From Labrenzia sp. R4_2 (lineage in GTDB: Bacteria; Pseudomonadota; Alphaproteobacteria; Rhizobiales; Stappiaceae), in assembly GCF_017743865.1 (NCBI RefSeq), contig NZ_JAGHRJ010000004.1:124001-188000 (forward strand): a DNA stretch of 64,000 bases. The letters are read 5' to 3'. This document shows positions 1 through 64,000 of this stretch, one piece after another. The notes beneath the pieces were generated by a model that saw only the letters and a program-made list of their open reading frames with translations, was not told the origin of the DNA and searched no databases. The number at the start of each line of letters is the position of its first letter. Positions within the stretch are counted from its first letter, which is position 1. Both the position numbers and the translations under genes were made by a program.

Positions 1-299
1 ACGCCATCGTCGGCGCTGCGGAAATTGCAAATGGTTATGGCGCGACGACGATATGCATCACAAAACCAGGAACCCGGCTTGCAGCCGCAGCCAAAGTTCC
101 GGTCCTTATCGACGTCCCCGAAGACCGGGCGATCTTTAAACCGACAGCCTCACGATATGTCCATCTGGTGGTGATCGATGCATTGGCGACCGCAGTGGCG
201 CAGGAATCTGCGGACACGACGAAAGAAAACCTCCGCCGTATCCGCGCCTCCCTCACCGCCTATCACGGCCGTACCGGACCACAGCCACTGGGTGACTAG
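1..299 (+). CDS. RpiR-family transcriptional regulator, C-terminal part
   Basis: The reading frame is open from the left window edge to a TAG at 297-299 and gives about 98 residues. The segment (AAEIANGYGATTICIT, then PVLIDVPED and LVVIDALATAVA) is the closing half of a SIS sugar-phosphate-binding domain, as in RpiR regulators, where SIS follows an N-terminal HTH domain lying outside this window. Such proteins sense phosphosugars and control catabolic genes. The next gene is convergent, so the target cannot be read from here. The family call rests on the SIS tail only; a stand-alone SIS isomerase is possible but the ending is typical of RpiR proteins. Confidence 0.7.
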   Translation, partial: AIVGAAEIANGYGATTICITKPGTRLAAAAKVPVLIDVPEDRAIFKPTASRYVHLVVIDALATAVAQESADTTKENLRRIRASLTAYHGRTGPQPLGD

Positions 300-460
300 A
301 GCAAGACCTGGCGTTTCGTTTCTTAGGAACTGCAAGGTGTTTTCAGCAAGCAGCAACTGGAGCTGAAGCTTTCTTCCCCGCCGCTGGCATTGGGAACGCG
401 CGCCAAAACGCGCCACCAATCAGCCGCGGCAACCATCCTGCGAAACGACAAACAAGTGTT

Positions 461-1234
461 CTAAATCCCGCGAATGCTGCCGCCGTCAATCCGGATCTTG
501 CTGCCCGTCACATAGGACGCACGCTCTGAACAGAGGAAGGTGACGACATCCGCAAATTCATCCGGCCGGCCATAACGCCCCGCCGGTATGGCGGCCGCCG
601 ACTGTGTTGCAACGTCCTCAACGCTCTTGCCAAGGCGTTTGGCCGCCGCTGCATCCAGCTCATCGACACGGGTCGTATGAATGCGCCCGGGCATTGCGAC
701 ATTAACGGTGATCCCCTTCGACGCGACTTCCGTGGAGAGCGTCTTGGACCAGCCGACAAGCGCCGATCTGAGACCATTGGACAGGGCCAGATTCGGGATC
801 GGCTGCTCAACACCGGACGAGGAAATCGTTACGATCCGACCCCAGCCGGCCTCTTCCATTCCCGGCAGACACCGGTTGGCAATATGGATCAGGTTGGCGA
901 CCATGGTTTCGAAATGTGCCATCCAGTCGGTACGCGCCGGATCCGTGCTGCGTCCCGGAGGTGGGCCACCCGCGTTATTCACCAGAATATCAATGTTTCC
1001 AGCTTCCAGCAGACTGTCCAGCACCGTATCGACTTCTGCGGCATTCGACACGTCCAGCTTTTGAGCCGTGACAGAGCCATCTGTCGTCTTTGCCCACTCT
1101 GTGATCGCATCCGCATTCCGGGCCGCGGCGATTACATTTACACCTTCAGCCGCAAGGCTCTTGGCGATGGCAGCCCCCAAACCACGGCTTGCACCAAGAA
1201 CAAGCGCCCGTTTTCCTTTGATCCCAAGATCCAT
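461..1234 (-). CDS. Atypical short-chain dehydrogenase/reductase (SDR)
   Basis: A 257-residue cytoplasmic SDR, normal length for the classical family. The nucleotide-binding motif LGASRGLGAAIA lies near residues 13-24 and NNAGGPPPG near 87-95, followed by the ISSSG serine strand. The expected YxxxK catalytic pair is absent: where family members read YxASK this protein reads NLALSNGLRSALVG, so Tyr and Lys are both replaced. A known SDR subgroup has this form, so it may be a reductase with different chemistry. Its start overlaps the stop of the upstream aldolase gene by one base (TGATG), so the two are translationally coupled. Substrate unknown; co-transcription with the aldolase and hydantoin racemase suggests a role in the same pathway. 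Confidence 0.85.
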   Translation of the reverse strand: MDLGIKGKRALVLGASRGLGAAIAKSLAAEGVNVIAAARNADAITEWAKTTDGSVTAQKLDVSNAAEVDTVLDSLLEAGNIDILVNNAGGPPPGRSTDPARTDWMAHFETMVANLIHIANRCLPGMEEAGWGRIVTISSSGVEQPIPNLALSNGLRSALVGWSKTLSTEVASKGITVNVAMPGRIHTTRVDELDAAAAKRLGKSVEDVATQSAAAIPAGRYGRPDEFADVVTFLCSERASYVTGSKIRIDGGSIRGI

Positions 1235-2157
1235 CAGTTCAATTCCTTCAGTTTTTCTTCTTGACGCGCCAAGAGCGCATCGACTTCGGCCTGCGCCGCT
1301 TTGGTGAGCCCGGCACCTGGCCGCCGCAAGGCATCGCTGCCGATCACACCCCGCTTGGCAAGCACGTATTTCCGCACGGCCAAACCGAGACCCGGCTGCT
1401 GCTCGTAGCGGGCCAGCGGCAAATAAGCGTTAAAAAGGTCGCGCGCCCGCGCAGCGTCACCGGCCTTCGAATAGCGCACGACGTCCCGCATCATTTCCGG
1501 ATAACAAAAACCGGTCATCGCGCCGTCTGCTCCACGGTCCATTTCCTCCGGCAGGAACAAACCGCCATTGCCACACAGGATCGAGATCCGGCGGGCAAGC
1601 GCCCCGTCTGCCCGCAGTGCAGAGATTTTTTCAAGGCCCGGCCAGTCCTCATGTTTGAGACACACACAGGTCGGGACGTCTTCAACGATCTTTGCAATGG
1701 CACTCACCGGAACATGCACCCCCGTTGCCAGCGGAAAATCCTGCAAGACAAATGGCACATCGCCAATAAAATCAGCTGCCTGAATATAGTATGTGACAAC
1801 CTGGGCATCGGTCTTGAGGTTGCCGGGCGGTGCAATCATCACACCCCCGGCACCAGCATCCATCGACGCTTTGCTGAGTTCTGCCATCTGAGCGAACCCC
1901 GGCGCCGAAACGCCCACGACCAAGGGAATACGCCCGTTCAAACGGCCAAGGATCCTTTGAACAACCTCTAGGGACTCCGCTGTTGTCAGCTTGGGTGCCT
2001 CTCCCATCATGCCCAGAGCCGTCAATCCGGTCGCACCGGCTTCCAGATAGAAATCCACCATTCGGTCGACACTCTCCATATCGAGAGCGCCATTATAGTT
2101 AAATGGTGTCACAGCAATCACGTAGACGCCCTGCGCCTCTTCCGTCAGTCGGGTCAT
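1234..2157 (-). CDS. Dihydrodipicolinate synthase (DapA)-family aldolase/lyase
   Basis: A 307-residue TIM-barrel class I aldolase-family protein (DapA/N-acetylneuraminate lyase superfamily). Seen: TALGMMGEAPKLT near residue 46 and the Schiff-base lysine in CLKHED (about K168). The usual YNxP tyrosine motif reads QDFP, so it is unlikely to be the lysine-biosynthesis enzyme; a catabolic 2-oxo-acid aldolase or dehydratase is more likely. I chose the ATG at 2157 because GGGGAG lies about 10 bases upstream and the protein starts there in the family manner; a longer frame to 2232 exists but would run into the racemase stop. Likely co-transcribed with the racemase upstream (17-bp gap) and the SDR downstream. 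Confidence 0.85.
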   Translation of the reverse strand: MTRLTEEAQGVYVIAVTPFNYNGALDMESVDRMVDFYLEAGATGLTALGMMGEAPKLTTAESLEVVQRILGRLNGRIPLVVGVSAPGFAQMAELSKASMDAGAGGVMIAPPGNLKTDAQVVTYYIQAADFIGDVPFVLQDFPLATGVHVPVSAIAKIVEDVPTCVCLKHEDWPGLEKISALRADGALARRISILCGNGGLFLPEEMDRGADGAMTGFCYPEMMRDVVRYSKAGDAARARDLFNAYLPLARYEQQPGLGLAVRKYVLAKRGVIGSDALRRPGAGLTKAAQAEVDALLARQEEKLKELN

Positions 2158-2174
2158 ACCCGATACTCCCCTTT

Positions 2175-2834
2175 TTATGCGCAGGTTCTCAGCGCCAGTT
2201 GACCGATCGCGGCAGCTGTTGCTGCCTGGCACGGATCGACAACCGGCAAACCTGTCTTTTCTTCAATCAGTGTTCGATATTGCGCCATCCCCGCACATGC
2301 CGTGATGAGGACATCGGCGCCAAATTGATCTCTCAGCGTTCCGCCAACCTCTGCCAATCGGGCGACGGTTCTGTCCGCATCCGCGAGATCCAGAACACCA
2401 AGCCCGAGCGGCAGATCTGCGGCCAGCCGGTCCCGAAGGCCAAGAGCCCCGAGATACCGTATATGCCGCTGAATGGAAGCGCGCCCCAGAGACAAGATCC
2501 CAAAACGTTGACCCAGCATCATGGCCTGGAGATAGGCGCTTTCCGCAATGCCGAGAACCGGTACGGTCTGTGCCTCCCGAAGCGCCGCCAGACCGGGGTC
2601 GGAAAAACAGGCAACCACAACAGCAGATGCATCTCTTTGCAAGCTGCCGGCAAGCTCCAACAACGGCCCCACGACGCCATCGACATGCGCCTGCGTTTCA
2701 ATCCCCGGAGGGCCTTCCTTCAGAGTGAGACATGAAATCGGAACCGGCGATATCTGACGCATCGGAGCAATGGCATCATCAATCCCGTCTGTGACATGCG
2801 CTGAACTGTTGGGGTTGATCACATAGATGGTCAT
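2175..2834 (-). CDS. Asp/Glu/hydantoin racemase family protein
   Basis: A 219-residue member of the aspartate/glutamate/hydantoin racemase superfamily. The N-terminus TIYVINPNSS is the family's opening strand. The two catalytic cysteines used in two-base racemisation are visible in VVACFSDPG and ITACAGMAQY. Hydantoin racemases interconvert D- and L-5-monosubstituted hydantoins so that a stereospecific hydantoinase can consume both; a hydantoinase gene lies 1 kb away under the same apparent operator. The ATG at 2834 is preferred over an upstream one at 2852 because the protein then begins at the conserved strand. First gene of the leftward operon. Racemisation of another substrate (such as an amino acid or an allantoin-like compound) cannot be excluded. 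Confidence 0.85.
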   Translation of the reverse strand: MTIYVINPNSSAHVTDGIDDAIAPMRQISPVPISCLTLKEGPPGIETQAHVDGVVGPLLELAGSLQRDASAVVVACFSDPGLAALREAQTVPVLGIAESAYLQAMMLGQRFGILSLGRASIQRHIRYLGALGLRDRLAADLPLGLGVLDLADADRTVARLAEVGGTLRDQFGADVLITACAGMAQYRTLIEEKTGLPVVDPCQAATAAAIGQLALRTCA

Positions 2835-3005
2835 GCGGGCATCTCCAGGCACCGGGGCGCGATTGCATCACTTTTGCGGCCCCAATACACGCATCTGGAA
2901 CGTCTACACAAGCGGCTCATCGCGGCTACAAGAAAGCCCAATTCGAAGCTGCGGCGACGCCGATTCATCAAGGGAAATTGCTACAACACTGCCCTTATTC
3001 GTTAT

Positions 3006-3017
3006 TTGGTATACCAA
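3006..3017. promoter_or_regulatory. Putative GntR/FCD operator, copy 1
   Basis: Perfect 12-bp palindrome TTGGTATACCAA about 170 bp upstream of the racemase start. The same 12 bases recur at 3803-3814 in front of the hydantoinase. The form TGGTnnACCA suits FadR-type GntR regulators, and such a regulator is encoded between the two sites. Assignment to that regulator is inference. Confidence 0.65.
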
Positions 3018-3041
3018 TGGAACTCCAGGTGTCAATGCAGC

Positions 3042-3070
3042 AAAAACCCGCGCAAGAGACTTGCGCGGGT
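3042..3070 (-). terminator. Rho-independent terminator of the GntR gene
   Basis: Perfect 11-bp stem (ACCCGCGCAAG with a 3-nt loop, arms 3046-3056 and 3060-3070) 28 bp after the GntR stop. Read on the minus strand it is followed by a run of T, so it terminates leftward transcription from the regulator gene and separates it from the racemase operon. Confidence 0.85.
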
Positions 3071-3097
3071 CAAAAATTGGGTTTGACAAATATTTAG

Positions 3098-3754
3098 TCA
3101 GGAGAGCCGATGAATGTGTGCCAGGATCGCTTCGCGGGCATTTTCGATATGCCGGCGCATGGCAGCTTCGGCCGCATCCGGGTCGCGGGCAAGAATTGCG
3201 TCTATGATTTCAAGGTGCTCACGAGCTCCAGGCTCAAAACGCGACGGGATTTCCCCCTGATCGAATATACGGGTTTTAAGTTTCAGGCCCTGGATCATCT
3301 CTGCCAGCAGTTTGGATCCGGCGGTTTTGGCAATATGCATGTGTAAATCAAAATCAAAATCGGCATGAGTGACGGCATCCGGTCGATCGTTTGCAAGGAA
3401 TTTCTCGATCGTAGCCTTGAAGTTCAACCAATCCTCGGGGGCCGAGTTGACGCTGGCCGCCTGCCGCGCCGCCTCGCATTCCAACAAACGCCGCACGTGT
3501 AAGATCTCAACGATTTCGGACACCGAAATCCGGGAAACTGTCGGCGTCCCCCGCGCATTTCGAGTGACAAGACCTTCGGTGATCAATCGGGTTATCGCTT
3601 CCCGGAGCGGCGTCCGCGACACACCGAGACGCTCAGCAAAGGCGCGCTCTTGCAAAGGCGTACCAGCGGCGAGATCACCACAGAGGATCATCTTGCGAAG
3701 CCGTTCCAAGGTATGCTCTGTTAAATTTGGCTCTGCTGCCTGTTGTATCGGCAT
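3098..3754 (-). CDS. GntR-family (FadR subfamily, FCD domain) transcriptional regulator
   Basis: A 218-residue regulator with an N-terminal winged HTH (about residues 12-75; RLGVSRTPLREAITRLITEGLV is the recognition region) and a C-terminal all-helical FCD effector domain (about 85-212) with the usual acidic and histidine metal-site positions (DFDLHMHI, AREHLEIIDAI). Such proteins normally repress adjacent catabolic genes until a carboxylate ligand binds. It is divergent from the hydantoinase gene, and TTGGTATACCAA lies in the shared promoter and again before the racemase operon, so it probably controls both arms and itself. Ligand unknown; a hydantoin-derived carboxylate is a guess. Confidence 0.92.
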   Translation of the reverse strand: MPIQQAAEPNLTEHTLERLRKMILCGDLAAGTPLQERAFAERLGVSRTPLREAITRLITEGLVTRNARGTPTVSRISVSEIVEILHVRRLLECEAARQAASVNSAPEDWLNFKATIEKFLANDRPDAVTHADFDFDLHMHIAKTAGSKLLAEMIQGLKLKTRIFDQGEIPSRFEPGAREHLEIIDAILARDPDAAEAAMRRHIENAREAILAHIHRLS

Positions 3755-3802
3755 GACTTCCCTACACCTAAATAGCGCCTTTTACAGGTCGTGTTTGCAT
3801 CT

Positions 3803-3814
3803 TTGGTATACCAA
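3803..3814. promoter_or_regulatory. Putative GntR/FCD operator, copy 2
   Basis: Second perfect copy of TTGGTATACCAA, in the 92-bp divergent region between the regulator (start 3754) and the hydantoinase (start 3847). The position would let one dimer repress both promoters. Confidence 0.7.
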
Positions 3815-3846
3815 GCGTATTCTGATTTTACAACGAGGAGCGATGC

Positions 3847-5235
3847 ATGACCCCACCCGTTTACGACACAGTGATCCGCAATGGCGTTCTTGGAGATTCA
3901 CTCGGGCACGCCGAGGGTGATATTGCCATTGTGAATGGGCGCATTGCAGCAACCGGCCTCAACTTACCCGAAGGAAACAAGGAAATCGACGCCCGGGGGC
4001 GCATTGTCTTGCCTGGCGGCGTGGATACCCACTGCCATATCGAACAGATATCCGGAGCCGGCGTGATGAATGCCGACACCTTCGAAACAGCAACCCGGTC
4101 GGCACTCCATGGCGGCACAACAACCACAGTGTCCTTTGCCGCACAACACCCGGGCATGCGCATTCGTGATGTCCTGGCCGACTACAGCAAACTTGCCGCC
4201 GCTGGGGCGATGACGGATTACGCCTTTCACATGATTGTTGCGGATACGTCCGGCGAGAACGTCAGCGATCTGAAGACAGCCATCGCTGACGGGCATCGGT
4301 CTATCAAGATCTTCACCACCTATGACAAGGTCCGCCTTCAGGATAGCGAAATCCTGACCACTTTGCGCACGGCAAGGGATGCGGGCGCGCTGGTGTGTGT
4401 GCATGCGGAAAACGATGCCATGATCCGGGATGCGACAGCCACCCTTCTGGCGGAGGGCAAAACCGCCGCGCGATACCACGCCCAGTCACACCCGCGTCTT
4501 GCGGAAATCGAGGCGATCGAGCGCATGTGTCGGTTTTCGGAGTTTACCGGTGCACGCGTGATGATCTTCCACATCTCAACGAAAGAAGGTGTCGAGATCG
4601 TCCGCAAGGCAAAAGCACGCGGTGCCAACATTCACGCAGAAACCTGCACGCATTATCTCTTTCAAACGGAAGAGATTCTTGATCGGCCGGACAGCGCAAA
4701 ATTCCTCTGCAGCCCACCGCAAAGACAGAAAGAAGATCAGGACGCCCTGTGGGCCGCACTGGGCCAAGAGCTCGAGCTCGTAACCTCCGATCACGCCCCT
4801 TACCGAATGGATGAAAGTGGCAAGTTCCGGCACGGGCCCGATGCCCCCTTCCCCAAAATCGCAAACGGTCAGCCAGGATTGGAGCTTCGTTTGCCTCTCT
4901 TGTTCGACGCGATGGTGTCGAACGGCCGTGGTGGCTTGGCCAAGTTTGTCGAACTTACTGCGGCATCGCCCGCCAGAATCTTCGGTCTCAAAACTAAAGG
5001 CTCGTTTGGCATCGGCAAAGACGCTGATCTTGTTATTTGGGACCCGGAAAGGAAACACAAACTCCCCAACGCGCTGCATGACAACGTTGGCTATAACCCT
5101 TTTGCCGGCGAAACGCTCAAGGGATATCCGGAGAAAGTCCTAAGACGCGGCGAAATCGTCGTCGATAACGGCGAGCTGTTAACACGGCCCGGTACCGGCC
5201 AGCATTTGAACATGACCGCGTGCAGTGATCAGTAG
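3847..5235 (+). CDS. D-hydantoinase / dihydropyrimidinase-family amidohydrolase
   Basis: A 462-residue TIM-barrel amidohydrolase that would open cyclic amide (hydantoin or dihydropyrimidine) rings to N-carbamoyl acids. The binuclear metal set is complete: H62 and H64 (VDTHCHIE), the carboxylated lysine K154 (SIKIFTTYD), H186 (VHAEND), H242 (IFHISTKEG) and D315 (TSDHAPY). Length matches the family (about 450-490). The start has a good Shine-Dalgarno sequence (GAGGAG) and follows the putative operator at 3803. With the racemase across the regulator this makes a hydantoin-utilisation pair; I see no N-carbamoylase in the window, although an amidase lies at 8053-9492. The natural substrate is not decided by sequence. 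Confidence 0.9.
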   Translation: MTPPVYDTVIRNGVLGDSLGHAEGDIAIVNGRIAATGLNLPEGNKEIDARGRIVLPGGVDTHCHIEQISGAGVMNADTFETATRSALHGGTTTTVSFAAQHPGMRIRDVLADYSKLAAAGAMTDYAFHMIVADTSGENVSDLKTAIADGHRSIKIFTTYDKVRLQDSEILTTLRTARDAGALVCVHAENDAMIRDATATLLAEGKTAARYHAQSHPRLAEIEAIERMCRFSEFTGARVMIFHISTKEGVEIVRKAKARGANIHAETCTHYLFQTEEILDRPDSAKFLCSPPQRQKEDQDALWAALGQELELVTSDHAPYRMDESGKFRHGPDAPFPKIANGQPGLELRLPLLFDAMVSNGRGGLAKFVELTAASPARIFGLKTKGSFGIGKDADLVIWDPERKHKLPNALHDNVGYNPFAGETLKGYPEKVLRRGEIVVDNGELLTRPGTGQHLNMTACSDQ

Positions 5236-5391
5236 AGGTCTTCGAAGAGTTACCGAAGAAGCGCGTGTTCGCTTCAGTTACAGCTTACAGAGCGCATAGC
5301 CATCTTGCGCCGCACTGTTACAAGAAACATCATAATCGATCGCTGACAGAGTAATGTTCTCCCACTATTCGGATATGTAGAAAACCGGACC

Positions 5392-5422
5392 TTGACCTTC
5401 CAGCGACTAGAAGCTCCATCTT
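5392..5422 (+). promoter_or_regulatory. MerR/CueR-type copper promoter
   Basis: TTGACC (-35, 5392-5397) and CATCTT (-10, 5417-5422) are 19 bp apart, the overlong spacing typical of MerR-family promoters. The spacer holds a dyad: GACCTTCCAG (5394-5403) matches the reverse complement of 5407-5416 at 8 of 10 positions around a 3-bp centre. This resembles CueR/HmrR operators in front of copA. No MerR-family gene is present in the window. Confidence 0.7.
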
Positions 5423-5461
5423 GGGTTTAATAACCAATTCAAAGATGAAGGATGGCGCGTC

Positions 5462-7981
5462 ATGGCGGCCGAATCCAGTTTTCAGAAATCCATATCTCTA
5501 CCAATTGAAGGCATGCATTGCGCGTCCTGCGTTGGCCGTGTCGAGCAGGCCTTGAAAAATGTTCCTGGCGTTGCGGACGCCAATGTCAATCTTGCTACCG
5601 AACGCGCGCAGGTTCGCTTTGACGGCGCAGTTGAAACCCAAACTCTGATCGCCACGATCGAGGGCTTGGGGTACGAGGTCCCAAGACAAACAACTCACCT
5701 TGCGATTGACGGGATGACCTGCGCCGGTTGCGTCCGGCGGGTGGAACAAGCGCTGCTTACTGTTCCGGGCGTGTCTGACGCAAGCGTTAATCTTGCCACA
5801 GAACGCGCGGTGGTGACGGGAAACGCCGACATCGCAACACTGATTGCAGCGGTCTCGGAGACCGGCAAATCCGCACGCCAGATCGGGCAAGAGGACCATC
5901 CCGCGCAAGATACAGCATCGAAACGGGACGATGAAACGCGTCACCTGAAGACCCGTGTGATGGTCGCCGGACTGCTGACCTTGCCGGTGTTCATCCTTGA
6001 GATGGGCAGTCATCTGATCCCGGGCATGCATCACCTGATCGCGCAAACCATTGGCATTCAGGCCAGCTGGCTGCTGCAGTTTGTCCTCACCAGTGCGGTG
6101 CTGTTCGGTCCGGGCCGGTCGTTCTACAGGCAAGGCATTCCGGCCCTCTTGAAGGGCGCCCCTGATATGAACAGTCTCGTGGCTGTCGGAACAGCCGCCG
6201 CCTATTTGTTTTCTGTGGTCGCGACGTTTGCACCGGCTCTTCTGCCCGACGGAACGGTCAACGTCTATTATGAGGCGGCCGCCGTCATTGTAACGCTCAT
6301 TTTGATCGGACGATGGATGGAGGCGCGGGCCAAGGGTCGCACCTCGGAAGCGATCCAACGGCTGGTAAAACTTGCTCCAAAAACAGCGCGCGTCCGGCGG
6401 GACGGCAAGACTGTTGAGGTCGAGGTCTCCAGCGTTGCGGCCGGTGAGATCATCGAAGTGCGTCCCGGCGAACGGCTCCCGGTGGATGGCGAGGTGATCG
6501 AAGGGGCAACGTTTGTCGACGAGAGCATGATCACGGGCGAGCCTGTACCGGTTTCAAAAGAACCCGGGGCAACCGTCATCGGCGGAACGGTTAACCAGAC
6601 CGGAAGCCTGGTGTTTCGTGCCACTGCTGTCGGCGCCGACACGATGCTCGCCCAAATCATCCGGCTGGTAGAAGAGGCTCAGGGGGGCAAGCTGCCAATC
6701 CAGGCGATGGTGGACAAGGTCACGATGTACTTCGTACCGGCAGTCATCACGCTGGCTCTTATCACCTTCGGCGTTTGGATTGTGTTCGGGCCGGATCCCG
6801 CTCTGACGTTTGGTCTCGTGAACGCCGTTGCCGTCCTCATTATCGCTTGCCCGTGCGCCATGGGCCTTGCGACACCAACGTCAATCATGGTCGGGACGGG
6901 GCGGGGCGCCGAAATGGGGGTCTTGTTCCGCCGAGGTGAAGCCTTGCAGGTCTTGAAGGAAGTGCGCGTCGTTGCCTTTGACAAGACGGGAACGCTCACC
7001 GAGGGCACACCGAGCCTGACCGACCTTGAGGTCACGAACGGCTTCGATGCTCAAACGGTGCTGTCCCATATCGCAGCTGTCGAAGCAAAGTCGGAACACC
7101 CGATCGCACAAGCGATTGTGGAAGCCGCCGGGGCACAAGGTCTTGCATTGCCATCTGCGCGTGATTTCGAAAGCCTGACCGGTATGGGCGTTGCTGCAGA
7201 TGCAGGCGGGCGAATGGTTCAAATCGGTGCGGACAGGTACATGGCCGAGCTCGGACAGGATGTGTCGGTCTTTGATGACATTGCCGAACGTCTTGGCCAT
7301 GAGGGCAAATCCCCGCTTTATGCCGCGCTGGACGGCCAGCTTGCCGCCATTATCGCCGTGTCCGACCCAATTAAGCCGACCACCCCCGCCGCAATAGACG
7401 CCCTGCATGCGCTCGGTCTCGAGGTTGCAATGATCACCGGGGACAACAGTCGCACGGCACAGGCAATTGCAAACCGGCTTGGCATTGACGATGTCATCGC
7501 AGAAGTCCTGCCGGAGGGAAAGCTGGAAGCGGTCAGAGCGCTGAAGGCCGCACATGGCCAGCTTGCATTTGTCGGTGACGGGATCAATGACGCGCCGGCC
7601 TTGGCCGAGGCAGATGTCGGCCTTGCGATCGGGACCGGAACGGATGTGGCAATCGAGGCGGCGGACGTCATTTTGGTGTCCGGCTCGCTCGCCGGTGTGT
7701 CGAACGCGATCGCCCTTTCCAAGGCGACAATCCGCAACATCAAGCAGAACCTCTTCTGGGCTTTTGCCTACAACACCGCCTTGGTCCCGGTAGCTGCAGG
7801 GATATTGTATCCGGCCTTTGGCATTCTCATGTCGCCTGTCTTCGCAGCAGGCGCGATGGCGCTCAGCTCCGTTTTTGTCCTCGGCAATGCATTGCGGCTG
7901 AGAACTTGGACGCCGAAGATGCCGGACGCCTCCGGCAGCAGCGTAAATTCCGGAGCGCTGAAGGTCGCACCGGCCGAATAG
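5462..7981 (+). CDS. copA: Copper-exporting P1B-type ATPase CopA
   Basis: An 839-residue inner-membrane Cu(I) export ATPase. Two N-terminal heavy-metal-associated domains carry GMHCASC (about residues 18-24) and GMTCAGC (about 84-90). They are followed by transmembrane segments, the TGEPVPV actuator loop, the intramembrane CPC motif (about 463-465), DKTGT with the phosphorylated aspartate (about 506), the SEHP motif (about 544), GDGINDAPA (about 704) and two closing helices. Length and order match the CopA group; CPC and the CxxC domains point to Cu(I) or Ag(I) rather than Zn. The upstream 19-bp-spaced promoter with a dyad fits copper induction through a CueR-like protein encoded elsewhere. 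Confidence 0.95.
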
Positions 7982-7995
7982 AACGACGACCGAGA

Positions 7996-8022
7996 CGGGG
8001 CACTTGGCCAAGTCGTGCCCCG
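7996..8022. terminator. Hairpin between convergent copA and amidase genes
   Basis: Arms CGGGGCAC (7996-8003) and GTGCCCCG (8015-8022) form a perfect 8-bp GC-rich stem in the 71-bp gap between two convergent genes. It lacks a clear U run on either side, so the bidirectional terminator role is inferred from position. Confidence 0.6.
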
Positions 8023-8052
8023 CCAAGCATTAGAACCGGTCTCACCAGCGTT

Positions 8053-9492
8053 TCATGCAATGAGATCTGGTTCGGCCTGCTCACGGTCAAACAGCTTGTG
8101 CGCCATGATACCGGTGCGCGTTTCGATCGCTTCCAGTGCGTCAAGGATCATGTCCTCGCGAAAGCGTCGGCCAACCATCTGAACGGCAACCGGAAGTCCG
8201 TCATGCATGCTGGGTGACACGATGCCGGCCGGCAGGCCCATGTAATTCATGGCAAAGGACCAGATCCCACAACCGAGCACTTCCATGATGCCATCCTTGC
8301 CCTCCGCATCCCGGTTCCAAGCATAGGTTGGTGAAGGCAGGAAGGGGGTCAGCACAAGCGGGTAATCCTCAAGCAAGAGGTTCCACTGGCGGATGAAATG
8401 CGAGCGCTGCGCCATTTGGCGGAGCAGCTCCTCCCCCTCAAACGGGGGGAAGAGTTCGAAGTACTCGTCAAACATGCGGTTGATTTCGGCGCTGCCGTGT
8501 GTCCGGATATCATTCAGCATTAGAACATTGATCTCGCCCATCAGCGCGCGGTATCCGGTCTCGCCGATCTCGCCAATATCCGGCGTTTCGATCTCAACGA
8601 CTTCATAACCGGCATCAACCAGACAATCACGTGCCGCATCCAGGGCTTTTTTGACCGCAGGATGGGCTTCGAACTGATAGGTGTTTTTCGTAAAGCCGAT
8701 GCGAATTGGCTGGTCCAGGGCAGGGCCTTCAAACGGTACGGGAACCTGCCAGGGATCATGGGGGTCATATGCAATGGCGGATTTCATGGCGAGGCGTACG
8801 TCCCGCACCTCCCGGCAAATGACACCCTGGACAGACATCAGTTGCGCGAGCAAACCGCGCTCGGCGCTTTGAGAGGGATTCCAGGCAGGTGTGCGGCCGA
8901 GCCCCGGTTTGACCGTCACCGCACCTGTGGCTGCAGAGGGAAACCTCAAAGAGCCGCCGATATCATTGCCGTGGGCGATGGGCCCCATCCCGCTCATGAC
9001 AGCTGTGGATGCGCCACCAGACGACCCGCCGGAGGAAGCCCAGTCGTTCCAGGGGCTAAACGTACGGCCATACAGGTCGTTTGTTGTTGTTGCCCTAAAC
9101 GAAAATTCCGGTGTGTTCGTCCGGCCGATGACAATTGCACCAGCATTGGTCAGGTTTTTGACGAACGGCGCATCATCTGGAGCAATGACCTTGGAGAATG
9201 CTTTCACGCCATTCGTGGTGGCCTTGTCCTTCTGGTCGACATTGACCTTGATGGTCACCGGCACACCGTGGAGCGGGCCGACCGGTCCGGAGTTTTCCAT
9301 GTGCGCATCAAGAACGCGTGCACGCTCAAGCGCCTCATCCCCCATGTCATCGACGACGGCATTGAGATGACCGTTCACTGTCCGCATGCGATCGACGGTG
9401 GCCGCCGTGGCCGCTTCAGCCGTGACTTGGCCATTGATGATTGCCGCGACAAGTTCGCTTGCGCTCAATTGCCAGACTGGTTTTTCCGCCAT
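8053..9492 (-). CDS. Amidase signature family protein
   Basis: A 479-residue serine amidase. The Ser-cisSer-Lys triad is visible: Lys in VTIKVN (about K82), the cis-Ser in GGSSGG (about 157-158) and the nucleophile in DIGGSLRFP (about S181). The family hydrolyses a wide range of amides in the cytoplasm; the substrate cannot be deduced. I start at the ATG at 9492 (GGGAG about 8 bases upstream, protein begins AEKPVWQLSASEL as family members do); a frame extending to 9606 adds a non-conserved leader. It stands alone, convergent with copA and divergent from the lipoate-ligase-like gene, so no operon context is available. GatA is unlikely because no gatB/gatC lie nearby. Confidence 0.88.
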   Translation of the reverse strand: MAEKPVWQLSASELVAAIINGQVTAEAATAATVDRMRTVNGHLNAVVDDMGDEALERARVLDAHMENSGPVGPLHGVPVTIKVNVDQKDKATTNGVKAFSKVIAPDDAPFVKNLTNAGAIVIGRTNTPEFSFRATTTNDLYGRTFSPWNDWASSGGSSGGASTAVMSGMGPIAHGNDIGGSLRFPSAATGAVTVKPGLGRTPAWNPSQSAERGLLAQLMSVQGVICREVRDVRLAMKSAIAYDPHDPWQVPVPFEGPALDQPIRIGFTKNTYQFEAHPAVKKALDAARDCLVDAGYEVVEIETPDIGEIGETGYRALMGEINVLMLNDIRTHGSAEINRMFDEYFELFPPFEGEELLRQMAQRSHFIRQWNLLLEDYPLVLTPFLPSPTYAWNRDAEGKDGIMEVLGCGIWSFAMNYMGLPAGIVSPSMHDGLPVAVQMVGRRFREDMILDALEAIETRTGIMAHKLFDREQAEPDLIA

Positions 9493-9772
9493 CCTTGGGC
9501 TCCCACTCACAACGGACATTTGCAACCGATCCGTTGGAAAAGCTGCTTTTGCCAATTGGTAGTGAAGCCAACCGTTTGAAACAACACCGTAGGTGCACGG
9601 TTCCAAATGGCCAAGCTGTCGGTATGAGCAGCCAAAATAGCTCGAAGACGTAGAAAGCCTACGTTAGCGAATTCACCTTCCAGCAGGTTGATTGCGCCCG
9701 AGTTGTGTTCCAATCAGCGTTACATTAGACCCAGATGGTCGGCAGAATGTTCGAATGAGCGAAGGGTGACAC

Positions 9773-10435
9773 TTGATCGACTTCATGAACGCAGCGGACG
9801 CTTTGGCGCACGAAATGCAGCTCCTAGATGACGTAAGCCACAATCCGGATCGTCGGCATTTGTGGTTTTGGGAAAGCCCGCAGTGTCTCGTCTCGCCCAA
9901 AAGCCTCAGCAACAAAACAAACTTCGATAAAGCATCGCGTCAGCTCGAAAACGAAGGCTGGCCGATCAATTTGCGCAGCACGGGTGGTGACGTCACACCT
10001 CAGGGCACGGGCATCTTGAATGTGACCCATGTCTACGCGACACAGCCTGGAAAAGCAGTTGATCTCAAGAAAGAATACGACCGCTTATGCTCTCCGATTG
10101 AACAAGCGCTGGGCAACGGGGCAACCCGGGGATGGCAACCGGGTGCATTCTGCGACGGGGAATTCAACGTCCAATTCAACGGCCGGAAATTCGCTGGTAC
10201 TGCCATGCGCATCCGGCGCGGAAAGGCGGACAGAACCCGCAGTGCAGTCCTCGCTCACGCGATCATGCTGATTGATCCTGTGTCTCTTGATGCGATTACC
10301 GCAATCAATCGTTTTTTGCGATTACTGGAAGAAGACAGACAGATCGACCCAGACGCTCATGCAAGTCTGCCTGTTGGTTACGACACGTCTGACTTCATAA
10401 GCGCACTGCAAGATGCTTTCGACGCGCAAACATAA
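9773..10435 (+). CDS. Lipoate-protein ligase A-like (BPL/LplA/LipB fold) protein
   Basis: A 220-residue single-domain protein. RSTGGDVTPQGTGILN (about residues 68-83) corresponds to the lipoate-binding loop of LplA (RRxSGGGxVxHDxGNLN), and NGRKFAGTAMRI (about 136-147) to the region with the catalytic lysine (about K139). It is shorter than true LplA (about 330), has no C-terminal accessory domain, and the histidine of the VxHD element is replaced by Pro-Gln. It may be a lipoyl/octanoyl amidotransferase-like protein or a divergent member with another acyl substrate. The frame begins with a TTG preceded by AAGGGTG; an ATG four codons later (9785) is the alternative. Stand-alone gene upstream of the lactate genes; no functional link evident. 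Confidence 0.7.
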   Translation: MIDFMNAADALAHEMQLLDDVSHNPDRRHLWFWESPQCLVSPKSLSNKTNFDKASRQLENEGWPINLRSTGGDVTPQGTGILNVTHVYATQPGKAVDLKKEYDRLCSPIEQALGNGATRGWQPGAFCDGEFNVQFNGRKFAGTAMRIRRGKADRTRSAVLAHAIMLIDPVSLDAITAINRFLRLLEEDRQIDPDAHASLPVGYDTSDFISALQDAFDAQT

Positions 10436-10711
10436 AGTCTTTTACCCCGAAGCACGTCCAGCATTGGCTCTACCTCTGCAGTTCAGACGCAACCGCGGTT
10501 GGTTCAAAGGAGCATTATGGCTCGGCTTAGCCGTCTTTTTTGGAAAAGATGTTTTGCACTTTCAATGCTGAGATAGCCAGAAACCTGAGAACCAATTCAA
10601 TCAAAATATTGATATCAAATACTTTTTCAAAAGAACCATCATCACGAACTGCCCCATAACCACCACTACTCGACTTCTAGGCAAAAGGTCGCCTTGAATG
10701 CACACATTTAG
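10436..10711. other. Intergenic region upstream of lldD
   Basis: Non-coding stretch after the LplA-like gene. It contains a 12-bp palindrome CAACCGCGGTTG at 10490-10501 of unknown role and then A/T-rich sequence leading into the putative lldD promoter. No coding frame with family resemblance was seen. Confidence 0.5.
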
Positions 10712-10748
10712 ATTGGTAAGAAAAATATACCAATAATGAATTACCAAT
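10712..10748 (+). promoter_or_regulatory. Putative operator with three ATTGGTA/TACCAAT half-sites before lldD
   Basis: ATTGGTA at 10712-10718 is repeated in inverse as TACCAAT at 10728-10734 and again as TTACCAAT at 10741-10748, ending just before the lldD start. The half-site TTGGTA/TACCAA equals the half of the hydantoin-cluster palindrome, but the spacing differs. This suits a GntR/FadR-type regulator such as LldR; no lactate regulator gene is in the window. Confidence 0.5.
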
Positions 10749-10770
10749 TTCGGACATGGGGAGTTCCGGT

Positions 10771-11928
10771 GTGAGACTGAGCGATTGCCATAATTTTCAA
10801 GATTTCCGGAAACTCGCAAAGAAGCGCCTCCCCGGACCCATTTTCAACTACATCGATGGGGCTGCCGACGATGAGGTGACCTACCGGCGGAACACAGAGG
10901 CCTATGAGTCCTGTGATCTGGTACCGAACGTGCTCGCAGGTGTTGAGAACGTCGACATGAGTGTCGAGGTTATGGGACAAAAACTCGATATGCCGATTTA
11001 CTGCGCGCCAACGGCGCTGCAGCGGTTGTTCCACCACGACGGTGAGCGGGCCGTTGCTCGTGCAGCAACAAAATACGGCACAATGTTTGGTGTATCATCA
11101 CTGGCGACCGTCACGGTTGAGGAAATTGCCCAAATCGCCAACACACCAAAGATGTTCCAGTTCTATTTCCATAAAGATCGCGGATTGAATGATGCGCTAT
11201 TGGAAAGAGCGCGCGAAGCAAACTTCGAAGTCATGGCCCTCACGGTCGATACCATCACCGGCGGCAACCGCGAACGCGACCTCAGAACCGGCTTCACCTC
11301 ACCTCCAAAACTCACACTCGGCTCGCTGATGAGCTTTGCCATGCATCCCATGTGGGCCTGGAACTTCTACACGAAGCCCAAGTTCGACATGCCTCACTTG
11401 TCTGGATACGTGAGCGAAGGAACGAACGTTGCCGTTTCGGTCGGCAATTACTTCTCGACCATGCTGGACCAGTCGATGAACTGGAAGGATGCGGAAGAAC
11501 TGTGTGCAAAGTGGAACGGGCAGTTCGCCCTTAAAGGCATCATGAGCGTTGAGGATGCGAAACGTGCCGTTGATATTGGCTGTACAGGGATCATGGTTTC
11601 CAATCATGGCGGCCGGCAACTGGACGGTTCCCGCAGCCCCTTTGATCAATTGGCCGAGATCGTTGATGCGGTTGGCGACAAGATCGATGTGATTTGTGAA
11701 GGCGGCATTCAGCGCGGCACACACGTTCTCAAAGCCCTCTCGGTTGGTGCCAAGGCTTGTTCCGGCGGAAGGCTCTATCTTTACGCCCTCGCGGCAGCAG
11801 GGCAGCCAGGAGTTGAACGCGCACTTGGCAACCTCCGCACTGAGATCGAACGGGACATGAAGCTCATGGGTATCACAAGCCTGGACCAGCTGAGCCGGGA
11901 AAACCTTCGGTTTCGCGAAACAGCTTGA
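10771..11928 (+). CDS. lldD: L-lactate dehydrogenase, FMN-dependent (alpha-hydroxy-acid oxidase family)
   Basis: A 385-residue membrane-associated flavoenzyme that would oxidise L-lactate to pyruvate and pass electrons to quinone. The family core is complete: NYIDGAADDE at the N-terminus, K255 (ALKGI), the catalytic histidine H279 within SNHGGRQLDGS and the phosphate-binding EGGIQRG loop. I place the start at GTG 10771, since GGGGAG sits 7 bases before it and the protein then begins RLSDCHNFQDFR as lactate dehydrogenases do; the ATG at 10756 has no ribosome-binding site. The D-lactate dehydrogenase gene follows after 42 bp, so racemic lactate can be used. Confidence 0.9.
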   Translation: MRLSDCHNFQDFRKLAKKRLPGPIFNYIDGAADDEVTYRRNTEAYESCDLVPNVLAGVENVDMSVEVMGQKLDMPIYCAPTALQRLFHHDGERAVARAATKYGTMFGVSSLATVTVEEIAQIANTPKMFQFYFHKDRGLNDALLERAREANFEVMALTVDTITGGNRERDLRTGFTSPPKLTLGSLMSFAMHPMWAWNFYTKPKFDMPHLSGYVSEGTNVAVSVGNYFSTMLDQSMNWKDAEELCAKWNGQFALKGIMSVEDAKRAVDIGCTGIMVSNHGGRQLDGSRSPFDQLAEIVDAVGDKIDVICEGGIQRGTHVLKALSVGAKACSGGRLYLYALAAAGQPGVERALGNLRTEIERDMKLMGITSLDQLSRENLRFRETA

Positions 11929-11970
11929 TAAGATGATTACCCGGACCGGACCTGAATTCAGGAGACGATA

Positions 11971-13677
11971 ATGCAGGCGAGTGAAACTGCGGGAAACGGC
12001 GAGCAGCTTGTTGCCAAACTTAAGGCTATTGTCGGCAGCCGGCATGTGATCACAAACCCGCGGTCGATGGAGCGCTTCTGCAAAGGCTTCCGGTCCGGCG
12101 AAGGTACCGCCCTTGCAGTGGTCCAGCCCGGCACACTCCTCGAACAGTGGCATGTTTTGAAGGCCTGTGTTGAAGCCGACAAGATCGTCATCATGCAAGC
12201 AGCCAATACCGGATTGACCGAGGGGTCGACCCCTAAGGGAGAATATGACCGCGAAGCCGTTGTGCTGAGCACCAAGCGCATGGACAAGATACAGCTTATC
12301 GACGGGGGTAAGCAGATCGTCAGCTTCCCCGGCGCGACTTTGTTCTCCCTGGAAAAGCTGATGGCTCCGCTTGATCGGGAACCGCATTCAGTCATCGGCT
12401 CGTCCTGCATCGGGGCGTCAATAATTGGCGGCGTGTGCAACAATTCGGGCGGGTCTCTGGTCGAACGTGGTCCTTCGTATACGGAATTGGCCCTGTTTGC
12501 TCAAATCCGTGAGGACGGGACTCTGGAACTCGTCAATCACCTTGGCATTTCACTTGGTGACGATCCGGAAACAATCCTTAGCCGTCTCGAGGCCGGCGAC
12601 TACTCGGATAAAGATATCGAGGACACAAACCTCAAAGCATCCGACACCGAATATCACAGCCGGGTTCGCGAAATCGATAGCCCGAGCCCGGCTCGATTCA
12701 ATGCGGACAAAAGACGGCTCCACGAGGCATCAGGCTGCGCAGGCAAGCTCGCAGTTTTTGCGGCCCGGCTGGATACCTATCCAAAGCCCAACGCAGAAGC
12801 CGTTTTCTATATCGGAACCAACGACACACAGGTTCTGACAAGACTGCGCCGACATATCTTGGCGGAATTTGAAAATCTGCCCGTGTCAGGCGAGTACATG
12901 CACTCGGAGATCTACGACATCTCCAAAAACTACGGCAAAGATACCCTAGTCCTGATCGACAAGTTGGGCACGGACCGCTTACCGGGCATTTTCGCCATGA
13001 AGGGTTGGGTTGACGCACGATTGTCGAAAATCCCACTGCTCCCCTCAAATTTGACTGATCGCTTCATGCAGGTCGTGACCAAACTATGGCCGAATGTTCT
13101 GCCCGATCGCATGGAAAGATTTCGGAACGACTACGAGCACCATCTCATCCTGAAAATGCGAGATGGTGGCGTTGAAGAGGCAGAGGCGTTTCTGGAAACC
13201 TTCTTTCAGAAAGAAGAAGGCAGCTATTTCTCCTGCACCCCTCGAGAGGGTAAAATTGCCGGCTTGCACAGGTTTGCCGCAGCCGGCGCTGCAGTTCGCT
13301 ATCAGGCAGTACACTCCAACCAAGTGGAGGACATCCTAGCGCTCGATATCGCCCTACGCCGCGATGATCGAGACTGGTTTGAACAACTGCCAATGGACAT
13401 CGAAGACGGTCTGGTACACAAACTCTATTATGGCCATTTCTTCTGCCATGTTCTCCACCAGGATTACATCGTCAAGAAAGGGCACGACCCGAAAGCGTTG
13501 AAAGAAAAGATGCTGAAAATCCTCGATCAGCGCGGAGCAGAATATCCGGCAGAGCACAACGTCGGGCATCTTTACAAGGCCAAGCCGGACTTGGCTGATC
13601 ACTACATGCGTTGCGATCCGACGAACACACTCAATCCGGGCATTGGAAAGATGTCGCGGCGCAAGTGCTACCACTAA
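11971..13677 (+). CDS. dld: D-lactate dehydrogenase, FAD-dependent, membrane-associated
   Basis: A 568-residue quinone-linked D-lactate dehydrogenase of the E. coli Dld type. The N-terminal half is a PCMH FAD-binding domain (about residues 15-260) with the motif ICNNSGGSLVERGPSYTELALFA. The C-terminal half is the cap and membrane-binding region ending GHLYKAKPDLADHYMRCDPTN, TLNPGIG. Length fits the family (about 570). It oxidises D-lactate to pyruvate at the inner face of the cytoplasmic membrane. A good Shine-Dalgarno (AGGAGA) precedes the ATG. Co-transcribed with lldD; the pair is convergent with the giant secreted protein gene. Confidence 0.92.
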   Translation: MQASETAGNGEQLVAKLKAIVGSRHVITNPRSMERFCKGFRSGEGTALAVVQPGTLLEQWHVLKACVEADKIVIMQAANTGLTEGSTPKGEYDREAVVLSTKRMDKIQLIDGGKQIVSFPGATLFSLEKLMAPLDREPHSVIGSSCIGASIIGGVCNNSGGSLVERGPSYTELALFAQIREDGTLELVNHLGISLGDDPETILSRLEAGDYSDKDIEDTNLKASDTEYHSRVREIDSPSPARFNADKRRLHEASGCAGKLAVFAARLDTYPKPNAEAVFYIGTNDTQVLTRLRRHILAEFENLPVSGEYMHSEIYDISKNYGKDTLVLIDKLGTDRLPGIFAMKGWVDARLSKIPLLPSNLTDRFMQVVTKLWPNVLPDRMERFRNDYEHHLILKMRDGGVEEAEAFLETFFQKEEGSYFSCTPREGKIAGLHRFAAAGAAVRYQAVHSNQVEDILALDIALRRDDRDWFEQLPMDIEDGLVHKLYYGHFFCHVLHQDYIVKKGHDPKALKEKMLKILDQRGAEYPAEHNVGHLYKAKPDLADHYMRCDPTNTLNPGIGKMSRRKCYH

Positions 13678-13824
13678 AAACTGGGGCGCTAGTTAAACTT
13701 CCAGTGCTGAGACGTAGCCCGTACAAGCGCAGCTGTGATTGGCTTTTCAATCATTTAAAACCGGCGCATCAGCATCGGTATCTTATGCACATTGGCAATT
13801 AACCGCGAACCCGTTGCCCATAAG

Positions 13825-16800
13825 TCAAACCAGCCCGCTAGCACTGAAATCCGCTGCGGTGGGAGCCGTAATGCCTTGTGGGAGGCCGATTAGCAGGAAG
13901 TGTTCCAGCGCGTTAGTGCCGCTATCAAGCCCTTGCTCGTTACGGTACGCCGCAGTGTCAAAGTGGATCGACGCAGCTCTGCCTTCCTGATCGCCGTGAT
14001 TAAGGAAATGCTGATAAGCGCTGACGAACACACCGTTGGCAATCGCTTGAGCAACATCCGTGTTTTGCGCCAGATAATACTCTGGATCAAACAGCGGATT
14101 GACGGACCGGTTCTCGGAAGAACCGAACAACTCGTAATGCTCTGAGGCCGAAGCAAAAATGCCAGAGGCCACCGCGGCTGCGACATCCGCATTGTCCGCG
14201 AGATAAAACTCAGCATCGAACAAAAGGTCCGCGGCACGGCCCTCAGAATTGCCATGCAATGCATAGTGTTGCGCACCACTTGAGAACGCACCAGCTGCGA
14301 CAGCTGCTGCAACATCCGCATGGCTGCTCAAGTAAGTCGCCTCGTTAAATCCGTAGGTTCCGGTCGATGTGGAGCTGTCAGGATTGATGACCAGAACCCG
14401 GTCCTGACCGGTTCCGTTCGCACCAGTAAATACAACCAATTCAACCGCGACCAGCGTGTCTGTGCCATCCCCATCCGTAACCGTGACCCCGCTTCGGGTG
14501 CCCGACAGTCCCACGTCATCCGTCGTGCGGTTATAGACAACAGTGTCCAGTTTGTTGCCGCCATTCAGCGCGTAGTTGTTGGAGCTGCCAAGAAGCACAT
14601 CATCATTGCCGCTGCCGGCGACCAAATCGTTTCCGGTCGCGCTCCGGCCTGTGTCAAACGCGATGACAAGATCTGCATAATCCGCGTCAGACCCGCTTGT
14701 TCCAGAGCCGTTTTCAAGACCGAACGTGTTCTCTCCCAAGATCCGGATCTGGCCAGCACCATCCAGGGTGCTGTCACCGATGAAATACGGCGACCCATCG
14801 TCGGCAAAGAAGATCGGCGCATAGAAACCTGTTGCACCCGAAACGGTCCAGGCCGCGGTTGCAGCAGAGCCTGAATAGAGATATTCAAAACCTCCATCCA
14901 CAAGTTCTATGGCTTTGGCCCCCAATGCCCGGACTTCGGCCAGCGTTTTTCCGTCAATCTTCAAGCTGCCGTCGGTTCCAACATCGACGCGTACAAAACC
15001 GAACTTAAGTTGCGAAGTGCTGGTTCCCGACGCGGTGATATCATGGAGTGTGCCCTGTTCCAAATAGACAAGCGGTATGTCGGTTTGCCGCTGCGCGTCG
15101 GCGAGGATCGCTGCTTCATCTAGGGTGTTTTGAACTGCCGCACTGAGCGTGACATCACCCAGAGTAATGTCATATCCGCCACCGCTGGCGGCCTGGAATG
15201 CAGCTGTCACGGTGGTGTCGACCGTGTCTTGACCGGTCAGTTGGGCAAAGCGGATTTCCTGCCCCGTCTCCAGATAAACAGATTGCTGGACTGCAGCCGC
15301 TCCCGATTGCCCGCCACCCAGAACACCCCGGATGGCCTCCGCCAGGGTGACATCTCCACCTGTTGAACCATCACGGCCGACATAATTGCCAGATGAATCC
15401 ACGACATAGAGCAGGACGGCCGAGCCGGACGCTGGACCTTGCGCGCCAAGGGTAAACTCAACCCAATTGCCGGCGGATTGGCTGTCAGGATTTGACACGG
15501 TCTCAAAGGTCAAGCCTGCATTGGTCGACGACTGCACGAGAGACAACTCATCTAGAGCAACCGTGACTGTGAGTTCCTTCGACGTCCAGCCAATCTGGCT
15601 GCCGACTTGATTGCCTGTGTTGAAATATTCGGTCATCAGCACCGTGTAGATGCCGTTGCCGAGCGCCTTGCCAGTATCTGTGCTCCAACGGCCGTCGATA
15701 TCTGCAGTGGCGAGGACCGGTGCGAGGTCTGGACTGCCGGTCTGCTTAAAGGTGATTTGCGCCAGGTTTTGCGCGCTGATCTTGTTGGTGTAATTCTTCA
15801 ACCACTCATTTGTGCCAGACGTGGCATTCGGGTTCTCCCCGGTCCAGCCAAACACCAAGTTTGACTGGTTGGTTGTCACAGCATTCGTATCGACACTGGT
15901 TTGCCCAGCGATTGCCTCGAAACCACTCTCGCCCAAGACACCGGCAACCACCGCGGTCGGCTCAGCCAGCTGTGAAAGATGGGATGTATTGGAATTCCAG
16001 GTAAACAGGGAGGGATGCAGCGTCGTGCTGCCGCTATAAAGGAAGTCCAAAGCAAAATTGACGATCGTGTCCTCGGTTGACGTTTCCGGGGAAACCATCA
16101 CGAGGCCATCAGCTGCGACGCTGCCACTCTGTCCCGAGACCGAAGGATTCAGAAACAGGCTATCCTGTGTCTCTCCATAGACATTGACTGTCTTTGCAGT
16201 ATCTCCCGACCCGATAACCAGCTGATACCAAACCGTCCCATTTTCGGCGATGGGCATGTTGGAGATGACCATGGCCCCATCAGTCTGTGCCGGACCGGAT
16301 TGAGCCTCCCATGCTCCCGTTGTGGCGTTTTCAGTAATCGTCCAGTTATGCCAGAGCGTTTCGTTGGCGCCGGGTTGAAACTCAATCGTACGGAACCTCG
16401 GAATGCCGTCCTCATTGCCAACAAACACTTTGAGGGCAACAGGGGTATCATCCTTCAAGATGATGTTCTGATTGAAAAAATTAAGGCTTATGTTTGCGCC
16501 TTTTAGGTTGCTCAAATCAGCAGGCGAATAGGATGTCTCATCGAACTGATCGCGAAACAGATCGCTGTGTCCGGGCGGGGCGATGTAATTGTAGATAACA
16601 GGCTGGGTGTACCCGGACGGCGTCTCACTATCATCGTAAATGGTCAGATCAATCGTCTGAACGTTGGCGCCATTGTAATAGACTGGAATGAGAGGCCCGC
16701 CTTCCGCATAGGCGCTCATCAGATTGTCAGAGTAACCGGATCCGTATGAATTTGACTGGAAGAAAAAGAGTTCTGCGTACGGATCCTGAAAGACCGCAGC

Positions 16801-17946
16801 ATCACCGGAAAGGTTTTTGCCGAAGGCGTAGGTCGGATCCCAATTCCAGTTCTTGTTCAGATCAATGCTGTCGGTGACATTGGAATTGAGCGATTTGCCA
16901 GATGTACCGTAGTAGCCAGCGGTAAACCCCGTCAGAAACTCTGTAAGAACTTCACCCCATTGATTGTTGGCCCCGGTGTTCATCTCCGCGCTAGAGGCGC
17001 CTTGGATTGTGTAGGGCGTTGCATCGTCGCGGTTCGAATAGATTTCCACATCGCCGAGGGTCGAATAGATGCTGTTGGCAAGTTGCTCAGCAGTGATCTT
17101 TATCGAGCCCTTGATATGACTTTCAGCAACTGGATTCAGCCAGAACGCGTTATCTGTTGCAGACCACTCCAGCTCGTATCCGAAAAAGCCCCCATTGTGA
17201 TAAATCCCGTTGGCATCGGCAGCTCCGTTGAAGAACCCCGACAGCATAATACCTGTGTCTTTTTTCAAGCTGTCGACATAAGCGGTCCAATCGGATTGGG
17301 AAAAGACATCCGGGATCGGGTTTTGCTCGGCCAACGCAACCGCTTCAGCCGGCGAAATCGCAGCACGATAGGTCCCGGCCAGCGGTCCTGTTGTAAATTT
17401 TTCGACGGCATTTGCGTGGATGTCCGAAACTGACGTGAAAATCGTTTCGCCATCTACATCGTACCCTCGGCTCTGCGTGATCAGCGCGCCTGAACTGTCC
17501 GTGCCATAGGGGATGTAGAGCTCCATCGGCAGCCCGAAGCCCTGCACAGAGGTGAGGTTTCCAGCATCCCCTGTCTGGTTAAGCAGGGACACTTCAAAAC
17601 TGTCGACTCGGTACTGATTGGTTTGCGCATTCTCCCAGTTGATATCGCTTTCCTGGGTTATGATGCTCGTCAGGTCGGTCTGCGTTGCGGTCGGGGATTG
17701 GCTTTGGACAAGAACGTAGACTTTGCCACCATTATAAGGTTCCGGGAGATCCAGCGTTGCAGAGTATCCTGACTGCCCTTCGACAGAGCTCAATCCATTG
17801 ACAACCCCGTTGTTGATGAGTGTTGTCCAGAAGGGTTGGATTGTCCCATCCGTCCCTGGTGCGAAGTAAACGGCATACGCATAAGCGCCGGGATTGGTGA
17901 GCTTGGTTGTAAGTGTTTCTGTTAGGCTAATATTGAGGACAGTCAT
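13825..17946 (-). CDS. Large secreted protein: glucanase-like N-terminus, DUF4114-like and RTX segments, C-terminal repeats
   Basis: A 1373-residue protein with no classical signal peptide, very low in cysteine and rich in Asp, Asn, Gly, Ser and Thr, as in type I-secreted RTX proteins. Residues about 1-450 resemble GH64/thaumatin-like beta-1,3-glucanases (an SFEVSLLNQ strand, then GFGLPMELYIPYGTDS; WTAYVDSLKK; ITAEQLANSIYSTLGDVEIYSNRD). The middle holds further beta-rich domains. Near 1060-1110, GENTFGLENGSGTSGSDADYAD resembles DUF4114, followed by AGSGNDDVLLGSS (RTX-like Ca site). The last 170 residues contain three imperfect units of about 45 residues (YL..ADVAAAVA.G.F.SA..HY..HG..EGRA). 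The ATG at 17946 has GGAG seven bases upstream. No hlyBD-type secretion genes are adjacent. Possible roles: polysaccharide hydrolysis or cell-surface adhesion. Confidence 0.75.
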   Translation of the reverse strand: MTVLNISLTETLTTKLTNPGAYAYAVYFAPGTDGTIQPFWTTLINNGVVNGLSSVEGQSGYSATLDLPEPYNGGKVYVLVQSQSPTATQTDLTSIITQESDINWENAQTNQYRVDSFEVSLLNQTGDAGNLTSVQGFGLPMELYIPYGTDSSGALITQSRGYDVDGETIFTSVSDIHANAVEKFTTGPLAGTYRAAISPAEAVALAEQNPIPDVFSQSDWTAYVDSLKKDTGIMLSGFFNGAADANGIYHNGGFFGYELEWSATDNAFWLNPVAESHIKGSIKITAEQLANSIYSTLGDVEIYSNRDDATPYTIQGASSAEMNTGANNQWGEVLTEFLTGFTAGYYGTSGKSLNSNVTDSIDLNKNWNWDPTYAFGKNLSGDAAVFQDPYAELFFFQSNSYGSGYSDNLMSAYAEGGPLIPVYYNGANVQTIDLTIYDDSETPSGYTQPVIYNYIAPPGHSDLFRDQFDETSYSPADLSNLKGANISLNFFNQNIILKDDTPVALKVFVGNEDGIPRFRTIEFQPGANETLWHNWTITENATTGAWEAQSGPAQTDGAMVISNMPIAENGTVWYQLVIGSGDTAKTVNVYGETQDSLFLNPSVSGQSGSVAADGLVMVSPETSTEDTIVNFALDFLYSGSTTLHPSLFTWNSNTSHLSQLAEPTAVVAGVLGESGFEAIAGQTSVDTNAVTTNQSNLVFGWTGENPNATSGTNEWLKNYTNKISAQNLAQITFKQTGSPDLAPVLATADIDGRWSTDTGKALGNGIYTVLMTEYFNTGNQVGSQIGWTSKELTVTVALDELSLVQSSTNAGLTFETVSNPDSQSAGNWVEFTLGAQGPASGSAVLLYVVDSSGNYVGRDGSTGGDVTLAEAIRGVLGGGQSGAAAVQQSVYLETGQEIRFAQLTGQDTVDTTVTAAFQAASGGGYDITLGDVTLSAAVQNTLDEAAILADAQRQTDIPLVYLEQGTLHDITASGTSTSQLKFGFVRVDVGTDGSLKIDGKTLAEVRALGAKAIELVDGGFEYLYSGSAATAAWTVSGATGFYAPIFFADDGSPYFIGDSTLDGAGQIRILGENTFGLENGSGTSGSDADYADLVIAFDTGRSATGNDLVAGSGNDDVLLGSSNNYALNGGNKLDTVVYNRTTDDVGLSGTRSGVTVTDGDGTDTLVAVELVVFTGANGTGQDRVLVINPDSSTSTGTYGFNEATYLSSHADVAAAVAAGAFSSGAQHYALHGNSEGRAADLLFDAEFYLADNADVAAAVASGIFASASEHYELFGSSENRSVNPLFDPEYYLAQNTDVAQAIANGVFVSAYQHFLNHGDQEGRAASIHFDTAAYRNEQGLDSGTNALEHFLLIGLPQGITAPTAADFSASGLV

Positions 17947-18379
17947 AGTAAGCTCCAATTCTCTCCGGCGACGGCATCAAGGGTTTTTAGAAATCGCTTT
18001 AAATCCCAATCTGGCGCTTAGTCATAAGCGTCATCCAATGCTCTTCCCTACTTGAGGTGCCTTTTCGGAAACTGACGTCCTTGCGCTCGAATTGCACACG
18101 GAACCTCACTTGCCGACAGTGTGCCAACCAAATCCAAATCACTGTTTGCTAGTAGAAGAGTATCGGGGACCGACGTATCAGGAAGGTAAACACCGAGTTC
18201 CGGATATTATCGTGAAACACATACTCGGCTCGGGCGATTGTCGTCTGCAATCCAACGGCAGCAAGAATTTAGAAACGCAACGAGGCCCAAAAGCCGCTGC
18301 CATTGGGTCGAGCAACCGGACGACGAGTATTGGCGGTGCTTCGTATGAGCAGCTCAACCGTCCTTATGGGTCTCGTAAA
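17947..18379. other. Intergenic region upstream of the giant secreted protein gene
   Basis: No convincing gene. A short stem CGCTTA-GTCA-TAAGCG (18015-18030) lies about 70 bp before the secreted-protein start and could be an operator. The 125-codon plus-strand frame covering part of this region has no family resemblance and overlaps the Bfd-like gene. Confidence 0.5.
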
Positions 18380-18396
18380 TTGATAAGAATTATCAA
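18380..18396. promoter_or_regulatory. Perfect palindrome of TGA-N9-TCA type (iron-box-like)
   Basis: TTGATAA-GAA-TTATCAA, a perfect 7+3+7 palindrome that fits the RirA iron-responsive-operator form TGA-N9-TCA. It overlaps the stop codon of the Bfd-like gene rather than its promoter, so its target is unclear; it is too A/T-rich to be a terminator. Confidence 0.45.
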
Positions 18397-18698
18397 GCGC
18401 TGCGCGCATCTGAGAGTTGGTTCCGAACCGCCTGGGTACGATCGTATTCAGACCGGATCTTGGCAATAAACGGGATAATTTCTGCTTCAGGTGTCTCAGC
18501 CTGACGATGAAACTTTTCAGTCTCGGCGACAATAATATTGATGATGTTCGGAAAACAACTGCAGCATTGACCGCGCTTCTTCATGGCGTGATACACCCGG
18601 CCCGGCGTGATCAACTGCCACTGATCCTCATCAAGCAAGCTCTGGATGACACTTTCAACGGCCGACTTTGAGATAACATTGCAACTGCAAACAAGCAT
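18393..18698 (-). CDS. Bacterioferritin-associated ferredoxin (Bfd)-like [2Fe-2S] protein
   Basis: A 101-residue protein with the four-cysteine pattern of the Bfd/BFD-like [2Fe-2S] domain: CSC at residues 4-6 and CCSC at 45-48 (C45 and C48 as the second pair). E. coli Bfd (64 residues) reduces iron stored in bacterioferritin. Here a 40-residue charged C-terminal extension follows and no bacterioferritin gene is adjacent, so the partner is unknown. An imperfect 11-bp inverted repeat sits immediately upstream, and an iron-box-like palindrome lies at the stop codon, both consistent with iron- or redox-controlled expression. The cluster may instead serve an oxidoreductase encoded elsewhere. Confidence 0.8.
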   Translation of the reverse strand: MLVCSCNVISKSAVESVIQSLLDEDQWQLITPGRVYHAMKKRGQCCSCFPNIINIIVAETEKFHRQAETPEAEIIPFIAKIRSEYDRTQAVRNQLSDARSA

Positions 18699-18709
18699 GT
18701 CTGAGGACT

Positions 18710-18740
18710 CTATAATCTGAGTTTTGCCTTCAGGTTATAG
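18710..18740 (-). promoter_or_regulatory. Inverted repeat upstream of the Bfd-like gene
   Basis: CTATAATCTGA (18710-18720) and TCAGGTTATAG (18730-18740) match in 10 of 11 positions around a 9-bp spacer, 12-42 bp before the start codon. Could be an operator for an unidentified dimeric regulator or a 5' leader hairpin near the ribosome-binding site. Confidence 0.55.
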
Positions 18741-18857
18741 GACCACATTATTATCCGGAGCCTGCGAGTCAAGTTTTCTGAAATCAAAGATGAATAACCG
18801 GCATCAACAGTGGGGCACAAATGGTTCAGAGTGACTGGCAGACTACCTGGACATCAG

Positions 18858-18959
18858 GTGCTGGTGTCATTTGGCTGAAGAGCAAATGAGACCAGCACTC
18901 CAGTACGGGCTTCACCCAAGTGATTGCAAAATTGCTTTCCAATATCATGCAATCACTTG
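18858..18959. other. Two strong hairpins downstream of the guanidine operon
   Basis: First: arms 18858-18873 and 18883-18898 (GTGCTGGT.TCATTTG, 15 of 16 paired, 9-nt loop). Second: arms 18917-18928 and 18948-18959 (CAAGTGATTGCA, 12 of 12 paired, 19-nt loop). They lie in the 310-bp gap between the end of the guanidine operon and the Bfd-like gene. No U run follows either on the minus strand, so simple rho-independent termination is not shown; a processed 3' end or small RNA is possible. Confidence 0.6.
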
Positions 18960-19008
18960 AGTTCTGGAGAACACATGACCGGCCTCAATTCAGATCTTGG
19001 ACCGAGGC

Positions 19009-19479
19009 CTACTCGCCAGCTCCGGCTTCCAGACGATGGGACAACAACGTTAGCAGATCGATGTCCGCCCGTTCGGTCAGCGAGACATACGTGAATGTCA
19101 TAGTTTCACGCTGCTCGACCATTGCACCGGGGAACGGCATGTAGACCAGTTCGCGCGACGCGAAGGCAGGCGAGGCAGTGCCGATCTGCCAATTGCTGAC
19201 GATCTGCGCATCGACAAGATGCTGCACTAAGCCGTCAGCACCTTCCTTTTGAAACGGGATACCGGCGATCCGGAGATAACTGGTCTTGTCCTCGGCTTGC
19301 CGGAAACCGTCGATGAAACTCGCTGACAGGGTTTGCAGTTCCTCGGCGCGTTCCGACGCCGACGTCCCATGGACATGGGAATGCAGATGATCCTGACCCC
19401 CATGATTGTGATCGTGCGGATGCGCATGATCGTGATCATGATGGTGGTGATGGCCGTGGTGTGAATGGCTGTGCCCCAT
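19009..19479 (-). CDS. Histidine-rich protein linked to guanidine hydrolase; putative nickel chaperone
   Basis: A 156-residue protein I do not recognise as a named family. Residues 1-38 contain 19 histidines with Asp and Gly between them (MGHSHSHHGHHHHHDHDH opening), like the metal-storage tails of HypB, UreE or CooJ. Residues 39-156 form a compact mixed domain (ELQTLSASFIDGFRQAEDK; AGIPFQKEGADGLVQHLVDA; ELVYMPFPGAMVEQRETMTF) without cysteines or a nucleotide-binding motif. It begins 4 bp after the ureohydrolase stop, with GGAG inside that gene's end, so the two are tightly coupled. Since characterised guanidine hydrolase needs Ni and HypA/HypB-like accessory proteins (GdmA/GdmB, not seen here), a Ni delivery role is inferred. 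A simple metal buffer is the alternative. Confidence 0.75.
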   Translation of the reverse strand: MGHSHSHHGHHHHHDHDHAHPHDHNHGGQDHLHSHVHGTSASERAEELQTLSASFIDGFRQAEDKTSYLRIAGIPFQKEGADGLVQHLVDAQIVSNWQIGTASPAFASRELVYMPFPGAMVEQRETMTFTYVSLTERADIDLLTLLSHRLEAGAGE

Positions 19480-19483
19480 GTCG

Positions 19484-20722
19484 TTACTCCACGTCCGGTC
19501 CGGCCGGGATTGAAACCGGCTTGTCGAGGATGGCTTTGTGCGACCCCATCTTGCCGTGGGAGACGAGTGTGCCCAGCACATCCACGATCACGCGCGTTGC
19601 AAGAAGCGCGGTGATGTCGGAGCAATCGTACGGCGGCGAGACCTCAACGACCTCAAGCCCGCAAATGCCTTCCTTGGCAACGAGGGAAACCAATTCCAGC
19701 GCTTCACGAGGCAGGAAGCCGCCCGGCTCCGGCCAGCCGGTTCCGGGAACAAATCCGCAGTCGACACTGTCGATATCAAAGGAAATGTAGACGGCATCCG
19801 CATCTTTCCAGGCGAGCTCCAAAGCCCTTGCTGCGGTTTCCGCCAAACCAAGTTCCTCAACATCGCGCATGGTGAAGATGTTGGTGTTGCGGTCGCGGGC
19901 AACTTCCACCCCCTCGCGCGGAACCTGCCAGCCGCCAATACCGATCTGGACCAGATTGACCGCAGGCACATTGACCAAATCCGTTGCATGGAACCACGGC
20001 GTGGTGTGCATGCGTTCATCAAGATCCTTCTCCTGGATATCAATATGCCGGTCGAAGTGGACAATGCCGATGCGCTTGGATGTGCACTGGGCAATGCCTC
20101 GAACACACGGGAACCCGATGGAATGATCGCCGCCAATCATGATCGGCAACGCACCCGAGGAGGCAACGTGCGACACGGCTCGGGTAATCTGGTCGAAGGT
20201 TTTTTCGATATTGGCGGGAATCGTGAAGATATCGCCGACATCGCACAGCGTCATTTGCTCGCGGAGATCGACACCCATCTCGTAATTGTAAGGCGTGTAA
20301 AGCGCGGAGATTTTACGGACGCCCTGCGGGCCAAACCGGGTTCCCGGCCGGTAGGTGGTGCCACCGTCAAATGGAATGCCGATGACTGCGGCATCATAGG
20401 CGCCAACCTGCGTGACGTCTTCGATGTAAGGTGCCTTCAGGAACGTGTTGATGCCGGCATAATGGGGCAGCTCCCCCCGTGCAAACGTTGGAATGGACTT
20501 GTCTGTGAGGCTATCCGAGCCGGTCAGTCCCATGCGCAAAGCCCAAGCCTTTTCCTTTTCCCAAGCAGCTGAGGGCAGCAGTCCCTCTTTTTCCGCAGCC
20601 TTCCAGCCGCGCAGCTGGAGCTTGTCGAAATCAGGATGGTGGTGACGTTCGGTCTTGGTTCGTCCCAGTAACCCGGCTGCGCGCTGCCGGGTAGATGGAC
20701 CGTCTGGACGAAAGATGCTCAT
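19484..20722 (-). CDS. gdmH: Ureohydrolase-family protein, probable Ni-dependent guanidine hydrolase (GdmH-like)
   Basis: A 412-residue arginase/agmatinase-fold enzyme, about 100 residues longer at the N-terminus than agmatinase. Binuclear metal ligands are intact: H200 (IGGDHS), D224/H226/D228 (HFDRHID, where agmatinases have DAHxD) and D316/D318 (SFDIDSVD). The motif GTGWPEPGG has Trp at 330 where agmatinases usually have Thr; Trp here and Thr in INTFLKAP (T93) match what I recall as guanidine-specific residues of the Synechocystis enzyme. Expected reaction: guanidine plus water to urea and ammonia. The ATG at 20722 has GAGGA upstream. It follows the ABC ATPase gene by 8 bp under a guanidine-I riboswitch, which decides against agmatinase. 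Automatic annotation would likely say agmatinase (speB). Confidence 0.85.
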   Translation of the reverse strand: MSIFRPDGPSTRQRAAGLLGRTKTERHHHPDFDKLQLRGWKAAEKEGLLPSAAWEKEKAWALRMGLTGSDSLTDKSIPTFARGELPHYAGINTFLKAPYIEDVTQVGAYDAAVIGIPFDGGTTYRPGTRFGPQGVRKISALYTPYNYEMGVDLREQMTLCDVGDIFTIPANIEKTFDQITRAVSHVASSGALPIMIGGDHSIGFPCVRGIAQCTSKRIGIVHFDRHIDIQEKDLDERMHTTPWFHATDLVNVPAVNLVQIGIGGWQVPREGVEVARDRNTNIFTMRDVEELGLAETAARALELAWKDADAVYISFDIDSVDCGFVPGTGWPEPGGFLPREALELVSLVAKEGICGLEVVEVSPPYDCSDITALLATRVIVDVLGTLVSHGKMGSHKAILDKPVSIPAGPDVE

Positions 20723-20730
20723 GGCGTTCC

Positions 20731-21552
20731 TCAATGTGTCTTTTGTGAAATCTGAATGTCGGGTTTCGGGGCAGATCGGATGGTACTCGCGATATCAGCC
20801 GGTGCGTTTTGCTCGCCGCCGGATTGGTCGGAGAGTGGAAGGTCGTAGGTGATGGTTGCCCCGTAGGCCTCTGGCGCTTGCGAGTCGTGCCGGATCTTGT
20901 CGAAAACGAGCAGCCGTGTGCCGAGCTTGAAGGCCTCATGGATGTCGTGGGTCACCATGAAAATCGTCATGCCTGTCTCTTTCCAAAGACCAATCAGAAG
21001 GTCGTGCATGTCGAGGCGGATGCCGGGGTCGAGCGCGCCGAACGGCTCATCCAACAGCAAAATCGAAGGCTTCTTGATCAAGGCCTGCGCTATGGCGAGG
21101 CGCTGCTGCATCCCCCCGGACAGCTGCGCCGGATACTTGTCTCTCGCTGCGGCCAGACCAATCCGCTCAAGGACATCTTCAATCTGCTCAATGGCCAACT
21201 TCCGGCGGGCACCAAACAGTTTGCCAAGGCGCGGTGCTTGTTCAAACTCCTGAGCCAGGATCAGGTTTTCAACGACAGTCAGGTGGGTAAAGACCGAGTA
21301 TTTTTGGAAAACGATGCCGCGATCCGGGGTTGGCTCCTTGGGCAGCAGCGTCCCGTCGAGTAGGATTTCTCCATGGGTCGGATGCTCCTGGGAAAGCAGC
21401 ATGCGCAAAAACGTGGATTTGCCGCACCCTGATGCGCCCACGATCGTGCAAAATGATCCGGCGTCCACCTCAAGAGCGATCCGCTCCAGGACCGGGTTGC
21501 CGTCATAGTATTTCGACAACCCTTGAACGGAGAGTTTTGCAGGGGCAGTCAT
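20731..21552 (-). CDS. ABC transporter ATP-binding protein, guanidine uptake (NrtD/TauB family)
   Basis: A 273-residue ATPase of the nitrate/sulfonate/taurine group. Walker A GASGCGKST (about residues 39-47), Q-loop VFQKYSVF, signature LSGGMQQR, Walker B ILLLDEPFGALD and the switch histidine in MVTHDIHEA are all present. It would energise the adjacent permease at the cytoplasmic face. The ATG at 21552 overlaps the permease stop by four bases (ATGA), which decides the start against a longer open frame to 21837. Family members of this type are recurrent neighbours of guanidine-I riboswitches; the substrate is inferred from that riboswitch and the hydrolase. Confidence 0.9.
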   Translation of the reverse strand: MTAPAKLSVQGLSKYYDGNPVLERIALEVDAGSFCTIVGASGCGKSTFLRMLLSQEHPTHGEILLDGTLLPKEPTPDRGIVFQKYSVFTHLTVVENLILAQEFEQAPRLGKLFGARRKLAIEQIEDVLERIGLAAARDKYPAQLSGGMQQRLAIAQALIKKPSILLLDEPFGALDPGIRLDMHDLLIGLWKETGMTIFMVTHDIHEAFKLGTRLLVFDKIRHDSQAPEAYGATITYDLPLSDQSGGEQNAPADIASTIRSAPKPDIQISQKTH

Positions 21553-22370
21553 AGCGCGGCACCTCCCATATGGTTCCAGCGGAAGGCCCGCTTGGACAGA
21601 AGGAGCAGCAGCCGGTCCAGTATGAATGCCAGCAGCGTGATCCAGACGACATATGGAAGGATGACGTCCATCGCGAGATAGCGCCGGACCAGGAAAATGC
21701 GGTAGCCAAGGCCCGTGGTGGACGCGATCGCCTCTGCAGAAATGAGGAAGATCCAGGCCGGCACGAGCCCGAGGCGCAAGGCGGTGATCAGCTTTGGAAG
21801 GACTTGCGGTAACACTAGCCGGGTAATCATCTGCCAAACCGTAGCGCCAAGGGTCTCGGCCTTGATGATCATTTCACGGGGGATGTCGAGCACCGCTTGC
21901 GCAGTCGCACGGATCATCACCGGCGCGGTCCCGATCACGATCAGAGCAATCTTCGAAACCTCTCCAAGTCCAAACGTGATGAAAAGGATCGGCAGGATGG
22001 TGATCGGCGGAATGAGTGAAAACGTGGCGAGGTAAGGGGCAAGGGCACTTCGTATGTGCGGAATGAACCCGATCCCTATCCCGAAGAGGATTGCAAGGAG
22101 CGTGGAGACCGCCATTCCGGTTCCAAGGCGCATCAGACTGTCGAAGGTGTCGATACACAACAACAGATCGCCGGAGCGCCGATCCGGAACAGCAGCCATC
22201 CGCCAGAACGCCTGCCCCATGCTCTCAAGGGAGGGCAAAAGCTTGTCGGCCGGATTGTCGAGCCGCCTGTAGTGACTGGCAATCGCGTAAGTCACGATAG
22301 TCGCTACAAAGGGAAGCAGTCCCAAGGCAAAAGCGGTAAACCGCGACGGAGTTCGGTTTATGAGGCGCAT
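21549..22370 (-). CDS. ABC transporter permease, guanidine uptake (NrtB/TauC family)
   Basis: A 273-residue inner-membrane permease with about six hydrophobic segments and the cytoplasmic EAA-type loop IKAETLGATVWQMITRLVLPQVLPKLITALRLGL preserved in register (E-A-x3-G form). Typical of the BPD_transp_1 superfamily. Translation is coupled to the ATPase gene by a 4-bp overlap. I start at ATG 22370; the longer frame begins at a TTG inside the intercistronic hairpin and is unlikely. A terminator-like hairpin upstream probably lowers its expression relative to the binding protein. Confidence 0.9.
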   Translation of the reverse strand: MRLINRTPSRFTAFALGLLPFVATIVTYAIASHYRRLDNPADKLLPSLESMGQAFWRMAAVPDRRSGDLLLCIDTFDSLMRLGTGMAVSTLLAILFGIGIGFIPHIRSALAPYLATFSLIPPITILPILFITFGLGEVSKIALIVIGTAPVMIRATAQAVLDIPREMIIKAETLGATVWQMITRLVLPQVLPKLITALRLGLVPAWIFLISAEAIASTTGLGYRIFLVRRYLAMDVILPYVVWITLLAFILDRLLLLLSKRAFRWNHMGGAAL

Positions 22371-22405
22371 GAAGGGTCTCGAAGCCGGACGAGGGAATTT
22401 GAAAA

Positions 22406-22431
22406 CCTGTCCCGGCAAATACCGGGACAGG
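22406..22431 (-). terminator. Intercistronic hairpin after the binding-protein gene
   Basis: Perfect 10-bp stem CCTGTCCCGG / CCGGGACAGG (22406-22415, 22422-22431) with a 6-nt loop and TTTT directly after it on the minus strand, 11 bp beyond the binding-protein stop. A partial terminator at this position is a common way to make more binding protein than membrane subunits. Confidence 0.8.
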
Positions 22432-22442
22432 TTAAGACGGCC

Positions 22443-23501
22443 TTAGAGCGAGCCGCTGGCAGCCATTTCCATGAAACTCGGATCGAAGCGGAGTTTCACG
22501 TTGTTGCTGTCGCCATAAACCGACCCGTCAGCAAAGGAGACGCCGACAAATTCCGGGCTTGGCGCGCCCTCACCCAGGATGCCCTTGTCAAACAGGAATT
22601 CGGCAACGAATTTCATCGTCTTGGGCAGCTCAGCTGACTTGGCGAACTCCACAGCCTCGGCTGGCGTGTAGAACATCTTCGTTGTGGCGAGTTGCGCCTT
22701 GTAGCCCGCAAGGTCGGTCCCGGAAGCTTCGGCCATCGCGGTCAAGGCTGTTTCATCGCCTTCTGCCATGAGATCCATCACTTCGTACCAGGCACCAGTG
22801 AGCGCTTTGCCGAAGGCCGGATTGTCAGCCAGTGTTTCCGTGTTGACCATCATGATGTCGATGATTTCGCCCGGGATACCTGCACTGTCGAACACCTTGG
22901 TTGCGTTGGGCTGCGCTTCGATCTCAGACAAAAGCGGATTCCAGGTGACGACCGATGTGACATCCGGCGTTGCATAAGCTGCGATCATGTCAGCGTCGGA
23001 GGTGTTAACGACGGTCAGATCCCGCTCGGTTAGCCCCACGGTGTCAAGAGCCCGCGCGAGCAGGTAATGGGAAACTGAAAGCTCGACCAGGTTGACCGTT
23101 TGCCCCTTGATCTCGGCAAGCTCAGTCTTGTCCTTCAGGATGATCCCATCATTGCCGTTGGAGTAGTCACCGACAATCAGCGCCGTAGTGTCAACGCCAC
23201 CGCCTGCCGGGATAGAGAGCGCGTCCATGTTCGTCATGGAGCAGCCATCATATTCACCCGCAGTATATTGGTTGATGGATTCCACATAGTCGTTGATCTG
23301 CACGATCTCGACATCAATTCCGTATTTATCGGCCCACTTCTTCATGATGCCGCTGTCCTGCAGATAGCCCCAGGGCATCCAGCCAACATAGATCGACCAA
23401 CAGACTTTGAAGTCAGTCTTGACTTCCGCCTGCGCGGAAAATGAGAGGGGCATTGAAAGCGCTGCAGCGAGCAGGGAAGCCTTGGCGATTGATTTCAGCA
23501 T
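22443..23501 (-). CDS. ABC transporter substrate-binding protein, probable guanidine-binding
   Basis: A 352-residue periplasmic protein. A signal peptide is clear (MLKSIAKASLLAAALSMPLSFSAQA, cleavage near residue 25), followed by the NMT1/TauA-like fold: VCWSIYVGWMPWGYL, INDYVESINQYTAGEYDGCSMTNMDAL and SVSHYLLARALDTVGL. The aromatic-rich first strand is typical of members recorded with urea-carboxylase and guanidine-riboswitch loci. First gene after the riboswitch, so its translation or transcription should rise with guanidine. GGAG lies about 12 bases before the ATG. Substrate assignment rests on the riboswitch, not on binding residues. Confidence 0.88.
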   Translation of the reverse strand: MLKSIAKASLLAAALSMPLSFSAQAEVKTDFKVCWSIYVGWMPWGYLQDSGIMKKWADKYGIDVEIVQINDYVESINQYTAGEYDGCSMTNMDALSIPAGGGVDTTALIVGDYSNGNDGIILKDKTELAEIKGQTVNLVELSVSHYLLARALDTVGLTERDLTVVNTSDADMIAAYATPDVTSVVTWNPLLSEIEAQPNATKVFDSAGIPGEIIDIMMVNTETLADNPAFGKALTGAWYEVMDLMAEGDETALTAMAEASGTDLAGYKAQLATTKMFYTPAEAVEFAKSAELPKTMKFVAEFLFDKGILGEGAPSPEFVGVSFADGSVYGDSNNVKLRFDPSFMEMAASGSL

Positions 23502-23608
23502 CTGTGCGCGTCTCCTGTCTTGGGCCCTTGGAGATCCCGAGGGCTTCCGTCATGAGGCTTTTTGCGCACGTCCGGGAGGAAGGTTCGCGCGCGCGAAACC
23601 TCGTGCAG

Positions 23609-23720
23609 TTGTCTCCCGGGTTTTTGTCCCGCCGTGTCACCAGGCTATGTGAGATCCTCACGATCTGCTCGCCCGGCTTGCACCTCTCGGTCCTGCGTCA
23701 TCTGACCGGATCCCTAGGCG
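23609..23720 (-). promoter_or_regulatory. Guanidine-I (ykkC subtype 1) riboswitch
   Basis: Read on the minus strand the leader begins CCTAGGGATCCGGTC, continues with GGACCGAGAGGTGC and a variable hairpin, and ends ACACGGCGGGACAAAAACCC then GGGAGA. These are the conserved blocks of the guanidine-I aptamer, in order and at normal spacing. It lies about 110 bases upstream of the binding-protein start. Beyond the aptamer, CTCCCGG (minus strand, 23578-23572) can pair with the aptamer's own CCGGGAG (23619-23613), a plausible ligand-off competitor; whether control is transcriptional or translational is not clear. Confidence 0.93.
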
Positions 23721-23912
23721 CGCTGCACATTCATAACAAAGCAAGGGCGGTGCCAAGTACAATAAAATTGAAGATATATAAACAAAAACAGCACATTAGG
23801 CGGATTGCAGGTCGCACCGTCTCAATCAATTAAATGCTAAAATCATATGCACGGTTAAAAATCAGGCACCAATGAGCGAGAAACAGGCAGAAGAGAAAGA
23901 GATGCAAACGCG
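23721..23912. other. Promoter region of the guanidine operon
   Basis: A/T-rich sequence between the riboswitch 5' end and the end of the neighbouring reductase gene. It must hold the operon promoter; no unambiguous -35/-10 pair or gene was identified. Confidence 0.4.
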
Positions 23913-24506
23913 TCACTTCAGAAAAGCGGCAACCCTCTCTTTGACCGTCTCAATATAATTCTTGCGGCTTTCCAGTGTTGAACTGTCCATCTTGTAGTGC
24001 GCCAAGTACCGGGTTTTGCACCCCGGCTTGGCAAGCAATTTGATGCCACGCATGATCGTCTTGCGCCCGGGTTCGCCCACCAGCTTGGACACCCACCAAC
24101 TGGCCCCACAGGTCGTTACGATCGCGATGCGGGAAATGTTCTGCATGTTGGGCTGCAGCCCCTTCGTGTCCGTTGGCATGATGAAGGTTTCATGCGGCAC
24201 CCAGACTCGCTCCAGCCACCCTTTCAACATGGCAGGCAAACCGAACCACCAAGTCGGATAGACAAAGACAATTGCTTCACACCACTTGATGTCTGCCAAA
24301 TCATCGGCGACGGGGATGGTGTTGGCCTGAGGCGTATGATAGCCCCGCCGCTCCTGCGCGCTCATGACAGGGTCAAAGCCTTTGGAATAAAGATCCGTCA
24401 ACCGGATGTCATGAGCGCCCGCCTCGAGCGTCTCGACAACAGCTTTACACAGCGCCGCATTGAAACTTTCTTCGCAAGGGTGACAGAAAACCACGAGAAC
24501 GCGCAT
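23913..24506 (-). CDS. NAD(P)H dehydrogenase (quinone)-like flavodoxin-fold oxidoreductase
   Basis: A 197-residue soluble FMN/FAD reductase of the NQO1/MdaB/KefF family. The opening RVLVVFCHPCEESFNAAL is the FMN phosphate-binding strand and loop; IVFVYPTWWFGLPAMLKGWLERV is the family's second signature. Such enzymes reduce quinones or nitroaromatics by two electrons with NAD(P)H. It follows the FAD oxidoreductase gene by 63 bp in the same direction and could be the last gene of that operon, or separately transcribed. Partner and substrate unknown. Confidence 0.85.
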   Translation of the reverse strand: MRVLVVFCHPCEESFNAALCKAVVETLEAGAHDIRLTDLYSKGFDPVMSAQERRGYHTPQANTIPVADDLADIKWCEAIVFVYPTWWFGLPAMLKGWLERVWVPHETFIMPTDTKGLQPNMQNISRIAIVTTCGASWWVSKLVGEPGRKTIMRGIKLLAKPGCKTRYLAHYKMDSSTLESRKNYIETVKERVAAFLK

Positions 24507-24569
24507 GCGTTTGGCCTTTTACATCGCTTTTCGCCGGAGCACGGCCGGCATTTGAACTGAAACTTGGTA

Positions 24570-25976
24570 TCAGGCCCGTTGCAGACCCGGAAACAGGAAC
24601 ACCTGACCGCTTTCAAAATCATAATCCGGATTTTCCCAGGCAATCATTTTGCCCGGATTGAGCAACCCTTTCGGATCGGCTTGCTTTTTGAAAGCGAGCT
24701 GGACTGCATCCGTCTGCTTCATCCCCCCCTCTTCGAGCGTATACCGGTGTGGGTTGAAAATCGGGCAGCCATTGTCTTCGTGAAGGCGGATGATTTCTTC
24801 GAGCCGGACCTCGTTGGAATAGCGAACAATCGGCAGGCCGAAGCATGTGACATTGCCATCAAACCGCACGTATTCGAGATGGCCCGGAACCTCATCTCCA
24901 AACATCTCATGCATCCTGCCAACCAGCTCGACCTGATTGGGAAATGGATAAAGAACCTGGAGATAGGTGATTGAGGGATCCACTCTAAGCCCCCGCAAGG
25001 TCGTGTGGTTCCACGAAAGCTCGTAAGCCGGCGGGAGCCGTTTCAGATCTTCCTCGGACCCTTTGTCTGACCGATAGAGCACCTCCCCCTTGGACTGCCG
25101 CTCCATGAACGCATCGAATGCAGCCATCGCGAAAGGGGCGACCATCAAGACAGCAACGGACTGGTCCCTGCGGATGAATTTCTGGTGCCGGAGGAAATAG
25201 TCATGAGGAACTGGTGCAGCGATCGGCGCAATGTTCTTCGTCAGCAAACCGTCCAGATTGGCCAGTTCATCTGAAAACCGCACTGCATCCATAAAGTCGT
25301 CAAACCCGACCAAAACATCCACCCAGTCGTAACTGGCGGTCAGAGGCATCTCGACTTCGGTGATAATGCCGTTCGTGCCATAGGCGTGCATCACTTTCTG
25401 CAGTTCATCGCCCGTCATTTCAAGAACCTGCGGCTCTGCTTCCATCGTGACAACGCGCAAACGAATGACGTTGCCAAGATCCCTCAAGCCACCCCAGTTG
25501 ATCGACCCAACGCCGCCGGACCCGCCCGCAATAAACCCACCGATCGTCGCGGTCCGGTAGGTTGATGGATGCATCCGCAATTCCTGTCCGGTCTGGGCTC
25601 GGGTGATCGCATCAATATCCGCTATTATGGCACCAGCCTGTGCAACGACAGATCCGGCCCGCACTTCCTTCACCGCAGTCATTTCCGCAAGGTTGAGAAC
25701 GACCCCACCCGACAACGGCATGGCTTGGCCATAGTTTCCAGTCCCGGCACCGCGTGTCGTAACAGGCACATCAGCCGCAAAACACGCCTTGAGAATCCGG
25801 ATGACCTCGTCCTCGGACTTGGGTGTCACGATCAGGTCGCCCGTCACGTTTTCAAGCTGAGCCTTTAGCACTGGCGAATACCAGAAAAAGTCCCGGCTCT
25901 TCTGCTTCACGATTTGCGGGTTGTCCTCGATCTTGATCCCATCGAGATCGGCTATCAAAGCGGCAATGGCGCTCAT
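24570..25976 (-). CDS. FAD-binding oxidoreductase (GlcD/VAO family)
   Basis: A 468-residue flavoprotein with an N-terminal PCMH FAD domain: VTTRGAGTGNYGQAMPLSGGVVLNLAEM (about residues 73-100) and the GGFIAGGSGGVGSINWG loop. The C-terminal half is FAD-oxidase-C like, ending GLLNPGKMIAWENPD. Family members oxidise hydroxy acids or amines and pass electrons to quinone or oxygen. The start lies 3 bp after the amidohydrolase stop, so it belongs to the transporter/amidohydrolase operon and probably oxidises a product of that enzyme. The exact substrate is not recognisable. Confidence 0.85.
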   Translation of the reverse strand: MSAIAALIADLDGIKIEDNPQIVKQKSRDFFWYSPVLKAQLENVTGDLIVTPKSEDEVIRILKACFAADVPVTTRGAGTGNYGQAMPLSGGVVLNLAEMTAVKEVRAGSVVAQAGAIIADIDAITRAQTGQELRMHPSTYRTATIGGFIAGGSGGVGSINWGGLRDLGNVIRLRVVTMEAEPQVLEMTGDELQKVMHAYGTNGIITEVEMPLTASYDWVDVLVGFDDFMDAVRFSDELANLDGLLTKNIAPIAAPVPHDYFLRHQKFIRRDQSVAVLMVAPFAMAAFDAFMERQSKGEVLYRSDKGSEEDLKRLPPAYELSWNHTTLRGLRVDPSITYLQVLYPFPNQVELVGRMHEMFGDEVPGHLEYVRFDGNVTCFGLPIVRYSNEVRLEEIIRLHEDNGCPIFNPHRYTLEEGGMKQTDAVQLAFKKQADPKGLLNPGKMIAWENPDYDFESGQVFLFPGLQRA

Positions 25977-25978
25977 GG

Positions 25979-27298
25979 TCAGGAGGTCCCTTTCTGAAGA
26001 AGTCGATCGAGTTCACGATAGTCGGGCAAGGTCTGATCAATGCTGCACCCTGCTCTCAGCACGCGGCGCGGGCCGGCTGGGCGGGACAGAAGCTCATTCC
26101 AGTTCCGCGCATTGAAAAGCAGAAGATCGGCGGCCCCACCGACCGCAATCTGGCCCATGGTCAACCCAATGATATGCGCTGGCGTTGTCGTAACCGCACG
26201 GATCCAATCATCAACCGGATGATCAAGATGCAGGATCCGGGTTGCCTGGGTGTACACCTCGACAAGATCCATATCGCCATAGGCATAAAAGGGATCGCGC
26301 GTGTTGTCCGAGGCGACACACACTTGAATGCCGCGCGCGCGCATTTCATGCAAAAGTGTCACGCCGCGCTTGCGTGGTGTCCGTCCTTGCATGCGGTCCT
26401 GCAAATACATGTTGCACATCGGCAGTGAAACGACAGAAATCCCAGCTTCTGCGACCAAGTCCAGAGTTCTGGAAATGGCGTCATCGGAATGCACCGACAA
26501 GGAGCAGCAGTGTCCGCACAGGATCTTGCCATCAAACCCCAAGCGCAGCGCGACTTCAGCGATCCGGCGTAAAGTGTCCGCAGCCGGATCAAGCGTTTCA
26601 TCGACATGAAAATCAAGATCCAGCCCGCGATCCATTGCCGCTTTAAATACTGATTCCAGATGCTGATCCACATCCGGCACCATATATGTAACAGCCCCCA
26701 AGACCCCGCCCGCAGCTGAAACACGATCGGCAATGCTGTGAAGGTACCCATTATCTTCGGCCAGCCGGTCAATACCGAACAAGCACACACCTTGAAGTTC
26801 AATGCGTCCAGCCCACTCAGAACGTACTTCCGCAAAGATCGGCCACGTGATGTCATCTTGTGGAGGAAGACTGTCTAGGTGGGTGCGGATTGCGCCCGTC
26901 CCATGGGCGTAGGCACACTTTAGTGAGAAATCCATCCGGGCCCTGACATCGTCGGCGCACCAATACGCGCTCCGGTCTCTTCCCACCGCTTGAAGTGCAC
27001 CTTGAAAGGTCCCGTCCGGATTGGGCTCGCGCGGCCAAATATGCCCCTTGTCCAGATGTGTGTGCACATCCACGAGTGTCGGCAGGATAAGCCCGCCATC
27101 GAGATCAAGGCCGCCCGCGCCTTCCGGCAGCGTCCCAGCTGGAGCAATCTTTGTGAGCTTCCCATTCTCGAACACGATGTCACGAACCGTCAGCTCCGAG
27201 ACCGGGGTTTGCTGCACACCCTCCAGAAGACATACGGGCACAGTCGCATTTCTGATGATGCCGGTCCCTTTAAACCCGGCGCCCCACCCCGGCTTCAT
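25979..27298 (-). CDS. Cytosine deaminase-like amidohydrolase
   Basis: A 439-residue metal-dependent deaminase/amidohydrolase of the cytosine deaminase group. Metal and catalytic positions are visible: H79 and H81 (VDVHTHLDKGH), DFHVDETLD, GHCCSLS (GHC histidine) and SDNTRDPFYAYGD (metal aspartate). The family includes cytosine, isocytosine, creatinine and triazine-type deaminases. Its start directly abuts the permease stop and the FAD oxidoreductase follows immediately, so it acts on what the ABC system imports, probably a nitrogen heterocycle. The identity of that compound is open. Confidence 0.85.
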   Translation of the reverse strand: MKPGWGAGFKGTGIIRNATVPVCLLEGVQQTPVSELTVRDIVFENGKLTKIAPAGTLPEGAGGLDLDGGLILPTLVDVHTHLDKGHIWPREPNPDGTFQGALQAVGRDRSAYWCADDVRARMDFSLKCAYAHGTGAIRTHLDSLPPQDDITWPIFAEVRSEWAGRIELQGVCLFGIDRLAEDNGYLHSIADRVSAAGGVLGAVTYMVPDVDQHLESVFKAAMDRGLDLDFHVDETLDPAADTLRRIAEVALRLGFDGKILCGHCCSLSVHSDDAISRTLDLVAEAGISVVSLPMCNMYLQDRMQGRTPRKRGVTLLHEMRARGIQVCVASDNTRDPFYAYGDMDLVEVYTQATRILHLDHPVDDWIRAVTTTPAHIIGLTMGQIAVGGAADLLLFNARNWNELLSRPAGPRRVLRAGCSIDQTLPDYRELDRLLQKGTS

Positions 27299-28177
27299 CT
27301 ACATCTCCCGCTTCAAAGCGCTTTCGTGCCACTTGCGCAGAAGCAGATGCGACAGAAGGTTCATGGAAAGGAATATCAATATACCGGTCACGGAAATCAG
27401 GATCAGCGCAGCAAACATGCGCGGCATGTTGAGACGATAGCTCGCCTCAAGGATTTGATTGGCAAGACCGGATCCTGACCCCGCTGACCCAGCGACAAAT
27501 TCTGCAACAATGGCTCCGATCAAGGACAAGCCACCGGCAATTTTCAAACCGCCCAAAAAGTACGGCATGGATGCAGGCAATCTCAAGAAGCGCAGTGTTT
27601 GCCACCGGCTCGCGCCATAAAGGCGGAACAGGTTTTGAAGATTATGATCGGCTGAATTCAAGCCCAAAGTCGTGTTGGAAAGGATCGGAAAAAACGCAAC
27701 AATCCACGCGCAGATCAAAAGCCCCGCGGTAATTGAATCCACGTAGATGAGAATCAAAGGCGCAATCGCAATGATCGGTGTGACCTGCAAAATGACCGCA
27801 AACGGAAAAAACGAAATCTCGATCCACTTGGACTGAGTGAAGAGGACTGCCAAACCAAGCCCACCGAGCGTGGCGATCAAAAGCGCACCAAACGTGATCT
27901 TGAGCGTGTTGATCAAAGCAATGCTCAAGATGCCCCAATCAGCAAGAAGCGTTTCAAAAACAAGCCCCGGGCGCGGCAGGATATAGTGAGGTATCTCATT
28001 CCAGACACACAGCCTGTCCCAAAAATATACCGACAAAACGAGGATAACAATCGGCAGGACCCAACGGCCAACAGCCTCCCGCCGTGCCGCGCGCGCCCGT
28101 TTGAGCTCCTCCGCATCAAGTGGAACAGACTGCGGGGCAGATGCAATGGCGTGCTTGTCGGCGATCTCGAGTGTCAT
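27299..28177 (-). CDS. ABC transporter permease (ThiX/SsuC type)
   Basis: A 292-residue inner-membrane permease with six predicted hydrophobic segments. The cytoplasmic EAA loop appears as LFRLYGASRWQTLRFLRLPASMPYFLGGLKIAGG. The first 45 residues are a charged cytoplasmic leader (EELKRARAARREAVG). It belongs to the same superfamily as pyrimidine-precursor (ThiX) and sulfonate permeases. Lies between the ATPase gene (43-bp gap) and the amidohydrolase (abutting). Confidence 0.88.
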   Translation of the reverse strand: MTLEIADKHAIASAPQSVPLDAEELKRARAARREAVGRWVLPIVILVLSVYFWDRLCVWNEIPHYILPRPGLVFETLLADWGILSIALINTLKITFGALLIATLGGLGLAVLFTQSKWIEISFFPFAVILQVTPIIAIAPLILIYVDSITAGLLICAWIVAFFPILSNTTLGLNSADHNLQNLFRLYGASRWQTLRFLRLPASMPYFLGGLKIAGGLSLIGAIVAEFVAGSAGSGSGLANQILEASYRLNMPRMFAALILISVTGILIFLSMNLLSHLLLRKWHESALKREM

Positions 28178-28220
28178 GATCTGCTACCGCCTTTGTTCAG
28201 TATGTATCGGGACAGACACA

Positions 28221-29036
28221 TCAAAGATGATCTCCCACAATCATTGCCTTATGCAGCGCATCCGAAACATCCCGGCAAAAACCGGCGTAGACGGATGATG
28301 TCCGGAAGGACTCGTCCCTCGGGTAAGGCGCGTCGATCGCCATATCGTTGACCACACGGCCGGGCCGCGCCGCCATCACCACGATCCGGTTGGACAGATA
28401 GACAGACTCAAATACCGAGTGCGTAACGAAGATGACGGTCCATCCAAAGGTTTCCCAAAGACGCAAAAGGTCGTTGTTCAGTTTGAAGCGTGTAATCTCG
28501 TCAAGCGCAGCAAAGGGCTCATCCATCAAGAGCAACTTGGGTTTCGTGACCAGCGCACGGGCAATGGAGACCCGCATTTTCATGCCGCCAGACAGCTCGC
28601 GCGGGTAGCTGTCAGCGAATTGCTCCAACCCGACCCCCTGCAAAGCCTCCATAACCCGGTCATGCGCCGCTTTTCTGGAAACACCCTTCAAGCGGAGGGG
28701 CAGCCAGACATTGCCGAAAACCGTTGCCCACGGCATCAGCGTCGGTTCCTGGAACACGAAACTTAGCTCATGTTCCTTTTGCTTGCTTTCTTCGAGCGGC
28801 CATTCGACTCGGCCCGTAGTTGGACTGGTCAAGCTGGTTATGATCCGCAAGGCCGTCGACTTTCCGCATCCGGAGGGCCCGAGCAGCGAAACGAATTCCC
28901 CTTGTCGTATGTCGAGCGACATGTTGTTGAGCGCGACCGTTCCGTTGGAGAAGGTTTTTGAAATACCCTTCAGCGAAACGATCGGCGAACTCGAAACGAT
29001 ATCTGATTGCATATTTGTATTTACCATGGCCGTCAT
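28221..29036 (-). CDS. ABC transporter ATP-binding protein (ThiZ/SsuB type)
   Basis: A 271-residue ATPase with Walker A GPSGCGKST, Q-loop VFQEPTLMPW, signature LSGGMKMR, Walker B LLLMDEPFAALD and switch VTHSVFES. I start at ATG 29036, preceded by CCGGAGATT; an upstream ATG at 29066 is in frame but has no ribosome-binding site. Energises the permease downstream; the binding protein is upstream. Confidence 0.88.
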   Translation of the reverse strand: MTAMVNTNMQSDIVSSSPIVSLKGISKTFSNGTVALNNMSLDIRQGEFVSLLGPSGCGKSTALRIITSLTSPTTGRVEWPLEESKQKEHELSFVFQEPTLMPWATVFGNVWLPLRLKGVSRKAAHDRVMEALQGVGLEQFADSYPRELSGGMKMRVSIARALVTKPKLLLMDEPFAALDEITRFKLNNDLLRLWETFGWTVIFVTHSVFESVYLSNRIVVMAARPGRVVNDMAIDAPYPRDESFRTSSVYAGFCRDVSDALHKAMIVGDHL

Positions 29037-29093
29037 TGCATCAATCTCCGGCCATGGTTGCAACATTCCAATGAAACACGAAACAGGTCCGCC

Positions 29094-30104
29094 TCAGTTT
29101 CCAGCAAGTTCTTTCTTGAGGTCCAATCCGACCCCTTGGTTGACGAACTGAAGCGTGTACGACTTGGTGTAATCGACATCGCCATTCACCACACCTGCGG
29201 CGACCATCTTCTCAAAGAAGGATTTGTTGCGCTCGTCGGTCATCGCACCGATCCCCATGGTGAGCGCATCACCGCTGTCTACGATGCCGTACGACTTCAG
29301 CTTGTCGATGGAGAACGCTAGCTGTCCGTCGGTCATACCCGGATTGTCTTTTTTGATCAGCTCCAAGGCTTTGGAGTTATCTCCATAAAGGAAATTGACC
29401 CAACCGATAGCAGACCCATCGACGAAACACTTCACAACCTCTGGCTTGGTTTCGATGAGGTCGAGCCGGGTCTCAACGGTGGTGGAATAGGTGTCGTACC
29501 CATAGTCTGCGATCAGGAAAATGTTGGGTTCAAACCCGCCCTCGGTCTCGATCGCATAGGGCTCAGAGGTGATGTAGCCCTGTTGGCCGAGCTTCTTGTC
29601 TGCAAGGAACGGCGCAGAGTTATAGGTATAGGGCCGAACCTGCTCATCCTTGAAGCCGAACTCAGCTTTCATCCATTGAAAATAGGAATTGAGGCCACCC
29701 TTACCGATGAGGAGATTGATATCCTTCAGGCTCTCCCAGGTGTCGAGGCCCTGATCCGGGTGGGTCATCAGAATTTGCGGCTCTTTTTGGAAGTGCGCAG
29801 CAACAACAGTCGTCGGTATGCCCTGCTCAACGGCTGAGAACGCTTGCAGCATATTGCCGCCCATCAGGAAATCGATCTTGCCGACAGGCAACAAAATCCG
29901 ATTGTTCGCCTGAGGTCCGCCGGGCTTGATTTCCACTTCGATCCCGCAGGCTTCGTAAGTGCCGTCGGCAACAGCCTGATAATATCCGCCATGCTCGGCC
30001 TGAGCGACCCAGTTGGTACCGAATGTCACCTTCTCAAGCGCATGCGCACTTGTCGACGCCATGACAGCGAGCGTTGCAAGTCCAATTTTCCGAGACAAAT
30101 CCAT
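29094..30104 (-). CDS. ABC transporter substrate-binding protein (NMT1/THI5-like)
   Basis: A 336-residue periplasmic protein. From the ATG at 30104 (GGGGA upstream) it begins with a signal peptide MDLSRKIGLATLAVMASTSAHA and then VTFGTNWVAQAEHGGYYQA, the family's opening. NMT1/THI5-like proteins include ThiY, which binds formylaminopyrimidine, and the surrounding amidohydrolase echoes the ThiXYZ plus YlmB arrangement, though no thiamine-salvage gene is present. Substrate is likely a small N-heterocycle. Heads the leftward operon; divergent from the RidA gene. Confidence 0.85.
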   Translation of the reverse strand: MDLSRKIGLATLAVMASTSAHALEKVTFGTNWVAQAEHGGYYQAVADGTYEACGIEVEIKPGGPQANNRILLPVGKIDFLMGGNMLQAFSAVEQGIPTTVVAAHFQKEPQILMTHPDQGLDTWESLKDINLLIGKGGLNSYFQWMKAEFGFKDEQVRPYTYNSAPFLADKKLGQQGYITSEPYAIETEGGFEPNIFLIADYGYDTYSTTVETRLDLIETKPEVVKCFVDGSAIGWVNFLYGDNSKALELIKKDNPGMTDGQLAFSIDKLKSYGIVDSGDALTMGIGAMTDERNKSFFEKMVAAGVVNGDVDYTKSYTLQFVNQGVGLDLKKELAGN

Positions 30105-30428
30105 TTCCGCGTTCCCCGTTTTCATCACACACCACGCAGGTCAATCCGCCCACCACAGGCCGAATGCTCTGCCGCTGTGCTCGAAAGCCCTGAGAGCGGA
30201 ACAGGCAAGAAGTGAGCCTTTATATTAAGATCATGGCCCGCTTAAATTGCTACCAGGAAGTTTGCTCCCGGCAGCAAAAATAGACTTGCATATATCCCAC
30301 AGCCTGTCAGCTCAAAAAATAGACATGCTTTCAATTTATGCAGAAGCTTGCAAATTACGCAGAGCGGGAAATTGCCTCTGCCCGAGCCACGGGATAGGCT
30401 CCTGCGCAATTCCTCAAGGAGAAAAATA
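30105..30428. other. Divergent promoter region
   Basis: About 320 bp between the binding-protein gene (minus) and the RidA gene (plus). It must contain promoters for both directions. I see AAGGAG at about 30415-30420 serving the RidA gene, but no regulator gene, riboswitch or strong palindrome. Confidence 0.5.
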
Positions 30429-30815
30429 TTGAAGAAAACACACACACCGCCGGACATTCGGCCGCCGTTTGCACGCTACAGCCATGCGGTGGAAGTGCCA
30501 CCTGGGCAACGCCTTCTGTTTGCCTCTGGCCAACTCGGCATTGATGCCGAGGATCACATACCGAACGGCGTTGAGGGTCAGACAGCGCGCTGTTTTGAAA
30601 ACATTCGGGAAATTCTGGCATCAGCTGGCATGACCTTGGCAGATATTGTGCGCATCAACGCCTATGTAACCGGCCGGGAACACTTGCCGGGCTATATGAA
30701 AACCAGAGACCAATTCATCACCGACCCGCCACCGGCTTCCACGCTCATGATTGTGTCCGGATTTGCACGCGAAGAGTTCGTGGTTGAGATTGAAGTCGTT
30801 GCCGCTGCCGACTAG
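30429..30815 (+). CDS. RidA (YjgF/YER057c/UK114)-family protein
   Basis: A 128-residue member of the RidA family (imine/enamine deaminase, or related hydrolase). Seen: PFARYSHAVEVPPG, LLFASGQLGID, the FENIREILASAGMTLADIVRINAYVT core and STLMIVSGFA near the end; the canonical arginine region (xxCR) is replaced, so it is not the archetypal RidA subgroup. No ATG fits: a TTG at 30429 is 8 bases after AAGGAG and gives a family-length product. It is followed after 38 bp by the creatininase-like gene and is divergent from the heterocycle ABC operon, so it likely handles a reactive intermediate of that pathway. Confidence 0.82.
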   Translation: MKKTHTPPDIRPPFARYSHAVEVPPGQRLLFASGQLGIDAEDHIPNGVEGQTARCFENIREILASAGMTLADIVRINAYVTGREHLPGYMKTRDQFITDPPPASTLMIVSGFAREEFVVEIEVVAAAD

Positions 30816-30853
30816 GCATAGATTGCAAATACAAGTTATTAGGAAGACGAATA

Positions 30854-31645
30854 ATGCTGCCGAAACCCTATTGGCAAGATATGACAACAACGGATTTCGA
30901 TCGTCCTGACGTCAAGGATTGGATCGCCGTTCTGCCAGTTGCAGCAATCGAGCAGCATGGACCTCACCTCCCAGTCTATACCGACACCGCGATTGCGGAA
31001 GGGCAGATTAGCCGAGTCATAGAACTGCTTCCAAATGATATTCCGGCCAGCTTCTTGCCGATCCAGGCGGTCGGCAAATCCAATGAACACATTTCGTCCG
31101 CCGGTACACTGACAATGACCTGGGAAACGGCCTTGCAGGCGTGGCTTGAGCTCGGCGACAGCATCCTGAGAGCTGGCGTGCGCAAGGTTGTTGTGGTCAA
31201 CTCCCACGGCGGCAACGTTCCCCTGATTGGCATTCTAACGCGCGAATTGCGTGTCCGGCACAATATGCTGGCCGTCGGAACAGCCTGGGCAGCTTTTGGC
31301 CAACCCGACGGCGTGTTTTCAGATCACGAACTGACCTTCGGCATCCATGGCGGAGACGTCGAGACTTCAATCATGCTGCACCTCCGGCCTGACCTCGTAA
31401 ACATGGACAAGGCTCAGAACTTTAGATCTGCACAGGAGGACTTTGCTTCCAAGTTCAAGCACCTTCGAGCGCATGGCCCTCATGCTTTTGGCTGGAAGGC
31501 TCAAGACCTCAATCCGGCTGGAACGGTTGGGGACGCCTCAATCGCAACCGCAGGAAAAGGCAAAGCGTCGCTGGATCACGCTGCAAGAGGATTTGTTGAA
31601 CTGTTGCAGGACGTACATGCCTTTGACTTGGCGCATTTTGATTAA
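30854..31645 (+). CDS. Creatininase-family amidohydrolase
   Basis: A 263-residue cytoplasmic metal hydrolase of the creatininase/MftE/ArfB superfamily. The metal set is visible: AIEQHGPHLPVYTDTAIAEG (Glu, His and Asp ligands), VVVNSHGGNVPLI and HGGDVETSIML (His and Glu). Members open cyclic amides (creatinine) or remove formyl groups. Together with RidA and the cytosine-deaminase-like enzyme it fits degradation of a cyclic amide or amidine such as creatinine, but no creatinase is present. Convergent with the TetR gene. Confidence 0.85.
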   Translation: MLPKPYWQDMTTTDFDRPDVKDWIAVLPVAAIEQHGPHLPVYTDTAIAEGQISRVIELLPNDIPASFLPIQAVGKSNEHISSAGTLTMTWETALQAWLELGDSILRAGVRKVVVVNSHGGNVPLIGILTRELRVRHNMLAVGTAWAAFGQPDGVFSDHELTFGIHGGDVETSIMLHLRPDLVNMDKAQNFRSAQEDFASKFKHLRAHGPHAFGWKAQDLNPAGTVGDASIATAGKGKASLDHAARGFVELLQDVHAFDLAHFD

Positions 31646-31663
31646 GGTCAGAACCTCAACATC

Positions 31664-32263
31664 TCAGCTACACAGCTTGCTGATTGCCAGATGCAGCTTC
31701 TGGTAATCCCGCTTTGCAGGTTTCCGCTCTTCAAAGAACACCCGCATCCCGACACCTTCAATCAGATCCAAGACAAACTCAGCCGCGTCACGATCCGAAA
31801 GATTACTCTCAGTCCTCTCGCTGTTTCTCAGCTGGCCGATCAGGCCCTCCAAACCTGCCAAAAGCTTCTCACGGTTTTCCATGAAACCGACCGTTATCTC
31901 CGGCTGCCGGATGGCTTCTGCTAGAATTTCAAGCGTCAACGCGGCATGGCTGGGGGCGCTGCAGGTCTTCAAGTATGCTTTCAAGAATTGATCAAGCGCC
32001 TTGTGCGGATCCTTGCCGTTTTTCTCAAACATCGATCCAAAGGCATCGATTTGCGCCGCTTCGAGGCTTGCAATTTCAGCAATGATCTCAGTCTTTCCGG
32101 GGAAGTGATTATAGATGTTTCCCAGGGAAACCCCCGCGCTGCGCGCGATGTCCCGAATGCTGGTCTGGTGAAACCCCTTCGCAATAAAACACGCAGCTGC
32201 GACCTCCACGATGTGTTTCCGCCGCGCATTTGTCGTCTCTTCCCGGGTCGGTTTTTCACTCAT
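31664..32263 (-). CDS. TetR/AcrR-family transcriptional regulator
   Basis: A 199-residue one-domain-plus-effector repressor. The HTH is clear at residues about 14-60 (KHIVEVAAACFIAKGFHQTSIRDIARSAGVSLGNIYNHFPGKTEII). The rest is a helical ligand domain. Divergent from the ABC membrane protein and efflux genes, with the palindrome GAACG-AA-CGTTC between them, so it most likely represses that block. ATG at 32263 preferred to a TTG ten codons upstream. Confidence 0.9.
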   Translation of the reverse strand: MSEKPTREETTNARRKHIVEVAAACFIAKGFHQTSIRDIARSAGVSLGNIYNHFPGKTEIIAEIASLEAAQIDAFGSMFEKNGKDPHKALDQFLKAYLKTCSAPSHAALTLEILAEAIRQPEITVGFMENREKLLAGLEGLIGQLRNSERTESNLSDRDAAEFVLDLIEGVGMRVFFEERKPAKRDYQKLHLAISKLCS

Positions 32264-32309
32264 TCCTGTATCGGCTCCATTGCATTTCTTCAAAATCCGA
32301 TTATGTATT

Positions 32310-32327
32310 TGAACGAACGAACGTTCA
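32310..32327. promoter_or_regulatory. Putative TetR operator
   Basis: TGAACG (32310-32315) and CGTTCA (32322-32327) frame a nested GAACG-AA-CGTTC (32315-32326), a form common to AcrR-type operators, in the divergent region of the TetR and efflux genes. Confidence 0.6.
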
Positions 32328-32410
32328 CTCGATTTTTAATTCGAAACAGACATGTTTGTTAGCGACCTCTCAAATCTGAATTCGAGCACCTTTTGGGAAA
32401 TGACCGTAAA

Positions 32411-33271
32411 ATGCGGATGGCGATTGATCTAGCTTATATCTTCCAGATGTTCAGGGCGAAAATCGCAATCACCTGGACAATTGTATTTGCCGAAAACTGC
32501 CTAATTGCCCTGATCCCGTTGTTGATCGGCCTTTCGATTGACGGCTTGCTTGCAGGCCGGGTTTCCGAACTCGGTTGGATGATGGCCGTATTGTGCGGCC
32601 TTTGTTTCCTGGCTGTTGGACGCCGGATTTACGACACCCGTGCCTACGGCACAATACGGCTGCATCTTGGAGACGAACTCCATCGGCGATGCTCCTCGCT
32701 GCATGTTTCGAGACGAAATGCCCGGATCGACATGTCCCGCGAACTGGTCGACTTTTTGGAGCATGAAGCCCCACAACTGATCGCAGCGCTCATACAACTG
32801 GGCGTAAGCCTGACCATTTTGACCTATTTCGATATGTCGCTCGGCCTCTCATCGCTGTTGGTGCTGACCGGGATGCTTCTGGTTTACGCCTGCTTTCACA
32901 GACGCTTTTACAACGTCAACCGGCAACTCAACGAGCAGCGCGAACAGCAAGTGGATGTCCTCACACGGGGCGAGCGGCTCGGCATCTTCCGTCACCTGCG
33001 CGCCCTGCGTCGGCATGAAGTCGCAATTTCGGATACCGAGGCTTTTGTTTATGGCGGCATTTTCCTGTTTCAGGTCGGTTTCATCGTTTTCAATCTCTAC
33101 CAGGCAGCAGGGCTGGCCGGCATTACCGCAGGACGCATCTTTTCAATCGCAAGCTACTCCTGGGAATTTGTGGAAGCGGCCCTCACCCTTCCAATCGCTC
33201 TGCAAAGCTGGTCCCGATTGAGCGAAATCACGCGCAGGATCAACTCAAACGGAGACCTTTCCCTTGGCTGA
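32411..33271 (+). CDS. ABC-type six-transmembrane domain protein without ATPase domain
   Basis: About 286 residues made only of an ABC exporter membrane domain: paired hydrophobic segments (CLIALIPLLIGLSIDGLLAG; MMAVLCGLCFLAVG; LIAALIQLGVSLTILTYF; LVLTGMLLVYACF; GIFLFQVGFIVFNLYQ) linked by long charged cytoplasmic helices. No Walker motifs follow, while typical exporters of this fold carry a C-terminal ATPase. It precedes the RND adaptor gene by 118 bp and is divergent from the TetR regulator. It could pair with a separate ATPase or act as a non-transporter. Start among ATGs 32411/32417 and a TTG at 32393 is uncertain. Confidence 0.72.
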   Translation: MRMAIDLAYIFQMFRAKIAITWTIVFAENCLIALIPLLIGLSIDGLLAGRVSELGWMMAVLCGLCFLAVGRRIYDTRAYGTIRLHLGDELHRRCSSLHVSRRNARIDMSRELVDFLEHEAPQLIAALIQLGVSLTILTYFDMSLGLSSLLVLTGMLLVYACFHRRFYNVNRQLNEQREQQVDVLTRGERLGIFRHLRALRRHEVAISDTEAFVYGGIFLFQVGFIVFNLYQAAGLAGITAGRIFSIASYSWEFVEAALTLPIALQSWSRLSEITRRINSNGDLSLG

Positions 33272-33388
33272 GTTCCCGTTTCAATCCCCACCAGGCATTG
33301 GCACCTGCGAGGAGGCCGGGCGTTGCCAAGCTATCAAAATGCCAACGCAGCCGATCGGAAAAACTGCGTCAAAAAAGGCCGGCAAATC

Positions 33389-34522
33389 ATGAGAAAAGGC
33401 GTCTGGATTGCGCTTGCCTTCATGGCGCTACTTGCCGTGGCCGGGGTGTTAAGCGAGCTGGAAGACACAGCTGATGTCAAATTGACATCAGCCCCGCAAC
33501 CACTTCCTCCAGTGACGGTAGTGAATGCTGAAATTGGCACTCATACCGGGGCGGTTACGGTGTTCGCAGAGGTTGCTCCGCGCTGGCAAGTCGATCTGCG
33601 ATCCCGCATATCAGGTGTTGTCAGCAATCAAACGCCCCCCGCTCTCGCCGGATCCCGGGTATCGAAGGGGGACGTCCTCCTGCAATTGGAAGATGCCCCT
33701 TACGTGGCCAACGTAGCGGACGCACGATCGGCTTACGAAAGCTCGAAGCTTGATCTTCGAAAGGCACAGAACAAGCACCGCATCGCCATCAAGGACTGGA
33801 CGGCTGCCAAACCCGGAGAAACACCCCCGGAAATGGCCGTTCACCTTCCGCAAGTTCACGTTGCCGAACGCGCATTGAAAGCAACAGAAGCGCGCGTCGC
33901 GGCATCCGAATATGACCTGCGCTCCACAACACTGCGGGCCCCCTTTGACGGCATCGTGACCCGGCGCAACGTCAGCCCTGGCGCAACGGTCAATGAAGGG
34001 GATGTGCTCTTTCAGATCCTAGATGACAGCCTGCTGGATACTCAAGCATCAGTGAGCCCGCAGGAATGGGCGCTGTTGTCCAAGGACTGGTCTGACCTGA
34101 CCGTGGGCGTGTTTGATGAGCGTGGCGTAAAAATAGGCGCTGCAGGAGTTCGAGAAAGCGGCGGCTTCCTGGATCCGCGGTCGCGGAAACACCAGCTCTT
34201 TCTGGAAGTAAAGCCTTTGGATGAAGGGCGCATTCTACCTGGAGCTTTTGTGGAGCTGCACCTGCCCGTCCGCCCTATCGGAAACACTCTGCGGATTCCC
34301 GAAAGCGCTCTCACCCAGAATGGTTTCGTTTGGCATGTTGATCGCGGCAATCGGCTGCAACGCTTCGCGGCACAGCCTCTTTTCCGCGACATAGGAGACA
34401 TAGTGGTCGCCGCTCCGGAAGAGCTCGCGCAAGAAACTGGCCTCCGGATCGTTGCGTTTCCGATGAGCGCGTTTTTGCCCGGACGAAAGGTGGCACCGAT
34501 GGATCTGGAGCAAGGCAAATGA
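33389..34522 (+). CDS. RND efflux periplasmic adaptor (HlyD/MFP family)
   Basis: A 377-residue adaptor with one N-terminal membrane helix (GVWIALAFMALLAVAGVL), a lipoyl half-motif (VAEVAPRWQVDLRSRISGVV), a short coiled-coil hairpin and the second lipoyl half (LRAPFDGIVTRRNVSPGATVNEGDVLFQI). It connects an inner-membrane pump with an outer-membrane channel. The ATG at 33389 follows AAGG and begins the membrane helix; a longer frame exists. Its stop overlaps the pump gene by 4 bp. No outer-membrane factor gene is present in the block. Confidence 0.88.
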   Translation: MRKGVWIALAFMALLAVAGVLSELEDTADVKLTSAPQPLPPVTVVNAEIGTHTGAVTVFAEVAPRWQVDLRSRISGVVSNQTPPALAGSRVSKGDVLLQLEDAPYVANVADARSAYESSKLDLRKAQNKHRIAIKDWTAAKPGETPPEMAVHLPQVHVAERALKATEARVAASEYDLRSTTLRAPFDGIVTRRNVSPGATVNEGDVLFQILDDSLLDTQASVSPQEWALLSKDWSDLTVGVFDERGVKIGAAGVRESGGFLDPRSRKHQLFLEVKPLDEGRILPGAFVELHLPVRPIGNTLRIPESALTQNGFVWHVDRGNRLQRFAAQPLFRDIGDIVVAAPEELAQETGLRIVAFPMSAFLPGRKVAPMDLEQGK

Positions 34523-37500
34523 CTTGGCTCACAAACTGGTTCATTCGTAACCCTGTCGCCGCCAATCTTTTGATGGTCCTCATCCTCGTCGCCGGCATCA
34601 CATCTGTCTTCACCGTGCGGATTGAAGGGTTCCCTAAGATCCCGGCCGACACGGTTACAGTGGCAACATCCTTGCCAAATGCGCACACCGCCCAGGTGGA
34701 TGAGCAGATCACGCGCAAGATTGAGAAAGCTGTCGAGGGTCTGGAGGGGGTGAAATCGATCAGATCCCAATCTCAGCCTGGCCTCTCAGTGATATCGATC
34801 CAGAAAACCGACGGCACAAAGCTTACCAAGCTTCTCGATGACGTTCGGTTGAAAGTCGATGGCATCTACGACTTGCCAAAGGACGCCCGGCGCCCCGTGA
34901 TCGAAACGAACGACTTCGACCTTCCCGCGCTCTACATCCAGATCTACGGAGCCATTGACCTTAAATCCCTCCAAAAGATTGCCCGCGACCTGCGCGCTGA
35001 TCTCTTGGCAAGCCCAGAAATTACCAGGGTCAATGATTGGGGGCTGCGGACGCAGGAAGTTTCGATCGAATTCACGCCGGGCACGCTGCAAAGTCATGAT
35101 TTGACGATTTCAGACGTCATGGAACGCATTCAACAATCGTCTCTTTTCTTCCAAGGCGGAACGCTGAGAACAGAGGGCGGTGACATCACCCTGCGCGCAG
35201 ACAGTCAGGCTTATTCTGTTCGCGACTTCGAAAAGATCCCCGTTGCGACATGGCCAGATGGAACAACCACATCGCTCGGTGAGCTCGCGACTATTACAGA
35301 CGGTTTCGACGAAACTCCGATCGAGACACGTTTCAACCAGAGACCCTCTGTCGGGATGGAGGTTCTGATTGGGCGCAAGGACAATCTTTTGCGGGTTTCG
35401 GATGCTGCAGAGGCCATTGTCGCCAAAACGCAGGAAAGCTTGCCAGAAAGTGTCCAGATTGCGATTTGGGGCAACTCACGCGACTACATATCTGACCGAC
35501 TTCAACTGTTATCCAGCAGCGCTGTCCAGGGATTGATCCTAGTAGCGTTGATGCTCGCGCTGTTCCTGAACGTGCGGCTTGCCTTCTGGGTCGCAATGGG
35601 CATTCCGATTTCTTTGGCTGGAGCCTTTGCGGTCTCTACAAGCGGGTGGGTCGACTATTCCCTCAATGACATCACGACTTTCGGCTTTATCATCGTGCTC
35701 GGTATCTTGGTCGACGACGCTGTGGTTGTTGGCGAAAGTGTGCACGAGCAGCGGAATAAATTCGCCGATCCGATCAAGGGTACGGCAGTTGGCGTGGAAA
35801 AAGTGTCCGTTGCAACAGTCTTCGGTGTGCTGACCACAGTTGCCGCGTTCTTTCCGCTCCTTCTAATCACGAGCCCCCTGGGCAAGGTGCTTGCAGGATT
35901 TGCAGGCGTTGTCATTCTGGCACTACTGTTTTCCCTTGTTGAAAGCAAGCTCATCCTGCCGGCGCACCTGGCCCACATCAAACCACTCTCCGATCATAGG
36001 AGAGGATGGATGCCCCGCAGCTGGGGCTGGCTTCAAAAAGGTTCCAGGTCCGGATTGCTGGGCTTCCGTGATCGTATCTACGCGCCAATCCTGAGATGGG
36101 CACTGGTAAATCGTTACGCTGTTTTGATCACATTTGTTGCCGCGGCAACCTTGGTTTTTGGACTCATGGCGAAAGGTCAGATCAAGTCTGTTTTCTTCCC
36201 GAACGTGCCGGGCCAAGTGATCTCGGTGTCCCTTGAAATGGATCAGAGAGCACCGGCTGCACTCACCCGGAAAAACGTTGGGATCCTTGAAGAAGCTGCT
36301 GTGGCGCTCAACCAGGATCCGAAGCTGTTCACGGCCAATGGCAGTGGAGTCGTCGCGCATGTGTTTGCATTTGTCACCAGCGCAACAACGGCTGAGCTCT
36401 ATATGGAAGTGATACCGTCTGCCGACCGCCCTCACCGGAGCACCAGCGACATCCTGGAAGCATGGAAGTCCCGGATCGGCCCTTTGGAAGGCGTCTCGGA
36501 AATCACCTTTTCTGCATTTGAAGACTTTGGTGGCGGTTTCCAGATCCGTCTCATGTCAAAGGATCAGCAGGTACTGCAAGCCGCAAGTCTGGAGGTCCGT
36601 GACCGGCTTGACCGTATCAGCGGAGTTTCCAACACCCGGGACAGTCTGCTCACCGGCCAGCCGGAGCTGCGGTTACGCCTGAGGCCAGAGGCAAAGTCGC
36701 TGGGTTTTACGTCCGAGAGCCTCGCGCGTCAGATCGGGTATGCTTTCGGCGGTGGAGAAGCTCAGCGGATCCAAAGGGGTGATGCCGAAGTCCGTGTGGT
36801 CGTCCGCAACGCATTGACCGCTCGGGATCGCATTGAAGACCTGATGGAGATGCAGCTCAAAAGCACCAAAGGCCAGTGGATCCCTCTCTCGACTGTCGCT
36901 GAGATCACGCCCAGCTATGTTCCGGACCAAATCATAAGGCGCAACGGCTCCTTGATCACGACCGTCATGGCGGACATCAACCGGAACATAGCGGCGCCTG
37001 AAGAGGTCGCGGAAACCATCTTTGGAGAGTTCTCCCAAGACCTTGAAGCCAAATACCCAGGCCTGAAGATCGATGCGGGCGGGGAGTTGGAGGAAATCGG
37101 CGAGATGCGCGGCGGGCTTTTGCGCGCTTTCCTGATCGCCGGTCTCTTGATTTATATCCTGATGGCAGTGCCACTGAAATCCTACTGGAAACCGCTCATT
37201 ATCATGTCCGTGATTCCGTTTGGTTTCGTTGGTGCGGTAGTAGGGCACGCAGTGATGGATCTGCCCTTTTCATTGCTATCGTTTTTTGGCGTGCTCGCCT
37301 TGATTGGGGTCGTGGTCAACGATTCTCTGGTTATGATGACTTACTACGTGCAGGCTCGTGAGGAAGGTACCGAGCATGAAGATGCTGTCTTCAACTGCGG
37401 CGTTGCCCGCTTTCAAGCCATCTTCCTGACGACAGCAACCACAGTCGTTGGCCTCGTTCCCCTCATGAGCGAGACGTCCGAACAGGCGCGCTACTTGATA

Positions 37501-37677
37501 CCAGCTGCCGTCTCACTCGCTTACGGAGAAGTCTTCGCGACACTCATCACCCTCATCCTCATCCCGGTTTTGCTGTCCATTGGCAATGACATCCGCAAGC
37601 TATTGAGTCCGGCCGACGGCTTCAGACGAAAACGCAGCCTCACGAAAAGCAAGGCAATCACGGCAACAAACTACTGA
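34519..37677 (+). CDS. RND efflux transporter permease (AcrB/HAE family)
   Basis: A 1052-residue inner-membrane pump of normal length. Twelve hydrophobic helices are arranged as 1+5 and 1+5 around two large periplasmic loops. The proton-relay region in TM4 reads TFGFIIVLGILVDDAVVVGE (double Asp), and TM10 has FFGVLALIGVVVNDSLVMM. Expected to export lipophilic compounds by proton antiport together with the coupled adaptor. Likely repressed by the TetR regulator at 31664-32263. Substrate unknown. Confidence 0.93.
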   Translation: MTWLTNWFIRNPVAANLLMVLILVAGITSVFTVRIEGFPKIPADTVTVATSLPNAHTAQVDEQITRKIEKAVEGLEGVKSIRSQSQPGLSVISIQKTDGTKLTKLLDDVRLKVDGIYDLPKDARRPVIETNDFDLPALYIQIYGAIDLKSLQKIARDLRADLLASPEITRVNDWGLRTQEVSIEFTPGTLQSHDLTISDVMERIQQSSLFFQGGTLRTEGGDITLRADSQAYSVRDFEKIPVATWPDGTTTSLGELATITDGFDETPIETRFNQRPSVGMEVLIGRKDNLLRVSDAAEAIVAKTQESLPESVQIAIWGNSRDYISDRLQLLSSSAVQGLILVALMLALFLNVRLAFWVAMGIPISLAGAFAVSTSGWVDYSLNDITTFGFIIVLGILVDDAVVVGESVHEQRNKFADPIKGTAVGVEKVSVATVFGVLTTVAAFFPLLLITSPLGKVLAGFAGVVILALLFSLVESKLILPAHLAHIKPLSDHRRGWMPRSWGWLQKGSRSGLLGFRDRIYAPILRWALVNRYAVLITFVAAATLVFGLMAKGQIKSVFFPNVPGQVISVSLEMDQRAPAALTRKNVGILEEAAVALNQDPKLFTANGSGVVAHVFAFVTSATTAELYMEVIPSADRPHRSTSDILEAWKSRIGPLEGVSEITFSAFEDFGGGFQIRLMSKDQQVLQAASLEVRDRLDRISGVSNTRDSLLTGQPELRLRLRPEAKSLGFTSESLARQIGYAFGGGEAQRIQRGDAEVRVVVRNALTARDRIEDLMEMQLKSTKGQWIPLSTVAEITPSYVPDQIIRRNGSLITTVMADINRNIAAPEEVAETIFGEFSQDLEAKYPGLKIDAGGELEEIGEMRGGLLRAFLIAGLLIYILMAVPLKSYWKPLIIMSVIPFGFVGAVVGHAVMDLPFSLLSFFGVLALIGVVVNDSLVMMTYYVQAREEGTEHEDAVFNCGVARFQAIFLTTATTVVGLVPLMSETSEQARYLIPAAVSLAYGEVFATLITLILIPVLLSIGNDIRKLLSPADGFRRKRSLTKSKAITATNY

Positions 37678-37695
37678 GGGAGCTCAAGAAGTAAC

Positions 37696-37771
37696 CCAAG
37701 AGTGTGTCTCAAGTTGTTCGCACCCAGCCAATTTCACGGCTGATACGCAAGTGGCTGTGACGCACTCTTGG
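37696..37771. other. Large structured element between the RND pump and dppA-like genes
   Basis: CCAAGAGTGTGTC (37696-37708) pairs with GACGCACTCTTGG (37759-37771) at 12 of 13 positions, and the enclosed loop holds a second stem CAGCC-N8-GGCTG. It starts 19 bp after the RND stop in a 346-bp gap. No U run follows, so it could be a terminator variant, an RNA leader or small RNA; the remainder of the gap up to 38023 shows nothing else I can name. Confidence 0.55.
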
Positions 37772-38023
37772 TCGTATCGGCAATGGAAACAGGAAAGACG
37801 CTGCGTCATGTCGGAAAATGCATAATTTGAACCACTTCGTAGATCTACTTAACCCTTGACTCCCACCAGCCATAGGGGTCTGTTACCGCCAGGATGCCGC
37901 AGGGTGGCTGGCGCTTAAAGCCAACTGACCTATGACCTTGCGAGTAAGTCCGTATAGGCAAACTGGGGATCATCATAAGATCACGCCGGGAAACGGCCCC
38001 AGTGACAACCGAAGGGGAAAAAT

Positions 38024-39607
38024 ATGACGAAGACTTTCCTGAAATTGACTGCTGCAAGTGTGGCCCTTTGTGCCGGGCTGAGCGCAGTAAACGCTGAAAC
38101 ACTTCGCTGGGCGCGTGCCGGCGACTCTCTCACACTGGACCCGCATGCTCAGAACGAGGGTCCGACCCACACGCTTGCGCACCAGATGTATGAGCCGCTC
38201 CTGCAGCGCGACATGGAAGCACAGATCATTCCGGCACTTGCAACCAGCTGGGAGCCGACCGAAGATCCGACCGTTTGGGAATTCAAGCTCCGTGAAGGTG
38301 TGAAGTTCCATGGCGGCGAGGACTTCACTGCTGACGACGTTGTCTTCTCCTTTAAGCGCGCCATGATGCCGACATCCGCGATGAAAGAGTTGCTGAACTC
38401 CATCAAGGATGTGCGCAAGGTCGACGATTACACTGTCCATTTCGAGACAAATGGCCCGAACCCGCTTCTACCGAACAACATGACGAACCTGTTCATCATG
38501 GATTCCGGCTGGGCAACAGACAACGGCTGTGAAGCACCGCAAGACATTGCAAATGGCGGCGACAACCCGTGTGTGCGCGCAGTCAACGGAACCGGCGCAT
38601 TTGTTCTGGAGAGCCGCAAGCAGGATTCCGAAACAATCCTGAAGCAGAACCCGAACTACTGGGGCAAAGGCGAGTTCCCGCTGGAAGTTACTGAAATCAT
38701 CTACACACCGATCCAGGAAGGCGCGACCCGCGTGTCCGCTCTTCTGTCTGGTGAAGTTGACCTGATTCAGGACGTCCCGGTACAGGATTTGCCGATCGTT
38801 GAGCGGACCGATGGCCTAAAGCTCAACACTGCAGCTCAAAACCGGACCATCTTCTTCGGTATGAACCAGGGCGCTGACGATCTCGCTAGCGACACGGTAG
38901 ACGGCAAAAACCCGCTCGCCGACAACCGCGTTCGTGAAGCGATGAACATCGCTCTCAACCGTGATGCGATCAAAAAGATCGTTATGCGCGATCAGTCTGC
39001 TCCGACCGGTGTGATCATGCCTCCGTTCGTAAACGGCTGGACCGAAGCACTGGACGCATATCCGGAGTATGATGTTGCGAAAGCAAAGGCATTGATGGAA
39101 GAAGCTGGCTACGGCGACGGTTTCGGCATCACTCTGAACTGCCCGAACGATCGCTATGTCAACGACGAAGGCATCTGTCAGGCTGCCGTTGGCATGCTCG
39201 GCCAGATCGGTGTCAAGGTTAACCTGGACGCAAAGCCGAAGGCACAGCACTTCCCGCTGATCCAGAACAAGGAAACAGACTTCTACATGCTCGGCTGGGG
39301 CGTTCCGACGTTCGACTCTGAGTACATCTTCAACTTCCTGACGCACACCTCAACCGACAAGCTCGGTTCCTGGAATGCGACCGGCTACTCCAACCCGGAG
39401 CTCGATGCGAAAATCAAAAGCCTCGCATCTGAAACAGATCAGGAAGTCCGTAACGCCACGATTGCTGAAATCTGGGATACGGTGAAGTCTGAAAACCTGT
39501 ACCTGCCGATCCACAATCAGGTCCTGAACTGGGGCATGGCTGACAAGATCAACTTCGCTGTACAGCCGGAAGATCAGCCGCACTTTAAGTTCCTGACTTT
39601 TAACTAA
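38024..39607 (+). CDS. Peptide/nickel-type ABC transporter substrate-binding protein (family 5)
   Basis: A 527-residue periplasmic protein. A signal peptide (MTKTFLKLTAASVALCAGLSAVNA) is followed by the SBP_bac_5 fold: GDSLTLDPHAQNEGPTHTLAHQMYEPLL, EFKLREGVKFHGGEDFTADDVVFSFKR and NPNYWGKGEFP. Binds oligopeptides or a similar solute and hands it to the DppBC-type permeases that follow. Strong GGGGAAAA-type ribosome-binding site before the ATG. A terminator-like hairpin after the gene suggests it is made in excess over the membrane components. Confidence 0.92.
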   Translation: MTKTFLKLTAASVALCAGLSAVNAETLRWARAGDSLTLDPHAQNEGPTHTLAHQMYEPLLQRDMEAQIIPALATSWEPTEDPTVWEFKLREGVKFHGGEDFTADDVVFSFKRAMMPTSAMKELLNSIKDVRKVDDYTVHFETNGPNPLLPNNMTNLFIMDSGWATDNGCEAPQDIANGGDNPCVRAVNGTGAFVLESRKQDSETILKQNPNYWGKGEFPLEVTEIIYTPIQEGATRVSALLSGEVDLIQDVPVQDLPIVERTDGLKLNTAAQNRTIFFGMNQGADDLASDTVDGKNPLADNRVREAMNIALNRDAIKKIVMRDQSAPTGVIMPPFVNGWTEALDAYPEYDVAKAKALMEEAGYGDGFGITLNCPNDRYVNDEGICQAAVGMLGQIGVKVNLDAKPKAQHFPLIQNKETDFYMLGWGVPTFDSEYIFNFLTHTSTDKLGSWNATGYSNPELDAKIKSLASETDQEVRNATIAEIWDTVKSENLYLPIHNQVLNWGMADKINFAVQPEDQPHFKFLTFN

Positions 39608-39618
39608 GTCTCGCGCTC

Positions 39619-39667
39619 TCACCACCGTACCGTTTGAAGTTCATCCGGTACGGTGGTGATGTTTTTA
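39619..39667 (+). terminator. Terminator-like hairpin after the binding-protein gene
   Basis: Perfect 13-bp stem TCACCACCGTACC / GGTACGGTGGTGA (39619-39631, 39647-39659) with a 15-nt loop followed by TGTTTTT, 12 bp after the stop. Full or partial termination before the permease genes is expected. Confidence 0.88.
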
Positions 39668-39827
39668 GCTTGTCAGCCAAATGAGTTTTACGGCTTTTCC
39701 CGCCAGCATCACTGTTGAAACAGTGGAAAAACGGTAGACTCTGCGCATCGCGCAAGTATAAGCACGTCCTTATCGGAAGACTTAGCAGACTGTCGCGGAC
39801 GCCACAGTCTCTCGATTGGCTTGAAAA

Positions 39828-40799
39828 ATGCTCGCATTCATCATTCGCCGCCTCGGCCAGGCACTTCTAGTCCTGATGGCCGTCGGTTTTGTTTCATTTG
39901 CCATGTTCAAATTCATGGGCGACCCCGTGGAGAACATGCTCGGTCAGGAAGCGACAGCTGCCGACCGCGCGGAACTTGAGGAGCGGCTCGGACTGAATGA
40001 TCCGATCATCGTCCAATATGTCCGCTACTTCCAACGAGCCATGTCCGGCGATTTCGGCGTCTCCTACCGCGTAGGCTTGCCGGTTGGAGAGGTCATCCTG
40101 GAGCGCCTCCCCGCAACGCTCGAATTGGCCTTCCTATCAGGCGTCATTGCGATATCGCTCGGCTTCGTTTTGGGGGTCTACACCGCCATCCGACGAGATG
40201 GCTATGTCGCCAACTTCATCATGACCGCCTCGCTGATCGGTGTTTCGCTTCCAACCTTCTTGATCGGCGTTTTCCTGATCTGGCTGTTCGCGGTAAATCT
40301 TGGCTGGCTACCTTCCTTCGGGCGCGGGGACACCCGCAGCTTGTTCGGGGTCGATCTGGCTATTCTGACCGTCGATGGGCTGAAGTCCATGATCCTGCCG
40401 GCGATAACGCTTGGTCTTTATCAGATGACCTTGATCATGCGTCTGGTACGCTCAGAAATGCTTGAGGTCTTGAGAACAGACTACATCCGCTTTGCAAGGG
40501 CCCGCGGACTGAGCCAGAAGACTGTCAATTTCGGTCATGCCATGAAGAACACCATGGTTCCGGTCATTACCGTGACCGGTCTTCAGTTCGGTTCGATTGT
40601 AGCCTTTGCGATCATCACGGAAAGCGTGTTCCAGTGGCCAGGTGTTGGCCTTCTCTTCATCAATGCGGTGAACTTTGTCGATATCCCGGTCATGTCAGCG
40701 TATCTGCTGCTCGTTGCCGTCATTTTCGTGACCATCAACCTGATCGTCGACCTGCTCTATTTCACCATCGACCCGCGTCTCAGTGTGGGCAGCAACTGA
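39828..40799 (+). CDS. Peptide-type ABC transporter permease (DppB-like)
   Basis: A 323-residue inner-membrane permease. It begins with the family's MLAFIIRRLGQALLVLMAVG helix, has the ...GDFGVSYRVGLPVGEVILERLPATLELA periplasmic stretch and the cytoplasmic EAA loop YIRFARARGLSQKTVNFGHAMKNTMVP. Forms a heterodimer with the DppC-like protein encoded 14 bp downstream. Confidence 0.92.
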   Translation: MLAFIIRRLGQALLVLMAVGFVSFAMFKFMGDPVENMLGQEATAADRAELEERLGLNDPIIVQYVRYFQRAMSGDFGVSYRVGLPVGEVILERLPATLELAFLSGVIAISLGFVLGVYTAIRRDGYVANFIMTASLIGVSLPTFLIGVFLIWLFAVNLGWLPSFGRGDTRSLFGVDLAILTVDGLKSMILPAITLGLYQMTLIMRLVRSEMLEVLRTDYIRFARARGLSQKTVNFGHAMKNTMVPVITVTGLQFGSIVAFAIITESVFQWPGVGLLFINAVNFVDIPVMSAYLLLVAVIFVTINLIVDLLYFTIDPRLSVGSN

Positions 40800-40813
40800 G
40801 GACAAGAGGCATC

Positions 40814-41788
40814 ATGGAAACCCAATCCCCCAAGGGCGCAAGCGCCCGCCCGGAGTTTACTGAAAAAGTTGCCACATCAACTTGGCAACGTTGGATGGAT
40901 TCCGATATCTGGCATTCCTACAAGTCCAAACCGGTGATCGTCGTTTCGTCACTCGTGTTTGTTACGCTTGTCCTCGGAGCGGTATTTTCGCCGTTTTTGT
41001 CACCCTACACACCGTTTGACCCATCCAGTCTCAATCTGATGAATGGCTTTACAAAGCCCTTCTCAGCGAACGATTTCACCGGTGACTACTTCTTTCTTGG
41101 TACCGATGATCAGGGTCGCGACGTTTTCTCAACCATCCTCTTCGGATTGCGCATTTCCTTGTTTGTAGGCTTGGTCGCGGTCCTCTTCGCGATGACCCTA
41201 GGGGTAATCCTTGGTCTTCTCTCCGGATATGTCGGCGGATGGGTAGACGGCATCATCATGCGTGTTGCCGACATCCAGATGACTTTCCCGTCCATCATGG
41301 TTGCCATGCTGCTTTACGGGATCGGCAAGGGCCTGATCCCGCCGGATCTGCGGGATGAAATGGCCATCTGGGTCTTGATCATCTCCATTGGTCTTTCTGA
41401 ATGGGTACAGTTTGCCCGGACCGTCCGCGGTGCCACCATGGTGGAGCGGCAGAAGGAATATGTTCAGGCAGGTCACCTGATTGGCCTCAAGCGCTGGAGC
41501 ATCATGGTCCGCCACATTCTGCCGAATGTCACAGGACCGATCCTTGTTATTGCGACGATCAGCCTGGCACTGGCCATCATTGCAGAAGCAACTCTGAGCT
41601 TCCTCGGAGTGGGTGCGCCGAAAACACAGCCATCTCTTGGCACGCTGATCAATGTCGGCCGGCAGTACATTCTCTCCGGTGAATGGTGGATCCTGCTGTT
41701 CCCGTCTCTCACCCTTCTGGCTCTTGCGCTTTCCGTGAACCTTTTCGGCGACTGGCTGCGCGATGTGTTGAACCCGAAATTGCGATAA
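40814..41788 (+). CDS. Peptide-type ABC transporter permease (DppC-like)
   Basis: A 324-residue permease. A cytoplasmic leader of about 45 residues precedes the first helix (PVIVVSSLVFVTLVLGAVFSPFLSPY), then FFLGTDDQGRDVFSTILFGLRISLFVG, the DppC hallmark, and the EAA loop YVQAGHLIGLKRWSIMVRHILPN. The ATG at 40814 with AAGAGG upstream is preferred; an open frame runs back into the DppB-like gene. Partner of that permease. Confidence 0.92.
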   Translation: METQSPKGASARPEFTEKVATSTWQRWMDSDIWHSYKSKPVIVVSSLVFVTLVLGAVFSPFLSPYTPFDPSSLNLMNGFTKPFSANDFTGDYFFLGTDDQGRDVFSTILFGLRISLFVGLVAVLFAMTLGVILGLLSGYVGGWVDGIIMRVADIQMTFPSIMVAMLLYGIGKGLIPPDLRDEMAIWVLIISIGLSEWVQFARTVRGATMVERQKEYVQAGHLIGLKRWSIMVRHILPNVTGPILVIATISLALAIIAEATLSFLGVGAPKTQPSLGTLINVGRQYILSGEWWILLFPSLTLLALALSVNLFGDWLRDVLNPKLR

Positions 41789-41792
41789 TCCA

Positions 41793-42803
41793 GTGTCAGA
41801 TACTCCACTCCTTAAAGTCTCCGACCTCATCGTCGAGTTTCCAACCCGCAATGGCGTGTTGCGTCCCGTCGACCGGGTCGGGTTCGAAGTGCGCGCTGGC
41901 GAGATCCTGGGTCTCGTTGGTGAAAGCGGCGCCGGCAAATCCATGTGCGGTTCCGCAATCATCGGCCTGATTGATCGTCCTGGCCGGATCAGCGGCGGTG
42001 AAATTCACCTTGATGGTGAGCGCATCGACAATCTTCCCGAAGAGCGCATGCGCCGCATACGGGGCAAGAAGATCGCGATGGTCTTCCAGGACCCGCTAAC
42101 CAGCCTCAATCCGTTGATGACAGTCGGCCAACAGCTGATCCAGACCATCCGGACCCACCTCCCCCTCTCGCAAAACGATGCTCGAGCGAAGGCCATTGCG
42201 CTGCTTGAAGAAGTAGGCATTCCAGCTGCGGCGACACGGATTGACGCTTACCCGCACCAATTCTCTGGTGGTATGCGCCAGCGCGTGGTGATTTCACTCG
42301 CACTGGCGGCGGAGCCGGAACTCATCATTGCGGACGAACCAACGACAGCGCTTGATGTATCCGTTCAAGCGCAGATCATGGCGCTGCTCAAGCGCCTCTG
42401 CCGGGAACGTGGAACCGCAGTTATTCTGATCACGCACGACATGGGCGTGATCGCGGAAACAACAGACCGCGTTGCTGTTCTTTACGCGGGCCGGATTGCG
42501 GAAATCGGGCCGACCCGGAATGTTTTGAGTGCGCCATCGCACCCCTACACTGTCGGCTTGATGGCCTCCACACCATCGACAACCGGATCGTTGCAAACGC
42601 TCAGCCAAATCCCGGGCTCCATGCCGAACCTTCGGGCCATTCCGAAAGGTTGCGCGTTTAATCAGCGGTGCACCAAAGCCATTTCGGCCTGTTTCAACGA
42701 CATTCCGGTTCTCGAACCCGTGAATGGCAGTGAAGTCGCCTGCTGGCTCTACGACCCGGCCTACAAACAAATCGAAAAAGAAATCTCCGGAGCGTCTGAA
42801 TGA
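41793..42803 (+). CDS. Peptide-type ABC transporter ATP-binding protein (DppD-like)
   Basis: A 336-residue ATPase beginning with GTG at 41793, four bases after the DppC-like stop. Walker [11 protein letters not shown]-loop [13 protein letters not shown], signature FSGGMRQR, Walker [13 protein letters not shown]. The C-terminal oligopeptide extension is present, with [11 protein letters not shown] and a further Cys ([14 protein letters not shown]), the Fe-S/cysteine cluster region of the family. Stop overlaps the next start (ATGA). Confidence 0.92.
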
Positions 42804-43795
42804 CCGGCGACACCCCTTTGATCAGTGCGCGGAGCCTGGGCGCAGTTTTTGACGTGTCCAAGCCATGGCTGAACCGGATGCTGGCGATGGAATCCAAGCG
42901 ATTTCTGACGGCAGTCGACACCGTTGATTTCGACATTCCGAAGGGCAAGACGTTTGCTCTGGTAGGTGAGAGTGGATCGGGCAAATCAACCATTGGCCGG
43001 ATGATCGTTGGTCTTCAAAAGCCGACCAGCGGTCAGGTCCTGATCGACGGGGAAGATTTCTTCGCCATCAAGGATCAGAAGCGCAAGCTGGCCATGCGCC
43101 GCCGCATCCAGATGATCTTCCAGAGCCCCTACGCCTCACTCAACCCGCGCTGGCGTGTCCGTCATATCATCGGTGAACCGATCCGGGCCTTTGAGCTGAT
43201 GCCAGCAAGCGAAGTCGACAAACGGGTCGCGGAGTTGCTTGATCAGGTGGGTCTCGCGAAGTCCGATGGCGAGAAGTTCCCGCACGAGTTTTCCGGCGGC
43301 CAGCGGCAGCGGATCGCGATCGCGCGAGCGCTTGCATCCAATCCGGAATTCATCGTCTGCGATGAACCGACCTCCGCGCTTGATGTGTCCGTGCAAAGTC
43401 AGGTCTTGAACCTGATGAAGACATTGCAGCGGGAACTCGGCCTGACCTACCTCTTCATCAGTCACGATCTTTCCGTGATCCGGTACATGGCCGATGAAAT
43501 CGGTGTCTTGTATCTTGGCCGGCTGGTCGAAGTTGCGGACCGTGACTCGCTATTCGAAAATCCGCGTCATCCCTACACGCGCATGCTTATGGATGCCGCT
43601 CCGCACATCGACGCTTTTGGGCGGACCGCGGAGATTGTGTCCGGTGAAATTCCGGATCCGATCAACAAACCTTCGGGGTGCAGTTTCCATCCCCGGTGCA
43701 CATTGACCGAAGATCGCTGCCGTCAGGAACGTCCGGCAGTGCGCGAGTTCGACAATGGCAAGGCCAAAGTCGCTTGCCACCTCTGCACCGCTTAA
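42800..43795 (+). CDS. Peptide-type ABC transporter ATP-binding protein (DppF-like)
   Basis: A 331-residue ATPase with Walker A GESGSGKST, Q-loop IFQSPYASLNPRW, signature FSGGQRQR, Walker B IVCDEPTSALDV and the C-terminal oligo_HPY extension (GCSFHPRCTLTEDRCRQERPAV). Completes an SBP-permease-permease-ATPase-ATPase system. Substrate could be a peptide, opine or similar compound. Confidence 0.92.
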   Translation: MTGDTPLISARSLGAVFDVSKPWLNRMLAMESKRFLTAVDTVDFDIPKGKTFALVGESGSGKSTIGRMIVGLQKPTSGQVLIDGEDFFAIKDQKRKLAMRRRIQMIFQSPYASLNPRWRVRHIIGEPIRAFELMPASEVDKRVAELLDQVGLAKSDGEKFPHEFSGGQRQRIAIARALASNPEFIVCDEPTSALDVSVQSQVLNLMKTLQRELGLTYLFISHDLSVIRYMADEIGVLYLGRLVEVADRDSLFENPRHPYTRMLMDAAPHIDAFGRTAEIVSGEIPDPINKPSGCSFHPRCTLTEDRCRQERPAVREFDNGKAKVACHLCTA

Positions 43796-43878
43796 CTTGC
43801 ATAGGCCTTCGCATTCCGTTTTCTTGAGAGTTAAGCTGTTTTTCAGCTAATCTATCCTCCAAGCAGAATGACGAAGGC

Positions 43879-44541
43879 CTGATCATTCAATCTGACGCAC
43901 ACAACCAACCCGTAACGAAGAGACCGCTTCAGCAGAAAAGAAGCGAGGCAACCCGCACCAAAATTTTGAATGCTGCGGTCGAGGTTCTCATCGAACTGGG
44001 CCTTTCCAAAACAACAACTTTGGAAGTCCAAAAACGCGCTGGTGTCAGTCGTGGCGCGTTTCTGCACCATTTCCCAACACACGCCGGTCTGTTGTCCATG
44101 ACGATCAGCCGGTTGATAGAACTCAATGAGAACGCGGTGTGGAGCGAAGCTGAAAAGCTCAAAGATATAGCCGACCCACTGACAAGATCCGTACGCACAC
44201 TGGCCAACGCCTACGCACATCCTTCCTTTGTTGCAGAACTCGAACTCTGGATTGCCGCCCGTGCGGACCCAGCACTCCGCACCGCTCTCAGATCTGTCGA
44301 ACAAGATGCCATTACAGACCGCGATCGCGTTCTCACACAGCTTTTTAAGGGTCTGCTTGATCAGCCAGGAGCCGAGAAGGCAATCGGTTTGACGATTGAA
44401 TTTATCCGGGGCCTTACCATCTCTTCCCTGCTTAGGAATGACCAGACCCTCCGCAATCGGTTGATCGAAGACTGGATCGAGACCCTCAGAAACCTGCTGG
44501 CTGCAAATCGCACATGGCCGGTTAGACCCAAAACGAAATAA
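43879..44541 (+). CDS. TetR-family transcriptional regulator with unusual start
   Basis: A TetR repressor whose HTH reads [41 protein letters not shown]. The first in-frame ATG/GTG/TTG is a TTG at 43966, which falls inside HTH helix 1; clear coding similarity ([12 protein letters not shown]) continues upstream to about 43885. The true start must be a rare codon (CTG 43879 or ATT 43885, near AAGG) or an upstream ATG displaced by a frameshift: the ATG at 43867 is out of frame. A 9-bp inverted repeat (43803-43811 with 43872-43880) covers this region. A perfect 22-bp palindrome at its 3' end is the probable operator for the downstream enoyl-CoA hydratase-family gene. Confidence 0.8.
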
Positions 44542-44561
44542 ACAGTCAACGTTGACTGTTT
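44540..44561. promoter_or_regulatory. Perfect 22-bp palindrome, probable TetR operator
   Basis: AAACAGTCAAC / GTTGACTGTTT, an uninterrupted 22-bp palindrome overlapping the TetR stop codon and 53 bp before the enoyl-CoA hydratase-family start. Followed by TTATC, so it might also act as a weak terminator. Confidence 0.75.
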
Positions 44562-44614
44562 TTATCTCAGTTGCAAATATGAAACCTGCTCTACGGTCTT
44601 GGGAGGAGGATTAC

Positions 44615-45520
44615 ATGCCCGCGTTTTCGACACTGAGTATTGAGCTGTGTCCGGGAAATGAACGTGTTGCCAGGCTGCTGTTGAACCGGCCGGAGCGGTT
44701 CAATGCAATCAACGATGACACCCCCCGGGAAATCCGCGCTGCTGTCGAGTGGGCTGAGAGTAACAAGGACGTCCATGTCGTTATTGTTGAGGGCGCAGGC
44801 AAGGGCTTTTGCGGTGGCTACGATCTGACACACTATGCTGAAAATGAAGTCGACCACCCCTGTCAGCAGGAAAGCGATCCCTGGGATCCGATGGTCGATT
44901 ATACGGTGATGAAGCGGAACACAGAAGACTTCATGTCGCTTTGGCGCTGCAGAAAGCCGACGATTGCCAAGGTCCACGGCGCCGCCGTTGCCGGTGGCAG
45001 CGACATCGCACTGTGTTGCGATTTGCTGGTCATGGCAGAGGACGCCCGCATCGGGTATATGCCGACCCGCGTCTGGGGATGCCCGACCACCGCGATGTGG
45101 ACTTACCGACTTGGTCCCGCACGAGCCAAACAGTTGATGTTCACCGGGGACCTGATCACAGGCACAACGGCTGCCGAGTGGGGACTGGCCAACATTACGT
45201 GTCCGGCAAGTGAGTTGGATGAAAAAACAAACGCGCTTGCAGCGCGGATCGCAGGCGTTCCATCCGGCCACCTTGCCATGCACAAGATGGTCGTCAATCA
45301 GATCATGCTGACCATGGGACTTGAACAAGCTCAGATGTCGGCAACGATCTTTGACGGCATCACCCGGCACAATCCGGAAGGCCTGTGGTTCCGGCGCTAC
45401 GCGCAAACAGAAGGTTTCAAGGCGGCAATCGAATGGCGTGACAGCGGCCGCCCAATCCCCGAGGGCGATGAAGCCCGAGCGCTCATCCGTGAAATGGACG
45501 AAAAACTAAAGACCCGATAG
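44615..45520 (+). CDS. Enoyl-CoA hydratase/isomerase (crotonase) family protein
   Basis: A 301-residue crotonase-fold enzyme. The oxyanion-hole segments are visible: [21 protein letters not shown] (first) and [26 protein letters not shown] (second). The usual hydratase glutamates in the second helix region are not evident ([11 protein letters not shown] instead of PExxxG), so hydration of an enoyl-CoA is not certain; isomerase, hydrolase or dehalogenase activity is possible. ATG at 44615 has a very strong ribosome-binding site (GGAGGAGGA). Apparently controlled by the preceding TetR protein through the palindrome between them, as in acyl-CoA-responsive systems. Confidence 0.85.
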
Positions 45521-45530
45521 CCGACCTGGT

Positions 45531-46628
45531 TCAACGTGCTCCAATTGGCAAGGTGAACGTCCAAGAGGCGCGTTTGGCGGCCGCCGGGATCGCGGGATAA
45601 GGCGCAGCACGTTGCACGGACTTGAGGGCTGCCTGGTCGAACGTTTTGTTTCCAGAAGATCTGACAAGACGCACGCCAGTTACACCGCCATTGGCTTTAA
45701 CCGTGAAACGGACGTGTGCGTCCTTGGCCAACCGCCCAAGGCTGCGCGGCGTGCGTACGGAGCGCAGCACCTTGCGATGGACCTTGGCCGGATAGTTGGT
45801 GACCTCGGAATTCCCGGCAGCCTTTGCTTTCCCTTTGCGCGCTGATCCCCCCTCTTGCGCCGTTCGATTGGATTGCCCCCCCGCACCTGCACGGCGTGCC
45901 GTATGCGCCTTTTCCTTTTTCTTTTTCGTAGATCTTTCTGCTGCTTGCTTTGCAGGCATTTTCTGTGCCTTGGCAACCTGCGTCTTTGGCGGCGAAGGTT
46001 TCCGACGGGGCGATGCAACAACGGTTTCAGAGGGCTCAACCGGCTTTGCCAGTTCCGCCGGAGTTACCACCTCGAGTACCGGATCAACTTCCTTTATGGT
46101 CTGCGTGTCGTTTGCCGGGACCGCTTTGACAGGGTCCTTTGGAACCGTTGCAACATGGTTCTGTGGCGGCTCTGCCTCCGGGGCGACAGCATCGGCCGGC
46201 GACTTTGCGCGAGCAGGTTCCTCGGTGATTTCAGCAACGGATTTCTGTTCTGTCACCGCTTGAAAGCTGCCATTTACTTCTGCGATCGGAACGGCCTCTG
46301 CTGCTGGTGCACTATCAACTGGCGATGCTGGCGCTATCTCCGGCACGGAAACAGGTTCAGGCGGTTGTACGACCTCAGATACGGGGACAGGCTGAACCGG
46401 AGCTGCCTTTTCGACTGCTGATTCGGCCGTTGGAGAGGCTTCTGCTTGCGGCGTTGAACCTGCTGAGATTGTGCTAAAGGGAGCGTTCCCAAGCGTGATC
46501 GTGATCGTCTCGCCTGCCCCGGCAACCTCTAATTCGGGTTTGGCCTTGAGTGTCAGGGCGACGGCACCGACATGAACTGCAAGTGAAACACAGATGGCTA
46601 GCCCGAGTGCGTTTCGGAATGAGCTCAT
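45531..46628 (-). CDS. tonB: TonB-family energy transducer
   Basis: A 365-residue TonB-like protein: one N-terminal membrane anchor (NALGLAICVSLAVHVGAVAL), a very long Pro/Ala/Glu/Val-rich periplasmic spacer (about residues 50-270) and a C-terminal TonB domain (VRFTVKANGGVTGVRLVRSSG, KSVQRAAPYPAIP). It delivers proton-motive energy to an outer-membrane receptor. Its start overlaps the second exbD gene by 4 bp; last gene of the haem receptor operon, hence dedicated to haem uptake. Confidence 0.9.
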   Translation of the reverse strand: MSSFRNALGLAICVSLAVHVGAVALTLKAKPELEVAGAGETITITLGNAPFSTISAGSTPQAEASPTAESAVEKAAPVQPVPVSEVVQPPEPVSVPEIAPASPVDSAPAAEAVPIAEVNGSFQAVTEQKSVAEITEEPARAKSPADAVAPEAEPPQNHVATVPKDPVKAVPANDTQTIKEVDPVLEVVTPAELAKPVEPSETVVASPRRKPSPPKTQVAKAQKMPAKQAAERSTKKKKEKAHTARRAGAGGQSNRTAQEGGSARKGKAKAAGNSEVTNYPAKVHRKVLRSVRTPRSLGRLAKDAHVRFTVKANGGVTGVRLVRSSGNKTFDQAALKSVQRAAPYPAIPAAAKRASWTFTLPIGAR

Positions 46629-47017
46629 GGGTCTGCCTTGCGGGTTACAATCACCACCTTGCGCGCTCCGGCAGCATAGAGTGCCGCGACATGGTTGAGC
46701 AGTTTATCGGCTGGCAATGCCGCATCTGCGCCCAAACGCACAATCCCATCTCTGGTCGGGGTCTGGCGCCCCAGAAATTCTTCTGCAGTGATCTCCTCGT
46801 CTCGGTAAACCAGAAGTCCATCGGCCCGAGCGTAAAGCGCATCAGGCGGCGGCAAAGGCGGCGCCTTCTCAGACTTTGCCAGGTCGACTTGCCCGTCCAG
46901 AGGCGGTGCCAATTGTCCGGCGACCAGAAAGAAGATCAGCATCAAAAACACGATGTTGATCAATGAGATCGTGGTCTCAAGCGGTCGCTTCTCGGATTTC
47001 CGGGGCAGTGTGATCAT
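46625..47017 (-). CDS. exbD: ExbD/TolR-family protein (second copy)
   Basis: A 130-residue ExbD-like subunit: a short cytoplasmic N-terminus, one membrane helix (ISLINIVFLMLIFFLVAGQL, where the proton-carrying Asp of ExbD is replaced by Asn: family reads PLVDVxFLLL, here SLINIVFLML) and a periplasmic domain ending in KVVIVTRKADP. Coupled by 4-bp overlaps to genes on both sides. The missing Asp suggests a structural partner of the first ExbD rather than a proton-conducting subunit. Confidence 0.88.
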   Translation of the reverse strand: MITLPRKSEKRPLETTISLINIVFLMLIFFLVAGQLAPPLDGQVDLAKSEKAPPLPPPDALYARADGLLVYRDEEITAEEFLGRQTPTRDGIVRLGADAALPADKLLNHVAALYAAGARKVVIVTRKADP

Positions 47018-47400
47018 TTGGGCCCTGTAACAGTGACGTTCAGCCCGGACACCGATTTCAAGTCCGACATGACCGTAACAAGCCGCTGCGTGCTGCTCGA
47101 TCCTTGAATGTAAACAAGAAGGTTGTCGTTGCCGCTCTCAGTGAGAGCAGAGACTTTAGCTGCAAGATCGTCTTGCGCGACAACTGTCCCATTGAGACGC
47201 AAACGGTCCGGCTCGACTGTCAAAATCGCCTTTAGCAAGGCCTTCGATCCGCCTGCAGCTGCAGGCGCACCAATTTCCACTTGCCCAAACTGCGTGAAGG
47301 TCGATGACAGCATGAAGAACAACAGCAAGAGGAAAATCACGTCCACCAAGGGAGTGAGCGAGATTGCGCGGTGTTTTTTGGGAAGCGGTTCAACGCGCAT
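47014..47400 (-). CDS. exbD: ExbD/TolR-family protein (first copy)
   Basis: A 128-residue ExbD subunit with the conserved membrane aspartate in SLTPLVDVIFLLLLFFM and a periplasmic domain (ILTVEPDRLRLNG, ERLVTVMSDL-like end). The ATG at 47400 is chosen because the conserved RAISLTPLVD helix follows about 10 residues later. Overlaps the exbB end by 11 bp. Forms the proton-driven motor with ExbB. Confidence 0.88.
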   Translation of the reverse strand: MRVEPLPKKHRAISLTPLVDVIFLLLLFFMLSSTFTQFGQVEIGAPAAAGGSKALLKAILTVEPDRLRLNGTVVAQDDLAAKVSALTESGNDNLLVYIQGSSSTQRLVTVMSDLKSVSGLNVTVTGPK

Positions 47401-48079
47401 AGGAGAGCGCAGCTCCTGCCGGCAGACCTTCCGATTGCTCAATACCGCGATCTATGGAGGGCAGAAGCAAGGCGGATGTCAGTGTCTCAATCGCGACCCG
47501 TTCTGCTTCAAGCCGTCCCTCCAGCCAAGTCACAACCAGCGACACGGGCATTGCAACGGCGAGCCCGGCTGCCGTGGTCATGAGGGCAACCCAAATTCCA
47601 CCGGCAAGCGCGGATGGGTCAACGTTGCTACCCGCAGATTGCAATGCTTGAAAGGCCTCGATCATGCCAAGCACCGTCCCGAATAGACCAATGAGTGGTG
47701 CGACTTGCGCAATGGCCTCAAGGGCACGAACACCCTTTGCAAAGTGGTGCAAGTCGCCAGCCGCCTGGACCCCGACCCGCTCCTCTATTTCCGATTTGCT
47801 GTTCCGGCTTTCCAGGAGCTTACAGGCAGTCAGGACAGCCTTGTCAGCTGCACTTTTCGGCATACCGATCGCCGCGAGTGCGTCCCCTGGCCTGTGTGCC
47901 AACCAAAGCTTTACCCCTGTCTTGGCGCGGCGGCTTGACCCGACACCCAAAGCCAAAAACTCAAACGCTTTGACCAGGATTAATGCCAATGCGATCACAG
48001 ACAATCCAGCAATAACGGTAACCACGGGCCCGCCAAGCTGAAGAAACGATGCGATTTGATGTGTTAGTTCTGAGATCAT
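47390..48079 (-). CDS. exbB: MotA/TolQ/ExbB proton channel family protein
   Basis: A 229-residue ExbB: an N-terminal helix (GGPVVTVIAGLSVIALALILVKAFEFLAL), a cytoplasmic region and the diagnostic final pair VRALEAIAQVAPLIGLFGTVLGMIEAFQAL and LAGGIWVALMTTAAGLAVAMPVSLV. ATG at 48079 with AAAGG upstream; an upstream open frame to 48160 crosses the intercistronic hairpin. Works with the two ExbD proteins and TonB. Confidence 0.92.
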   Translation of the reverse strand: MISELTHQIASFLQLGGPVVTVIAGLSVIALALILVKAFEFLALGVGSSRRAKTGVKLWLAHRPGDALAAIGMPKSAADKAVLTACKLLESRNSKSEIEERVGVQAAGDLHHFAKGVRALEAIAQVAPLIGLFGTVLGMIEAFQALQSAGSNVDPSALAGGIWVALMTTAAGLAVAMPVSLVVTWLEGRLEAERVAIETLTSALLLPSIDRGIEQSEGLPAGAALSYAR

Positions 48080-48103
48080 GCCGTCAACCTTTCTAGAGTG
48101 AGC

Positions 48104-48153
48104 CCAGCTCAGCATCTTCCGCAACAATTCGTCGACCGGAGATGCTGAGCTGG
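48104..48153 (-). terminator. Hairpin between hmuR and exbB
   Basis: 14-bp arms (CCAGCTCAGCATCT at 48104-48117 and its complement at 48140-48153) with a 22-nt loop, 13 bp after the receptor stop. No U run, so probably an attenuating or mRNA-stabilising structure that raises receptor mRNA over motor mRNA. Confidence 0.6.
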
Positions 48154-48165
48154 CCAACAATTACC

Positions 48166-50238
48166 TCACCAGCTGATTTCCTTGTTCAGGGTGAGTTTGA
48201 AGGTCCGGCCGCGGCCTCTGTCGCCGGCCAGATTGTTTTGGTAAGACTTGTCAAAGATGTTCTCGACCGCCGCCCGCAACTCCATGCCGGCGAAGTTACC
48301 TTCCTGGGGCTTCCAGCTGGCGAAGGCATCGTGAACGGCATAGCCGGCAAAGGGCCCTGCGGTCGCGCCTGTGTCGATGCTCGCGGCAAAAAGGCCGCGC
48401 CATCCAAAATCAAGATCATACTGCGGCACACGTCCGCCCAGCGTCACGGCAAGCGTGTCAGCCGGAATGGACGTCAGCGTTTCGCCGGTAGCCTTGTCTT
48501 CACCCCGGACAATGCTGAAGGCGACGGTGCTGTAAACGTACTCGGAGTTATAGGCCGCCTCCATCTCGACACCATAGATCTCTGCCTCATCGATATTGAC
48601 GTAGTAGCGGACCGGCCTGGTCTGGCCCCGGTCGGGATTGGTCGAAATAAGGTCTTTCAGGTCATTGTAGAAGGCCGTGGTCTTCAGCTGCAGACCGTCG
48701 CCGTCCTGAACGAGATCATAGGCTGACACGGAAAACCCGGCTTCAACGGCGTTCGACTGTTCCTTATCAAGATTCAGACTCGCAAGCCGGCCGCCCGGAT
48801 ACGTGCTTGTGGCACTGGATGTGGAGAACATCTCATCCAAAGTCGGAGCACGTTCGGTATGGGCAACCGATCCGAAAATGGAGAACGTGTCGTTGAACTT
48901 GTAAAGCGCAGCAAGTTTTGGCGAGAAAGCAACCTCGGACTGATCCGACGCGCCTTCAATCATACTATCTGGCGACAGATTGATCGAATCCACGCGGACA
49001 CCAGGAATGAGGGTCAACCGGTCCTGCCAAATGAATTCGTCCTGTACGTAAACCCCAAACTTGGTATCTGTGCCTTCCGGATGAAATCCGATGGCACCGC
49101 TTCTCGTCTGTGCCGTGCGCTCTTGATAAGAGAGCTGGGTCCCGACAGTCAGGAAGTTCTCAAAGGCTGATCCGGAATGCTCGAATGTGTTCTCGACCTT
49201 TCCCTGCCAGGTACGATAACCGTACTTTCCATCTTCAAAGAGCTGAGATGGTGAGAACGCCCCGAGCGACGAGTTTTTCTGCTCAACTTGTGTATCCGAA
49301 AACGACAGGTTCACAGCTAAGTCGAGATAGGGATTGTCGCTCGCCGGATTTTCATAGTTCAGGACAACAGTCTGGTCAGTGATATCCCGATCGATCGTAC
49401 CGAAACCCGCAGTATTGGTTTGTGAGTATTGGGTATCGTCGGCGTCGCTTTGCCAGCGTTGGTAAGACAAGCGGACAGCCTGTTCCTTATCCTCGCCGAA
49501 ATGGTGGACAACCTTGGCCAGACCAGAGAACGAAGAAAACGCAGATCCTGGGATTTCAATCCCGTGCCCATCTTCAATGTCATTCGACTTGCGGAAGAGG
49601 CCATTCACCAGAAACTCAGTGTTTTCTGAAAGGCGCACCGCGCCAACAGCCGAGGTCATGAAGCCCCACTTGTTGGAGTCGTACATGCCCTTCAGCCGCA
49701 AGACAGCTATATCTTCCGGTTTCAGAAAGTCGCTCGGATCCTTGGTGGTGAAGTTGATCACGCCACCCAGTGCGCCCGCACCATAGAGCGTTGATGAGGC
49801 AGGACCTCGCAACACCTCAACCTGCTTGTAGAGCTCTGGGTCGGAGAAGAAGGACCCGAGCCGGTATTGCTCGTAAAACTTGGTCGCACCATCCACGGTC
49901 ACAATGATTTTGGACTCGTCGGACGACGCGAGATCGCCGATCCCGCGAATGTTGAAAGACTGCCCGCCGATGCGATCACTGCCGATGACCGTCACGCCCG
50001 GAATATCCCGGAAAAACTCGCCGATCGTCGCTGCCTGTTCGTTGTCAATCGCGTCCTGATCCAGGACCGTCACAGCTTGCGGTGTATCAATTGCAACTTT
50101 CTCAACACCTGTTCCAAGAACGATACGCTGGAGTGGCGTTGCCACTTCATCTTGTGCGAACGCCGCCCCACCAAAAGCAAACATCCACAGTGCAACACCG
50201 CCCAATAGATCGGCGCGAAGGGTATTTCTGAGCCCCAT
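48166..50238 (-). CDS. hmuR: TonB-dependent haem/haemoglobin receptor
   Basis: A 690-residue outer-membrane receptor. Signal peptide at the start (ALWMFAFGGAAFAQ); plug domain with AVTVLDQDAIDNEQAATIGEFFRDIPGVTV, NIRG and RGPASSTLYGAGALGGVINFTTKDP; a C-terminal beta-barrel ending in aromatic-poor FKLTLNKEISW with terminal Trp. TERAPTLDEMF corresponds to the FRAP region of haem receptors. The ATG at 50238 has TTGGAG upstream and starts the signal peptide. Heads hmuR-exbB-exbD-exbD-tonB and is divergent from the haem ABC operon, with TGA-N9-TCA boxes between. Confidence 0.92.
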   Translation of the reverse strand: MGLRNTLRADLLGGVALWMFAFGGAAFAQDEVATPLQRIVLGTGVEKVAIDTPQAVTVLDQDAIDNEQAATIGEFFRDIPGVTVIGSDRIGGQSFNIRGIGDLASSDESKIIVTVDGATKFYEQYRLGSFFSDPELYKQVEVLRGPASSTLYGAGALGGVINFTTKDPSDFLKPEDIAVLRLKGMYDSNKWGFMTSAVGAVRLSENTEFLVNGLFRKSNDIEDGHGIEIPGSAFSSFSGLAKVVHHFGEDKEQAVRLSYQRWQSDADDTQYSQTNTAGFGTIDRDITDQTVVLNYENPASDNPYLDLAVNLSFSDTQVEQKNSSLGAFSPSQLFEDGKYGYRTWQGKVENTFEHSGSAFENFLTVGTQLSYQERTAQTRSGAIGFHPEGTDTKFGVYVQDEFIWQDRLTLIPGVRVDSINLSPDSMIEGASDQSEVAFSPKLAALYKFNDTFSIFGSVAHTERAPTLDEMFSTSSATSTYPGGRLASLNLDKEQSNAVEAGFSVSAYDLVQDGDGLQLKTTAFYNDLKDLISTNPDRGQTRPVRYYVNIDEAEIYGVEMEAAYNSEYVYSTVAFSIVRGEDKATGETLTSIPADTLAVTLGGRVPQYDLDFGWRGLFAASIDTGATAGPFAGYAVHDAFASWKPQEGNFAGMELRAAVENIFDKSYQNNLAGDRGRGRTFKLTLNKEISW

Positions 50239-50302
50239 AAATTTCTCCAAGAGTGCGCGTTTTCGCGTCCTTTTTGCTGTCTGCCAAACAGCATTTTTAA
50301 CT

Positions 50303-50317
50303 TGAGTCAGTGACTCA
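50303..50317. promoter_or_regulatory. Iron-responsive operator (RirA type), site 1
   Basis: TGAGTCA-G-TGACTCA, a perfect 15-bp palindrome of the TGA-N9-TCA form used by RirA, 65 bp upstream of the hmuR start. Regulator identity is inference. Confidence 0.65.
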
Positions 50318-50340
50318 GGTATTGCGTTCACTATAAAACA

Positions 50341-50355
50341 TGAGTAGTGGAGTCA
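50341..50355. promoter_or_regulatory. Iron-responsive operator (RirA type), site 2
   Basis: TGA-GTAGTGGAG-TCA, a second TGA-N9-TCA, 38 bp from site 1 and on the hmuS side of the divergent region. Less symmetric than site 1. Confidence 0.5.
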
Positions 50356-50499
50356 AGTATCAGACTAAGCCTGAATCGAAAAAGAACTTCTTTGGAAAGG
50401 TTCTAATTTTTGAAACAGAGACAAACACTTAGTTACGCCACCACATTCAAGACGGGCCAGATGGATCGAACGTCTATGGCAAAGAAAGAGGAAATTCAG

Positions 50500-51588
50500 A
50501 TGACGGCAGATGGCTTAGAAAGCGCCTCTCGACCCACTGCAGCCGAGATCAGAAAAGCCCGTGAGCACGCACCCAAAATGCGGGAAAGGGATCTGGCTCG
50601 GACCATTGGTGTTTCCGAAGCTGAACTGGTTGCGAGCTTCGTTGGTCATGGCACCAGCCGGATTGATCCGAGGTTCGATGATCTTTTTGCCGGGCTTCAA
50701 AACGTCGGGCCCGTTATGGCTCTCACGCGGAACGAAAGCGCCGTACATGAGAAAATTGGCGAGTTTGAAAAATTCATAAATGGGAAGCGCGCCGCACTCA
50801 TGCTGGGAGAGCAAATCGACACGCGTATGTTTCCTGCCAGTTGGATCCACGGATTTGCCGTTGAAAAAAGAGAGGGCGAGGATGTTCGTCGCTCCCTGCA
50901 ATTCTTTGATGCCCATGGCGATGCGGTCCAAAAAATCCATGCCCGGCCAGAGACAAACAAAGACGCTTGGGATCAGCTCGTCGCGCTTCTAACGCTTCCA
51001 GATCAACAACCAGAGATCTTGCCGGATATCACACCGGCTCCGGTCTTTTCACGAAAATTGCCGACTGTTCACGCGGAGATGCATCTCCGCGACCGCTGGC
51101 AATCCATGACAGATCCCCACCAGTTCCATGGCATTTTGGAAGACCTCGAACTGGACCGGTTAAGTGCCTTTGAACTTGCCGGTGAAAGCTGGGCATGGCC
51201 ACTCGATAAAGGTTCAATTCCAGCTCTGCTGCGCCTGGCAGCCTCAGAGCAAATCCCGATCATGTGCTTCGTTGGCAACCGCGGATGCATCCAGATCCAC
51301 TCGGGCCAAATCACAAATGTCCTAGAAAAGGGGCCATGGATCAACATCATGGACCCGACGATCCATCTGCATCTTCGAACCGATCATATTCATGATGTCT
51401 GGGCCGTTCGAAAACCCGCAGATGTCGGTCATGTAACGTCAATTGAAGCTTATGACAGCGACGGTCAACAAATCATCCAGTTCTTCGGAGTGCGCGGCGA
51501 AGGAAATGCCGAACAATCCGACTGGCGCGGCCTTGCCGAAAACCTCCCAAAACTCGATCACGCTATCACGTTAGGAGCCGCCGAATGA
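50500..51588 (+). CDS. hmuS: Haem-degrading factor / haem chaperone HmuS (HemS/ChuX family)
   Basis: A 362-residue cytoplasmic haem protein with two HemS repeats: the first includes SLQFFDAHGDAVQKIHAR, the second SIEAYDSDGQQIIQFFGVR. The N-terminus (ASRPTAAEIRKAREHAPKMRERDLARTIGVSEAELVAS) is diagnostic. It accepts haem from the ABC transporter and either stores or breaks it down. ATG 50500 is preferred (AGAGGA eight bases upstream); in-frame ATGs at 50461 and 50476 have weaker sites. Stop overlaps hmuT by 4 bp. Confidence 0.92.
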   Translation: MTADGLESASRPTAAEIRKAREHAPKMRERDLARTIGVSEAELVASFVGHGTSRIDPRFDDLFAGLQNVGPVMALTRNESAVHEKIGEFEKFINGKRAALMLGEQIDTRMFPASWIHGFAVEKREGEDVRRSLQFFDAHGDAVQKIHARPETNKDAWDQLVALLTLPDQQPEILPDITPAPVFSRKLPTVHAEMHLRDRWQSMTDPHQFHGILEDLELDRLSAFELAGESWAWPLDKGSIPALLRLAASEQIPIMCFVGNRGCIQIHSGQITNVLEKGPWINIMDPTIHLHLRTDHIHDVWAVRKPADVGHVTSIEAYDSDGQQIIQFFGVRGEGNAEQSDWRGLAENLPKLDHAITLGAAE

Positions 51589-52469
51589 CCACCAGACTTC
51601 GTTCACTCTATCTTGAATGTGCAGCGGCAACCCTTCTGACCGCAACGGCACTTGTCCTAACACTGCATCCACTCTCAGCAGGAGAGGCTTCGAACCGTAT
51701 CGTGGCCGTTGGTGGATCTGTAACCGAAGTGGTGTTTGCACTCGAAGAGCAGCACCGCCTCGTCGCAAGAGACTCCACCAGTGTTCATCCACAAGAAGCA
51801 CATGATTTGCCCGATATCGGTTATATCCGCGCGCTGTCGCCAGAGGGTGTCCTCTCTGTTGATCCCGATCTGCTTTTGATGCTGGACGGTAGTGGCCCGC
51901 AGGAGGCGGTCGACGTTTTGGAGAAATCAGGGATCGCAATTGCCAACGTCCCGAACGAGTTCACCCCGGAAGGTATTGTTGCAAAGATCCGGACTGTTGG
52001 CGAAGCCCTTGGCGTTCCGGAAAAAGCCAACGCTCTTACGCAGAAGATTGAAGCCGACCTCAAAACTGCGCAAGAACAGGCCGCTGGCCGGAACGATAAC
52101 GTCCGCGTCCTGTTTGTGTTGTCCGCGCGCGGTGGGCGGATCATGGCTGGCGGGGCTGACACCGCGGCTAACGGCATTATCACGCTGGCAGGCGCAAAGA
52201 ACGCAGTCAGCGAATTCTCAGGCTACAAACAGCTCAGCGACGAAGCGATCCTGAGCGCGATGCCGGACGTCGTCTTGATGATGGATCGGGAAGGAGATCA
52301 CAGCGCGTCGGCAGATGACCTCTTCTCTCACCCAGCTCTTGCGCAAACGCCTGCGGGCAAGGCAAACCGCCTCCTGAAGATGCCAGGAGACTACCTGCTT
52401 GGATTTGGTCCCCGAACCGCGGACGCTATCCAGGATCTTGCTCAGAACCTTTCTGAAATCCGGAGTTAG
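51585..52469 (+). CDS. hmuT: Haem ABC transporter periplasmic binding protein
   Basis: A 294-residue periplasmic protein of the TroA/BtuF cluster. A signal sequence spans about residues 1-34 (ATLLTATALVLTLHPLSAGEA), then RIVAVGGSVTEVVFALEEQHRLVARDSTSVHPQEAHDLPDIGYIRALSPEGVLSVDPDLLL, the HmuT signature region including the haem-ligand candidate Tyr in GYIRALS. Translationally coupled to hmuS. Confidence 0.92.
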   Translation: MTTRLRSLYLECAAATLLTATALVLTLHPLSAGEASNRIVAVGGSVTEVVFALEEQHRLVARDSTSVHPQEAHDLPDIGYIRALSPEGVLSVDPDLLLMLDGSGPQEAVDVLEKSGIAIANVPNEFTPEGIVAKIRTVGEALGVPEKANALTQKIEADLKTAQEQAAGRNDNVRVLFVLSARGGRIMAGGADTAANGIITLAGAKNAVSEFSGYKQLSDEAILSAMPDVVLMMDREGDHSASADDLFSHPALAQTPAGKANRLLKMPGDYLLGFGPRTADAIQDLAQNLSEIRS

Positions 52470-52474
52470 GCGGG

Positions 52475-53608
52475 ATGACCGATGCGTCTTTGCCGCGGCA
52501 AGAAAGAGGACTGGCCGCTATTTTTGGGCTCACAGCCTTGAAACACGGAGATCGGGCAAGCATTGCCCGCTGGGTAATCGCAACACTCGCCATGCTCTTG
52601 ATTGCAACAATGATCGGCAGCTTGGCGACCGGGCCCATCCTGGTTCCGGTATTCGATCTATTGCCTCATATCCCGAGCCATCTGGCGGATCCGTCCGCGC
52701 CGCTGCCGGAGACGGTTTCCCTACGGGATTGGATTGTTGTGATGGACATTCGGTTGCCAAGGATCACTCTCGGTGCGCTGATCGGTGCAGCGCTCGCGGT
52801 CTCCGGCGCAGTGATGCAGGGATTGTTTCGCAATCCCTTGGCAGACCCGGGAATCGTCGGTGTCTCTGCGGGTGCCGGTCTCGGGGCTGCTCTGTTCATC
52901 GTTTTGGGCAATGCCGCATTGGCACCGGCAATGGCGGTCCTCGGCATCTATGCTATCCCGTTTGCCGCGTTTGCGGGCGGACTGATCAACACTTTGCTGC
53001 TCTACCGGATTGGCACAAGGGGTGGCTTCACATCTGTTGCCACACTCCTGCTCGCCGGGATCGCCCTTGGCGCATTGACCGGCGCGATCACCGGCCTCCT
53101 CTTCTATGTGGCCGACGACAATCAACTCCGCGACTTGCAATTTTGGGGGCTTGGCTCTCTTGCCGGAGCAAACTGGGAAAAAGTGGCATCAGCTGCGCCG
53201 ATCATCCTGACCATGCTCTTGGCGACACCCTTCCTTGCCAGAGGCCTCAATGCGCTGACCTTGGGCGAAGCAGCGGCCGCTCACATTGGCATCCGGGTTC
53301 AGCGGCTTAAAAACATCAGCATTCTATTGGTCGCAGCGGCGACCGGTGCATCGGTCGCCGTGAGCGGCGGGATCGGATTTGTCGGGATCGTCGTGCCACA
53401 TCTGTTGCGGCTATCGATTGGTCCGGATCACAAATACCTCCTGCCCGCAGCCGCGCTGCTTGGAGCTATACTGCTGATTGGCGCAGACACACTGGCGCGG
53501 AAAATCGTTGCCCCTGCAGAACTACCGATCGGAATCATCACCGCCTTTATAGGCGCACCATTCTTCCTTTGGATATTGCTGCGGAACAGGGGACTGACGG
53601 GCTTATGA
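52475..53608 (+). CDS. hmuU: Haem ABC transporter permease
   Basis: A 377-residue FecCD-type permease with about ten hydrophobic helices. Landmarks: DIRLPRITLGALIGAALAVSGAVMQGLFRNPLADPGIVGVSAGAGLGA, and LGEAAAAHIGI with GGIGFVGIVVPHLLRL near the ATPase contact. The 40-residue N-terminal cytoplasmic leader is normal for HmuU. Six bases after hmuT; ATGA overlap with hmuV. Confidence 0.93.
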   Translation: MTDASLPRQERGLAAIFGLTALKHGDRASIARWVIATLAMLLIATMIGSLATGPILVPVFDLLPHIPSHLADPSAPLPETVSLRDWIVVMDIRLPRITLGALIGAALAVSGAVMQGLFRNPLADPGIVGVSAGAGLGAALFIVLGNAALAPAMAVLGIYAIPFAAFAGGLINTLLLYRIGTRGGFTSVATLLLAGIALGALTGAITGLLFYVADDNQLRDLQFWGLGSLAGANWEKVASAAPIILTMLLATPFLARGLNALTLGEAAAAHIGIRVQRLKNISILLVAAATGASVAVSGGIGFVGIVVPHLLRLSIGPDHKYLLPAAALLGAILLIGADTLARKIVAPAELPIGIITAFIGAPFFLWILLRNRGLTGL

Positions 53609-54441
53609 CCAACACTTCAATCCTCGTTGAAGAATTACTCACCTCTGCCCAAGCCTTGGACGTCAGGGACGTGCAGATCACCTTGGGTAGCAGCTGCATT
53701 GTAAACCATATGTCCTTCAGTGCGCACTCTGGAGAGCTGTTGGCCATCATAGGACCCAGCGGGTCGGGCAAGACCACACTGTTAAAGGCCATCACAGGAG
53801 AACGGCCTTACTCCGGCAGCATTCAGCTGGGCGGATATGAGATTGCGAGCCTTTCACCGGAAGCTCAAGCGTTGGCACGGGGCGTCTTGCCCCAAGCGAG
53901 CCACTTGTCGTTCCCGCTAACCGTTTCGGAAGTTATTGGTCTTGGCATTCTGGACCGGAGGCAAGGTCGCCTTGCACGGGCTCATCGTATTGCCGAAGCC
54001 TTGGCCCTTGTTGGTCTTCCGGGTTTTGAAGCCCGCACCTACCAAGACTTGTCCGGCGGTGAACAACAACGGGCACAATTGGCCCGTGTGATTTGCCAGG
54101 TTTGGGACCCGGTTGCGGCAGATGGAACGCAGCGTTGGCTATTCCTGGATGAGCCGGTATCGAGCCTTGATATCAAACATCAGTATCAGATCATGAAACT
54201 TGCTAAAGACTATGCCCGGCGCGGCGGCGGCGTGATCGCAGTGATGCATGACCTGAACCTGACGGCCGCTTTTGCCGACAAGATCCTTGTCATGAAGTAT
54301 GGGGCGAAGGTACAGCACGGTTCGCTTGAGAATGTCTTTTCGGAAAAGACACTGACACCAACCTTCGAAATGCCGCTCGATATCACCCGGTCAAAGGAGG
54401 GAACGTTTCAAGTGACCCCTCAATTGGCCGAGCTCGTTTGA
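53605..54441 (+). CDS. hmuV: Haem ABC transporter ATP-binding protein
   Basis: A 278-residue ATPase: Walker A GPSGSGKTT, signature LSGGEQQRAQLARV, Walker B WLFLDEPVSSLD, switch MHDLNLTAAF. The insertion QVWDPVAADGTQRWLF before Walker B is typical of HmuV. ATG 53605 overlaps the hmuU stop and is chosen over a longer frame. Last gene of the haem import operon; convergent with the NAGGN operon. Confidence 0.93.
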   Translation: MTNTSILVEELLTSAQALDVRDVQITLGSSCIVNHMSFSAHSGELLAIIGPSGSGKTTLLKAITGERPYSGSIQLGGYEIASLSPEAQALARGVLPQASHLSFPLTVSEVIGLGILDRRQGRLARAHRIAEALALVGLPGFEARTYQDLSGGEQQRAQLARVICQVWDPVAADGTQRWLFLDEPVSSLDIKHQYQIMKLAKDYARRGGGVIAVMHDLNLTAAFADKILVMKYGAKVQHGSLENVFSEKTLTPTFEMPLDITRSKEGTFQVTPQLAELV

Positions 54442-54463
54442 TACGTGGGAGCCTGCGCAGAGT

Positions 54464-55630
54464 CTACGACGCCTCAGCGCCAGGCTCTTCCGTTTCCGGG
54501 CTAAGGTCCTGATCGGCATCTTCGGTCGGTTGTGTCGTGAAGCCTTTCATTCCCGCGAATTCCCGCGCATCCCGTGCGATTTCAACAGGGCTGAGCGCAT
54601 AACCGGTACATAGTTCGGCGAGAGAGCGAAGCGCGTGCATATGGATCCGCTCGTAGCCGTGGCTCGCATCGACGCCGAAGGTTATCAGTGCTGTGCGAAC
54701 ATCTGCGCCAGCTTCAATCGCAGAAGCTGCGTCCGACCGATAATACCGGAAGACATCCTTTTGGAATTTTATCTCGTTGTCCCGGCACAGCTGAGCCATT
54801 TTGCGGGTCAGGTGGTAGTCAAACGGGCCGGTTTGATCCGCCATCGCGATCGTTACGCCGAATTCATCGGAGTTTTGCCCCGGTGCGGATGTTCCGTTGT
54901 CGATGGCCACAAGGGATGCAATGTCCGGCGTCAAAATCGAAGTCGCGCCGTGCCCCGTCTCTTCCGCGATTGTGAACAGCCAGAAGATATCGACCGTCGG
55001 CTTCGTCTCGGATTCCACCATGGCCTTGAGTGCTGCCAGCATCACCGCGACCCCGGCTTTGTTGTCCAAGTGCCGAGAGACGATGAAGCCGTTTTCGAGA
55101 AACTCCGGGGCTGGATCGATGGCAACGATATCACCAATGTCGATCCCAAGGCGGTGCAGGTCGTCAGCTGATTTCGAATAGGCATCAACTCTCAGCTCAA
55201 CGTAATCCCAGCCAACCGGAAGATTGTCGATGCCTTCATTAAACGTATGGCCGGATGCCTTTAATGGCAGGATCGTTCCGGTATAGGCACCGCTTTCAGA
55301 GAAGATTGTCGTCCGGGCACCTTCTGCAAAGCGTGCAGACCAGTGACCGATGGGCACCAGCTCAAGCCGCCCGTTTTCCTTCAGCGTTTTGACTTGTGCT
55401 CCGAGGGTATCCAAGTGTGCAACGAAAGCCCGGGCGGGCTTGGATTTCGCACCATCCAAACGCGCTCGGATGGCGCCGCGCCGAGTCACCTCATAAAATA
55501 CCCCGAGACGCTCAAGCTCTTTGGAAACAAACCGCGCCAACTCGTCCGTGTAGCCCGTCGGGCTCGGAATCCCGAGCAGGCTTTTCAGCGTCTTGGCCAG
55601 ATAATCGATATCGATGGTAAGCAATGTCAT
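54464..55630 (-). CDS. NAGGN-system M42-family peptidase
   Basis: A 388-residue M42/M20-like aminopeptidase (deblocking aminopeptidase fold). Di-metal ligands are visible: FVAHLDTLGAQ (His, Asp), SRHLDNKAGVAV (bridging Asp), AEETGHGA (catalytic and metal Glu) and the final HGYERIHMHAL (His). It is the third member of the N-acetylglutaminylglutamine amide operon and is presumed to break the dipeptide down or edit it. Start overlaps the synthetase stop by 4 bp. Confidence 0.9.
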   Translation of the reverse strand: MTLLTIDIDYLAKTLKSLLGIPSPTGYTDELARFVSKELERLGVFYEVTRRGAIRARLDGAKSKPARAFVAHLDTLGAQVKTLKENGRLELVPIGHWSARFAEGARTTIFSESGAYTGTILPLKASGHTFNEGIDNLPVGWDYVELRVDAYSKSADDLHRLGIDIGDIVAIDPAPEFLENGFIVSRHLDNKAGVAVMLAALKAMVESETKPTVDIFWLFTIAEETGHGATSILTPDIASLVAIDNGTSAPGQNSDEFGVTIAMADQTGPFDYHLTRKMAQLCRDNEIKFQKDVFRYYRSDAASAIEAGADVRTALITFGVDASHGYERIHMHALRSLAELCTGYALSPVEIARDAREFAGMKGFTTQPTEDADQDLSPETEEPGAEAS

Positions 55631-57405
55631 GAAAACTCACGTTGCAAGGTGTCCCGCGCCGGCTTTGGCATGGATAGCGGAAACAGGAAATCGACAAAGC
55701 GTTCAGCCGTTGGCTGCGGTTCATGATTTGCCAGACCCGGACGTTCATTGGCTTCAATGAAGTTGTACTCCGGCTCCCGTGGGCTTTTCACCATCAGGTC
55801 AATCCCCGTCACTGGGATCTGAATTGCCTTTGCCGCCCGGACAGCCGCCTCAATCAACGTGCTGTGCGTTTCGCCGGTAACATCATGAATAGTTCCGCCG
55901 GTGTGCAAATTGGCCGTCCGTCGGACCGCCAAGCGCTGCCCGTCGGGCAGGACATCTTCCAGCGTAAAACCGGCCGATGCCAAGCACCGCTCGGCTTCTT
56001 CGTCAATCAGGATCCGGGATTCCCCGCCTGTTGCGGCCGCACGGCGGCGGGATTGCGCATGAATGAGATCCCTCACGGTGCTTTTGCCGTTGCCCATGAT
56101 TTCAGCCGGTTTGCGGATCGCCGCGGCCACCACCTTGTAGTCAATCACCACGAGCCTGAGATCAGATCCTTGAACGCATTCTTCGACCAGCACCTCATTG
56201 GAAAAGGTTCGGGCAACATCGATGGCAGCTTCGACATCTTCAAGCGTTTCCAGACCTATGGCGATGCCCTTGCCTTGCTCACCACGGGTCGGCTTCACAA
56301 CCACAGAACCATGCCGCTGTAAAAACGCTTTCAAGTCGCCCTCGCCCACCGTCATCTGGTCTGGAACGGACAAACCAGCGGCCTCCACGATACGCCGTGT
56401 AGAAGCCTTGTCATCGCAGATCGACATGGCAACAGCGGTGGTAAACTCACTTAAGGATTCCCGGCAGCGCACAGACCGGCCGCCGTAAGACAACCGGAAG
56501 AAGCCGCCTTCTGCGTCAATGATCTGGGCATTGATCCCACGGCGGCGTGCTTCATTGACGATCAATGTTGCATAAGGATTGAGTTTTTCTTCCGTCGCGG
56601 GCCCTGCGTAAAGCGCTTCGTTGATCGGGTTCTTGAGCTTCACGGTGAAGACCGGAACCCGTTCAAAGCCGAGCTTTTCGTAAAGCGCAATTGCCATGTC
56701 ATTGTCGTGCATCACCGAAAGATCCATGTGCGGGTTGCCCCGCGCCTGAAACACTTCGGCGAGCCGGCGGACTAACGCTTCTCCAATACCGGGGAAGCGC
56801 GCCTGGGCGGAGACCGCAAGGCACCAAAGTGATGACCCGAGCTCCGCACCACTTGTCGCGCGTTGGTGATCAACGCCCATTGCCGTCCCGACGATGTTGC
56901 CGGTTTCGTCTTCCTCCGCGACGAGTACAGTGATTTCCCGCGGATCAAGTTGTGACCAAAAGAAGTCCTCAGAAACCGGAACCATGCCCCGGCTTGCATA
57001 GAGCGCGTTGATCTGCTCCGCGTCACTACGTGAGGACAACCGGCGAACCGTGAAGCCCCGCCGAGTGTCTTTGGCTGATCTGTAGGTCGACAGATTCAAC
57101 CGGTAAGTATGCGATGGATCGAGGAACAGCTCCTGCGGCGCAAGCCCGACCACCACATGCGGATCGCGCACATAAAACGCGATATCCCGCCTGTCCGGGC
57201 GCTCGTCGCGCAGCGCCTCCACCAACGCTTCCGGCTCAGCGAAGGTATTGCCGAACAACAAACGTCCCCATCCGCAATTGATGGTTTGATTGACAGGCAT
57301 GTCCATCTCATCGGCGCGGTACTCCGGTTTCATGCCGTGATCCCGCATCCGCTTGAGACGATGCTCCAGTGCCCCCTTGACCCGGGACGGTGTTTTTTCT
57401 GACAC
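55627..57405 (-). CDS. ngg: N-acetylglutaminylglutamine synthetase
   Basis: A 592-residue fusion: a GNAT acetyltransferase domain (about residues 110-265; LGSSLWCLAVSAQARFPGIGEALVRRL) followed by an ATP-grasp ligase (about 290-585; VVKPTRGEQGKGIAIGL, NFIEANERPGL). The enzyme acetylates glutamine and joins a second glutamine to form NAGGN's precursor, an osmoprotectant dipeptide. The stop of the upstream amidotransferase lies 3 bp before its ATG. Length and architecture match the characterised family. Confidence 0.92.
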   Translation of the reverse strand: MSEKTPSRVKGALEHRLKRMRDHGMKPEYRADEMDMPVNQTINCGWGRLLFGNTFAEPEALVEALRDERPDRRDIAFYVRDPHVVVGLAPQELFLDPSHTYRLNLSTYRSAKDTRRGFTVRRLSSRSDAEQINALYASRGMVPVSEDFFWSQLDPREITVLVAEEDETGNIVGTAMGVDHQRATSGAELGSSLWCLAVSAQARFPGIGEALVRRLAEVFQARGNPHMDLSVMHDNDMAIALYEKLGFERVPVFTVKLKNPINEALYAGPATEEKLNPYATLIVNEARRRGINAQIIDAEGGFFRLSYGGRSVRCRESLSEFTTAVAMSICDDKASTRRIVEAAGLSVPDQMTVGEGDLKAFLQRHGSVVVKPTRGEQGKGIAIGLETLEDVEAAIDVARTFSNEVLVEECVQGSDLRLVVIDYKVVAAAIRKPAEIMGNGKSTVRDLIHAQSRRRAAATGGESRILIDEEAERCLASAGFTLEDVLPDGQRLAVRRTANLHTGGTIHDVTGETHSTLIEAAVRAAKAIQIPVTGIDLMVKSPREPEYNFIEANERPGLANHEPQPTAERFVDFLFPLSMPKPARDTLQREFS

Positions 57406-57408
57406 GCG

Positions 57409-59184
57409 TTAGGCCTCCTGCTCCTGCAGCCACATTTCCAGCAGAGCAACCTGCCAGAGCTCAGAGCCCCGCAGCTTAGTGATGTATTGTGTCGGGTTCT
57501 CGAACAGCTTTTCCAGATAGGCCGAGTTGAACAAACCCCGTCCTTTGGCTTTGCCATTCGTCAGTGTTTCACGCACCATTTCCAGATAGGGACCCTGAAT
57601 GTATTTTAGCGCAGGCACAGGGAAGTACCCCTTCGGACGGTCAATAACTTCCGATGGCACAACAAGACGCGCAGCTTCCTTAAGGACGCCCTTGCCGTCC
57701 TGGGCGAGCTTGTGTTCTGCCGGAATGCGCCCTGCCAGCTCAACCAGTTCATGGTCGAGGAACGGCACGCGAGCCTCAAGTCCCCAAGCCATGGAGTGAT
57801 TGTCAACGCGCTTCACCGGATCATCGACCAGCATGACATTGGTGTCGAGGCGCAAAGCCTTGTCCACCGGATCATCAGCACCCGGCAAGCCGAAGTGACT
57901 TTCAACGAACGCAATGCTCTCATTGCGGTCACAATGATAGTCCGGTGAGATTGCCTCGTTCAATTGTTCTTCGGACCGGTCAAAAAACGCGTCGGCATAA
58001 TCGGCGACTGGCTGGTTCGACCCGGTCAGTTTCGGGTACCAATGATATCCGCCAAACACCTCGTCAGCGCCCTGCCCCGATTGAACAACCTTGATGTGCT
58101 TGGAGACTTCGCGAGACAGCAAATAGAACCCAATGTTGTCATATGACACCATCGGCTCCGACATCGCGCCAATGGCGCCCGGCAGATTGTCCAAAAGCTC
58201 AGACGACGGAATGAAGATCTTGTTGTGGTTGGTCCCGTAGTGATTGGCGATCAGGTCCGAATACTGAAATTCGTCGCCCTTTTCTCCATTCGCTTCCTCG
58301 AAGCCGATCGAGAACGTCGCGAGATCCTTCTGGCCCTCCTCTGCCAGAAGACCAACAATCAAGCTGGAGTCGACCCCGCCTGACAGCAAGACGCCGACCG
58401 GGACGTCCGCGACCATCCGGCGGCGGACGGCCTTGCGCAAACCTTCAAGAACAAGGTCGCGCCAGTCGTCTGCCGACCGCTTTACATCTTCTTCCGACTT
58501 GCGGAAATCCGGCTCCCAATAGACTGCATCTTTAAAAGATCCGTCTGTCTCGTATGTCCGCACGGTCGCAGGGCCCAACTTCCGCACACCATTCAAAATC
58601 GTCCGCGGAGCAGGGACAACAGAGTGCCAGCTCATGTAATGCTGGAGCGCAGTCTTATCGATTGTTCGATCGATGTTTCCGCCCTTGAGCAGCGCCGGAA
58701 GCGACGAGGCGAATGCCAAACGGCCGTCGGCCTCTGAAACATAAAGGGGCTTGATGCCAAAACGGTCGCGAGCCAGATGAACGCGGCCGCTGTCATGTTC
58801 GTGGATGGCAACGGCAAACATGCCGTGGAATCTTGTGAAACAGTCAGGGCCCCACTCCTTCCATGACTTCAGAATGACCTCTGTGTCACTGGTAGAGAAA
58901 AACCGGTAGCCTTCTCCGGAGAGCTCCGCCCGCAGCTCTTGATAATTATAGATGCAACCATTGAAGACTAGCGAAAGACCCAGTTCCGGATCTTGCATCG
59001 GTTGCGCGCCCTGGTCACTCAAATCAATGATTTTCAAACGCCGGTGTCCGAACGCGACCCGCCCGCGCATGGTAACACCCATCGCATCGGGACCGCGAGC
59101 GGCCATTGCTTGCGCCATACGGTCGACCCGGCTTGTATCGGCTTGCCCTGACGAGAAAACAACTTCACCGCAAATGCCACACAT
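57409..59184 (-). CDS. asnO: N-acetylglutaminylglutamine amidotransferase (asparagine synthetase-like)
   Basis: A 591-residue class II glutamine amidotransferase. Cys2 (MCGICGE) is the N-terminal nucleophile; the glutaminase domain spans about 1-200 (RGPDAMG, FNGCIYNYQELR). The synthetase domain carries the PP-loop GVLLSGGVDSSLIVGLLAEEG (about 260). It converts the dipeptide's terminal carboxylate to the amide. First gene of the NAGGN operon asnO-ngg-M42 peptidase; divergent from a MarR regulator, which is 68 bp away and may respond to osmotic state. Confidence 0.92.
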   Translation of the reverse strand: MCGICGEVVFSSGQADTSRVDRMAQAMAARGPDAMGVTMRGRVAFGHRRLKIIDLSDQGAQPMQDPELGLSLVFNGCIYNYQELRAELSGEGYRFFSTSDTEVILKSWKEWGPDCFTRFHGMFAVAIHEHDSGRVHLARDRFGIKPLYVSEADGRLAFASSLPALLKGGNIDRTIDKTALQHYMSWHSVVPAPRTILNGVRKLGPATVRTYETDGSFKDAVYWEPDFRKSEEDVKRSADDWRDLVLEGLRKAVRRRMVADVPVGVLLSGGVDSSLIVGLLAEEGQKDLATFSIGFEEANGEKGDEFQYSDLIANHYGTNHNKIFIPSSELLDNLPGAIGAMSEPMVSYDNIGFYLLSREVSKHIKVVQSGQGADEVFGGYHWYPKLTGSNQPVADYADAFFDRSEEQLNEAISPDYHCDRNESIAFVESHFGLPGADDPVDKALRLDTNVMLVDDPVKRVDNHSMAWGLEARVPFLDHELVELAGRIPAEHKLAQDGKGVLKEAARLVVPSEVIDRPKGYFPVPALKYIQGPYLEMVRETLTNGKAKGRGLFNSAYLEKLFENPTQYITKLRGSELWQVALLEMWLQEQEA

Positions 59185-59252
59185 AAATCTAAAAATTCCT
59201 CTTTCCAGTTCGCTGGTAGGAGGTATATAGACTTCTTATCATTAGAGTTCAA

Positions 59253-59765
59253 ATGATCAGAGCTAAAATTATGAATGCCAGCGAAGCAGCTCAGATTTTC
59301 AAGTCAATTCGGCGGATCGTGAGGGCCATTGACCTGCGATCCCGAGAAGTCGCAAGGGTGTCCGGACTGACAATTCCGCAGATCGTCGTTCTACAGGGCG
59401 TCAATGATTTGGGAGAGGTCACCACAAAGGTTCTCTCAGACCATGCAGATCTAAGTTCTGCGACGGTTGTGACAATCCTGGACAAGCTGGAAGAGAAAAA
59501 GCTGATCGAGCGTTACAGATCCCCCTCCGACCGGCGCATCGTTCACACCATGCTCACGGAACGTGGCAAGGAAACAGTCGCCTCGCTGCCCGGGCTTCTT
59601 CATGACGAATTCGAAGCAAAGTTCGATAAACTGACGGGCAAAGACAAGATCAGACTGGTGGAAAGCATCTCCGAAATAGCTGAAATGCTCAATGCTCACA
59701 AACTGGATGCCGCGCCAATTCTCACCACCGGCAAGGTTACGAACGAAATCACGTCTCAAGAGTGA
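59253..59765 (+). CDS. MarR-family transcriptional regulator
   Basis: A 170-residue winged-helix regulator (or 164 if ATG 59271 is used). The wHTH spans about residues 40-115: LTIPQIVVLQGVNDLGEVTTKVLSDHADLSSATVVTILDKLEEKKLIERYRSPSDRRIVHTMLTERGKE, with the DRR wing. Divergent from the NAGGN operon across 68 bp, a placement often found for MarR proteins beside this osmolyte operon, so it probably controls it. No strong palindrome is evident in the gap. Confidence 0.9.
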   Translation: MIRAKIMNASEAAQIFKSIRRIVRAIDLRSREVARVSGLTIPQIVVLQGVNDLGEVTTKVLSDHADLSSATVVTILDKLEEKKLIERYRSPSDRRIVHTMLTERGKETVASLPGLLHDEFEAKFDKLTGKDKIRLVESISEIAEMLNAHKLDAAPILTTGKVTNEITSQE

Positions 59766-59776
59766 AAAGAGGCTCT

Positions 59777-60493
59777 CTAGTAGCCAGAGTTATCCATGGC
59801 AGCGACCATTTGCTTGACGATGTCCTCTGATGTTTCCCTGCATCCGCCAGGAGGACAAAACAGCCCACTGGCATTCTCATCTATGACGATGACCGAACAC
59901 GATGCATGAACTTCAGTGACACCCGTCGACTGGATGATGCTGGCCACCATGTCGGGCCGCAGGCCTGCACCCGGCATGATGCTCGTGCGGCCGCCGGCAG
60001 TCGCGACCATTTCTTGAATAACGGCCCGCCCAGCCTCAGCCGTTGCTTGGCCTCCTGATGTGAGAACCCGCTCGAACCCCAGTTCAATCGCCGTTTCCAG
60101 GGCAGCGAGCGGATCCGACACAACATCGATCACACGGTGGAGCGTCCGCCCCATACCGGATGCTCGGTCTGACAAACGTGCCAGCAGCTCCCGGTCCAGC
60201 GTATGATCTCCGCGCTGCGCACCCAGGACAACACCAGCAAGTCGAAAGTCTTTTGCCAGATCAATATCACTGACCATAATCTGCGCTTCTTTTTCAGAAA
60301 AACGAAAGAGACCGGCTCGCGGCCGGATCATGGCATAGACCGGAACAGGTAATTGGGCAGCGGCTCGCATCAGTCCTGCGGATGGCGTCAGTCCGCCTTC
60401 AGACAATGAAGAGCAAAGTTCGATACGCCCGGCCCCACCACGAACGGCAGCCCAGGCACCTTCAATCGTATCAACACAGACTTCGAGCAGCAT
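59777..60493 (-). CDS. cutC: Copper homeostasis protein CutC-family
   Basis: A 238-residue TIM-barrel CutC protein. It opens LLEVCVDTIEGAWAAVRGGAGRIELCSSLSEGGLTPSAGLM, and has YAMIRPRAGLFRFSEKE and VLTSGGQATAEAG, all diagnostic. Despite the name, a copper role is doubtful for many members. It follows the nagA gene by 12 bp in the same direction and may be its operon partner; a function in amino-sugar metabolism is conceivable. It is far from copA. Confidence 0.9.
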   Translation of the reverse strand: MLLEVCVDTIEGAWAAVRGGAGRIELCSSLSEGGLTPSAGLMRAAAQLPVPVYAMIRPRAGLFRFSEKEAQIMVSDIDLAKDFRLAGVVLGAQRGDHTLDRELLARLSDRASGMGRTLHRVIDVVSDPLAALETAIELGFERVLTSGGQATAEAGRAVIQEMVATAGGRTSIMPGAGLRPDMVASIIQSTGVTEVHASCSVIVIDENASGLFCPPGGCRETSEDIVKQMVAAMDNSGY

Positions 60494-60505
60494 TTGGTTT
60501 GTTAA

Positions 60506-61642
60506 TCAGGTTTCAGTCAATGGACCGAGGGATTGAAGGTCCTTCGAGATGCGAACAAAATCGTCTTTCGACCGGCCCAAGATCTTGAATCGCTCTCCCG
60601 CTATCAGTTCGGCCGGCGTTTTTGTGGCCGCACGCAGAGCATCTGCCATCGGAAAACCGACTTGGCTCACCAAAACTCTGACAGCGGTCAACAGGTCCAG
60701 ATCCGCACCCGCCAACGTCCCGTCCTCTAGGGTCAGCCTCCCATCTGATCGGAGAATTTTTCGCCCATCCAGCTCGAACGAAGTCTCAGATGTTCCGGCA
60801 ACCGCCATGGCATCGCTAACCAGAAACACCTCTCCTGGGCCGCATTTTGCAGATAATGCAATCCGCATCATTTCCGGATGAACATGGATCCCGTCAGCAA
60901 TGAGCCCAGCCGACAAGGCAGCTGTCCCAAGAGCTGCCCCAACGACACCGGGCTCCCGGTTGCCCATTTGGCTCATCGCATTGAAAAGATGTGTAACGCA
61001 CTTGGCGCCGGCCGCCGCATAGGCTTGAACAGTCGCATAATCAGCATTCGAATGACCTATTGAAACGAGCGCACCCGCCTGGCTCAGCTGTCGAACTTGC
61101 AGGATGGTAGTGTTTTCCGGTGCAACGGTCAAAAGCAGAGCCGGGAGCGAACGGGCCGCCGCCAAGAGGAAGTCAATGTCCTCATCGTCCATCGGCCGGA
61201 TATAGGCGGCGTCATGCGCCCCTTTTCGGGCAACAGACAAATGCGGCCCTTCCAAATGCAATCCAGCCACCCCAGGAACGCATTTCTCGACAGCCTTAGT
61301 TACCGCTGCAATTGCCGCCTTGGTTTTTTCACGCGTGTCCGTGATCAAGGTCGGCAAAAAAGCCCGAGTGCCCAAAGACCAATGCGCTTCGGCAATCCGC
61401 TGAACGGTCTCAACACTTGGATCATCGTTGAGCATGACACCGCCGCCGCCATTCACCTGAAGATCAACGAAACCCGGAGAGATGATCTCACCGCCAAGAT
61501 CAATGACTTCAGCGCCGCTGAAAATCTCAACGCCGGCACCAAATGTTTCAACTCCATTCGCGCCGAACCGGACAGCGGCGCCCTCGTGAAGTTTGACCCC
61601 GTCAAAAACCGCAGCCGCCTTGAAAACGATGGCCTGTGTCAT
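60506..61642 (-). CDS. nagA: N-acetylglucosamine-6-phosphate deacetylase
   Basis: A 378-residue amidohydrolase-fold deacetylase producing glucosamine-6-phosphate and acetate. Seen: DLQVNGGGGV (Gln in place of His at the first metal position, as in NagA), LHLEGPHLS (metal Glu), SIGHSNA, CVTHLFNAMS, DGIHVHPEMM and LVSDAMAVAG (catalytic Asp). ATG 61642 overlaps the SIS-protein stop (ATGA), which decides against the longer frame to 61762. Confidence 0.93.
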   Translation of the reverse strand: MTQAIVFKAAAVFDGVKLHEGAAVRFGANGVETFGAGVEIFSGAEVIDLGGEIISPGFVDLQVNGGGGVMLNDDPSVETVQRIAEAHWSLGTRAFLPTLITDTREKTKAAIAAVTKAVEKCVPGVAGLHLEGPHLSVARKGAHDAAYIRPMDDEDIDFLLAAARSLPALLLTVAPENTTILQVRQLSQAGALVSIGHSNADYATVQAYAAAGAKCVTHLFNAMSQMGNREPGVVGAALGTAALSAGLIADGIHVHPEMMRIALSAKCGPGEVFLVSDAMAVAGTSETSFELDGRKILRSDGRLTLEDGTLAGADLDLLTAVRVLVSQVGFPMADALRAATKTPAELIAGERFKILGRSKDDFVRISKDLQSLGPLTET

Positions 61643-62715
61643 ACGGTTTCCGTGACCTTGTTCAAATGCCGTGGGGCATCCGGGTTGATCCCCTGGAGCC
61701 CCGCAACATGCTCCACCAAGCCGTAGAATGACACAATCGACGCAATCGGATCGGTCAGCCAATGATCCGTGCGGACGATCGGCAAGACATTTGCTCGCTG
61801 CGCTTTTTGACTGTTAACGAAGACAGCCGCTCCCATCTGCGACAACTGATCAGCAACATCAACAACCGCTTGCTCGGCGGCATCGGCGGCGGCAAACACA
61901 ATGACCGGAAAACCATGGGATACAATGGAAACAGGGCCATGCAAGACTTCTGCTGAGGAATAGCTCTCTGCATGTATCTGGCAAGTTTCCTTGAACTTCA
62001 GAGCCGCCTCATTGGAAACAGCCCATGAGGGGCCGCGCCCCAACGTGAACAATGATCCGATGTCATTTTCCGGTGTAGCTTCACGCCAATCGCAAGCAAC
62101 AGCGTCCTTCAAATGCGCTGGCAAGTTCCGGATTGCAGCCAAGAGACCCGTGTCCGCCTTCAGCTCAGCGAGCAACCACAGGCCGGCAACCAACGATGTA
62201 ACAAACGTCTTGGTCGCAGCGACTGACAGTTCCGGCCCGGCGTGGATCGGAACAGTCGCGCTTGCTGCTTCACTCAAGGGCGACCCCGGATGGTTGGTGA
62301 TGGCCAGCGTGGTTGCGCCTGACTTGGTCAAGGACCGGGTCATTCGGGTGATGTCCGGGCTTTTGCCGGACTGAGACACCGAAAAACACAGCATGCCGTC
62401 TGCCTTGAGACTGGATCCGTAGACAGAAGCAAGTGATGGCCCGACAGATGCCATTGGCAGACCCAAAAGCAACTCGGCAGCATATTTCAGATATGTGCAA
62501 GCATGATCGGAAGACCCCCGCGCAACAGATAAAAGGCAACGCAGGTCACTGTCCCGCAACTCTGAAGAAATTCGCTTTATATCCACATCCCCAGATGTCA
62601 GTAAGCGATCGACCGCGGCAGGAATTTCCGCAATCTCCTGTTTCATTTTTGTAGGAGGAGATATCACTGAAGGGCCCTCATCGATCAGACAGCCGGAGCT
62701 CTGCAACAAAGTCAT
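61639..62715 (-). CDS. SIS-domain amino-sugar phosphate deaminase/isomerase (NagB-II/GlmS-C like)
   Basis: A 358-residue protein with two SIS domains and no glutaminase domain: EIAEIPAAVDRLL, ARGSSDHACTYLKYAAELLLG, CFSVSQSGKSPDITRMT, LTLGRGPSWAVSNEAALKFKETCQIHAESYSSAEVLHGP. Such proteins act as glucosamine-6-phosphate deaminases (NagB-II) or AgaS-type isomerases, which fits the step after NagA. Start at ATG 62715 has GGAGA upstream but overlaps the regulator gene by 38 bp; ATG 62646, at MKQEIAEIP, is a possible shorter start with no clear ribosome-binding site. Confidence 0.88.
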   Translation of the reverse strand: MTLLQSSGCLIDEGPSVISPPTKMKQEIAEIPAAVDRLLTSGDVDIKRISSELRDSDLRCLLSVARGSSDHACTYLKYAAELLLGLPMASVGPSLASVYGSSLKADGMLCFSVSQSGKSPDITRMTRSLTKSGATTLAITNHPGSPLSEAASATVPIHAGPELSVAATKTFVTSLVAGLWLLAELKADTGLLAAIRNLPAHLKDAVACDWREATPENDIGSLFTLGRGPSWAVSNEAALKFKETCQIHAESYSSAEVLHGPVSIVSHGFPVIVFAAADAAEQAVVDVADQLSQMGAAVFVNSQKAQRANVLPIVRTDHWLTDPIASIVSFYGLVEHVAGLQGINPDAPRHLNKVTETV

Positions 62716-63433
62716 AGGCGTCTCCGCGATAGATGGATTGTGTAAATTCCGCGACCCGTCCGCCTTCCAGGTAAGAAATGCGCTGGATTCGAAGACCTGC
62801 CGTGCCTTCTGGAACGCTCAATAGGTGAGCGTCGGCAGGCTCAAGGTTGACGGCGGCGATTTTTTGGACAGCCCGAACAGGACGATGGCCATGTTTTGCA
62901 AGCACTTCGTAAAGCGACGTCACCACTTCGAGCGGATTGGGCAGAATGTCCAAAGGAAGGGCTGCGCGTTCCAGGGCCATCGGCTGACCACCAGCCTCCC
63001 GAAGGCGGTAAATGCGCGCCACTTGATCGTCCGGCGTTAAGGACAAAGTCGCGATCTCTTCCGCATTCGGCATGAAAACCCCGCGCTCCAACCATCTGGA
63101 AGTCGTTTGCATGCCCCGGTTGGCCATATCCTCGGTAAACGATGTTAGATGGGACAGGGACTGCTCCACCCGTTGCGTTGCTTCCCGAACAAAAGAGCCA
63201 GAGCCCTGGCGCTGCTCGATCGCCCCATCCTTGACCATTTCCTGAATGGCCTTGCGCACCGTCACCCGTGAAAAACCCGTAAGATCTGCGATTTCCCGCT
63301 CTGGAGGCAACGAACTGTTGGCCGGTAGCAACCCGGTTTCGATAGCTTCTTCAAGTCGATGCCGAAGTTGCACGTATCTCGGCCCGGCATTTTGAGAAAA
63401 CCACTGATCAGGCATCAGGAAATCATTCAGCAT
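62678..63433 (-). CDS. GntR-family (HutC/UTRA) transcriptional regulator, NagR-like
   Basis: A 251-residue regulator: an N-terminal GntR wHTH (about residues 15-85; LPPEREIADLTGFSRVTVRKAIQEMVKDGAIEQRQGSGSFV) and a C-terminal UTRA ligand domain (FMPNAEEIATLSLTPDDQVARIYRLREA, VPEGTAGLRIQRISYLEGGRVAEFTQSIYRGDAYDF). Members such as NagR/YvoA sense glucosamine- or GlcNAc-6-phosphate. It lies inside the GlcNAc operon, overlapping the kinase stop by 7 bp. ATG 63433 is preferred to a far longer frame. Confidence 0.9.
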   Translation of the reverse strand: MLNDFLMPDQWFSQNAGPRYVQLRHRLEEAIETGLLPANSSLPPEREIADLTGFSRVTVRKAIQEMVKDGAIEQRQGSGSFVREATQRVEQSLSHLTSFTEDMANRGMQTTSRWLERGVFMPNAEEIATLSLTPDDQVARIYRLREAGGQPMALERAALPLDILPNPLEVVTSLYEVLAKHGHRPVRAVQKIAAVNLEPADAHLLSVPEGTAGLRIQRISYLEGGRVAEFTQSIYRGDAYDFVAELRLSDR

Positions 63434-64000
63434 GCGACCTGCACCTCTTTTGCAAACTCCCGCGCGATGGCATTTGCACCATCGATCGGCGCCCCGGCTG
63501 CTGAGCGTAGATTTTTGCGAACAGGTTCGGTGAGAAACGGCGCCAGATGAGGTGCAAGACCACCCGTCAAACACACAGGCATTTCCGCTGACCATCCGAG
63601 ATGCAGAAGATTTCCCTCAAAATGCGCCGCTGCCTGGTCTATCAGGCGCTCAGATATGGGATCATGGGATTGCAAGAGAATTTCTGGCGCCAGAGCACCA
63701 AAATCAGCAGGTCTTGCTCTGTTTGCAAACGCCAGTATTCCAGCGGCTCCCCCAAACCGATCTTTCAACGTCTCGGTCAGGACAGTCGGCGCAATAAGGC
63801 CATCTTCAGCATCAAGCACGAGAGCTAATGCGGATTTACCGAACCATGCCGCCGATCCGAAGTCGCCAAGGACCGCCCCCCAACCGCCAGAAAAACTCGT
63901 CTTTGCATCAACCTGGACACCAAAAAAAGAGCCCGTGCCACTGTGGATCAAGGCACCATCAAACTGCCCAAGCGCGCCTCGCAATGCTGCCCGCCGATCA
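63427..64000 (-). CDS. BadF/BadG/BcrA/BcrD ATPase-family N-acetylglucosamine kinase, C-terminal part
   Basis: The frame is open to the right window edge; about 190 C-terminal residues are present and the N-terminus lies beyond 64000. Seen: ALIHSGTGSFFGVQV (phosphate-binding loop), GGWGAVLGDFGSAAWFGKSAL (typical GDEGSG-like region with Phe for Glu) and VCLTGGLAPHLAPFL. Proteins of this family phosphorylate GlcNAc or glucosamine with ATP, which would feed NagA and the SIS deaminase encoded downstream. Confidence 0.85.
   Translation of the reverse strand, partial: DRRAALRGALGQFDGALIHSGTGSFFGVQVDAKTSFSGGWGAVLGDFGSAAWFGKSALALVLDAEDGLIAPTVLTETLKDRFGGAAGILAFANRARPADFGALAPEILLQSHDPISERLIDQAAAHFEGNLLHLGWSAEMPVCLTGGLAPHLAPFLTEPVRKNLRSAAGAPIDGANAIAREFAKEVQVAC

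Follow-up and report, generated by a model that had tools for sequence, protein, structure and literature searches.

The window, by which we mean the whole 64,000-nucleotide stretch of DNA from the marine bacterium Labrenzia sp. R4_2 that was analysed, contains an operon of five genes, all on the minus strand, with an aptamer ahead of the first, as read from the sequence and its open reading frames. A preliminary description had noted co-directional genes with short gaps and had proposed an operon for guanidine uptake and hydrolysis. The spacing agrees with the first point, running from a 4-base overlap between the permease and ATPase genes to 72 bases between those for the substrate-binding protein (SBP) and permease, with 8 bases between ATPase and enzyme and 4 bases between enzyme and His-rich protein. 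Computation backs the second, in that the leader matches RF00442 and the enzyme groups with GdmH, and judged from sequence this is in all likelihood a guanidinase operon. The features, with their main evidence, are as follows.

23611-23728, minus strand: guanidine-I (ykkC-yxkD) riboswitch aptamer (RF00442; own covariance model)
23499-23619, minus strand: putative translational expression platform (sequence, aligned leaders and folds; mechanism predicted)
22443-23501, minus strand: ABC importer SBP (NCBIfam TIGR03427; signal-peptide-like N-terminus by eye)
22404-22433, minus strand: 12-bp perfect hairpin between the SBP and permease genes, a possible intercistronic stem-loop (sequence)
21549-22370, minus strand: ABC permease (PF00528, 71.2 bits; ATG start)
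20731-21552, minus strand: ABC transporter ATPase (PF00005, 111.4 bits, first codon left off in the Pfam scan)
19484-20722, minus strand: predicted guanidinase, a GdmH-type Ni-dependent ureohydrolase (PDB matches, tree, residues)
19009-19479, minus strand: His-rich guanidinase-linked protein, last gene, candidate nickel chaperone (family profiles, loci, AlphaFold)

For the permease, an alternative TTG start at 22418 is likewise open.

The guanidine-I aptamer and its leader

RF00442 matched positions 23611-23728 over the full model length with 62.6 bits (E 7.5e-11 in a 501-base search), which is 0.4 bits below the gathering score of 63, so that the aptamer is missed at that threshold. This covariance search upholds the aptamer of the preliminary description, which had ended it at 23720; the aptamer reaches 23728. 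It was the sole RF00442 match found genome-wide at E 0.001. We compared the locus with 80 orthologous loci, the best of 580 confirmed; the set consists of the query's nearest relatives and is no random draw. Our own covariance model recovered the aptamer in 77 of these (best 80 of 580; 22 of the 77 served to build the model and 55 did not, and the match in L058 is clipped by a contig end), which argues that it is more than a chance match. The window, itself among the 23 seeds of this model, scored 94.2 bits with it. Two-sided changes were seen at 13 of 24 base pairs of the 23-sequence alignment, and the CTAGGG, CCGAGAG, CACGGCGGG and CCCGGGAGA blocks are invariant across it, 22 of the 23 being loci picked by a pattern containing parts of the same blocks. 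An RF00442-type aptamer also lies immediately 5' of a Rubrobacter guanidinase-clade gene.

Between the aptamer and the SBP gene, the following elements make up the expression platform.

23613-23619, minus strand: CCGGGAG, aptamer 3' end
23602-23608, minus strand: CTGCACG
23581-23601, minus strand: leader hairpin
23572-23578, minus strand: CTCCCGG
23564-23570, minus strand: CGTGCGC
23511-23516, minus strand: Shine-Dalgarno AGGAGA
23504-23509, minus strand: GCGCAC
23499-23501, minus strand: SBP start codon

These elements allow us to hypothesise a translational ON switch. On binding guanidine, the aptamer would retain its own 3' strand, CCGGGAG; CTGCACG would then be free to pair with CGTGCGC, and this pairing would release the sequence beside the Shine-Dalgarno and start codon so that translation starts. 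The platform elements are conserved in the aligned leaders (n = 23, the window and 22 loci), an alignment limited to leaders with CTCCCGG and leaving out L014, L016 and L017, which have no clear start codon, and L080, a near copy of L077. The centroid fold of the leader is the OFF pairing. When the aptamer forms, the start site is predicted to become more accessible in 15 leaders and less so in 6, with no change in 1, of the 22 computed (L021 and L023 left out). The start-site helix of 19 among 23 leaders was matched by under 10% of shuffles (L043 is without CTCCCGG); in the remaining 4 it did not exceed chance expectation. The stability of the leader fold does not clearly surpass that of shuffled sequence (z -0.97; 33 of 200 shuffles as good). 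Our judgement on the switch as drawn is evenly balanced.

It is also quite possible that the riboswitch controls transcription, through intrinsic or Rho-dependent termination, rather than translation. The guanidine-I class is described as transcription-controlling (PMC11410670), and of 63 leaders whose start was located, 24 carry CTCCCGG, many loci being without it (the finder located a start in 63 of 77 leader entries; that of the window was read by eye and L058 was excluded). Against this, the window sequence shows no run of T after its leader hairpins, and the start-site sequence has a complementary partner in the leader.

Enzyme identity, probable guanidine import and predicted urea breakdown

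The best PDB matches of the enzyme were 7esr/7oi1 (541.6 bits) and 9fek (531.4 bits), the next scoring 178.2 bits. It is 65% identical to Synechocystis GdmH and 60% to the Nitrospira inopinata guanidinase, with 31-38% identity to three other solved ureohydrolases. In a tree with a midpoint root and long outgroup branches, into which 21 of the 80 locus proteins (best 80 of 580) were taken, it groups with GdmH (7ESR/7OI1) and the N. inopinata guanidinase (9FEK) with support of 100/99. The split places 28 rows, including 7esr and 9fek, on one side and 10 others on the opposite one, and separates the enzyme from guanidinobutyrase, guanidinopropionase, proclavaminate amidino hydrolase and the seven other ureohydrolases found in its own genome. 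The phylogeny, which had been suggested as a check on an agmatinase-type identity, therefore puts it among the GdmH guanidinases and not among agmatinases.

The GdmH residues T97 and W305, named as determining specificity (PMC11410670), have T123 and W330 as their equivalents here; structure-chain residue numbers in our alignment are the published numbers plus 2. The Trp is missing in the three other solved ureohydrolases and in the seven paralogs, and the Thr is found in one of each group. All the binuclear metal ligands (H200, D224, H226, D228, D316 and D318) are present, as the preliminary description had read them, and its GTGWPEPGG motif (residues 327-335) and extended N-terminus (412 aa, with the arginase domain beginning at residue 110) were likewise recovered. 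Judging from its clade and active-site residues, the enzyme would act as a GdmH-type nickel guanidinase and split guanidine into urea and ammonia. Guanidine hydrolysis has been shown in print for two relatives, Synechocystis GdmH and the N. inopinata guanidinase.

The SBP matches TIGR03427, 'putative urea ABC transporter SBP', with 556.9 bits against a cut-off of 333.9 (NCBIfam). The model is named ABC_peri_uca and is presumably linked to urea/guanidine carboxylase. From this family and the gene linkage, the ABC transporter very probably brings in guanidine. Automatic annotation had been expected to yield a nitrate/taurine transporter and an agmatinase; the former label gives way to TIGR03427, and the latter came close, the agmatinase model TIGR01230 scoring 171.6 bits, just under its cut-off of 174.3. 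Genes for urease alpha, UreD, UreE, UreF and a UreG-like protein lie elsewhere in the genome, and this urease would complete the breakdown of urea.

The His-rich protein and its possible role in nickel supply

Riboswitch, importer and guanidinase together form a core system that has been described before; what is new is the last gene, which encodes a His-rich, guanidinase-linked family for which we found no name. The preliminary description had only listed this protein, which is now the most novel part of the locus. It has 156 aa, comprising a disordered His-rich tail and a folded domain some 115 aa long, the AlphaFold core having pLDDT mostly above 90, and it matched no Pfam or NCBIfam family at E 0.001.

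In all 80 loci (best 80 of 580) the gene follows that of the guanidinase, on the same strand. Guanidinase-positive genomes numbered 7 of 289 and 7 of 398 in two whole-genome samples, with two common to both, and all 12 distinct positive genomes have the His-rich protein, related genomes within the samples not being independent. One guanidinase-negative genome of the two samples has it, as a remnant. The N-terminal tail holds at least five His in 78 of 80 loci, and 79 of 80 have such a tail at one end or the other (best 80 of 580). A related subfamily of 18 sequences has the His tail C-terminally in all 11 that were fetched, besides L050, and two further members, P0135 and P0136, carry it N-terminally. 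The core is without His in 33 and without Cys in 68 of 80 sequences (best 80 of 580), leaving the tail as the one obvious metal site. Across 44 sequences, core residues D64, P104 and P117 are invariant.

Ni/Co efflux proteins account for most of the weak NCBIfam echoes among these 44 members (best E 0.0025); His-rich stretches occur in metal efflux proteins too. Searches of the 44 at E 0.1 (Pfam, NCBIfam) gave no match to HypA, CobW/HypB/UreG or UreE, HMMER filters dropping most weaker matches, and Pfam gave no CobW-type GTPase match. Like UreE, HypA and HypB, this is a small accessory protein adjoining a nickel enzyme, but it shares no Pfam family with them at that threshold. UreE and HypB have a His-rich tail. 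The His-rich nature of HypB is also recorded in PMC11399263.

HypA/HypB genes were not found in these operons, with no credible HypA in the 80 loci (best 80 of 580). In Synechocystis, GhaA/GhaB (HypA/HypB homologues) hold the position that the His-rich protein would fill here, delivering nickel to the guanidinase or inserting it. We consider this protein, judged from its sequence and linkage, a probable candidate for a nickel chaperone or donor dedicated to the guanidinase. More tentatively, the family may represent a new, NTPase-free nickel insertion factor dedicated to guanidinase, which arose in alphaproteobacteria independently of HypA/HypB and UreE, with a fold unmatched among the solved structures considered here.

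It is rather unlikely, though worth weighing, that the protein is merely a co-induced nickel store, buffer or detoxifying sponge, nickel being inserted unaided or by urease/hydrogenase maturation proteins. Such a role would suit a protein whose tail holds most of the His and whose core has no conserved His or Cys. Nickel could also be supplied through other genes of this genome, namely hypA and a hypB-like gene within a hydrogenase-maturation cluster, ureE and a ureG-like gene. The comammox guanidinase is functional though poorly nickel-loaded and without a known chaperone (PMC11410670). Against the chaperone reading itself, one study of metformin hydrolase found activity not significantly changed when chaperones were co-expressed, although the knockout strain failed to grow on metformin (PMC11271267). 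Near the guanidinase-clade genes of two Rubrobacter, one Nonomuraea and one Embleya record, neither the His-rich gene nor HypA/HypB was found, and together with the comammox and metformin hydrolase cases this suggests that a chaperone may be dispensable. A sponge, however, gives no obvious reason for conserving a folded core in which D64, P104 and P117 are invariant, or for the gene to stay strictly linked to that of one enzyme; moreover, HypA was not matched in 7 of the 12 guanidinase genomes.

A regulatory or structural guanidinase subunit (stability, gating or inhibition), its His tail being incidental or a Ni sensor, would also account for the strict linkage and for a conserved core that lacks its own metal ligands. 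We regard this as improbable, since nearly all loci retain the tail at either end, one subfamily having it at the opposite end, and a HupE/UreJ-like gene lies next downstream in 7 of 80 loci (best 80 of 580; 5 confirmed by Pfam), which points to nickel. HupE/UreJ is a nickel-transporter family.

Known guanidine systems and significance

Among the closest parallels is the Synechocystis sll1077 operon, which likewise has a guanidine-I riboswitch, a three-gene ABC importer, a GdmH-type nickel guanidinase and in-operon nickel accessory genes (PMC12186494, PMC8390497, PMC11271267). Its accessory proteins GhaA/GhaB are HypA/HypB-like, whereas the window has a single unrelated His-rich protein. In the marine cyanobacterial cluster the enzyme and hypA/hypB genes are described as preceding the transporter genes (PMC10119275), which lead the operon in the window. 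The N. inopinata locus shares the guanidine-I riboswitch (PMC11410670) and a guanidinase of the same clade, but has an APC-type permease in place of the ABC importer, and no nickel chaperone was found there (PMC11410670). MefH/DmgH operons likewise place genes for nickel chaperones and a HupE nickel transporter close to those for nickel ureohydrolases (PMC11399263). They differ in their heteromeric enzymes and HypA/HypB chaperones, and the available text of PMC11399263 does not mention a riboswitch; the window enzyme scores at most 139.4 bits against metformin/dimethylguanidine hydrolases. Guanidine carboxylase operons of Pseudomonas syringae and enterobacteria share the guanidine-I riboswitch and ABC importer (PMC12186494, PMC11410670), with an ATP-dependent carboxylase/deiminase/allophanate hydrolase in place of the guanidinase.

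Together these data support a model, to which we give a probability of roughly 0.8, of a guanidine-induced nitrogen-assimilation operon with a His-rich candidate Ni partner. That the operon instead serves another guanidino compound (agmatine, guanidinobutyrate or methylguanidine) through an agmatinase-like enzyme is very improbable: the top NCBIfam names for the enzyme are agmatinase, below cut-off, but its clade and specificity residues are those of a guanidinase, and the upstream guanidine-I aptamer is of a class highly selective for guanidine (PMC11410670).

Riboswitch-linked guanidinase operons of this kind recur in marine and soil alphaproteobacteria, and their guanidinases can carry agmatinase family annotation, as in 2 of 7 alphaproteobacterial plasmid records, the other 5 showing no annotation. 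The leader offers a testable architecture for a translational guanidine switch. For the N. inopinata guanidinase, nickel acquisition is stated to be unclear and HypA/HypB-type helpers to be absent (PMC11410670); the operon described here supplies a concrete, recurrent candidate for guanidinase nickel loading.

The guanidine operon and its enzyme

On the minus strand of the window, five genes come after a guanidine-I aptamer, in the order given here.

Elements of the operon, from gene calls and sequence
23728 down to 19009, minus strand: whole unit, aptamer and five genes
23611-23728, minus strand: guanidine-I aptamer
22443-23501, minus strand: substrate-binding protein (SBP) of an ABC importer
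next gene, minus strand: permease
next gene, minus strand: ATPase
19484-20722, minus strand: ureohydrolase (guanidinase)
19009-19479, minus strand: His-rich protein, 156 aa

The preliminary description read this unit as a riboswitch-controlled operon for guanidine uptake and hydrolysis, a reading that the analysis upholds; the operon type is already known. The aptamer that it placed ahead of the genes was confirmed by covariance-model search, with 23611-23728 being a full-length match to Rfam RF00442 (62.6 bits, E 7.5e-11) that a default scan misses because the curated threshold is 63 bits. We then aligned 23 leaders, from the window and from 22 of 31 loci chosen by a core-sequence pattern. 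The core blocks were invariant and 13 of the 24 predicted pairs carried two-sided changes. A covariance model built from this alignment matched the window and 77 of 80 orthologous loci. Of these loci, 22 belong to the model-building set and 55 lie outside it; the match in L058 is truncated at a contig end. This model gave no match in L026 and L079, where the sequence starts inside or just before the operon, nor in L046, which has no closely related importer beside the enzyme.

The closest solved relatives of the ureohydrolase are the Synechocystis nickel guanidinase GdmH (7ESR/7OI1; 541.6 bits, 64.8% identity over aligned positions) and the N. inopinata guanidinase (9FEK; 531.4 bits, 60.5%), the next scoring 178.2 bits. 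Identity is 31.1-37.7% to three other solved ureohydrolases and 24-34% to seven paralogs from its own genome. A 38-row tree has a branch with support of 100/99 that groups both proven guanidinases with the window protein, 21 proteins from the loci and four actinobacterial records; the remaining 10 rows lie on its other side. This upholds the proposed placement with GdmH. As the tree program flags long outgroup branches, our reading uses this branch and leaves aside the order beyond it. All six metal ligands are present, in agreement with the intact binuclear site described earlier. Guanidine specificity is reportedly set by Thr97 and Trp305 (PMC11410670); their counterparts here are T123 and W330. 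The Trp is missing from all non-guanidinases compared, the Thr is also found in one solved enzyme and one own-genome paralog, and in one actinobacterial protein (L094) the Trp position is occupied by Thr.

Membership of the SBP in TIGR03427, a family named 'putative urea ABC transporter', is strong; from the switch and the enzyme we infer that guanidine is the likelier cargo. Urease alpha, ureD, ureE, ureF and a ureG-like gene are located on another contig of the same genome. Between the SBP and permease genes, a perfect hairpin of 12 bp with a short run of T after it is visible by eye (22404-22433), which would perhaps make for more SBP than permease.

A proposed switch in the leader

The window leader runs CCGGGAG, CTGCACG, hairpin, CTCCCGG, CGTGCGC, Shine-Dalgarno, GCGCAC, ATG. 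CCGGGAG ends the aptamer and is complementary to CTCCCGG, an exact copy of which comes after the aptamer in 24 of the 63 leaders whose start codon was located. Since CCGGGAG:CTCCCGG crosses CTGCACG:CGTGCGC, these pairings should be mutually exclusive, and CGTGCGC has two possible partners, CTGCACG or the start-site GCGCAC. Among predicted folds, the centroid of the free leader has the OFF pairs and the minimum-energy fold differs; leader stability was not clearly above that of shuffles. Start-site pairing is kept by matching changes (for example L018, L022, L021 and L015), and in 19 of 23 leaders fewer than 10% of shuffles matched its helix, which was no better than chance in L019, L020, L071 and L077. 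An energy test was mixed, accessibility with the aptamer formed going up in 15, down in 6 and staying equal in 1 of 22 rows, several of which are close relatives. We hold the odds on the switch as drawn to be even; leaders of loci lacking a CTCCCGG-type element may act differently.

Neighbouring and related loci

Beside the operon, window 24570-31645 encodes an FAD-binding oxidase, a cytosine-deaminase-like amidohydrolase (PRK07583, 639.2 bits), an NMT1-type ABC transporter and a divergently oriented creatininase-family gene; from these genes it looks like a region for catabolism of a nitrogen-rich cyclic compound. Its oxidase and deaminase accompany the guanidine operon only in L001 among the 80 loci, at the threshold used. 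The operon's strand also carries, further downstream, a 1377-aa open frame with a TTG start (13825-17958) and no Pfam match. A small BFD-like [2Fe-2S] protein is encoded at 18393-18698, just below the Pfam cut-off (23.1 against 26).

Another contig of the source genome (C26; L127:2739-10240) carries two divergent ureohydrolases, 24% and 31% identical to the guanidinase, with two AraC-type regulators, two HupE/UreJ-type genes, a third just below cut-off and a PPIase-like gene. Searches at E 1e-50 and 1e-30 matched no PDB sequence. The locus possibly encodes another nickel ureohydrolase. At L046:1739-8699, guanidinase and His-rich genes occur without a guanidine-I match, in a row with genes that, on reading the sequence, resemble those for a creatininase, a 2-oxoglutarate dioxygenase and a glutamine-synthetase-like protein; the enzyme there may be supplied by a pathway that releases guanidine. 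On a Rubrobacter indicoceani plasmid (L091:6363-13969), a guanidine-I aptamer lies directly 5' of a guanidinase-clade gene. Next come a sodium:solute symporter, a formamidase gene in the opposite orientation and urease genes.

A His-rich candidate partner of the guanidinase

The His-rich gene lies downstream of the guanidinase gene, on the same strand, in 80/80 loci (the best 80 of 580 confirmed), at −60 to +40 bases from the guanidinase stop in 77 and at 144, 221 and 433 bases in the other three. Because these loci are close relatives (at least 74% identity), we also sampled whole genomes. Among 289 genomes of the class, with the guanidinase called at E 1e-90 or better, seven had the guanidinase and eight the His-rich gene, all seven being among the eight. 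The eighth (G125) has only a piece of the His-rich gene with stops ahead of it (L109:7091-7360) and gave no guanidinase match at E 1e-90, nor any in the 20 kb surrounding the remnant, perhaps a partner gene in decay. Among 398 genomes of the phylum, seven had the guanidinase, and these seven were also the ones with the His-rich gene. Two genomes are common to the samples, leaving 12 distinct genomes with both; in all 12 the genes are adjacent on one strand by their listed coordinates, two of the genomes having intervals of about 150 and about 350 bases between them. The linkage is strict in the loci and genomes examined.

Across 80 sequences, the N-terminal tail of the protein carries a median of 17 His. 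Behind it comes a folded domain some 115 residues long, whose prediction is highly confident (pLDDT above 90 over most of residues 41-154). The predicted structure of a second orthologue of different layout has nearly the same element order, with two helices, a run of strands and a C-terminal helix. In a related subfamily (L050, Magnetovibrio and others) the core comes first and the His tail is C-terminal, as though a metal-binding module could be moved about. At E 0.001 the protein matched nothing in Pfam or NCBIfam; the best weak echoes among 44 family members were ZrgA (E 0.017) and a Ni/Co efflux transporter (E 0.0025). A protein search gave 613 relatives; among the best 120 of these, the names shown are those of hypothetical or uncharacterized proteins.

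GdmH reportedly requires two nickel chaperones, the HypA and HypB homologues GhaA and GhaB (PMC11271267), and hypA and hypB are described as frequent in such operons (PMC8390497), including those of marine picocyanobacteria (PMC10119275). Own-genome HypA and HypB-like queries found neither gene in the operons studied here; across the 80 loci they gave two matches, one due to chance and the other distant and off-operon. A HypA match was absent from seven of the 12 genomes with both genes, five of those seven being listed as 100% complete. The His-rich gene has a HupE/UreJ-like frame next to it downstream in seven of the 80 loci, three from Sinorhizobium, three from Mesorhizobium and one from Methylopila. 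Pfam confirmed five of these frames, at distances of about 20 to 50 bases; metformin hydrolase operons reportedly include HupE as a transporter for nickel uptake (PMC11399263). We favour the His-rich protein being a nickel chaperone, at a probability of roughly 0.6. We go no higher because its core has no conserved His or Cys, actinobacterial guanidinase loci lack the His-rich gene, and metformin hydrolase activity was reportedly unchanged by chaperone co-expression in one study (PMC11271267). The literature searched, incomplete in coverage, did not mention the family. The variant in this operon type would be the replacement of HypA/HypB-type helpers by this undescribed His-rich family.
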